Below are positions 1-31,286 of a stretch of DNA of 31,286 nt, piece by piece. The notes below the pieces were generated by a model. It saw nothing but the letters and a program-made list of their open reading frames with translations, was not told the origin of the DNA and made no database searches. The translations under genes and the position numbers were made by a program. The DNA lies in the IMG/VR virus record IMGVR_UViG_3300010300_000059, positions 1 to 31,286 of that record, one strand, 5' to 3'. Position 1 is the stretch's first letter. Each line of letters opens with the position of its first letter. The stretch comes from a virus.

Positions 1-13
1 AGGATGAAGATTG

Positions 14-337
14 ATGAGTCCGAAAAAATTAGAGCCTAAATCGCGGTATGCTCAATACGACCTAGATGGAGATGGGGTCGTGAGCGATGAAGAACTTGCA
101 AGAAATCAAGAGCTTGTTGAAATTGAACTGCGTGAAGAGAAAGCAGACAGTCAACGTAGAATGGCTTGGGTTAGTCTTAGCAGTATGGTGGTTTACGCTG
201 TATTACCACTTTTGCCCTTCATACCTCAGTCTCGTTTGTCCACTCTGGCGTCTTTAAGCGACATGCTATTCCTTAGCCAAGCTAGCATTGTGGGTTTATA
301 CTTTGGTGCAACAGCTTACATGGCACGAGGAAGATGA
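14..337 (+). CDS. Small EF-hand membrane protein
   Basis: The 107-aa product has one canonical 12-residue EF-hand loop at residues 16-27 (Asp16, Asp18, Asp20, Ser24, Glu27), which predicts Ca2+ binding. A charged helix (about 28-50) and two hydrophobic segments (about 51-70 and 83-102) follow, ending in MARGR. I chose the ATG at 14 over the adjacent TTG at 11; AGGA at 1-4 is a possible ribosome-binding site. The stop codon overlaps the next start (ATGA). It is probably an inner-membrane protein with the EF-hand in the cytoplasm. Its role is unknown, and involvement in lysis or in the virion is possible but not shown. The 3' end of this gene is duplicated at 488-518. Confidence 0.7.
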   Translation: MSPKKLEPKSRYAQYDLDGDGVVSDEELARNQELVEIELREEKADSQRRMAWVSLSSMVVYAVLPLLPFIPQSRLSTLASLSDMLFLSQASIVGLYFGATAYMARGR

Positions 338-346
338 GCGATGAAA
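316..346 (+). repeat. Direct repeat, copy 1
   Basis: The last codons of the EF-hand gene plus the start of the following ORF recur at 488-518, offset by 172 bp. Positions 316-337 match 488-509 with a single mismatch (C319/T491). The similarity then continues in degraded form into the next ATGAAA. The two copies bracket the zinc-ribbon ORF, which suggests a small duplication or cassette insertion. Confidence 0.8.
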
Positions 347-465
347 GGCGAGTTACCTTGTGGTGTTCTGGTTGTAAAAAGCCGGGAGCGGTGATGGATT
401 TTGTACATCTGAAAGCAAAACTACTTTGCGGCAAATGTTTTGCCCGATATAGCGGGTGGGCGTAA
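334..465 (+). CDS. 43-aa zinc-ribbon peptide
   Basis: The peptide has two CxxC knuckles (Cys11/Cys14 and Cys32/Cys35) separated by 17 residues, the arrangement of a minimal zinc ribbon. It starts at the ATG that overlaps the previous stop (ATGA), and its own TAA overlaps the next ATG (TAATG), so translation is probably coupled. Such mini-ribbons bind nucleic acid or protein; no specific role can be assigned. It lies between two copies of a direct repeat and may be a mobile cassette of very small size. Confidence 0.6.
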   Translation: MSDERRVTLWCSGCKKPGAVMDFVHLKAKLLCGKCFARYSGWA

Positions 466-509
466 TGAGCATACTTGGATTAACAGGTTATATGGCACGA
501 GGAAGATGA
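465..509 (+). pseudogene. 14-aa chimeric remnant ORF
   Basis: This tiny frame begins MSILG and ends YMARGR. Its first 16 bases (465-480) match the first 16 bases of the holin gene at 19786 with one difference. Its 3' end is the second copy of the tail of the EF-hand gene (488-509). It therefore reads as the scar of a recombination or deletion joining a holin-like start to the end of a gene resembling the first one in this window. It is more probably a relic than a functional peptide. Confidence 0.45.
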
Positions 510-518
510 ATAATGAAA
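488..518 (+). repeat. Direct repeat, copy 2
   Basis: This is the second copy of the sequence at 316-346. 21 of the first 22 bases are identical, and the distal part retains ATGAAA. It is followed directly by a GTTTAAAC palindrome at 521-528. Confidence 0.8.
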
Positions 519-534
519 ACGTTTAAACAGTGCT

Positions 535-2385
535 ATGACTCTTAAAAGATTTAATTTTCAATCTGGCATTCACAAAGAAGGCACCGCGTATAGTAATGAG
601 GGCCGATTTTTTGATGCCGGATTTATAAGATTTAGATCTGGACGCCCAGAAAAAATGGGCGGCTGGGTGAAAAAGTATCAAGACTCTTTTGTAGGAGTTT
701 GTCGAAAAGTAAAGCAATGGGCTGCTAATAACGGATTGCGCTATATTGGCCTTGGAACTACTAAAAAAACATACATTATTTCAGGAAATAAATTTATTGA
801 TGTTACTCCAATTAGATTAACGTCGGGTGCTGGAGATCCTACATTTAGCGCATCTGATGGGTCATCAGTATTGACTGTTACCGAAACTGGTCATGGCGCG
901 GTATTGGGAGACTTTGTTACTTTTAGTAGCGCTGCATCATTAGGTGGATTAATAACAGCTGCTGTTTTGAATCAAGAGTACGAAATTGTATCAATAGTTG
1001 ACTCCAATACATTTACGATAACAGCAAAAGATACTGATGGTAATACTGTTACTGCTAATGCTAGTGATACAGGTAATGGAGGTAGCTCTACTGTTGCCGC
1101 CTATCAAATTAATATCGGCTTAGATGTTGCTGTTCCCGGTGGTGGCTGGTCTTCTGGCCCGTGGGGGGATGGCACTTGGGGTACTGCGGCAGGTGACACT
1201 ATAGCAAATACACTTCGTTTGTGGTCGCTTGACAACTTTGGTGAAGATTTAGTTTTGAATGCCCGATTAGGAGCGATATTTTTATGGGATGCAACTACGC
1301 CAAATAATAGGGCTAAGGAGCTATCAACAATTGCAGGGGCGTCAAATCCACCAGCTGAGGTTTTGCAGGTGGTTGTATCTACACAAGATCGTCATGTCCT
1401 TGCTATCGGGTGCAACCCTATTTTGGAAAGCAACTTAGATCCAATGCAAATTAGATGGTGTACTCAAGAAAACGCATTAGATTGGACGCCAAAAACAACA
1501 AATACAGCAGGAGATTTAAAGCTATCTGTTGGCTCTACTATTATTGGTGCGGTAAGGGGCAGACAAGAAATAGCTATTTGGACTGATAATGCTTTGTATA
1601 GTGTTCAGTTTGTTGGCGCTCCATTTGTATTTAAAGCTAATTTGATTACAGATGGCGTTAGTTTGATAGGGCCAAATGCTGCTGTAACAGCTAACAACGT
1701 GATATTTTTTATGGATCGTGGCAATTTTTATGCATACTCAGGCGCAGCAAAAGTATTGCCATGCACGGTTAGAGCTTATGTGTTTGATGACTTTGCGGAA
1801 GCGCAAGCGGAGCAAGTTACCGCATTTGCTAATACAGCATTTAATGAAGTTGGATGGTTTTATCCTTCCGCCTCATCAACTGTTTGTGATCGTATGGTTG
1901 TGTATAACTATGAAGAAAATGCGTGGTCAATATCAAACCTAGCTAGAGATGCTTGGGATGATGCAGCCGCTTCAGCTGACACACCTATTGCAGTAAAAAC
2001 TAATAGCGATGTGGGATATGTATTTAGTCATGAAACTGGCTTTGATGATGATGGTCAGGCATTAACTGCGTTTATTGAGACAGCGGATTTTGATATTGCA
2101 GATGGTGATCATTTTGCGTTTGTGCGGCGATTATTGCCTGATTGTTTGTTTGTAGGTGAATCAGATTCGCCCGTTTTGGATTACAGTATTAAGGTAAGAG
2201 ATAATGCTGGAGGCACAATTTCTACGGCCTCGACAACATCAGTGACACCAACTTCTGAGTTTGCAATGTCAAATGTTAGAGCAAGAGCAAGGCAAGTTAG
2301 AGTGCGGGTAGAAAGCTCGGATATTCAGAATGGATGGCGCTTAGGTGATGTTCGTTTAGATGTTAGGCAGGATGGAAGACGATGA
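535..2385 (+). CDS. Probable tail hub/nozzle protein (gp10/gp12-like)
   Basis: This 616-aa protein is probably part of the portal-proximal tail. The N-terminus (residues about 5-45) carries the pattern of a Lys/Gly introduction followed by RFRSGRPEKMGGW, as in marine podovirus proteins annotated as packaged-DNA stabilisation (P22 gp10-like) or tail tubular protein B (T7 gp12-like). A Gly/Trp-rich stretch at about 202-216 and a beta-rich body follow, consistent with a propeller-like nozzle. A short insertion rich in Thr, Ser and Val at about 100-190 looks like an Ig-like or decoration domain. The start at 535 lacks a clear Shine-Dalgarno; a GTTTAAAC palindrome lies 6 bp upstream. The stop overlaps the next ATG. 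The exact family is uncertain without a profile search. Confidence 0.5.
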   Translation: MTLKRFNFQSGIHKEGTAYSNEGRFFDAGFIRFRSGRPEKMGGWVKKYQDSFVGVCRKVKQWAANNGLRYIGLGTTKKTYIISGNKFIDVTPIRLTSGAGDPTFSASDGSSVLTVTETGHGAVLGDFVTFSSAASLGGLITAAVLNQEYEIVSIVDSNTFTITAKDTDGNTVTANASDTGNGGSSTVAAYQINIGLDVAVPGGGWSSGPWGDGTWGTAAGDTIANTLRLWSLDNFGEDLVLNARLGAIFLWDATTPNNRAKELSTIAGASNPPAEVLQVVVSTQDRHVLAIGCNPILESNLDPMQIRWCTQENALDWTPKTTNTAGDLKLSVGSTIIGAVRGRQEIAIWTDNALYSVQFVGAPFVFKANLITDGVSLIGPNAAVTANNVIFFMDRGNFYAYSGAAKVLPCTVRAYVFDDFAEAQAEQVTAFANTAFNEVGWFYPSASSTVCDRMVVYNYEENAWSISNLARDAWDDAAASADTPIAVKTNSDVGYVFSHETGFDDDGQALTAFIETADFDIADGDHFAFVRRLLPDCLFVGESDSPVLDYSIKVRDNAGGTISTASTTSVTPTSEFAMSNVRARARQVRVRVESSDIQNGWRLGDVRLDVRQDGRR

Positions 2386-2561
2386 GTACAAGAACTGCAA
2401 GCGGTGCAGAGTTCCGAATACCTTTAGAGCTACCCCCAGCAGAATACTCAGAGGAATATCAAATACGCCTGATTAATCAACTCCGCATTATTTTGGAGTT
2501 AATACCGTCTAAAAACGATGTAGAAGATGATGCGCAAGCCGTATCTTGGTTTATGTCATAA
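2382..2561 (+). CDS. 59-aa hypothetical protein
   Basis: This short acidic protein is coupled at both ends: its ATG overlaps the stop of the tail protein (ATGA) and its TAA overlaps the next ATG (TAATG). It contains a Pro-rich N-terminal segment, an amphipathic helix around residues 27-42 and an acidic C-terminus. I recognise no family. Its position suggests a small structural or assembly protein. Confidence 0.6.
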   Translation: MSTRTASGAEFRIPLELPPAEYSEEYQIRLINQLRIILELIPSKNDVEDDAQAVSWFMS

Positions 2562-2893
2562 TGCCTCAGACGTATCAAAATGTTGTTAAGACGCTTACAG
2601 GCACAAGCATTACAGATATTTATGAGTGTCCTCAAGGCGCTACATCTATTCTTAAAACAGTAAGTGTGTTGAATACTAATGGATCAAATTCCGCAACGCT
2701 TATTGTTCATGTGTTTGATGATAGTGCTGATGCAACATTTGAGTTTGAGACAGGGTCAATAGCGGCATCCACAAGGCATCCGTACTTAGAAAATGGCGAA
2801 GTTATTGTATTGGAGTCTAAAGATAAACTACGCATGACCGCAGGAACAGCGGATTACTTTGATGTATTTGTGTCTCTGCTTGAGATAACATAG
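2561..2893 (+). CDS. 110-aa beta-rich structural protein
   Basis: The sequence alternates hydrophobic and Thr/Ser residues (for example ITDIYECP near the N-terminus, then ATLIVHVFDD and VIVLESKDKL). This indicates a beta-sandwich, as in small proteins found near tail genes of marine phages. I chose the ATG at 2561 because it overlaps the preceding stop (TAATG); a TTG at 2546 would only add five residues. It is probably a virion or tail decoration component, inferred from context. A GTTTAAAC palindrome follows 1 bp after the stop codon. Confidence 0.6.
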   Translation: MPQTYQNVVKTLTGTSITDIYECPQGATSILKTVSVLNTNGSNSATLIVHVFDDSADATFEFETGSIAASTRHPYLENGEVIVLESKDKLRMTAGTADYFDVFVSLLEIT

Positions 2894-2894
2894 C

Positions 2895-2902
2895 GTTTAA
2901 AC
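2895..2902. promoter_or_regulatory. GTTTAAAC palindrome between genes
   Basis: One of the 25 GTTTAAAC sites. It occupies most of the short gap between two structural genes and lies just upstream of the AGAGG ribosome-binding site (2907-2911) of the next gene. Confidence 0.7.
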
Positions 2903-2916
2903 ATACAGAGGTTGGT

Positions 2917-5091
2917 ATGAACAGCAATTTCAGACAACAGCCACCGTTTCCATTAAAGAAGCAAGCAGAAGCTATTGCTAGCAAAGGGCGGTTTGGCGAC
3001 TCAACATTAGTTCATATGAACCCCATGGAGGTTGATGTATTACGATCAATGACTCCAAATAATCAACTGACTATTAATCCTGATACCGGACAGCCAGAAG
3101 CATTCCTTCCGCTGTTATTAGCCTTGGGCGGCGGGTTGCTTGGAGCAGCCGCTCCTATCGGCGCTCTGGGTGCGCTTGGCGGTTCTGTTGGCCTTGCTGC
3201 ATTAGGATCTGGGATTGGTACAACTATTGAAACTGGTAGCTTAGAAGAAGGCATTAAAGCTGGTTTGATAAGTGGGGTTTTAGGTGGCGTTGGTGGAAGG
3301 CTGTTTGAAGGGTTTGGCGCAGCTAAAGATGTTGCTACTGGTGTAGGTCAGGCAACAGGACAAGCGGCAGGTGAAGTTGGTAAGCAGACTGCTGCTGAGA
3401 TTGCTAAAACTGTTGGTGCTGAAAACTTGATTACAAGCACAATACCTTCTGCAATTCCTACAACAGCAGCGCAGTCAACAACCCAGATGTTGGCACAAGA
3501 AGCTGCTAAATCAGCCGCATTGCAACCAGCAGTAACAGCGGGGGCACAGGAGGCAGTTAAGCAGGGTATAGGGCAAAGACTTGCTTCTGGGTTAGCTGAA
3601 GCAACGGCTGGAGATCTTTTAGGTACAGCAGCAGCCGGTATTACTGGTGAGGCTATGACGGATCAGTTTAACCTAATGAACATGCCGCCACCTAAACAAG
3701 AAGAAAAAGAACCGTTTTATGTTCCAGTAACACCCGATGATCGCGGCGTTAGGTTTAGACGATCTAATACTAATCCGGCAGGAACTAGCGAGTTTGATTA
3801 TTTTTCTAATCCCTTTACATATTCAACAGGTATGAAAGAGGGTGGAGTTGTAGGCGACAATGTCCGTGGATTGTATAGGGGTGGACAAGCTGGCGGGCCT
3901 TCAGAAGCTGATTATGCGCTTGGCCCAAACTTTGATCCATATAATCCGGGCGGCAAATACAGACCAACATCAATGGCTGTCCCAAGCTATTTTTATAACC
4001 CATTTACGTCAAGCACCGGAACAGGGGATCAACTAGGACTCACTGACCCATCAGGCAATAGACAATATACTTTGCGGGATGTTGTAAATACGCAACAAAT
4101 TTATACGCCTAGAGCAGATAGCCCAGCAATTACACTAGGGTCGCGTGGTTTTGCAGATGCGCCTGTAATTGATTACAACCAGAGACTATTAGGCGACCCT
4201 ACTAGGACATATACAACTCAAGAGCGAATTGAGAATCCTGATTACAACCCTAATGCTGCTGGCAGCACTGGTGGTACAACTACTGGTGGTAGTTCTACAG
4301 GCGGTACAGGTGGTGGTACTACAGGTGGCGCTACAGGTGGGACAACTACTGGTAGTGGCACACAAGTAAAAACAGGCACAACGCAGATAGTTACAGGTGG
4401 ATCTCCATACAACGAAACTTTTGGAATGGGCGAAGGAGTAGTTAGCGATCTTACTACTGGTCAGCCAGATCCGTATGGTATGGGCGATTTTGTTCCTGTT
4501 GGCTCGATAATGGAAGGTGTTCCGGGTGCGTATGATCCAGAAAGTGGATATATGTTACCTACTGGCCCTGATGGCTTGCCTCCGATGCAGGTTGGCACAT
4601 TCGGCCCCGGAGATGGTTTGGCTCCTTTAACAGAGGATGAGTATAAAGCTCAGCAAGACCAAGATTTTGTAGATGCATTTGATCCCTTTCAAGGTGGTGT
4701 TGCCGCAGGTAGTGTACCGGCAGGAGGCTTTGATCCTGTGCCAACAACTATTATGCCACAGGATGATATAGGTGGTTTTAACCCTGTCATGCCTGTTATG
4801 GATGTTGCTCCTATAGACTTTACAGATCAAATGATGGGTCAGCCATTGATTGACTTTACACCCGTAGCTCCTGTAAATCCTGTTATGGACTTCGCACCCG
4901 TAGCTCCTGTTATGGACTTTGCTCCACCGCCAATGGATCTTGCTCCGCCACCAGTTGCTTTTACGCCACCACCAATGGATTTTGGCTTGCCTCCGGTAAG
5001 CTTTACTCCCCCAGCAGCGGCTCCTGTAACATCATTATCTACTCCTCCGGTAATTCCTACTTTTGATTTTCTAGGTGGGATAGGCAGATGA
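2917..5091 (+). CDS. Large low-complexity virion protein
   Basis: The 724-aa product begins with a short charged region (HMNPMEVDVLRSM around residues 34-46) typical of marine phage structural proteins. It has a long Gly/Ala/Leu-rich hydrophobic stretch at about 65-104, possibly a membrane-interacting glycine zipper, and an Ala/Gln/Thr-rich region to about 230. A Gly/Thr-rich run follows at about 449-487, then a C-terminus of Pro-Met-Asp-Phe repeats at about 648-720. A good Shine-Dalgarno (AGAGG, 2907-2911) lies 5 bp upstream. The composition suggests an elongated or ejected virion protein; function is unproven. The repeat-rich C-terminus may vary in length between relatives. Confidence 0.6.
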   Translation: MNSNFRQQPPFPLKKQAEAIASKGRFGDSTLVHMNPMEVDVLRSMTPNNQLTINPDTGQPEAFLPLLLALGGGLLGAAAPIGALGALGGSVGLAALGSGIGTTIETGSLEEGIKAGLISGVLGGVGGRLFEGFGAAKDVATGVGQATGQAAGEVGKQTAAEIAKTVGAENLITSTIPSAIPTTAAQSTTQMLAQEAAKSAALQPAVTAGAQEAVKQGIGQRLASGLAEATAGDLLGTAAAGITGEAMTDQFNLMNMPPPKQEEKEPFYVPVTPDDRGVRFRRSNTNPAGTSEFDYFSNPFTYSTGMKEGGVVGDNVRGLYRGGQAGGPSEADYALGPNFDPYNPGGKYRPTSMAVPSYFYNPFTSSTGTGDQLGLTDPSGNRQYTLRDVVNTQQIYTPRADSPAITLGSRGFADAPVIDYNQRLLGDPTRTYTTQERIENPDYNPNAAGSTGGTTTGGSSTGGTGGGTTGGATGGTTTGSGTQVKTGTTQIVTGGSPYNETFGMGEGVVSDLTTGQPDPYGMGDFVPVGSIMEGVPGAYDPESGYMLPTGPDGLPPMQVGTFGPGDGLAPLTEDEYKAQQDQDFVDAFDPFQGGVAAGSVPAGGFDPVPTTIMPQDDIGGFNPVMPVMDVAPIDFTDQMMGQPLIDFTPVAPVNPVMDFAPVAPVMDFAPPPMDLAPPPVAFTPPPMDFGLPPVSFTPPAAAPVTSLSTPPVIPTFDFLGGIGR

Positions 5092-5118
5092 AGCGTGGCG
5101 CGTTAACAGGATTACATT

Positions 5119-5499
5119 ATGAACTCTAAAGATTTAGACCCAATGAAGCAGCCATTTGGCGGAATGTTACCTAAGTATCAAAATGGTGGTGAGTTAAATA
5201 TAGATAGCTCTGTATTTGAAGGCTTGGTGGTAGGAAGCGGCGGCGGAATGGATGATGTTGTTCCCGCAGTTGTTGATGGTATTGAGCCGGTATTGTTGTC
5301 ACGAGATGAATATGTAATCCCAGCAGATGTCGTCGCTCATGTAGGTGATGGCAGCACCACAAGAGGTGGCGAGCTTTTTGATGAAATGATTGCAAATATC
5401 AGAAAAGAAAAGACAGATACAGTAGAGCAACCAGAAGAGCTAGAAGAAACGCCAGATGATATTATGGCAATGCTAAGGAAGCCCGTTAAGGTTGTTTAA
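5119..5499 (+). CDS. 126-aa conserved phage structural-block protein
   Basis: A Gly-rich, acidic segment (GSGGGMDDVVPAVVDG) is followed by PVLLSRDEYVIPADVVAHVGDG, a pattern I associate with conserved small proteins next to tail or ejection genes in marine podoviruses. The function is unknown. The start has an AGGA ribosome-binding site 7 bp upstream. The gene ends in Val-Val-stop, the TAA being the centre of a GTTTAAAC palindrome (5494-5501). The next start codon follows at 5502. Confidence 0.6.
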   Translation: MNSKDLDPMKQPFGGMLPKYQNGGELNIDSSVFEGLVVGSGGGMDDVVPAVVDGIEPVLLSRDEYVIPADVVAHVGDGSTTRGGELFDEMIANIRKEKTDTVEQPEELEETPDDIMAMLRKPVKVV

Positions 5500-5501
5500 A
5501 C
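5494..5501. promoter_or_regulatory. GTTTAAAC spanning a stop and abutting a start
   Basis: The palindrome holds the stop codon of the upstream gene (GTT TAA) and is immediately followed by the ATG of the next gene. It lies between that ATG and the nearest SD-like AAGG, so a protein bound here could influence translation coupling or transcription. Confidence 0.6.
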
Positions 5502-5996
5502 ATGGCGTTCGATATTGAACTTATAAAGAAGGACGATATTTTAAAAGTTTGGGGTGAGGTTGCTCATTACGCAGAAAACTTAGAGCGACGTAGTCATGGG
5601 CGTTATGTGACTGCGGATATACTTCATCAACTACTAGAGCTTCCATATTTTGTGTGGATAGTAAGAGAGAATGGAAACGCGCTTGGGTTTTTTATTTGCG
5701 GTGTAAATACATACCCAAGAAAAACATATTTAGATTTAAACACTCTTAGTGGCAACCGCCTGAAAGAGTGGGCGTCGGAAGCATATGATGTGGTTGAGAA
5801 GTTTGCGCAAACTCTTGGCCTTGATGGACTAGAAACATCAACGGCTCCCGGCATGGAAAAGGCGTTTAAACGACATGGCTTTTCTAAAGAGTATGTTGTT
5901 ATGGTTAAGCCAATAGAAAAATTGACAGAGCAAGCAGAAGAAGGTGACTTGCAAGATGTTGACGAACCACTGATGGAGGTGGCGTATGGGCGGTAG
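5502..5996 (+). CDS. GNAT-fold acetyltransferase-like protein
   Basis: The 164-aa protein has the strand-helix order of a GNAT domain. It has an N-terminal helix (about 10-30), a central beta hairpin (PYFVWIVRENGNALGFFICGV, about 50-70), a helix region (about 85-110) and the typical end motif of a late strand with KRHGFSKEYVVMVK (about 126-140). I cannot see a clear acetyl-CoA binding Q/RxxGxG/A motif, so activity is uncertain. GNAT-like proteins commonly sit in this position among marine phage structural genes. The start directly abuts GTTTAAAC, and the gene carries a second such site internally (5864-5871, encoding Phe-Lys). The 3' end overlaps the next gene by 11 bp. Confidence 0.5.
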   Translation: MAFDIELIKKDDILKVWGEVAHYAENLERRSHGRYVTADILHQLLELPYFVWIVRENGNALGFFICGVNTYPRKTYLDLNTLSGNRLKEWASEAYDVVEKFAQTLGLDGLETSTAPGMEKAFKRHGFSKEYVVMVKPIEKLTEQAEEGDLQDVDEPLMEVAYGR

Positions 5997-7974
5997 TAGT
6001 GGTGGCGGCGGAGGTACTGTCGATCAAAATGTATCGACTACAGTAACTAACACAAATATACCTGAAGAGTTTTACCCCTATCTGCAAAAAGTATTGCAGA
6101 CGGGCGATGCCCTTATGCAGCAAGAGTACATCCCGTATGAGGGGCAACGTACTGCTGCGTATACTCCAGAGCAACAGGCTGCGTTTCAAGGGATAACAAG
6201 TTTAGCTAGTAGAAGCTTGCCGGGAATGACGGCTGCTAGAAGCTATTATGCTGGCCAGATAGGAACAGATCCCACAACAGGTCAACCTATAGGCCCAGAC
6301 TATAAAGAAGCATCAGGCGGCTATACCGCGCCTACAACAGGCGCTACCGGATATACAGCCCCTACAACTGATGCTGCTGGATATACCGCAGGAACTATTG
6401 CTAGCACTTACAGCCCAACAGCATCAACATTTGGCGGGGGTTATGCGCCAGCAAGATCAGATTTTGGATCTGGATATACTGGGTCAACAATTGCGTCGGG
6501 ATATAATCCAAACGCTCAAGCATTTGCGTCAGGGTATGATCCCGCAAGCCAAACATTTGGCTCTGGATATAGTGGTAGGGAGGTAACGTCCTCATACACA
6601 GATCCTGCCGGAATAACATCAGGCTTTCAGGGCGCAAACATTACCTCAAGTTATGATCCTCGTGAGTTTCAGGCGCAGCAGGTAATGGATCGAGTTGATC
6701 AATACAAAAATCCATATCTTGAAGAGGTGCTGGATCGCTCCGCAGCAAGAGCGCAAGAGCAGTTTGATACTCAACAGGCTCAACGCGATTTGGCTGGAAC
6801 ACAGGCCGGTGGTGCTGGAGCATTTGGCAGTAGAGGTCAGTTAGCTAGGCTTACAGCCGCAGATCAAGCTAATAGGGCTATTGCTGATCTTGAGGCAAAA
6901 CAAAGAGCCGCAGCATTTGATAAGGCTGTTGGTCTTGCTACTGCTGATGTTGATAGAGATTTGCGTGTACAGCAACTTAGTGATGCATCAAATTTACAAG
7001 CCGCAAGACTTGGTCTTACCGCGCAAGAAGCTACAGCACGATTTGGTCAGGCTGCTGGTGCGCAAGATCTACAAGCACAGATTGCATCAGATGCTGCGCG
7101 TCGTGCTGCTGGTCAACAAAGTCTATCCGCAGCCCAACTAAGTGACGCTTCACAAAGAGCGGCTGGCGCACAAACATTACAAGCACAGCAACTACAAGAT
7201 GCAGCGGCTAGAGCCGGAGGCGCTCAGACATTACAAGCGCAACAGTTAGCGGATGCGGCAGCTAGGGCTGCTGGAGCGCAAGGTTTGCAAGCGCAAATCG
7301 CATCAGACGCGGCGGCACGAGCCGGTGGTGCGCAAACGCTTCAGGCGCAACAGTTAGCAGATGCAGCCCTAAGAGCAGGAGGCGCTCAGACGCTTCAAGC
7401 TCAACAGATGGGCGATGCTGCATTGCGAGCAGCGGGAGCGCAAAGCTTGCAAGCACAGATTGCACAAGATCAAGCAAATAGGGCAGCAGGAGCGCAGGGG
7501 CTTGATGCATTCAGGTTGTCTGAAGCGGCCAAGCAAGCAGCCGGAGCGCAAGGATTAGACGCATTCAGACTTACACAGCAAGCGGCACAGGTCGCGGGTG
7601 ATCAGTCATTGCGAGCATCACTGGCAAATCAGAGGGCATACGCCGAGGCATTACGCAGACAAGACGCTGCCGCAGCAGCAGGACTTGGCGTAGACAAGGC
7701 AGAGCAAGCGTTGGATCTACAGCGAATAGGCGCATTGAACGCACTTGGCGCACAGCAGAGAGCAGATCAACAGGCAATACTTGATCAGCAGTATGCAGAC
7801 TTTGCAGCGCAACGTGATTATCCTCAGCAACAGCTAGCATTCTTCTCTAACTTGTTGAGAGGCATGAATCCTGCTGCATACGCTGGACAGACACAAACAA
7901 CGTCCGGCCCTGCTCCGAATCAAAACGCGCAACTACTTAACTTCTTAATGGGCGCTGCTAACTTAGCTGCGTAA
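5986..7974 (+). CDS. Repeat-rich internal virion (ejection) protein candidate
   Basis: This 662-aa protein starts with a Gly-rich tag, then a segment that resembles phage tail or ejection proteins (EEFYPYLQKVLQTGDALM). Gly-Tyr/Ser-rich repeats lie at about 109-222. A long Ala/Gln/Arg-rich helical region follows, with about eleven tandem 18-residue repeats at 356-553. The start uses a strong GGAGG ribosome-binding site and overlaps the previous gene by 11 bp. Its position before two larger, similar proteins recalls the T7 gp14-gp15-gp16 ejection set; this is an inference from order and composition, not homology. A GTTTAAAC site follows 3 bp after the stop. Confidence 0.5.
   Translation: MGGSSGGGGGTVDQNVSTTVTNTNIPEEFYPYLQKVLQTGDALMQQEYIPYEGQRTAAYTPEQQAAFQGITSLASRSLPGMTAARSYYAGQIGTDPTTGQPIGPDYKEASGGYTAPTTGATGYTAPTTDAAGYTAGTIASTYSPTASTFGGGYAPARSDFGSGYTGSTIASGYNPNAQAFASGYDPASQTFGSGYSGREVTSSYTDPAGITSGFQGANITSSYDPREFQAQQVMDRVDQYKNPYLEEVLDRSAARAQEQFDTQQAQRDLAGTQAGGAGAFGSRGQLARLTAADQANRAIADLEAKQRAAAFDKAVGLATADVDRDLRVQQLSDASNLQAARLGLTAQEATARFGQAAGAQDLQAQIASDAARRAAGQQSLSAAQLSDASQRAAGAQTLQAQQLQDAAARAGGAQTLQAQQLADAAARAAGAQGLQAQIASDAAARAGGAQTLQAQQLADAALRAGGAQTLQAQQMGDAALRAAGAQSLQAQIAQDQANRAAGAQGLDAFRLSEAAKQAAGAQGLDAFRLTQQAAQVAGDQSLRASLANQRAYAEALRRQDAAAAAGLGVDKAEQALDLQRIGALNALGAQQRADQQAILDQQYADFAAQRDYPQQQLAFFSNLLRGMNPAAYAGQTQTTSGPAPNQNAQLLNFLMGAANLAA
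7051..7644 (+). repeat. Eleven tandem 54-bp (18-residue) repeats
   Basis: The repeats encode units such as AGGAQTLQAQQLADAAAR in frame with no interruption. Each unit is 18 residues, which equals five turns of an ideal alpha helix, so the Leu/Ile and Ala faces stay aligned over about 198 residues. Units near the middle are nearly identical and those at the ends are degenerate (for example the last unit begins VAGDQSLR), consistent with growth by unequal recombination. Confidence 0.85.
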
Positions 7975-7977
7975 GGC

Positions 7978-7985
7978 GTTTAAAC
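7978..7985. promoter_or_regulatory. GTTTAAAC between SD-like AAGG and start codon
   Basis: The palindrome lies directly before the ATG at 7986, with AAGG just upstream of it, the same arrangement as at 5494. The start codon follows the final C without a spacer. Confidence 0.6.
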
Positions 7986-10322
7986 ATGGCAATGGAAAAC
8001 CTACTAAGGATTGCTAACAGGACTGAGGACTTGCCTGATCAAGCGCTGGCACAGCTTGCAAAAGCTGGTGGCATTGAAGGTGTGATTGCTGCAAGCGAAA
8101 TGAAAGCTCGTAGCGATATACGCAAAGATGCGCAGATGCCACAACAAGGACAGATGCCTCCTGTAGTGGATCAGCTAATTAATATGGCTAACCGCCAAGC
8201 TGCACCACAAATGCCTCCTATGGGTCAACCTATGCCCCCACAAGCCCCACAAGCTGCACCTATGGCACAGGGTGCTGCTGCCGGTAGACAGGCTCTTATG
8301 GCCAGAGGAGCGCCTACAGCGCCTAGTGCGCCTATGCCTCAAGGCATTTCGCCTGAGTTGGCTGCGCTTGCAGCGCGAGGTGGTATTCCTGCAATGCAAG
8401 CTGGCGGTTTGATACGTCGATTCCAAGCTGGTAGTCAGGGCGCTATTGGTGTCAACCAACAATACATGGACGCACTTAGCCAGTTCCTTGGGTATGACCC
8501 ACAAGCAATCCTTAGTGGCAATATACAGGTGCCTTCTGGTTTTAATTTGTCGCAACAGCAGCTAGATGATTTGCAGTCGCAGTATGAAGAAGCTATGGCT
8601 GGAACAGACATTTATCAGCCAGAAGTGGAAGCGGCAGGGCAAGCATATAAAGCCTCTACTTTTGTTCCAAACCCACAATTTACTCCTTTCCAACGTTTGA
8701 TTGGAGTGGGATCAGCGGGAGTGGATATTCCAAACCCCTTAACCAAAGAACAGACCATGGATGCTGCGTTACAGAGCCAAAGACAACAAGCTGCTACTGC
8801 GTTATTTCGCCAATCTGGATTGCCGCAGGGCAACATACAAAGCCGTACCCCTGTGGGTTCACAGGTCGGAGTACAAGCCCTTATCCCCGGTGGCGCTCAA
8901 GGAATAACATTGCCGCAAGGGTATGGCCCTATGGCCGCGCCAGCACCAGCCGCTCAACCTAGTGGGTCTATCAGTAACGTAATAGCAGCTCCCGGCACAA
9001 CTCTTGCGACACTGCCATCAAGACAAAACTTTATTAACAGCATTCTTGGTAACGCAGCAAACGCTGCGGCTAGCGGTACTACTAGCGGTACTACTAGCGG
9101 TACTACTAGCGGCCCCACTACTAGCGGCACCGCTGGCGCTGGGACAATAAGTACATTTGCAACTCCAGAAGATGCGGTGGCACAAGCAACTGGCCCATTT
9201 AATGTTCCAGTAAATGATTTAACTGTTGCGGGGATTACTCCATATGAGCAAAGCCCGCAATTTGCTGCGGATCGAGCGGCGTTGCAGCAATTGGATTCTC
9301 AACAAATTAAAATAAATGGATTGCAGGGTGACTTATTAAAAACTCTGCAAGAAAGAGAAGCAAAATATAATAAAGAAGTAGATGCTTCTGTTAGGAAGCT
9401 CGCGGATTTAGAAAAAGACTTGCCTACCCGCCAAAACATTAAAGATCGTTTAAAGAAACAAACGTCGCTTGGCATGGCTCAAGCATTCTTTCAAGCGGCT
9501 GGAAGTAAAAGCCCAGACTTTATTACGGCAATGTCTCAAGGATTGGCTGGTGCCGCTGGCGTTATGAACAAGATGACAGGCGAAGAGCAGAAAGAACTTT
9601 ATGCACACGCCTTAGCTGAGTATCAAAGAGAGCAAGGTAAGGCTAACACTGCGTTTAAACGACAAGAAAACGCAATGAAGAAGATTACTGATGCGCAAAC
9701 TTTTCAAGCAACCTTGGCAACATCTAATAAAACCGCCAGAAATCAATTAGCAAGGATGAGGCAGGATAGTTACTACGACGCAATGCGTATTAATGTTGAT
9801 GTTGATAAAGCTAATCAAAAAAATCTATTAGAAACCTACAAGATTTCTGCGGACGAATATAAAGACTTTAGAACAGAGCGAGCAACCGCTGCTGAAAACA
9901 GAAATAAGGTTATTGAAACCGCATATAGTACGGAACAATCGGCTGATATGAAGCCAGAGCAGAGAATCCTACAGGCAGATATTGCAAATAGTTATGCTCA
10001 ACAGTATGTGCGTGGTGCGCAACAAAACATTAATAGCTCTATAGAGCGTATTGTTAAGGATTTAAGTAGAGAGTTTAAGAAGCTTGAAAAACAAATTCCT
10101 GATCCAGCGGAAAGAATGCAAGCAGCAAGGGCGCTGCTTGAAGATAGAATGGAAGAAGAAAATCTTGCAGGAGATAGGGCGGTATTAGATTTGTATGCGC
10201 AAGATTTGTTTGAATTAGCTGCCGCTAACAACTCACCCGCTGCAAAGAGAAGATTCTATCAAAAACCACAAAATCATTTTATTAATCCAAAGGCGCTTGG
10301 ATATGCGTTAACAGCTCCTTAA
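7986..10322 (+). CDS. Second internal virion protein candidate
   Basis: The 778-aa product has an N-terminal helical segment (about 1-45), a Met/Pro/Gln-rich low-complexity region (about 50-130), a conserved-looking MQAGGLIRRFQAG motif near 135-148, and a Gly/Thr/Ser tandem repeat at about 362-385. A long charged helical C-terminal half follows from about 430, with probable coiled coils. The start codon directly abuts GTTTAAAC; AAGG is 9 bp upstream. The stop overlaps the next ATG by one base. It resembles the middle-sized ejection protein of podoviruses by size and order only. One GTTTAAAC lies inside (9653-9660, Phe-Lys). Confidence 0.5.
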   Translation: MAMENLLRIANRTEDLPDQALAQLAKAGGIEGVIAASEMKARSDIRKDAQMPQQGQMPPVVDQLINMANRQAAPQMPPMGQPMPPQAPQAAPMAQGAAAGRQALMARGAPTAPSAPMPQGISPELAALAARGGIPAMQAGGLIRRFQAGSQGAIGVNQQYMDALSQFLGYDPQAILSGNIQVPSGFNLSQQQLDDLQSQYEEAMAGTDIYQPEVEAAGQAYKASTFVPNPQFTPFQRLIGVGSAGVDIPNPLTKEQTMDAALQSQRQQAATALFRQSGLPQGNIQSRTPVGSQVGVQALIPGGAQGITLPQGYGPMAAPAPAAQPSGSISNVIAAPGTTLATLPSRQNFINSILGNAANAAASGTTSGTTSGTTSGPTTSGTAGAGTISTFATPEDAVAQATGPFNVPVNDLTVAGITPYEQSPQFAADRAALQQLDSQQIKINGLQGDLLKTLQEREAKYNKEVDASVRKLADLEKDLPTRQNIKDRLKKQTSLGMAQAFFQAAGSKSPDFITAMSQGLAGAAGVMNKMTGEEQKELYAHALAEYQREQGKANTAFKRQENAMKKITDAQTFQATLATSNKTARNQLARMRQDSYYDAMRINVDVDKANQKNLLETYKISADEYKDFRTERATAAENRNKVIETAYSTEQSADMKPEQRILQADIANSYAQQYVRGAQQNINSSIERIVKDLSREFKKLEKQIPDPAERMQAARALLEDRMEEENLAGDRAVLDLYAQDLFELAAANNSPAAKRRFYQKPQNHFINPKALGYALTAP
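9071..9124 (+). repeat. 12-bp tandem repeat encoding Ser-Gly-Thr-Thr
   Basis: Three exact copies of a 12-bp unit (TAGCGGTACTAC) are followed by degenerate copies, giving a flexible Gly/Ser/Thr linker in the virion protein. Such arrays are prone to slippage, so the copy number may differ between relatives. Confidence 0.85.
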
Positions 10323-13300
10323 TGGCTACACAAGAAGAAAGGATTCAGCAGTTAATCGCTACGCTGCAAGGCCCAGCGCCGGGTTTGAGGCGTAGCTTCG
10401 ATGCTCCACCAGAAGGTTTGAGGAGATCGCTGTTACCGCGACAGCTTAATGTTCCCGATACACAGCAAGGAAGCTTTTTAGATATAGCGTCTGGTGCGCC
10501 AATGCAGCCAGCACCCTTCGTTCAGCAACCTGTGCAGCCGCCACAGCCCATGCCAGAGCCAACAACTGGTTTGGATTTATTTAAAGCGTTTGATTCGCCA
10601 TTTGCTACTGAGCCTCCCCCAAGTACCACAGGCATGTTTGAGGGCACAGACGATAGCCTGTACGCCGTTCCTCGTGGTATAGCTCGTGGTGCTATGCAAA
10701 CAGGTCTTAGCATGGCTGAAGGCATGTTTTCTATAGTAGATATGTTGGCCGATATACCGGATGCGGTAGGTTTGGCGGCTACGAAAGACTTAGTAGATCG
10801 AGAAACTTCTGAGTTTTTTCAAAACATACAAGAAGCAAAGCGGTATGTTGGAAATGAAGAAGGCATGATCGGAAAGCTTTTTGAGGGTGTTGGAAGTATC
10901 TTTACTTTCGCCCTTCCCGGCTTGGGTCAGGCTGGAGCATTAGCCAGAGGAACCGCATTAGCCGCTAAAGGGCCGCAGTATCTTGAGGCATCAAGAAGAG
11001 CGCTTGGGTTGGCTAAAGGGTTAAGCGGAATTAAATACACATTTGCTGGCTCTGCTGGTGCGGGTCAATCGAGTGCTATGCTTGAGGCATACAAGGCCGC
11101 TGGCAATGATTACACCGTAGGGCAACGCAATCTTGCAACTGCTCTTGGCATTCCAATTGGTCTTCTTGAATTGCTTGCCCCTGAGATGGTGTTGCGAGGT
11201 ATACCCAATAGTATAGCTGGAGCCACAAAGAGCCAGATACTTCGTCGTTTAGGCGAGGCTGGAACCACAGGCATCGGTGAGGGTGCGCAGGAAGCGTTTT
11301 CTGGTGTACTGCAAGAGGTTGCCGCCAAGCTCAACTACAACCCAGACATGCCTATTGGCGAAAGTATGCTGTCTGACTTTGGTTATGGCGCGGGTGCCGG
11401 TGGCATATTTGATTTACTTACACGCGGCAAGGTTCGCTACCCCAAGAGTGACAAAGAGATCACCAAGGAGTATCAGGACTCTACTCCATTAGCCCCTCTT
11501 GATGATGAATTTATTCAAGATGCACAAAGAAATGAAACGGCAATAGCCGTATATGACGCTGATGGCAATCAGTTATCTGGCCAGATTATTGGCACAGATG
11601 GTGATGATGCAAAGGTACTTATTGATGAAGAGTTATTTTATGTACCGCTAAACCAGACTCCTTCAGAAGATCAAGGGCTTTCGTTTGCCAAAGATGCTGA
11701 TCTTATTACTCCTCGCTACCAGATTGATGGCCGTGATGTCGGCTCACTAACAGCGCAGGAACTAGAGGAAGCGAAGCTAAGAGCGTTCTTGCCGCCAGAG
11801 CTAGTGGCTGATGTAGATGCTGGCAATTTGTCCGTGTTAGAAGCTGTGAAAGCAATGAACATCGGAGAGGATGGCACCGCTCAAGTTAGTGCAAAGAAAG
11901 CCTATGACGTAAAAGCAATTGAAGCGGAGCTTGATAGAAGAAACCCAAGCCGCGAGAGCAACAGGCCCACAGCAAACAATGACAAGCAGCTTACTGATGA
12001 AGAGGCTGGAATCATTGATTCGGGGGAAAATGCAGATGAAGCAAGCGATCCAATTATTAGCGGTATTCTTGGGGACGATACTGATACTGTTATTGGCAGA
12101 GTAGCTGGTGATAAAGACGTTGAACGCTACGATGACATAGAAGACAAGGCTATAAAGGCTGCGTTTAAACGAGGCAGGGTTCCTAAGAAGGCGCAAGCAG
12201 GGCTGATTGATGAGGTTGCTGGGACAGAAGGCGCATCGCTAGCTGACTTAGATAACGCGCAAAAAGCGCAGTTGATGGATAAAGCGTTTGGCTATCAAGA
12301 TGCACAAAAAGCCAAAGCAGAAGCAGCAGAGCAGCAGCGGGTGGCCGATGAGGCGGCAAGGCAAGCAGAAGCTGATGAGATTAAACAGGCGTTAGGGCCG
12401 ACTACAGAGGCCGTAGACGGCTCTGCCCCTGCGTTTGAAGAGCCATTAGACGAAGACCAAGATGAAGAGTTGGTCGTATCAACAGAAAAACAAAATCGTA
12501 GGGCAGCGTCTTTTCGTAAACGTCTGGCCGATGCAGAAACACCAATAGACCGCATAAACGCTGCGGTTAGCATGATAACTCGTGGCCAAGTAGATAATAA
12601 TCCTCAGTTAATTGCTGAAGGCGAGGCAGCATTACGCGCAGCCGAAGCCGAAGGATTTACGGTTCAAGAAGGAACGCGAAAAGGAGACACAAGAACTTAT
12701 AGCGAAGACGATGAAGGACTTATTAGAGACATAACTTTTGAAAATGCGCCGAATGAAGGCGACATTGAAACAATAGAGAGAGTCCAAAAAGTAGGAATAC
12801 TCCAAGATGGGGAGCTGGTTCAAGTTCCACAAATAACGACTAGTTATAAAGCTCCAGACCAAGCGCCAGAGGCGCAAACAACCCAAGATCCATTTCAATC
12901 TAAGGCAGTAGAAGACTCCAAGCCTCGATACAGAAATGTAATGCCTGTTTTTGAGTCGCAGCTAGACAAGGCGTTGTACATAGTCGGCAACCCTAGAAGC
13001 AAATCTAAAGCTGATGATCAGATCATGGGCGAGTTACGCAAGTATCTTGGTCGTGGTGCGCCGGGATTTCCTGACTCAGAAATTCGCAGCCTCGGTATGT
13101 TGGTGCGACAAAAGGTTAAAGAGTTAGGTGAGCCAGCCCAGCAAGGGGATCAAACAGACTTTGATGTACCCCAGATAGCCGAGCCTAATGTAAGCGCTAA
13201 TGAGCTACAGCGAAGGTTGGAGGGCGTTCCGGTGCCTACGCCGGAGGTTGATGCGACTCCAGAGGTTGTAGTAGAGGCAGAGCCAGAAGTCGTAGTGGAA

Positions 13301-16300
13301 GCGGAGCCAGAAGCAAAGCCAGCCAAGCGTCTACAGACTAAAAAGCAAAAAGCGTTAAGTGCTAAAGAAAAGAAAGACATTGTAAATTTTGCTAATGGAT
13401 TGCTTTTAGAAAAAGACAGTGCGTCTGCGCCGTTGCGGAAGCTAGTAAGCGATGCTTATGGTGAGCAAAGGGCGCAAGGAAAAGATCACAACGGGGCATT
13501 GGATGCCTTGGAAACGAACGAAGATCTTATTGAGGCTGCGAATCAAGAAGACGAACTGTCTGATCTTGATGACATTGATTTTCTACGCAAGGAAGGGCTT
13601 CAAGATACTGGTGTCATACAAGGAACTCAGGTCACTGCAACTCCTGATGGGCCGGGAATTGTTAAAAGCAAAGCGCCATTAGATATAAACGACTTTAACC
13701 GAGTTAAGGCAATAGTAAACTCTATTGCCCCAGAAGCTAACTTGGTGGTGGCAAGCCAGCTTTATGGGCCTAGTAGGGGCGGCGAAGCAAATCAAAATGA
13801 AGTAGAGATTGATGGCGTTGTATACCCAATGGAAGAAGCATTGGGATTACAGGCTGGCAACATAGTGGCCGTGTCATTAGCTGATGGGTTTCTTGACCCA
13901 CAAAACCGCGCATACCACGAAGCCACGCACTTTCTGTACAACAACAACTACCTTACAGATAAAGATAAGGCAGATCTTGCAGCCAACATAGATAGGTTGC
14001 AGGGCATTGTATCCAATCACTTGGGCGCAACAGAGTATAATCGCGCTTTTGATGGGCTTACGCCGGAGCAGAAGCTTAACGAGCTAATAGCGTATGGCTC
14101 TGCGCTATACAATCGTGGGTTAGACATAGATGGCAAGGTGCCAAAAGAGTTTAACCCCGGATTGCGTAGGATATTCAGCAAGATTGCAAAGCTGTTTAAA
14201 CAGATTAAGGCGGCATTTTCTGGGGAAGGAAGACCTGCTGAGATCGAGCAAGTCTTTGAAGAGATACGACAAGGTCGCGTAGGAAAGCGCTTACCACAAG
14301 CAACAAGCCAGTTTGATGCGACAGGTCTATCTGCATCTACGCCGCTTTACATGATAAAGCAGGGGCCAGCAGCGGCAGTAACAGAGGCTAGGCCACAGAT
14401 AAAGTCTCGACTTGTTGGCACATTGCAGGGCAAGGCATCACAGAAAGCGTTGCCAGAAGCTTGGGCTACCATCAAGAAGAACGACAAGGGTAAAGACCAG
14501 CTATCAGGAATACTCCAAGGCACCAAGATAGAAGAGTTTAACGACTCTAAGCTTGCGTCATTCTTAGCAACCTTGCCTCAAGACAAAGCTGTATCAGGTC
14601 AGGAGTTGTTAGACCATGTATCCGACATGGAGCAAATTGTTGAAATACAAATCTATGGACGGCCAATAGATAGGTCTGCTTACGGAAGATCAGAAGATCG
14701 CGGCCCCGGCATTGATTCTGAGACCGCTTATCGGGCTGCGTTACAAGAAGACAGAAACAATCAAGCGTTTAATCAGGTAGCTAATCAGGCAATGACTAGC
14801 TTGCGCCTCAACAAGTTTGCGATGAATGTTATTGAGCCGCTCAAGATGTACTTGTCAACCAATGACAGTGTGCCTAATCCATCTGTTGATGGCCCAGCAT
14901 TGCCGCAAAGCATTCAGTCTGCGCTAAATGAAATAAGCGTATTTACTGAACCAACTGATAATCAACGCAAAGGGCTTATTAAAGCTCTAACATTGGAAAT
15001 TAAAGATCCAAAATCGGGATTTGATAAAAAGTTATTGGGTCAGATCCTTGTAGAAAATAGCTACAAAGGGCAGCAACTTAAAGCAACAGAAGAAGAAGCG
15101 GAATCAATAAACTTAGATCCGACACTAACAAAGGCTGGTGTAGGCTCAGAGGTTTCTGTAGACCCGACAGAAAGTGAAGCTCCTAATTTCTACTATGCTT
15201 ACACAACGATGGGTGGCAGAGAAATACCACAACCTCCTGAAGGTCAACTCCCTGCCGCGCTTGAAGATCGAAACTATAGAGACATTGTTTTATCGGTTCC
15301 CACATTAGCTGGCGAAGGCTGGTATCACGGACATTTTCCCGATATACGAAACCCGATTATGCATATGAGGGTGTCAGATATTGTTTTGGATAATGGAGAT
15401 ATAGCTCTTGTTGTGGAGGAGATTCAATCGGATCTTCATCAAAGCGCCCAAACGCAGATGAAGGCGCTTGCAGCAAGTGATTTGTATAGCGATGGCCAGA
15501 TTTCATCAGACAACTTTGACCGTTTAAACAGGGAAGAAAAACAGCTAGTCCGACAAGCTGTTGATGAATACAAAGATAAAGTTTATGGCGTAACAGTCCC
15601 TGATCTTCCGCTTAAAAACGAAAATCAACGCCTAGCATTTGCTATGGATATGCTTACAAAGATGGCTGTTAAAAATGGCTATGATCAAATAGCAATATCA
15701 AATAGCGAAATGCAAGTAGAGCGTTATCGTAATGGCGTCAAAGAGCATATTGATGGTTTGGTGTTGAGCGCTTTGCCCAAAAAAGTCATGCGGCCCAAAA
15801 CAAGAAACTCAGATGGCTCTGTGTTATTTGAGGTTGTCCGAGACGAACTTGGTGGCGCTAAAGACTTAGGGTTTACCGACAAAGAAATTGATGAAATGGA
15901 AGAGGATGGCATCATTCTTTTCAAAGAAGACGTTTTGGCGCGGCTCAATGAAAACATAGGGTTACTTACTCCAGTAGAGTTAGATATAGATCAAGATCTA
16001 TCCTTTCCCAAAGCACAAGCTTTAGGTGGAATGCCCCTTGGTCAGGAAGCATTCTTAGAGCAAGAAGAAAAAGTTCAGTATGCTGATCAGGCAATTAGCC
16101 AAGCTTTTGAGCGGGTTGAAGATCTTTTTAATCCGCAAGTCAAAGGCGATTTTATGTTGCGCTTCTTCAATCTTGATCTGGAAGCAGCAGAAAGAGCTAT
16201 TAAGTCAGAATTTGACGAGTCTTCGGAAGCGCTGTACGAGGATGTTGTTGCTCTGTCAATGGCGCAAGCGCTTATAGAGCGGAACCCGTTAATACCCAAG

Positions 16301-19300
16301 AAGATTCTTGCTTCATATACGCAGCCAGTAGAAGGCGTGAGTAATGAAGGCGAGTATTTTTCTGGCAGTTTTTACAGGGGCACTATTGAGCTAGGTGAAA
16401 AAGATTCTAGGTTGTCATTTGATAACGCGCTTAAGCTCAACGTAAACGATTGGCTCGGAGAAAACATATCTAAGCTTGTATTGGATGAGATGGGTACGAG
16501 TTCAGGATTTTATGCGCCAAACTTGGTGTCTTTTGTACAAGAAAAGATTACTCAGCTAGAGCAGCTTAAAGCAAAGAAGGAGCGAGGAGAGCAGCTTACT
16601 GCACAAGAGTTAGAATCTGAAAGCTTGTTGGATGTTCCCGCTATACGGGACGCTAGAGACAGAACTACGGGCGCTATTGATTTGCCTGTGGGCGGTGGGT
16701 TTGAAAACATTTACGACCAAAAGATGCCGCAGCAGCTTGTCGAAGCAATGGCTCGGTTGTTTGGAACATCAGGCAAGCCGTTTAAAAAAGCCAAAGAAGA
16801 AATAAAACGCGCCAATAAAGACAAGCGTTTGTATATTGGCACAGGCGATTCTCCGCTTACAGGGATGGGCGATGTCATTCCTTTTGAAGAAGCAACGATT
16901 GTTGACATTAGCAATGATCCTGCTGCGTCTGCTGGTAGCCGCAGCCGACCAATAGGGGAGGGCACAGCAGAAGCGCAAGCCTTGCAAAGAGCGTTGATCG
17001 AAAGCGATACGACACAAGATTTTTTTAGGGAGAGAGATCCAGATTTTCCAGCAGAAGATTTTGGGGATGTAACACAACGATACGCAATTACTACATCTCC
17101 TCAGAGAAACCAGTTACGAACATTTGAGATCACTGATGACATGCGCTCATCAGATCAATTGCAAGAAGCATCAGAAATATACTATGCCCGTAAAGAGAAT
17201 GATCGCGTAGAGGCTACAAACAAAGGCACCGATGACCTAAGAGGCGTATTTAAGAATGCCCGTCAGAGGGGAATAGACTTCATCAACAGCTTGCCGTTCT
17301 TCAATACACTAAGGGCAATGCCAGATAAGAGAGAGTTTTACCTGTCACGAGCAGAATACCTTGGTGTTGTGGCACGATCCTCTAAGATCGCTGAATACCT
17401 TAGAGATGAGATTGGCAACAAGTTCCTGACACGGAAAGGCTCAAAGAACCGACAATCTACGGAGCTTTTGCGCAGCACTATCTATCAGTACATGACCACA
17501 GGTGAACCTGCTCAAGAAGAGGCGCTGTTTAAACAGCTTCAAGCGCTTGACAACCGGGCAGCGGCAGCAGCGTTTAAAGCTAAGGACATGATTGAGCGCC
17601 TTGGTGGTGAGCTTATGAATGCTGGACTGTTACCAGCCAAGACATACTTTGAGAACAAGCGCTCATACTTGCCGCGCATGTACTTGAAGCATGTGCTTGA
17701 AGATAAGCGGGACGCTAAGTTCAGCTATCTCAAACAAAGAAAAGATTTAGACCCAGAAGCGCAAGAAGCGTTGGGCGCAATTAATGAGCTTGACCCTGCC
17801 TTCCTAGTTTCTCGCGCCATACAGCGGCCTGTAAGGGATTTGCAGTTTATAGAGTGGATGAACTCTATATCTGAGAACAAGAACTGGACTACTAATGACG
17901 ATCAGTTTTTGGTTCCGTATGGCCCACCGGACGAGAACGGACAGCCATCTAATGTGAGCGGTTTTTATCTTATAAATGAGGTGCAGACGCTTCGTGATAT
18001 AGCAACGGCGCTAGAAGCAGCAGAGCCAGAGCGAGCAGCAAGACTCCGTAACGACGCAGATCAAATGGAACAGGCTGTAATAACTACGTTTGAAGAGCGC
18101 GGCCTATCGGAATACTTAACTGATCCCAATAAGGATATATCAGTTGCTCTCCAGCAATATGGTGACCAATACAGGCGCGTCCCGAAAACAAGAGAGTATG
18201 GTTTGCTTGCTGGCCGGTTAGTGCGAACAGAGATCTATGATGATGTCGTTTCGTCAGGCGCAATGCTCAACGTGGGCGACGAGGCATACGTTAATCTCAT
18301 GTCGAAGGGCCGCAAATTCACGGCTGTCTGGAAGACCATCAAGGTTCCGCTTAACCCACCGACCATTGCGCGTAACACTTTCAGTAACGCCATACTGATT
18401 CACTTGTCAGGTGTGCCATTCCATCGCGTTCTTCCTCGCATGATTGAGGCTGCGAGAGAGATCGTTGCGTACAGAAACAATGACTTTGAAAACTCCAAGC
18501 ACTTTGCAGAGATGCTAAAGCGAGGAGTGCAGCAGTCATCATTTACTGATCAAGAGCTTATGCAGATGTCTGATGACATGCTTGATTTCTTAAAGTCAGT
18601 TGATGCAAAAGACATCGGGTTGTTGGGTTGGCTCAAGCTAAATACATGGACGCGATTGGCAAACAAAGCCAGCAACATATATCAAGGCATTGAAGTTGTA
18701 GGCAAGACTGCAATAGCCATAGATGTAATGGAGCGACAGGGCGGCTCGGCAGACGATGCATTCTTAAAGGCTCAAGAGTATCTGTTTGATTACTCTGATG
18801 TCCCGCAAGTGGTGCGTGGATTGCGACAAAGCCCCTTGGGTATCCCATTCCTTACGTTCCAATACAAAGTTCTACCAGTATTGGCAAAGACTGCATTGCG
18901 TAACCCAACTAAGTTTGCGCCATATGTCGCCCTTAGTTATGCGTTGCCATCGTTGTTTATGTCTATGTTCGATATAGACGATGATGAGTACGAGCAAGTT
19001 AAGAAGTCACTGCCTGACTACCTGAGAAACAATCCCGGCCTTATACCGTTGCCAGCTAGAGATGCACAAGGTCGCTTGCAGTTTATGGACACAAGCTATT
19101 TGTATCCTTGGGGTTCTCTGTCTGGCCTCGGAGCAAATCTAGCCGCTGGTGTTAAGACTGCAACAGGCACAAAGGCAGCGGAAGATCAGGGCTTCAGCGT
19201 TAAAGATGTCACCTCGTTAGTGGGCATGTTTGGTGGCCCAGCATGGTCGTTGTTTGGCGCATCACAAAATCTTGATCCGTTTACACAGCGTCCAATAGTT

Positions 19301-19789
19301 AACCCATCAGACCCGATGTACATAGAAAACGCCATAGAGCGACCATTCTATAAGCGTGGGAAGCTTACCGACGCTATGTTTTGGGCGGCTAATCAATATG
19401 TCTTGCCGGGATTTTTGAACACAGAATACGGTGCGGTATCTAAACTAAACACCGCATTGCGCGGCGGTAAAAAAGCTAGCGGTGTTGAAAGCGACACTGT
19501 GGGTCAAGCATTAATGCGCATGATTGGTTTAAACGTAACCAATGTAGATCCTAGACAAATACTTTTGTCTTTAACGTATCTGGATAAAGAGCGTAATGAT
19601 GTACTCGCAGCAAGGCGTCGGGTTCTGAAAGACCAAACATTGTCACGCGCCGAGCGTCAGCGCAGAGTTAAGAATTACAACTCTAAGCTTGAGGACTATA
19701 GGCAGAAATATGCAGCGCTCGTAGAAGCTGGCAGAACAACACGGCTGATTACTGAGCGTCTTCGTAGAGAAGACAGGGAAGCGGAATGA
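10322..19789 (+). CDS. Giant polyvalent/ejection protein with HExxH zincin
   Basis: This 3155-aa protein takes up 30% of the window. From N- to C-terminus there is a Pro/Gln-rich leader (1-105), helical Gly/Ala-rich segments that may insert in membranes (about 115-360), and a charged low-complexity region with a coiled coil near 660-690. A zinc-metallopeptidase motif HEATH (1199-1203) follows, with Glu1254 as a possible third ligand. Next is a region with VVEEIQSDLHQ (1697-1707) and NGYDQIAISNSE (about 1785), typical of phage polyvalent proteins, and then a C-terminal region (about 2640-2990) resembling LPD38 of Iyer, Burroughs and Aravind. Such proteins are thought to be packaged and injected with the DNA. 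Domain names are from memory and need a profile search. Five evenly spread GTTTAAAC sites lie inside. The stop overlaps the holin start. Confidence 0.7.
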   Translation: MATQEERIQQLIATLQGPAPGLRRSFDAPPEGLRRSLLPRQLNVPDTQQGSFLDIASGAPMQPAPFVQQPVQPPQPMPEPTTGLDLFKAFDSPFATEPPPSTTGMFEGTDDSLYAVPRGIARGAMQTGLSMAEGMFSIVDMLADIPDAVGLAATKDLVDRETSEFFQNIQEAKRYVGNEEGMIGKLFEGVGSIFTFALPGLGQAGALARGTALAAKGPQYLEASRRALGLAKGLSGIKYTFAGSAGAGQSSAMLEAYKAAGNDYTVGQRNLATALGIPIGLLELLAPEMVLRGIPNSIAGATKSQILRRLGEAGTTGIGEGAQEAFSGVLQEVAAKLNYNPDMPIGESMLSDFGYGAGAGGIFDLLTRGKVRYPKSDKEITKEYQDSTPLAPLDDEFIQDAQRNETAIAVYDADGNQLSGQIIGTDGDDAKVLIDEELFYVPLNQTPSEDQGLSFAKDADLITPRYQIDGRDVGSLTAQELEEAKLRAFLPPELVADVDAGNLSVLEAVKAMNIGEDGTAQVSAKKAYDVKAIEAELDRRNPSRESNRPTANNDKQLTDEEAGIIDSGENADEASDPIISGILGDDTDTVIGRVAGDKDVERYDDIEDKAIKAAFKRGRVPKKAQAGLIDEVAGTEGASLADLDNAQKAQLMDKAFGYQDAQKAKAEAAEQQRVADEAARQAEADEIKQALGPTTEAVDGSAPAFEEPLDEDQDEELVVSTEKQNRRAASFRKRLADAETPIDRINAAVSMITRGQVDNNPQLIAEGEAALRAAEAEGFTVQEGTRKGDTRTYSEDDEGLIRDITFENAPNEGDIETIERVQKVGILQDGELVQVPQITTSYKAPDQAPEAQTTQDPFQSKAVEDSKPRYRNVMPVFESQLDKALYIVGNPRSKSKADDQIMGELRKYLGRGAPGFPDSEIRSLGMLVRQKVKELGEPAQQGDQTDFDVPQIAEPNVSANELQRRLEGVPVPTPEVDATPEVVVEAEPEVVVEAEPEAKPAKRLQTKKQKALSAKEKKDIVNFANGLLLEKDSASAPLRKLVSDAYGEQRAQGKDHNGALDALETNEDLIEAANQEDELSDLDDIDFLRKEGLQDTGVIQGTQVTATPDGPGIVKSKAPLDINDFNRVKAIVNSIAPEANLVVASQLYGPSRGGEANQNEVEIDGVVYPMEEALGLQAGNIVAVSLADGFLDPQNRAYHEATHFLYNNNYLTDKDKADLAANIDRLQGIVSNHLGATEYNRAFDGLTPEQKLNELIAYGSALYNRGLDIDGKVPKEFNPGLRRIFSKIAKLFKQIKAAFSGEGRPAEIEQVFEEIRQGRVGKRLPQATSQFDATGLSASTPLYMIKQGPAAAVTEARPQIKSRLVGTLQGKASQKALPEAWATIKKNDKGKDQLSGILQGTKIEEFNDSKLASFLATLPQDKAVSGQELLDHVSDMEQIVEIQIYGRPIDRSAYGRSEDRGPGIDSETAYRAALQEDRNNQAFNQVANQAMTSLRLNKFAMNVIEPLKMYLSTNDSVPNPSVDGPALPQSIQSALNEISVFTEPTDNQRKGLIKALTLEIKDPKSGFDKKLLGQILVENSYKGQQLKATEEEAESINLDPTLTKAGVGSEVSVDPTESEAPNFYYAYTTMGGREIPQPPEGQLPAALEDRNYRDIVLSVPTLAGEGWYHGHFPDIRNPIMHMRVSDIVLDNGDIALVVEEIQSDLHQSAQTQMKALAASDLYSDGQISSDNFDRLNREEKQLVRQAVDEYKDKVYGVTVPDLPLKNENQRLAFAMDMLTKMAVKNGYDQIAISNSEMQVERYRNGVKEHIDGLVLSALPKKVMRPKTRNSDGSVLFEVVRDELGGAKDLGFTDKEIDEMEEDGIILFKEDVLARLNENIGLLTPVELDIDQDLSFPKAQALGGMPLGQEAFLEQEEKVQYADQAISQAFERVEDLFNPQVKGDFMLRFFNLDLEAAERAIKSEFDESSEALYEDVVALSMAQALIERNPLIPKKILASYTQPVEGVSNEGEYFSGSFYRGTIELGEKDSRLSFDNALKLNVNDWLGENISKLVLDEMGTSSGFYAPNLVSFVQEKITQLEQLKAKKERGEQLTAQELESESLLDVPAIRDARDRTTGAIDLPVGGGFENIYDQKMPQQLVEAMARLFGTSGKPFKKAKEEIKRANKDKRLYIGTGDSPLTGMGDVIPFEEATIVDISNDPAASAGSRSRPIGEGTAEAQALQRALIESDTTQDFFRERDPDFPAEDFGDVTQRYAITTSPQRNQLRTFEITDDMRSSDQLQEASEIYYARKENDRVEATNKGTDDLRGVFKNARQRGIDFINSLPFFNTLRAMPDKREFYLSRAEYLGVVARSSKIAEYLRDEIGNKFLTRKGSKNRQSTELLRSTIYQYMTTGEPAQEEALFKQLQALDNRAAAAAFKAKDMIERLGGELMNAGLLPAKTYFENKRSYLPRMYLKHVLEDKRDAKFSYLKQRKDLDPEAQEALGAINELDPAFLVSRAIQRPVRDLQFIEWMNSISENKNWTTNDDQFLVPYGPPDENGQPSNVSGFYLINEVQTLRDIATALEAAEPERAARLRNDADQMEQAVITTFEERGLSEYLTDPNKDISVALQQYGDQYRRVPKTREYGLLAGRLVRTEIYDDVVSSGAMLNVGDEAYVNLMSKGRKFTAVWKTIKVPLNPPTIARNTFSNAILIHLSGVPFHRVLPRMIEAAREIVAYRNNDFENSKHFAEMLKRGVQQSSFTDQELMQMSDDMLDFLKSVDAKDIGLLGWLKLNTWTRLANKASNIYQGIEVVGKTAIAIDVMERQGGSADDAFLKAQEYLFDYSDVPQVVRGLRQSPLGIPFLTFQYKVLPVLAKTALRNPTKFAPYVALSYALPSLFMSMFDIDDDEYEQVKKSLPDYLRNNPGLIPLPARDAQGRLQFMDTSYLYPWGSLSGLGANLAAGVKTATGTKAAEDQGFSVKDVTSLVGMFGGPAWSLFGASQNLDPFTQRPIVNPSDPMYIENAIERPFYKRGKLTDAMFWAANQYVLPGFLNTEYGAVSKLNTALRGGKKASGVESDTVGQALMRMIGLNVTNVDPRQILLSLTYLDKERNDVLAARRRVLKDQTLSRAERQRRVKNYNSKLEDYRQKYAALVEAGRTTRLITERLRREDREAE

Positions 19790-20169
19790 GCATACTAGGA
19801 TCACTCATAGGCCCAGCTACCTCACTGCTTGATAAGGTCATTGAAGATAAAGACCAGAAGAATGCCTTGGCCCACGAGATTGCAACCATGGCAGAGCGAC
19901 ATGCTCAAGAGCTTGCTAAAGGACAGTTAGAAGTAAATAAAGTTGAAGCGGCTTCTAAATCTTTGTTCGTGGCTGGCTGGCGACCTTGTATCGGTTGGGT
20001 GTGCGCGCTTGGTCTTTTTTACAACACGATTCTTTCTAATATACTTGGCATTTGGGTCGAAGTGCCGGAGATAGACACAACATTGCTAGTGCCTGTGATG
20101 ATGGGCATGTTGGGCCTTGGGGCTATGCGTAGCTACGAAAAAGTACAAGGCGTTAGCAGGGAGAAATAG
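19786..20169 (+). CDS. Holin of the GTA 3TM type
   Basis: The 127-aa product has an amphipathic N-terminus, a charged helix (about 20-58), a hydrophobic segment opening with AGWRPCIGWVCALGLFYN (about 63-89) and a C-terminal hydrophobic helix (about 98-114) ending in MRSYEKVQGV. This order and the GWRP motif match the GTA_holin_3TM family, holins related to those that release gene transfer agents of Rhodobacterales. It lies directly before the lysozyme, as expected for a lysis cassette. The ATG overlaps the stop of the giant protein (ATGA). The protein should permeabilise the inner membrane to let lysozyme reach the wall. Its first 16 bases recur at 465-480. Confidence 0.75.
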   Translation: MSILGSLIGPATSLLDKVIEDKDQKNALAHEIATMAERHAQELAKGQLEVNKVEAASKSLFVAGWRPCIGWVCALGLFYNTILSNILGIWVEVPEIDTTLLVPVMMGMLGLGAMRSYEKVQGVSREK

Positions 20170-20595
20170 ATGTCAAAAGATTTAATAGAGATGCTGCGAA
20201 GGCATGAGGGTGTGCGCAGCCATGCGTACAAGTGTTCAGAGGATATGATCACTGTAGGTGTCGGGCGCAACATTGACGAGAACGGTGGCCTTGGGCTGTC
20301 TGAGGACGAGATAGACTACTTGCTGGAGAACGACATCACGAGAGTCCGTCAGGAATTGACTGACGCTTACTTCTGGTTTCCGGCTTTGAATGAAGCGCGA
20401 CAGGATGCGATGATCGACATAAGCTTTAACCTCGGCATGACAAGACTGCGCGGATTTGTGAAAGCGATTGAAGCAATGAGCCGCGAGCAGTTCGACATTG
20501 CAGCCGATGAGTTTATGGATTCGCGTTGGAGCCAACAGGTTGGCAACCGCGCTGTGGAAGTAACCGAGATGATAAGAAGCGGCGATTATGTTTAA
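20170..20595 (+). CDS. T4-like lysozyme (GH24 endolysin), Cys variant
   Basis: The 141-aa muramidase aligns by eye with T4 lysozyme: Glu13 in RRHEG, Cys22 at the place of Asp20, and Thr28 in MITVGVGR, giving the spacing E-8-C-5-T. The catalytic Asp is thus replaced by Cys, a change reported to keep activity in T4 lysozyme mutants and seen in natural relatives. No signal peptide or SAR segment is visible, so export should rely on the upstream holin. The start follows the holin stop without a gap, with GGGAG upstream. The gene ends in Val-stop inside a GTTTAAAC palindrome, overlapping the next start. Confidence 0.9.
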   Translation: MSKDLIEMLRRHEGVRSHAYKCSEDMITVGVGRNIDENGGLGLSEDEIDYLLENDITRVRQELTDAYFWFPALNEARQDAMIDISFNLGMTRLRGFVKAIEAMSREQFDIAADEFMDSRWSQQVGNRAVEVTEMIRSGDYV

Positions 20596-20803
20596 ACGAT
20601 ACGCCAAAGGCGGAAAGGTTAAGAAGAAAAAGAGCAAGTCTCGCGTCAACGAGGCTGGCAATTACACTAAACCAGAGATGCGCAAGCGCCAGTTCAACCG
20701 CATCAAAGCGGGTACGAAGGGTGGAAAGGCTGGCCAGTGGTCGGCGCGTAAAGCCCAGATGCTCGCTAAGGCATACAAAGATGCCGGTGGTGGGTACAAG
20801 TAA
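20588..20803 (+). CDS. 71-aa basic protein, DUF5872-like
   Basis: A Lys/Arg-rich N-terminus (MFKRYAKGGKVKKKK) is followed by the segment KAGTKGGKAGQWSARKAQMLAKAYKDAGGGYK, which I associate with the DUF5872 family of marine phages. The start codon overlaps the lysozyme end by 8 bp and lies on GTTTAAAC (20590-20597). The net positive charge suggests nucleic-acid binding. Whether it is a virion component or an intracellular DNA-binding protein is unknown. It is the first of three basic proteins in a coupled row. Confidence 0.7.
   Translation: MFKRYAKGGKVKKKKSKSRVNEAGNYTKPEMRKRQFNRIKAGTKGGKAGQWSARKAQMLAKAYKDAGGGYK
20590..20597. promoter_or_regulatory. GTTTAAAC shared by a stop and the next start
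   Basis: In the lysozyme frame the palindrome reads Val-stop; in the next gene's frame it supplies the last base of ATG and the codons for Phe-Lys. One 8-mer therefore joins two coding frames. Confidence 0.7.
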
Positions 20804-21057
20804 TGCCTCTCAAGAAGTCACAGAAGTCCCTCAAGAAGTGGACAAAACAGAAGTGGCGAACCAAGTCAGGGAAGCCTAGCACCCAAGGGAAGAAGGCTAC
20901 AGGCGAGCGATACTTGCCAGAGAAAGCAATCAAGTCTCTGTCTAGCAAAGAGTATGCAGCGACATCAAAGAAGAAACGGGCAGACACAAAGAAAGGCAAG
21001 CAGCATAGCTCTCAGCCCAAAAAGATTGCCAAGAAAACAGCGAGGCACCGCAAATGA
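20803..21057 (+). CDS. 84-aa very basic conserved phage protein
   Basis: Roughly a third of the residues are Lys or Arg. The pattern KKWTKQKWRTKSGKP, then ATGERYLPEKAIKSLSSKEYA and a Lys-rich tail, is one I recognise as widely conserved in phages of marine and freshwater bacteria, without known function. Its ATG overlaps the previous stop (TAATG) and its stop overlaps the next start (ATGA). Candidate roles are DNA compaction, host-nucleoid interference or a packaged basic protein; none is shown. Confidence 0.75.
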   Translation: MPLKKSQKSLKKWTKQKWRTKSGKPSTQGKKATGERYLPEKAIKSLSSKEYAATSKKKRADTKKGKQHSSQPKKIAKKTARHRK

Positions 21058-21383
21058 GTTTGACAGATGCAGAGAAGAATAGGCTAAAGAAGGTCGGCCT
21101 TACTGGTTTAAACAAGCCAAAAAGAACGCCTAGCCACAAGACAAAGAAAGGTGTCGTGGCTGTGCGCGATGGCGGGAAGATGAAGATCATTCGCTTTGGT
21201 GATCAGAAGATGGGTCACAACTACAGTGACGAGGCTAGGAAAAGTTTCAAAGCTCGCCATGCAAAGAACATTAAGAAGGGCAAAACATCAGCAGCTTACT
21301 GGGCAAACAAGATGTTCTGGAGTGGGAAGGGTGGTAGCAGAAAGTCTCCGCCTAAATCACAGAAGCAGAAGTTCGGTAAGTAA
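21054..21383 (+). CDS. 109-aa basic protein, DUF6321-like
   Basis: The sequence contains LTDAEKNRLKKVGLTGLNKPKRTPSH, a short beta-rich core with IIRFGDQKMGHN, and SFKARHAKNIKKGKTSAAYWANK, resembling DUF6321 proteins of marine phages. The function is unknown. It closes the long + strand block. It carries an internal GTTTAAAC (21106-21113, Leu-Asn). No clear intrinsic terminator with a T tract follows. Confidence 0.7.
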   Translation: MSLTDAEKNRLKKVGLTGLNKPKRTPSHKTKKGVVAVRDGGKMKIIRFGDQKMGHNYSDEARKSFKARHAKNIKKGKTSAAYWANKMFWSGKGGSRKSPPKSQKQKFGK

Positions 21384-21584
21384 TCATATAGATTATCCTC
21401 TACTATCCGTGTTTAAACATTACCTATAACTGTGTTTTGATTTCACTACGGGTATCTAAAACACTCTAGTAGGTGGTTGTTTAAACGCTACCCGGTTCCC
21501 CAGAAAGTTGCGAACCCGCCTTCGGTCATACACGGACGGGAACGTGCTACGGCGGCTGATCAAGGCCCTGACCTAACACTGTTG
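21384..21584. other. Convergent gap with two GTTTAAAC sites
   Basis: This 201-bp stretch separates the ends of the + strand structural block and the - strand regulator/recombination block. Transcription should terminate here from both sides, but I see no GC-rich hairpin followed by a T tract. It contains two GTTTAAAC palindromes only 68 bp apart (21411-21418 and 21479-21486), the closest pair in the window. A weak inverted repeat (GGGTA 21450-21454 / TACCC 21489-21493) brackets the second. A possible TTG-started ORF begins at 21477. No tRNA is evident. Confidence 0.6.
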
Positions 21585-21662
21585 TTACATAAATCTGCTT
21601 ACAATGGAAGTGCGTTTGCGCTTATCTTTTGCAGCAGCGGTAGGAGGCTCTGGAGTCTCTAG
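21477..21662 (+). CDS. Possible 61-aa TTG-started ORF
   Basis: From a TTG, the frame reads MFKRYPVPQKVANPPSVIHG and then a plausible soluble sequence (ERATAADQGPDLT). The opening TTTAAACG-TAC matches the start of the DUF5872-like gene at 20588. The last 78 bases overlap the XRE regulator on the other strand, and no well-spaced ribosome-binding site is seen. It could be a real last gene of the + block, or a degraded fragment. Confidence is low. Confidence 0.25.
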   Translation: MFKRYPVPQKVANPPSVIHGRERATAADQGPDLTLLLHKSAYNGSAFALIFCSSGRRLWSL

Positions 21663-21851
21663 CTGTATGTAAACCTTTGCACCCAAAGCGTTGGCCAAGT
21701 TCTCCACTATCCCGAAGCTGGGGTTGCGTAGACCGCGTTCCACCTGACCAACATAACTCTTAGTGCTGCCAGCTTTGTCAGCCAACTCTTGAAGCGACAT
21801 CCCTTGGTCGGCGCGTAACCTACGCAACTCCTCGGTATACCAAGTCTTCAT
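21585..21851 (-). CDS. XRE-family transcriptional regulator
   Basis: The 88-aa protein carries a Cro/C1-type helix-turn-helix at about residues 19-55 (MSLQELADKAGSTKSYVGQVERG, then PSFGIVENLANALG), the full HTH_3 pattern, followed by a short basic tail. It is expected to bind palindromic operators as a dimer. It is the last gene of the - strand block, and its ATG overlaps the stop of the gene upstream (ATGA). It could regulate the early/late switch. It is also one of the candidates to bind the genome-wide GTTTAAAC palindrome, though nothing in the sequence proves this. Confidence 0.85.
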   Translation of the reverse strand: MKTWYTEELRRLRADQGMSLQELADKAGSTKSYVGQVERGLRNPSFGIVENLANALGAKVYIQLETPEPPTAAAKDKRKRTSIVSRFM

Positions 21852-22297
21852 GCGCTAACCTCGCTTTCAAACAACTTGAGGTGTTCGTTTAAACGCTCCC
21901 TAGCTTCTTCGTTTGTCTTGAGTTCTGACCTAGATTCGATGCCGCAAATAAATCTAATGACATCTGCCGCATAATCCTCGTCGCTCTGAGTCTCATCAAC
22001 AGGGTGCCATTGATAGTAATTCATGCGAACCCATTTGATATACGACTCATCCCTACATATGAGGTTGGCCCTAGCTAAAGCTTTCTCTGCGTCCGTAACA
22101 GCCGCTGGCCTGATGGGGTTTTCAAAGTCATCTATCTGCGCACAGGCAATCATATACCGCTGCCCGATTGGGGAGGTGGCCATATCCTTTGGCACATCAC
22201 TGGGGTGCAGCACAAAAGACAAGACCATCCCATCTTTCGATTGCCGATACGCATACTTCTTTGCCTCAAAGCTTTCCGCTATGTCCTCACCCTTCAT
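21848..22297 (-). CDS. 149-aa conserved hypothetical protein
   Basis: The protein has a central beta region (MVLSFVLHPSDVP ... GQRYMIACAQIDD, about 24-57), a pattern found in uncharacterised proteins of alphaproteobacterial phages. A helical C-terminal half with SYIKWVRMNYYQ and an acidic end follows. The function is unknown. It overlaps both neighbours by a few bases, so it is translated as part of the - strand operon. It contains a GTTTAAAC (21887-21894) encoding Leu-Asn near its C-terminus. Confidence 0.6.
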   Translation of the reverse strand: MKGEDIAESFEAKKYAYRQSKDGMVLSFVLHPSDVPKDMATSPIGQRYMIACAQIDDFENPIRPAAVTDAEKALARANLICRDESYIKWVRMNYYQWHPVDETQSDEDYAADVIRFICGIESRSELKTNEEARERLNEHLKLFESEVSA

Positions 22298-22469
22298 CGT
22301 CTGCCTCCTTAATAACTAGCCCTCTCCAATCCTTGCCCATAAATCGTCTGGCTTCGTTGGTCGCCTTCTCCTTTGCTTCCTCCAAAGAGTCAGCCTCTAT
22401 TGAGAAGTACTTCACCGTCGTTATGTGCGCCTCTAGTGCGTATATTTTGCGAGCCGGTTTAATCTCCAT
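22287..22469 (-). CDS. 60-aa small hypothetical protein
   Basis: The peptide begins with a beta strand region (YALEAHITTVKYFSIEA) followed by a helix (DSLEEAKEKATNEARRFMG). This recalls the short beta-alpha proteins of the DpnD/PcfM type that occur in mobile elements. It overlaps the genes on both sides by about 11 bp. Without a family match its function is unknown. Confidence 0.55.
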   Translation of the reverse strand: MEIKPARKIYALEAHITTVKYFSIEADSLEEAKEKATNEARRFMGKDWRGLVIKEADDEG

Positions 22470-22905
22470 CGGGATTATCCTCAGTTAAGTAAACGAAAAT
22501 ACTGGCAGACTCTGCGGCAAAGCAATCTATCTCGGTGTCGGTAAATATCTGTCGCGTATCGCCCGATTTATTTTCTTCAAGAACAAACGTCATTCGCTCC
22601 CTAAACACATGCATAATTGCAGAAACGTCTTCTGCTGATAGCTTGTTGCACAAATCAAACACATCATCAGATATGTACCGTTGCGCAAAATGCTTCTGCA
22701 TAACAGATCGTGCTTGCGCCAAATCTTTTTCAAGATAAAGAATAGCTTCGTCCCTATCCTTTATCTCGGATTGTAGGTGCGCTAGATTATTCTCGTGATG
22801 CTCCTGTTGAACAGCCAGTTGCTGCTGTAGGTTAAGAATCATGTCGTTCTTAGTGACATAGTATTTTTTCTTTTTAGCAGGGCTACTCTTCTTCTTCGCT
22901 GTCAT
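22459..22905 (-). CDS. 148-aa coiled-coil protein
   Basis: A very basic Lys-rich N-terminus (about 1-16) is followed by a probable coiled coil (about 22-75, QQQLAVQQEHHENNLAHLQSEI and onward). An alpha-helical C-terminal region contains DVFDLCNKLSAEDVSAIMHVF. The basic tail and coiled coil would suit a nucleic-acid associated or oligomeric role. No family is recognised. It overlaps the HNH gene by 23 bp. Confidence 0.55.
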   Translation of the reverse strand: MTAKKKSSPAKKKKYYVTKNDMILNLQQQLAVQQEHHENNLAHLQSEIKDRDEAILYLEKDLAQARSVMQKHFAQRYISDDVFDLCNKLSAEDVSAIMHVFRERMTFVLEENKSGDTRQIFTDTEIDCFAAESASIFVYLTEDNPDGD

Positions 22906-23197
22906 CTCTCATTCCTTCGTTGCGTTTAAACATTTCTAACCACGCCATGGGGTCGATACCTTGTAGCGCCCACCATCGCTTTTCGTTGCCATGCGCATGA
23001 AGCTGTCTGTGATGGTCATCACATAAAGGGACTGCGTGTTGATCCCCGCTTCTTCGCATACCTCGCAATCCATCTTCCTCTACAAAGGTAAGATGGTGTG
23101 CTTGGGCTGGCCTGTAACAAACCAAGCAGCCCTGTTCACGCACCGTTTGCAGATGCCTACGGCTTCGTAGTTTTTTCGACCACGTTTTCTTCTGCAA
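22883..23197 (-). CDS. HNH-like nuclease, DUF968/Ref-type
   Basis: The 104-aa protein has a zinc-binding treble-clef arrangement: Cys24-x2-Cys27, His34-His35, Cys59-x2-His62-His63, then His67. This corresponds to the HHL...VPLCxxHH pattern of DUF968 and of RecA-dependent Ref-like nucleases. The KRWWALQGIDPMAWLEMF tail is also typical. It probably nicks or cuts DNA during phage recombination or replication. The 41-bp overlap with the upstream gene is unusual but the N-terminal residues look authentic. GTTTAAAC at 22924-22931 encodes Phe-Lys. Confidence 0.7.
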   Translation of the reverse strand: MQKKTWSKKLRSRRHLQTVREQGCLVCYRPAQAHHLTFVEEDGLRGMRRSGDQHAVPLCDDHHRQLHAHGNEKRWWALQGIDPMAWLEMFKRNEGMRDDSEEEE

Positions 23198-23441
23198 ATT
23201 CCTTCACCATTTCTTCTGCTGTCGTTACCAGAGAGTTCAGTCCGTCCAGTATCAACTTCGCGTCTTTGATGCGCTCGTCTAAGTTGGTAAGCATGTCCTC
23301 GTCAATAGATGGGTCAGGCATGTGAGTCTTCATAACCTCCACGCCTAGCCCTCTAAGCTTGCGCCTAGCTGCCCTGATGTCTGATTCAGACTGCGACAGC
23401 TTATCTTCAAGGCCCAATACATATCCTTTTGTCTTACTCAT
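23157..23441 (-). CDS. 94-aa helical hypothetical protein
   Basis: The sequence is almost wholly helical. There is a charged segment with SESDIRAARRKLRGLG (about 18-33) and a second helical stretch with heptad-like spacing (LDERIKDAKLILDGLNSLVT, about 54-73). No catalytic motif is visible. It is encoded within the recombination block, overlapping the HNH gene; a role as an accessory or anti-recombination-system factor would be speculation. Confidence 0.55.
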   Translation of the reverse strand: MSKTKGYVLGLEDKLSQSESDIRAARRKLRGLGVEVMKTHMPDPSIDEDMLTNLDERIKDAKLILDGLNSLVTTAEEMVKEFAEENVVEKTTKP

Positions 23442-23449
23442 ACGGCCCC

Positions 23450-23716
23450 CTAAAAGTCGAAGTCATCGTCTGGTGCTGGCTCCGCTTTCTTAAACGGTGA
23501 CACCGCCGCCTCGGCAGAGGCTCGCGCATCTTGTGCCTTGGGCTTGAGCGTCACGCGAAGGTAGTTCGATCCAGACGCCGCCACCTTCTTGGTTATATCC
23601 AAGTAGTAATCCACCCCACCAACAAGAATGTCGCCCCTGAAATCGGCGTGCCAATCCAGCTCCTTCTTGTCGTTCTTAAACGCTGCTCCTTGCAGGTCTT
23701 TTCTTTCAAATGCCAT
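23450..23716 (-). CDS. SSB-like small protein with acidic tail
   Basis: The 88-aa protein opens with MAFERKDLQGAAFKNDKKELDWHADFRGDI in outline (basic and beta-rich), continues with GGVDYYLDITKKVAASGSNYLRVTLKPK, and ends in the acidic tail DDDFDF after a low-complexity linker. The short beta domain plus acidic Phe-ending tail is like single-stranded DNA-binding proteins and related phage proteins. Its place next to the annealing protein supports a role on ssDNA. The resemblance is structural intuition, not a match. Its start overlaps the stop of the upstream gene. Confidence 0.5.
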   Translation of the reverse strand: MAFERKDLQGAAFKNDKKELDWHADFRGDILVGGVDYYLDITKKVAASGSNYLRVTLKPKAQDARASAEAAVSPFKKAEPAPDDDFDF

Positions 23717-24408
23717 TAGAACGGTTCTCCTTCTGTTTGCGGTATTATGTTTTTGATTTGATCCAAGCGCTCTTGGATGTGGTCAAGCAAGCCTTGGAAT
23801 CCTTCGTGATCCGCATAACCTTGCTTGATTGATGGGAAATACTTATTGATAACTTCCTTTGCTTCATCAATGGTTGCTGCGTGAGCAAGCTCATCCTTCA
23901 AAACATTAGTGTCTTCAACAAACATATCCTTAGATTCATCCGCCTTTGGCTTTGCCTTGGGCTTCTTCTTTGCCTCTGGCTCCTTGACCGGCTCTTCCGC
24001 TGACTCATCTGAGTCATCGTTCCAAGTATCCTCTGGCTGCACTTGGCCTTGGAAGATGTGGAACCCTAAGCCAAACATGGCAATGCACTTAACCAAACAG
24101 CGCATCTTGGTGTCGCTGACATCACGCGCATTAGGGTTTGCAATCGCCTTGTTCTTGTAATCCATCACAGGAAGCCACATGCGTCGTGTCAAACCTCCGA
24201 TAACCACAATGCAATGCACCGTCTGTGATCCGTCTGGATGATCCTCCATTGGCTGAAACTCATAGTGCGCATCTGGATACTCCATCATCAAGAGTCTCCA
24301 TGCAGAGTTCCAAGCGAGGTACGTTAAGTTGTTTTTGCTCTTGGCAAACTCAGTACAGTTGATTGGATACAACTTCTCCCAAATGTCACCGTAGGTAACA
24401 TCACTCAT
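23716..24408 (-). CDS. Sak-like single-strand annealing protein (DUF1071)
   Basis: The 230-aa protein starts MSDVTYGDIWEKLYPINC and continues with NNLTYLAWNSAWRLLMMEYP (residues about 27-45). It then has RRMWLPVMDYKNKAI and SDTKMRCLVKCIAMFGLGFHI, the signature of DUF1071/Sak-type Rad52-like annealing proteins. A Lys/Glu/Pro-rich linker and a helical C-terminus follow. I chose the ATG at 24408 because an ideal AAGGAG lies upstream; the open frame to 24576 is an antisense artefact within the next gene. It should anneal complementary ssDNA together with the exonuclease encoded upstream, a classical phage recombination pair. Confidence 0.8.
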   Translation of the reverse strand: MSDVTYGDIWEKLYPINCTEFAKSKNNLTYLAWNSAWRLLMMEYPDAHYEFQPMEDHPDGSQTVHCIVVIGGLTRRMWLPVMDYKNKAIANPNARDVSDTKMRCLVKCIAMFGLGFHIFQGQVQPEDTWNDDSDESAEEPVKEPEAKKKPKAKPKADESKDMFVEDTNVLKDELAHAATIDEAKEVINKYFPSIKQGYADHEGFQGLLDHIQERLDQIKNIIPQTEGEPF

Positions 24409-25273
24409 CACTTTCTCCTTGTTGTTTAAACGCAGCATATTGGTCGCAGTACAGCGACACATCACAGAACTGCTCGCATCGTAGAGGTTGTCCTCGACGG
24501 TGATCAATCCTGTGCTTGTCTGCATCCTTTTGTGCCGAGATGAATGTCTCAGCTTCTTGCATTGAATCGAACACACGCACTGCGCGTACCCGCTTCTCCT
24601 TCATCACTGCAAACTTCTCCTCTCGGAGCCACCGCTCTTCGTCTGTGCAGTCAGGCAACTTGCCAGACAGAGCCTCTTGGTGTGCAGCGATCCGCTCAAC
24701 AACAAACTTCTCCGTCTTTTCGATAGGCCAAAGAGGAATGTCTTGAATCCAAATGTCGTGCTGCGGGTATTCCGGTTTGCGAGCAGCGTCGTGCTTGCTC
24801 CAATCCTTGATGAAGTTAATGATCTGCAACCCGCTTACTTCGATACCGTTCCTGTGCGCTATGTATGCGTATATGTTGAGTTGTTTCTCGTCGCTGTCGT
24901 TATTCATAACGCCATACGCTTTGCGCGTCTTGTAGTCCTGTAACACCCGTGTGCCATCCGGTTGCACATGCTGTACGTCTATGGCACCTGATAGCTTTAC
25001 GCCGCTCACAGAGCAGTACAGGCGCTCCTCCGTGATAAAGTCGGGATGCTTTGAGTCTTCGAGAATGTTGTGGACTGCTGTTCCAAACAGCGTCCAAAGA
25101 TTACTGCTCACATCTCTGAACATGATGTTGTTCGGGTCATCGAACAAAGCTGCCATGCGAGGTGGGCGCAGCAACCCCGTCGCACTAAACGACGCATCAC
25201 CCTTGGTGTAGCTGTCGCGTGTCAGCGCTGCGGCTAGTGGGGCAGGAAGCCCTAACTTATTGGTGTAGTTCAT
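24401..25273 (-). CDS. RecB/Cas4-like PD-(D/E)XK nuclease
   Basis: The 290-aa protein shows the motif order of the Cas4/RecB nuclease fold: GTAVHNILE with His68, then LSGAID with Asp99, then LQDYKTRKAY with Asp113 and Lys115. Three cysteines near the C-terminus (266, 270, 276), with Cys87 as a possible fourth, could hold an iron-sulphur cluster as in Cas4, but the spacing is not canonical. Adjacent to the annealing protein, it is expected to resect DNA ends for recombination. It overlaps that gene by 8 bp and is divergent from the RusA-like gene. GTTTAAAC at 24424-24431 lies near its 3' end. Confidence 0.8.
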   Translation of the reverse strand: MNYTNKLGLPAPLAAALTRDSYTKGDASFSATGLLRPPRMAALFDDPNNIMFRDVSSNLWTLFGTAVHNILEDSKHPDFITEERLYCSVSGVKLSGAIDVQHVQPDGTRVLQDYKTRKAYGVMNNDSDEKQLNIYAYIAHRNGIEVSGLQIINFIKDWSKHDAARKPEYPQHDIWIQDIPLWPIEKTEKFVVERIAAHQEALSGKLPDCTDEERWLREEKFAVMKEKRVRAVRVFDSMQEAETFISAQKDADKHRIDHRRGQPLRCEQFCDVSLYCDQYAAFKQQGESDE

Positions 25274-25316
25274 GTGTTACCATTGTTGCGATAGGTATGG
25301 GGTACGATTGGAACAC
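25274..25316. promoter_or_regulatory. Divergent promoter interval
   Basis: Only 43 bp separate the starts of the - strand nuclease gene and the + strand RusA-like gene, so both blocks probably start transcription here or rely on promoters reaching into the genes. TACGAT near 25302 is a weak -10 candidate for the + strand. No strong -35/-10 pair is visible. Confidence 0.35.
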
Positions 25317-25754
25317 ATGGAAAAACGGTCTGTCAACAAAATAATTTTTGGAGTTGCGCAAAGCAAGTCTAACAGTCGGCGTCTTGTCACCTTTGGGGGT
25401 AAGCCTCGCTTCATAAAGTCCAAGGCCGCTATTCAGTTTGAGAAAGATGTGAAAGCGCAGATCGGGAAGATGGACAACATGCTTGAAGGCGACCTGTCAT
25501 TCCACGCAGACATCTACTACCCAACACGCAGACAGGATCTTGATCCCAGCATTCTGCTCGATGCGATGCAAGGCTTGCTGTACGAAAACGACAGGCAGTT
25601 TAAACAAATCAGCAGCCGTAGATTTCTGGACAAAGAAAATCCCAGAGCGGAGATAACTATCACGGAGATTAATCACAACGAAAATGGCCCATCGCCACAG
25701 ACGGGGCGTGACGATGAGCCTTCCTTCGCAACAAAGGATGTCAACAAGTTGTGA
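25317..25754 (+). CDS. RusA-like Holliday-junction resolvase
   Basis: The 145-aa protein has the core DLDPSILLDAMQGLLYENDRQ in outline (Asp74, Asp76, Asp82, Asp92) followed by a basic, Pro-containing end (KENPRAEITI), as in RusA. The usual DxDNxxK is changed to DLDPSIL, so the conserved Asn and Lys are missing. The 25317 start is preferred over the 25272 ATG, whose extra residues are Cys-rich and unlike the family and which overlaps the divergent start. It would resolve four-way junctions made by the annealing pair. GTTTAAAC at 25598-25605 encodes Phe-Lys. Confidence 0.75.
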   Translation: MEKRSVNKIIFGVAQSKSNSRRLVTFGGKPRFIKSKAAIQFEKDVKAQIGKMDNMLEGDLSFHADIYYPTRRQDLDPSILLDAMQGLLYENDRQFKQISSRRFLDKENPRAEITITEINHNENGPSPQTGRDDEPSFATKDVNKL

Positions 25755-25973
25755 TGAGAAGTTGACAAGGGGATTGTGACTGTGCTTTTTTAAGAAAGCA
25801 AGAAATGCGCAAGGGGGTAAGACCGCAAGGGCGCTATATAAATTCGCGGTAATGTCCATGCTCGGCTCCGTCCGATCTGACTTTCTCTCTCCAATCTCCT
25901 TTGATGAGGGGGGTTTGGGGGGAGCGTCCTTCTCTCTCCATCCGATCTAACTATCGCAACAGAGGTAACTCCT
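25755..25973 (+). promoter_or_regulatory. 219-bp intergenic control or origin region
   Basis: This is the longest clearly non-coding stretch. It contains TTGACA at 25762, a hairpin TGCTTT/AAAGCA (25783-25800), and TATATAAAT (25835-25843) between the inverted arms ACCGC (25822-25826) and GCGGT (25846-25850). It also has two 12-bp direct repeats TCCGATCTRACT (25871-25882 and 25941-25952), two TTCTCTCTCCA copies (25883-25893 and 25930-25940), and paired G6 runs around 25907-25922. It ends in AGAGG, the ribosome-binding site of the next gene. A promoter with operators, or a replication origin ahead of the primase-helicase, would fit; neither is proven. Confidence 0.5.
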
Positions 25974-26432
25974 ATGAGGCCAGTGTACGAAACAAGCAAA
26001 GACCGCGAGCGCGAAAGCGCGTTGGCAGGTAAAATTGCTGTGATGTGGGACATTCAAGCAAAGCCAAACCCCAAAATGTACGCCATCGACTATTCGTTTA
26101 TTAACGATGCAGGAGAGGTAGAGGGGTTCGGTGAAATCAAAACAAGAACGCATCCTTTCGGTACGTTCCCAACATATATGATCAGCAGCCACAAGGTGGC
26201 GAGCGCGAAATCTCTTGCAAGTGCAACCGGATTGGATGTATTTTTGATTGTGGAGTGGTCATGCGGAACCGTGGGCTACTTGAGTATGGTGAATGCCAAA
26301 CCGGATTCAATCCAATGGGGAGGCAGGAAAGACAGGGGAGATGAGCAGGACATGGAGCCTGTGAATCATTATGAAATGAGGCAGTTCCAAATCGCAACAA
26401 AGGAGCAAATTAGAAATGGCGAGTTCGACTGA
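25974..26432 (+). CDS. PD-(D/E)XK endonuclease
   Basis: The 152-aa protein shows the core Asp39 (YAIDYSF) and Glu54-Ile-Lys56 (GFGEIKTR), with a preceding charged helix, the standard small PD-(D/E)XK layout used by phage resolvases and replication nucleases. The C-terminus is mixed alpha/beta with VFLIVEWSCGTVGYLSM. It starts after AGAGG and leads the operon with the primase-helicase. It could process replication intermediates or degrade host DNA. Its last 17 bases overlap the next gene. Confidence 0.7.
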   Translation: MRPVYETSKDRERESALAGKIAVMWDIQAKPNPKMYAIDYSFINDAGEVEGFGEIKTRTHPFGTFPTYMISSHKVASAKSLASATGLDVFLIVEWSCGTVGYLSMVNAKPDSIQWGGRKDRGDEQDMEPVNHYEMRQFQIATKEQIRNGEFD

Positions 26433-26709
26433 ATACAAATTCAACGGCAACACTATCAAGCTGAAAGCAGCCGACTATGATCGGTGGGCAAACAGCTACA
26501 AAAACATTCCAAACTTAGATGCAGTTCTGCAATCGCGTGACGATTGGCTCACATACGATGCAGAGATCAAGACCCAGCAACGCTGGTTCCTAAGCACATC
26601 AGCCTACCTTGCCAAGCAAGATGCCAAGGCTGCACTGGAGAACAGGACTGACCCTGTCGGGAGAAAGATAACTCCCGATGGTCGCGTTAGATTCAAGACG
26701 GCTCCCTAG
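26416..26709 (+). CDS. DnaT-like helicase-associated small protein
   Basis: This 97-aa protein contains LKAADYDRWANSYKNIPNLDAVLQSRDDWL in outline (residues about 16-45), resembling the C-terminal DnaT-like segment of phage replication initiators. It is followed by a helix with RWFLSTSAYLAKQDAKAALE. It sits directly before the primase-helicase, where a loader or primosome factor would be expected. It has a good AAGGAG ribosome-binding site. The resemblance is by eye; a stand-alone version is unusual. Confidence 0.5.
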   Translation: MASSTEYKFNGNTIKLKAADYDRWANSYKNIPNLDAVLQSRDDWLTYDAEIKTQQRWFLSTSAYLAKQDAKAALENRTDPVGRKITPDGRVRFKTAP

Positions 26710-26711
26710 CC

Positions 26712-28442
26712 GTGGACTTCTGGGATTCTCTGGCAAGCGAAGGCTTCGCCATCAATGCGCTGTCTGAGGGGCAATCAAAAATACTTTGCCCCAAGTGCAG
26801 TAGCACCCGTACAAAAAATAAACATGAGCATTGTCTGTCAATTTCTATTGACGGTGAAGGAGCGCAATGGCGTTGCCATCACTGCGATTGGACAGGGAAT
26901 GTGTGGAGAAACAGCATGAATAGTAGCCCGTTTAAACGGAGCAAGCGGCCTGAAGTGGTCAAGCCAAAGGAGCCGCCGGTCATACCCGATTTGGAAAAGC
27001 CTAGCGAGGGCGTGATCAAATGGTTCAGTGACCGAGGTATCTCTCGTAAGGTTGTCGAGATGGCTGGGGTGGAGACAGGTAGCGCGTACATGAACGGAAA
27101 GAGCAAGCGAGCTATTGCGTTTGTGCATAGGGATTGCGGGGGCAAGATCATCAACGTCAAGTTCCGAAGCAATCAAAAGGAGTTCAGCCAGATCAAGAAT
27201 GGAGCGAGGCTCCCCTATCTGTGGAACCTGATTGAGCCAAGCAACGACCAATTGATTATCACCGAAGGTGAGGTAGATGCATTAACATGCATGGAGGTGG
27301 GATACAGCAACGTCATAAGCGTACCTGATGGTGCGAGTGACAAGAAGCTGTTGTGGGTGGAGGATCTGGAGGAGGAGTTAAAGCAGTTCAAGCGGATTGT
27401 TTTGCTCACGGATGGGGATTCCGTTGGTATCGCAATGCGCAATGAGCTTGCGCGTAGGTTGGGTAGGCATAGATGTTGGCGGGTTGATTGGCCAGAGGGC
27501 TGCAAAGATCCAAACGATATGCTCGTCGGCTACGGCGCGGAGAAGTTCAAGGAGTTTGTGGATGGCGCAGAACCATGGCCGTTAAAAGCGTTGCATGAGA
27601 CACGCTCATATGTGAACGATGCTTTCGCATTGCTGAATGGCGATGTGAAAACTGGTGTTAGCACAGGTATTGCCGCACTGGATCTGAACTATCGGGTGAG
27701 GGCTGGCGAGCTAAACATTATCAGTGGAGCGCCGGGAGTTGGTAAGTCAGAATTCCTAGATCAAATCTGTTTAAACCTTGCGGCGATGGAGGATTGGAGG
27801 TTTGCAGTTTGCTCGTTTGAGAACCCAGTTGACGAACACATCAACAAGTTGGCAGCTAAATTTGTCGGCAAGCCAGCATGGGATGTGCGTAGTGGGGAGA
27901 AGATGAACCACAACGAGTGGTCAGAGGCGGTTAGTTTTATTGGCAAGCACTACTACTGGATTAGATCCGAAGACGAAGCGCCTACTGTGGAGTGGTGTTT
28001 GGAGAATGCAACCGCGTGTGTGCAGCGATACCCAAACGTGCGCGGCCTGATCCTTGATCCGTACAACGAGTTTGAACACCGCCGCCCTAGCGGGTGGACG
28101 GAAACGGAGTATGTGTCGCAGATGTTAGCCTCACTCAAGCGTTGGGCAGCAGCAAACGAGTGCGCGATATTTTTGGTTGCCCACCCAGCGAAGCTGAGAA
28201 GGAATCAGGATGGGACGTTCCCTGTTCCAGAGCCATACGACATAGCTGGATCAGCAAACTTTTACAACAAGGCAGACAACATTCTAATTGTGGAAAGGGA
28301 TTTCACGGAAGGATCGGATGACATCCGAGTGCATGTGAAGAAGATAAGATTCAAGCAGAGTGGTAGGGTGGGGACAGTCGATCTCAAATACAACTACGTT
28401 GACGGTAGTTATCGGACACCAACAGGGGGGTTATCGGGATGA
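26712..28442 (+). CDS. T7-type DNA primase-helicase
   Basis: The 576-aa bifunctional enzyme has an N-terminal zinc-binding domain (Cys26, Cys29, Cys55, Cys58) and a TOPRIM primase core with EGEVDALT (Glu185, Glu187, Asp189) and TDGDSVG (Asp234, Asp236). A RecA-like DnaB-family helicase domain follows with Walker A GAPGVGKS (339-346) and Walker B GLILDP (Asp449). It should unwind the fork and make RNA primers. Initiation is at GTG 26712, 2 bp after the previous stop; no ATG allows the whole zinc finger. Two GTTTAAAC sites lie inside (26930 Phe-Lys; 27769 Leu-Asn). No replicative DNA polymerase is seen in this window. Confidence 0.95.
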   Translation: MDFWDSLASEGFAINALSEGQSKILCPKCSSTRTKNKHEHCLSISIDGEGAQWRCHHCDWTGNVWRNSMNSSPFKRSKRPEVVKPKEPPVIPDLEKPSEGVIKWFSDRGISRKVVEMAGVETGSAYMNGKSKRAIAFVHRDCGGKIINVKFRSNQKEFSQIKNGARLPYLWNLIEPSNDQLIITEGEVDALTCMEVGYSNVISVPDGASDKKLLWVEDLEEELKQFKRIVLLTDGDSVGIAMRNELARRLGRHRCWRVDWPEGCKDPNDMLVGYGAEKFKEFVDGAEPWPLKALHETRSYVNDAFALLNGDVKTGVSTGIAALDLNYRVRAGELNIISGAPGVGKSEFLDQICLNLAAMEDWRFAVCSFENPVDEHINKLAAKFVGKPAWDVRSGEKMNHNEWSEAVSFIGKHYYWIRSEDEAPTVEWCLENATACVQRYPNVRGLILDPYNEFEHRRPSGWTETEYVSQMLASLKRWAAANECAIFLVAHPAKLRRNQDGTFPVPEPYDIAGSANFYNKADNILIVERDFTEGSDDIRVHVKKIRFKQSGRVGTVDLKYNYVDGSYRTPTGGLSG

Positions 28443-28672
28443 GCGCAAAGTTTTTAAAAGCGATACGCGCACAGGATGATGCGCACAGGTTGTTTGAGAA
28501 ACCAAAGGTCTACGAAAAGCGTAAACCTTTGACGGACGAAGAAGTTGAGAGAGTGGCTAGGCTTTACAGCGAAGGCGTGACTCAAGCAGAGATTGCGAGA
28601 GCGATTAAGATTGCGCCGTCAAGTGTCTACAATGTGGTGCGTAGACACCTGCGGCGATTAGGTAGCGTTTAA
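28439..28672 (+). CDS. 77-aa HTH DNA-binding protein
   Basis: A basic N-terminus is followed by a helix-turn-helix at about residues 31-70 (LTDEEVERVARLYSEG, then TQAEIARAIKIAPSSVYNVV), similar to the resolvase or sigma-region-4 type. Its ATG overlaps the primase-helicase stop (ATGA). The gene ends Ser-Val-stop inside a GTTTAAAC palindrome that also holds the stop of the convergent gene. It could act as a replication or transcription regulator and is a candidate reader of that palindrome. Confidence 0.75.
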   Translation: MSAKFLKAIRAQDDAHRLFEKPKVYEKRKPLTDEEVERVARLYSEGVTQAEIARAIKIAPSSVYNVVRRHLRRLGSV

Positions 28673-28674
28673 AC
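28667..28674. promoter_or_regulatory. GTTTAAAC containing the stops of two convergent genes
   Basis: The + strand gene stops at TAA 28670-28672 and the - strand gene stops at 28669-28671. Both TAA codons lie within the self-complementary 8-mer, so each protein ends in Val-stop. No other spacer separates the two transcription units. Confidence 0.8.
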
Positions 28675-29085
28675 GTCAAGCATTCTTTCGATCTCCTCGA
28701 TGGCTTTGTTGCGCTCATCTTGGGATTGAAGGATGCCGACCTTGTCATCGACATAATCCTTGTCACCTAGATCCTTGATTGCTTTATCCACTGCGCCTTC
28801 AAGTTTCCACTTGACCGAGTAAACATACTGACGGCTAACGCCTTCGTCTTCTGCGATGCTTGCCATGCTGCGTTCGCCCTCCCGTATGGCCAACCTTATG
28901 CGGTCAGCCCGTTCGGAGTTGCGCGTTGGCTTCTTCAAAGACAGGTACTCCTCCTCTGTCATTGCGCTCAAAAGGTATGGCCGCATGGTGCTAAGGGGTA
29001 CGCTGATCTCCTCTGCGATCTGCTTGAGCGTACTCCCGTTGCGCCTTAGATGTACGGCAGCGGCGATCCATGGTACGCCAGACAT
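28669..29085 (-). CDS. Double helix-turn-helix protein
   Basis: The 138-aa protein has two HTH-like segments: about residues 15-40 (NGSTLKQIAEEISVPLSTMRPYL) and about 70-93 (GERSMASIAEDEGVSRQYVYSV). A charged helical C-terminus follows. I chose ATG 29085 because GGAGG is well placed and because the ATG overlaps the upstream stop; the longer frame to 29145 has no such support. Two DNA-binding units suggest an architectural or regulatory protein, perhaps Terminase-small-like or a phage regulator. No certain family. Confidence 0.65.
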   Translation of the reverse strand: MSGVPWIAAAVHLRRNGSTLKQIAEEISVPLSTMRPYLLSAMTEEEYLSLKKPTRNSERADRIRLAIREGERSMASIAEDEGVSRQYVYSVKWKLEGAVDKAIKDLGDKDYVDDKVGILQSQDERNKAIEEIERMLDV

Positions 29086-29477
29086 CAGTAGTCCTCCGGC
29101 ATCAGCACAGTCAGAGTCTCGTGCCCTGCATCCAAGATCAGCCACACCAGATCTTTGGCGTCGTTGTATGGGTACTGACCCATCACCATGCCGCCACGCT
29201 TCACGCTGGCTAGGTTGGTTTCCTTGTCTTCATCGCAGATGACACCCCAATCCAAGCCGTTGAATCGGCGGAGCGTTGACTGCACCCATTCGTTTAAACG
29301 CTCTGGAGTCATCGCATGAAGCAGTTGTTCCTCGGCGTTGGCAGTCATGGCAAAGTTCTGAACCCCGCCCAAGATGTTGTGTGATGGCGACTGTAGTTGG
29401 ATGCGTACAGTGCGATCCAAGTCCACATCCTCACCCACATCAATTTTCTCGCCGCTCATGTTGTAAACATTACTCAC
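29085..29477 (-). CDS. 130-aa hypothetical protein
   Basis: Translation probably begins at GTG 29477 (SNVYNMSGEKIDVG...), since AGGAG is 7 bp upstream and the frame overlaps the previous gene by 8 bp. The N-terminus has beta-strand character, the middle is helical (AEEQLLHAMTPERLNEWVQ), and the C-terminus is beta-rich (DLVWLILDAGHETLTVLMPEDY). The family is not recognised. GTTTAAAC at 29292-29299 encodes Leu-Asn. Confidence 0.6.
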   Translation of the reverse strand: MSNVYNMSGEKIDVGEDVDLDRTVRIQLQSPSHNILGGVQNFAMTANAEEQLLHAMTPERLNEWVQSTLRRFNGLDWGVICDEDKETNLASVKRGGMVMGQYPYNDAKDLVWLILDAGHETLTVLMPEDY

Positions 29478-29649
29478 TGGCACTCTCCTTCTTCTTCTCA
29501 TCAATGGCTGCAAGCAGCCCATCTACCATGTCACAGATAGCCACCATGCCATCATCCTTGCGAGCCTTGGTCACTTCTTTCTTGATCATGCCCACGATTT
29601 TCTTATCGCCCATATCGCTGGCGATTTTTCTGAGTTCTGAAATCTTCAT
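29470..29649 (-). CDS. 59-aa helical hypothetical protein
   Basis: The short, mostly helical peptide (MKISELRKIASDMGDKK, then MIKKEVTKARKDD, then DMVDGLLAAIDEKKK) overlaps the GTG start of the next gene by 8 bp. It starts at ATG 29649, preceded by GGTAACAC, the same leader as the nuclease gene at 25273. Its function is unknown. Confidence 0.6.
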   Translation of the reverse strand: MKISELRKIASDMGDKKIVGMIKKEVTKARKDDGMVAICDMVDGLLAAIDEKKKESASE

Positions 29650-29656
29650 GTGTTAC

Positions 29657-29758
29657 CTACTTACGAATATGTTTGGACGCACAAACGGGATCGCTTGTGC
29701 ATTGTTCTACGAAGTCCTGCTCGCTGACACAGAGGTACGCCATGACCGCTAGGATCAT
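29657..29758 (-). CDS. 33-aa Cys-containing peptide
   Basis: The frame reads MILAVMAYLCVSEQDFVEQC and ends CASKHIRK. It has a hydrophobic N-terminus and three cysteines (10, 20, 26). An AAGGGG lies about 9 bp upstream of the ATG, and the ORF fills the only gap between its two neighbours. It may be a secreted or membrane-anchored micropeptide; small size makes this uncertain. Confidence 0.4.
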   Translation of the reverse strand: MILAVMAYLCVSEQDFVEQCTSDPVCASKHIRK

Positions 29759-29786
29759 GGCCGCACCCCTTGCCGCAACTTGCCGG

Positions 29787-30116
29787 TTAATGCTTCGCAC
29801 TGGTCAACGACTCTTTCGCTGCGAGGATACGCTCATGTTCGATCAAACCCTCCAGCGCTCTGGCGTGTGCCCTGCGGATAACGTGTAGGCATTGCAGCAG
29901 CAGGTTGTTTTGCACTGAACTATATGAATCCGAAAGATCTATCTCCATCAATTGATCGTGAACGATCATCACCATGCGAGCAAACATCACATCGAGTTCG
30001 CTATGAGATCCAGCGTGTTTAAACACATCCATGCTTTGCTGCTCTGTCTTGCGGATAAACCCCCTGCAAATCTCCATCGTCTCATCGACAATCTTCTTCT
30101 GTCTCTGCATATTCAT
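29787..30116 (-). CDS. 109-aa helical hypothetical protein
   Basis: The start at 30116 follows AAGGAGA with good spacing; the longer frame to 30239 has no such support and runs through the neighbouring gene. The sequence is highly helical (KIVDETMEICRGFIRKTEQQ, then ELDVMFARMVMIVHDQLME, then LLLQCLHVIRRAHARALEGL) and may form a helical bundle. No family is recognised. GTTTAAAC at 30017-30024 encodes Phe-Lys. Confidence 0.6.
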   Translation of the reverse strand: MNMQRQKKIVDETMEICRGFIRKTEQQSMDVFKHAGSHSELDVMFARMVMIVHDQLMEIDLSDSYSSVQNNLLLQCLHVIRRAHARALEGLIEHERILAAKESLTSAKH

Positions 30117-30132
30117 GCACATCTCCTTGTTG

Positions 30133-30369
30133 CTAGTTATCAAACCCGTCTTTCGATAACGAATGTCGCTCCTCTTGGTTCGACTTCGTTTCATGTGCCT
30201 TGAGTGTGATTGATGGGACACGCCCTGCTCGCATCTCACTCTCGGCCTCCTCTGCGAATTTACGCAGTCCTATGTCATGCTTATCAAACACCTCATAGGC
30301 TGACCCGTACTGGCTGTAGCGGATCAGCACATAGCGTATCTGATGTAGCCCGTTCTCGTTTACTGCCAT
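30133..30369 (-). CDS. 78-aa hypothetical protein
   Basis: This mixed alpha/beta protein has an N-terminal beta region (HQIRYVLIRYSQYGSAYEVF) followed by a helix (GLRKFAEEAESEMRAG) and a polar tail. It starts after GAGGTG and lies 2 bp from the end of the next upstream gene. The function is unknown. Confidence 0.55.
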   Translation of the reverse strand: MAVNENGLHQIRYVLIRYSQYGSAYEVFDKHDIGLRKFAEEAESEMRAGRVPSITLKAHETKSNQEERHSLSKDGFDN

Positions 30370-30371
30370 GG

Positions 30372-30572
30372 CTACACCTCAAAGATAGTATCTTTGTGTT
30401 CAAGCGCGTCGTACAGTTCTTCAGCTAAATCCCATGTCAACTGATCTTTGCTATCCAGCAGATCTATAATCGTTTCGATTTCTTGAGCTGTCAGACATAG
30501 GTTCTTATCGCTCCGATCTGTGATCGGCTTTCCATCAGCGCCGATCTTGTATTTAACTTCCTTCACTGTCAT
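30372..30572 (-). CDS. 66-aa hypothetical protein
   Basis: I place the start at 30572, where ATG overlaps the previous stop (ATGA) and GGGAGG is well spaced. The N-terminus is beta-rich (VKEVKYKIGADGKPI) and the rest is an acidic helix (LTAQEIETIIDLLDSKDQLT). The function is unknown. Confidence 0.55.
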   Translation of the reverse strand: MTVKEVKYKIGADGKPITDRSDKNLCLTAQEIETIIDLLDSKDQLTWDLAEELYDALEHKDTIFEV

Positions 30573-30811
30573 CACTCGTCCTCCCAATCATCTTGATCAA
30601 ATTCATCAAACATATCGTTTTCAGTTTCGACAACCTCTACCACCCCATCGAAGTACCGTTTAAACACATCGACAAGGTACTCGTAGTCGCCCTGTTGCAT
30701 TTCGTAGACGATCTCTTTGCCATCCAATCCCATTTGCTTTGCAAAGTTTTTGGCGTGACCCATCAACGCGAATCCGTTACCGTCTTGTCCACTTAGGTCT
30801 ATCGTGACCAT
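30572..30811 (-). CDS. 79-aa conserved phage hypothetical
   Basis: The sequence MVTIDLSGQDGNGFALMGHA, then FAKQMGLDGKEIVYEMQQGDYEYLV, resembles small proteins found in many phage early regions, without known function. The C-terminus is strongly acidic. ATG 30811 is preceded by AAGGAG at suitable distance, which rules out the 30841 start. GTTTAAAC at 30658-30665 encodes Phe-Lys. Confidence 0.65.
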   Translation of the reverse strand: MVTIDLSGQDGNGFALMGHAKNFAKQMGLDGKEIVYEMQQGDYEYLVDVFKRYFDGVVEVVETENDMFDEFDQDDWEDE

Positions 30812-30989
30812 TGCCCGTCTCCTTCTCATATGAAACTTCAATCACCACTTTGGTGAGTTTACTTTTCGTAACACCTTCATCTCTCAAGGCTGACTCAACA
30901 AGCTCGGACATCTTCGATAGGTCGATGACATCGTCTTCGCTGGCTGGCTCAACCTCAATCCACAACATCCTGTTGCGCTTGAAGATCAT
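30777..30989 (-). CDS. 70-aa hypothetical protein
   Basis: The frame starts at an ATG overlapping the upstream stop (ATGA). It has a beta-strand N-terminus (MLWIEVEPA), an acidic helix (DDVIDLSKMSELVESALRDEG) and a beta C-terminal region. The final 35 bases overlap the next gene. The function is unknown. Confidence 0.5.
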   Translation of the reverse strand: MIFKRNRMLWIEVEPASEDDVIDLSKMSELVESALRDEGVTKSKLTKVVIEVSYEKETGNGHDRPKWTRR

Positions 30990-31201
30990 GCGGCTGCTCT
31001 GCCTTGCTGTATCACAGCAGCCAGATTGTCGATGTATGCCTTGGCCTCGTCCTCGCTGTCGAAGTAAGGCGTACCGCTAGAGCAGTCGTTCACATAGTTC
31101 CTGCCACCAGCGTCGTACTGATAGCGCAAGTCGGCGTGATAGCTCTCAAGGTATTGGTACACATGGATCTCGTCGATGCTTGGTTGGTAGTGTTCGATCA
31201 T
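30986..31201 (-). CDS. 71-aa hypothetical protein
   Basis: The protein is rich in Tyr and His near the N-terminus (VYQYLESYHADLRYQYDAGG) and ends in a helix (SEDEAKAYIDNLAAVIQQG). A GGAGGCG ribosome-binding site precedes the ATG, which overlaps the upstream stop. No family is recognised. Confidence 0.55.
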   Translation of the reverse strand: MIEHYQPSIDEIHVYQYLESYHADLRYQYDAGGRNYVNDCSSGTPYFDSEDEAKAYIDNLAAVIQQGRAAA

Positions 31202-31286
31202 GCTTCGCCTCCGTCGCCGTTGAGTATGTCAAGCGCCTTGCTGTGGCTGTCTTGTACGCCCTCTGCCATTTCTAATCCCATCTTGA
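31198..31286 (-). CDS. Partial ORF at the window edge
   Basis: The frame ends with TGA at 31198-31200, overlapping the next ATG, and is open to the window edge. A possible ATG at 31281 would give a 27-residue peptide (MGLEMAEGVQDSHSKALDIL...). More sequence is needed to tell whether the start lies outside. It continues the chain of overlapping small genes. Confidence 0.4.
   Translation of the reverse strand, partial: KMGLEMAEGVQDSHSKALDILNGDGGEA

Follow-up and report, generated by a model that had tools for sequence, protein, structure and literature searches.

An iterated 8-bp palindrome in tailed phages as a possible site of a phage-carried DNA-binding protein

The 8-bp palindrome GTTTAAAC occurs 25 times in a 31,286-nucleotide stretch of viral DNA (IMG/VR record IMGVR_UViG_3300010300_000059, positions 1 to 31,286; hereafter, the window), against 0.58 copies expected (sd 0.62, dinucleotide shuffles), and is therefore far above chance (Table 1). 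The runner-up enriched 8-bp palindromes have 2–4 copies each. The copies of GTTTAAAC are exact, selectively maintained, symmetrically flanked and enriched at gene starts; among the genomes sampled, the motif is restricted to phages, in which it co-occurs with a double-HTH protein and an SprT-like protein. We give roughly even odds to the explanation that GTTTAAAC, in its extended form RnnnYGTTTAAACRnnnY, is the symmetric site of a phage-carried DNA-binding protein and that the sites form a genome-wide operator or roadblock network on phage transcription. Protein binding at the sites, the identity of the reader and transcription as the target are what we infer.

In one copy, two convergent genes end at overlapping TAA codons, an HTH gene on the plus strand and the double-HTH gene on the minus strand. 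The original prediction had described these overlapping stops and a terminal valine in both proteins, and the coordinates and ORFs confirm both points (the plus ORF ends in ...RLGSV-TAA and the minus ORF in ...ERMLDV-TAA). Its description of both products as HTH proteins agrees with Pfam (HTH_38 on the plus strand, HTH_7/HTH_40 on the minus strand). The junction itself is not conserved. The arrangement of the window recurs in L001; in three loci with a primase that is 99% identical (L003, L004 and L008) the plus-strand gene stops just upstream of the palindrome, and relatives of approximately 78% identity have no plus-strand HTH gene and a double-HTH gene with its stop at another position. Across 18 clade contigs, single stops within a copy of GTTTAAAC are common, and both stops lie inside one copy only in the window and its near-identical relative G010. 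The junction is thus ruled out as a conserved regulatory feature. It is a by-product, which arises because a dense palindrome with TAA on both strands falls between convergent genes, and the repeated palindrome is the thing to explain.

Table 1 Positions of GTTTAAAC copies and of selected genes in the window
Positions	Strand	Feature	Remark
521..528	.	GTTTAAAC	6 bp upstream of ATG at 535
2895..2902	.	GTTTAAAC	14 bp upstream of ATG at 2917
5494..5501	.	GTTTAAAC	stop of 5119-5499, abutting ATG at 5502
5864..5871	.	GTTTAAAC	intragenic
7978..7985	.	GTTTAAAC	abutting ATG at 7986
9653..9660	.	GTTTAAAC	intragenic
12163..12170	.	GTTTAAAC	within 3155-aa gene
14194..14201	.	GTTTAAAC	within 3155-aa gene
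15522..15529	.	GTTTAAAC	within 3155-aa gene
17527..17534	.	GTTTAAAC	within 3155-aa gene
19527..19534	.	GTTTAAAC	within 3155-aa gene
20590..20597	.	GTTTAAAC	stop of 20170-20595 overlapping start of 20588-20803
21106..21113	.	GTTTAAAC	within 21054-21383
21411..21418	.	GTTTAAAC	intergenic
21479..21486	.	GTTTAAAC	intergenic
21585..21851	-	88-aa XRE/HTH_3 protein	second candidate reader, with a recognition helix that varies within the clade
21848..22297	-	149-aa protein	belongs to a clade-wide cluster
21887..21894	.	GTTTAAAC	within 21848-22297
22924..22931	.	GTTTAAAC	intragenic
24424..24431	.	GTTTAAAC	intragenic
25598..25605	.	GTTTAAAC	intragenic
26712..28442	+	primase/helicase	placed the phage; used to find relatives
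26930..26937	.	GTTTAAAC	within primase/helicase
27769..27776	.	GTTTAAAC	within primase/helicase
28439..28672	+	77-aa HTH_38 protein	closest relatives only; Pfam HTH_38 E=3e-10
28667..28674	.	GTTTAAAC	TAA stops of two convergent genes
28669..29085	-	138-aa double-HTH protein	candidate GTTTAAAC reader; Pfam HTH_7/HTH_40 E ~5e-6; start ATG 29085, alternatively GTG 29145
29292..29299	.	GTTTAAAC	within 29085-29522
30017..30024	.	GTTTAAAC	within 29787-30239
30658..30665	.	GTTTAAAC	within 30572-30841

In 175 kb of relatives, 204 exact copies of GTTTAAAC were counted, with single-mismatch and symmetric variants near chance. The same DNA has a symmetric flank preference, RnnnY-GTTTAAAC-RnnnY, with Y at −1 (86%), R at −5 and an avoidance of C at −5; each of the 33 sites in the cultured phages R5C and Pan1 has the form Y-GTTTAAAC-R. 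The sites are under selective maintenance. At 72% nucleotide identity, the window shares 13 of 15 sites with one relative (G002) and 13 of 17 with another (G005), whereas control 8-mers of the same composition survive in these alignments at a rate of 10–12%, a persistence approximately eightfold lower than that of GTTTAAAC.

This all-or-none specificity for the 8-mer resembles recognition by an enzyme, and highly iterated palindromes have been tied to orphan methyltransferases (PMC4390886). GTTTAAAC could accordingly be a target of DNA methylation or another modification, similar to HIP1, and owe its maintenance to a modification enzyme rather than a repressor. We consider this improbable, given that the flank preferences reach −5, that sites are clustered in particular regions and before starts, and that no methyltransferase was found among the scanned proteins of the G003 early region and the window.

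Placement along the genome is also non-random. Of the 532 sites in the double-HTH clade, 139 reach into non-coding DNA or a gene end (42 expected, 3.3-fold) and 115 lie at most 60 bp before a start (35.7 expected, 3.2-fold). The earlier suggestion that the motif is related to coding ends holds to this extent; the emphasis it placed on the compact junction, which is not conserved, does not. Approximately three-quarters of the clade sites are intragenic, a position unlike that of ordinary operators and one that counts against an operator reading. These intragenic copies use only the two stop-avoiding frames, and the GTT-TAA frame is never used because the stop codon itself forbids it. Five of the eight larger contigs tested (the window, G001, G002, G005 and G007) have sites that are more evenly spaced than random ones; strictly even spacing as a rule fails in G003, G004 and G010. 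The 3,155-amino-acid gene of the window (10322–19789) has five copies with approximately 1.3–2 kb between them. Other motif-rich genomes have dense arrays in the apparent early region, a designation that comes from gene content and not from expression; one example is G025, with approximately 33 sites in 42.7–51.7 kb. Several array sites in these genomes lie directly between the ribosome-binding site and the ATG, with individual gene assignments being approximate because the coordinates come from a simple ORF picker.

Copies in this last position would suit an action at the RNA level, in which GUUUAAAC in the mRNA is a binding or processing site that affects translation. The symmetric flanks, the intergenic and convergent sites and the even spacing within long genes of several contigs point to DNA instead, and we regard an RNA-level role as highly unlikely.

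The primase/helicase of the window led to 79 related viral loci. All 52 loci with at least 60% identity carry approximately 0.7–1.8 copies of GTTTAAAC per kb, and all 27 with at most 42% identity have only 0–0.12 per kb; primase-related loci at 58% identity have the motif too. Searching for the motif first yielded 118 loci; of these, 103 have densities of 0.6 to 4.2 sites per kb, at GC contents of 31–59%. Two copies were a requirement of the scan, and the set therefore speaks for the breadth of the motif and not for its frequency. Nearly all of the motif-first loci lack the double-HTH protein. In several unrelated groups, many of the larger contigs have 36–49 copies, which is the typical number for a near-complete genome, and we put the genome of the window phage at about 40. 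Among cultured phages, Dinoroseobacter phage R5C has 17 copies (0.37 expected), Pseudanabaena phage Pan1 has 16 (0.30 expected) and Mica, which infects Burkholderia, has 7 (0.19 expected); ep3 is a weak carrier (4 copies, 0.49 expected). Named phages with related terminases (HTVC023P, HTVC027P, 023Pt_psg01, DSL-LC04, MinM2, CRP-901, Caulobacter RW and others) have 0–3 copies. Two IMG/VR loci with isolate-type identifiers, L462 and L464 (GC content of 65%, 5–6 copies each), may be prophages of cultured isolates. Such a motif was not described in the open-licence PMC papers searched in full text for GTTTAAAC together with phage or virus terms, nor is it mentioned in the papers on R5C and Pan1.

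No enrichment was found in 398 Pseudomonadota genomes, which have at most approximately 0.055 copies per kb, with few genomes of other phyla counted individually. A three-site scan of genome contigs, which is blind to hosts with a density near 0.2 per kb, gave 29 hits that are apparently tandem, CRISPR-like or otherwise regularly spaced arrays. With the Pseudomonadota genomes unenriched and the scan hits confined to regular arrays, host mimicry in the form of a HIP-like genome signature is rejected for the genomes tested. In the genome-contig loci L325–L353, GTTTAAAC sits in CRISPR-like or regularly spaced repeats of cyanobacteria, Bacteroidota and others. Scanning genomes with the phage primase gave no relative, and a search for tRNA genes as a clue to the host found none.

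Unrelated phages could also have converged on GTTTAAAC through the same host factor, such as a nucleoid protein, a Chi-like nuclease regulator or a defence system. An identical 8-mer in phages of very different gene content and GC content would fit a host-encoded reader, as would the terminase (TerL) relatives from cultured hosts that lack GTTTAAAC, which a host-dependent trait would predict. The known hosts are a roseobacter, a cyanobacterium and a Burkholderia, and the factor would therefore need a very wide distribution. Moreover, none of the 398 Pseudomonadota genomes is enriched, a Chi-like motif is expected to be asymmetric and host-enriched, and the co-occurrence follows phage genes. 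We therefore judge a host reader to be unlikely, although less so than a modification target.

Within the clade of the window, the double-HTH protein is probably the best candidate for the reader of GTTTAAAC. It is one of the few near-universal gene families across the clade contigs, being encoded in 15 of 16 contigs with the motif and missing only from G007, a partial contig, and tblastn found it in none of 31 motif-less relatives. Viral loci with a relative of this protein number 80, down to 34% identity; all 50 that were analysed carry GTTTAAAC well above expectation, and the remaining 30, which are the nearest relatives, lie on contigs for which a high motif density had been established. 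The GTTTAAAC-bearing loci include a second clade, the primase of which is only approximately 44–50% identical. Among records of the phage collection, there was no convincing relative. Ten diverse copies share twelve invariant residues (P5, W6, A10, L20, I23, R35, Y47, I63, I77, A78, S84 and R85); in the second recognition helix, Q86 and Y89 are nearly invariant in addition to S84 and R85. An AlphaFold model (pLDDT 74) has two HTH units with helices at 20–41 and 74–105, and a PDB fold search with this model gave no significant match.

The double-HTH protein cannot be a universal reader because most motif-rich lineages lack it. The XRE protein of the window is a less likely reader; its recognition helix is not constant (TKS/NRG/SKH), and no copy was recovered in G002, G004 and G005. 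Another motif-rich group encodes small HTH proteins at 34109–34378 of G030 (L378) and 21085–21393 of G040 (L394). Their predicted recognition helices, TRQRVYKIL and SRQRVYKII, resemble SRQYVYKL of the double-HTH protein, and these proteins are possibly a second reader.

The common correlate of GTTTAAAC across lineages is an SprT-like/zinc-ribbon protein (phrog_6361), the gene of which lies beyond the right end of the window (for example, at L087:18140-18745). It is encoded by 58 of the 103 motif-rich fragments, by 1 of the 15 motif-poor fragments and by none of the 31 motif-less relatives; the difference between the first and the last (Fisher P = 8e-10) is, like all co-occurrence tests of the double-HTH and SprT-like proteins with GTTTAAAC, not corrected for phylogeny. 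The protein is also absent from 11 named terminase or protein relatives and from six motif-less viral contigs, and no copy turned up in G026, a large contig that is motif-rich. A search from the homologue of a motif-less Streptomyces phage returned 80 SprT loci, 49 of which are GTTTAAAC-rich, some at GC contents of 60–65%.

The protein and the motif also meet at the gene itself. GTTTAAAC lies 12 bp (Mica) and 19 bp (ep3) before the SprT-like gene, and 11 of 44 SprT loci have a copy within 150 bp upstream (3.8 expected; 12% for control ORFs). Upstream of the gene in G043 and G044, near-copies such as ATTTAAAC are found where the exact site is missing. The HExxH active site with its downstream H is present in the homologue of the window clade and absent from the members of group 5. 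In the densest motif group, the protein either has no HExxH or is reduced to a C-terminal zinc-ribbon segment of 55–60 amino acids. The proteins behind this observation are the SprT-like protein at L087:18140-18745 and the homologues of G027, G028, G031, G032 and G035. Because one lineage has lost HExxH and some members are cut to the zinc-ribbon segment, the C-terminal domain is suggested to be the part of the protein under selection.

These observations would also accommodate a variant of our explanation in which the SprT-like/zinc-ribbon protein is the reader in all lineages and the double-HTH protein a clade-specific partner. The variant gains from a family that is found across motif-rich groups and absent from motif-less relatives, from the reduction of the protein in the densest group and from the sites upstream of its gene. 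It loses from the C-terminal KKQxTR/zinc-ribbon segment, which is identical in homologues from motif-less phages, and from the motif-less homologues themselves, which are common in actinophages. We rate this variant as possible but doubtful, slightly ahead of a host-encoded reader. Compared by eye, the zinc ribbons of motif-bearing and motif-less phages have no consistent residue difference, and a zinc-ribbon code for motif specificity was rejected. In the SprT phages Percival and Maureen, a search for an alternative iterated palindrome gave no clear counterpart.

In our preferred explanation, a phage-encoded DNA-binding protein would bind GTTTAAAC before starts, between genes and inside genes, often most densely in the early region. 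The bound sites would most likely act as operators or transcription roadblocks, by which phage transcription is shut down or timed, and may additionally help to organize phage DNA. The reader would most likely be the double-HTH protein in the clade of the window; for other lineages, a different small HTH protein or else the SprT-like/zinc-ribbon protein, which is conserved, would be the reader or its partner. R5C is reported to be lytic (PMC5454422), and a lysogeny repressor is therefore not a general answer. More tentatively, and with somewhat less than even confidence, we suggest that YGTTTAAACR is an operator code shared by many unrelated tailed-phage lineages that travels with an SprT-derived zinc-ribbon protein. 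It would constitute a horizontally mobile genome-wide regulon, not described before, in which the protease function can be lost.

If a protein reads GTTTAAAC, one short sequence would expose a whole-genome regulatory network of abundant uncultured phages, and the large phage SprT-like family would gain a function. The cultured carriers R5C (D. shibae), Pan1 (Pseudanabaena) and Mica (Burkholderia) make the reading of GTTTAAAC testable now. The presence of the same motif in unrelated phages, and not in the sampled bacteria, also prompts one to ask how such a code is passed among phage lineages to regulate their genes.

The SprT-like protein shares an HExxH core and a C-terminal zinc ribbon with the phage SprT-like protease family (phrog_6361) that is annotated in Arthrobacter and Microbacterium phages, and its cultured homologues are approximately 30–43% identical. 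In the literature searched, this family has no tie to a repeated DNA motif, and some motif-rich members lack the catalytic motif. HIP1 (GCGATCGC) of cyanobacteria is, similar to GTTTAAAC, a highly iterated 8-bp palindrome that also occurs inside genes (PMC4390886). However, HIP1 characterizes bacterial genomes and is linked to methyltransferases, whereas the enrichment of GTTTAAAC is seen in phages and in none of the tested bacterial genomes.

Among phage systems, SPBRE of the Bacillus phage SPbeta is a repeated element that was found in silico long before its reader, MrpR (PMC10516654), and its genome-wide phage repressor sites resemble the network proposed here. It differs in being a 15-bp intergenic element at approximately ten promoters of one prophage, with a reader of the tyrosine-recombinase fold. 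The stoperators of cluster A mycobacteriophages comprise more than 20 repressor sites dispersed in a single phage genome, where they occupy promoters and short gaps between genes, and are read by an immunity repressor of the L5 gp71 type with two DNA-binding domains (PMC9283540). On binding these sites, the repressor stops transcript elongation. Both stoperators and GTTTAAAC have many dispersed sites per phage genome (25 in the window and mostly 36–49 in near-complete relatives for the latter). Stoperators are 13 bp in length, asymmetric and oriented with transcription, whereas GTTTAAAC is a perfect palindrome with symmetric flanks, is mostly intragenic and is common to unrelated phages. The L5 stoperators and SPBRE/MrpR are each systems of a single phage group, and GTTTAAAC differs from both in symmetry, position and breadth.
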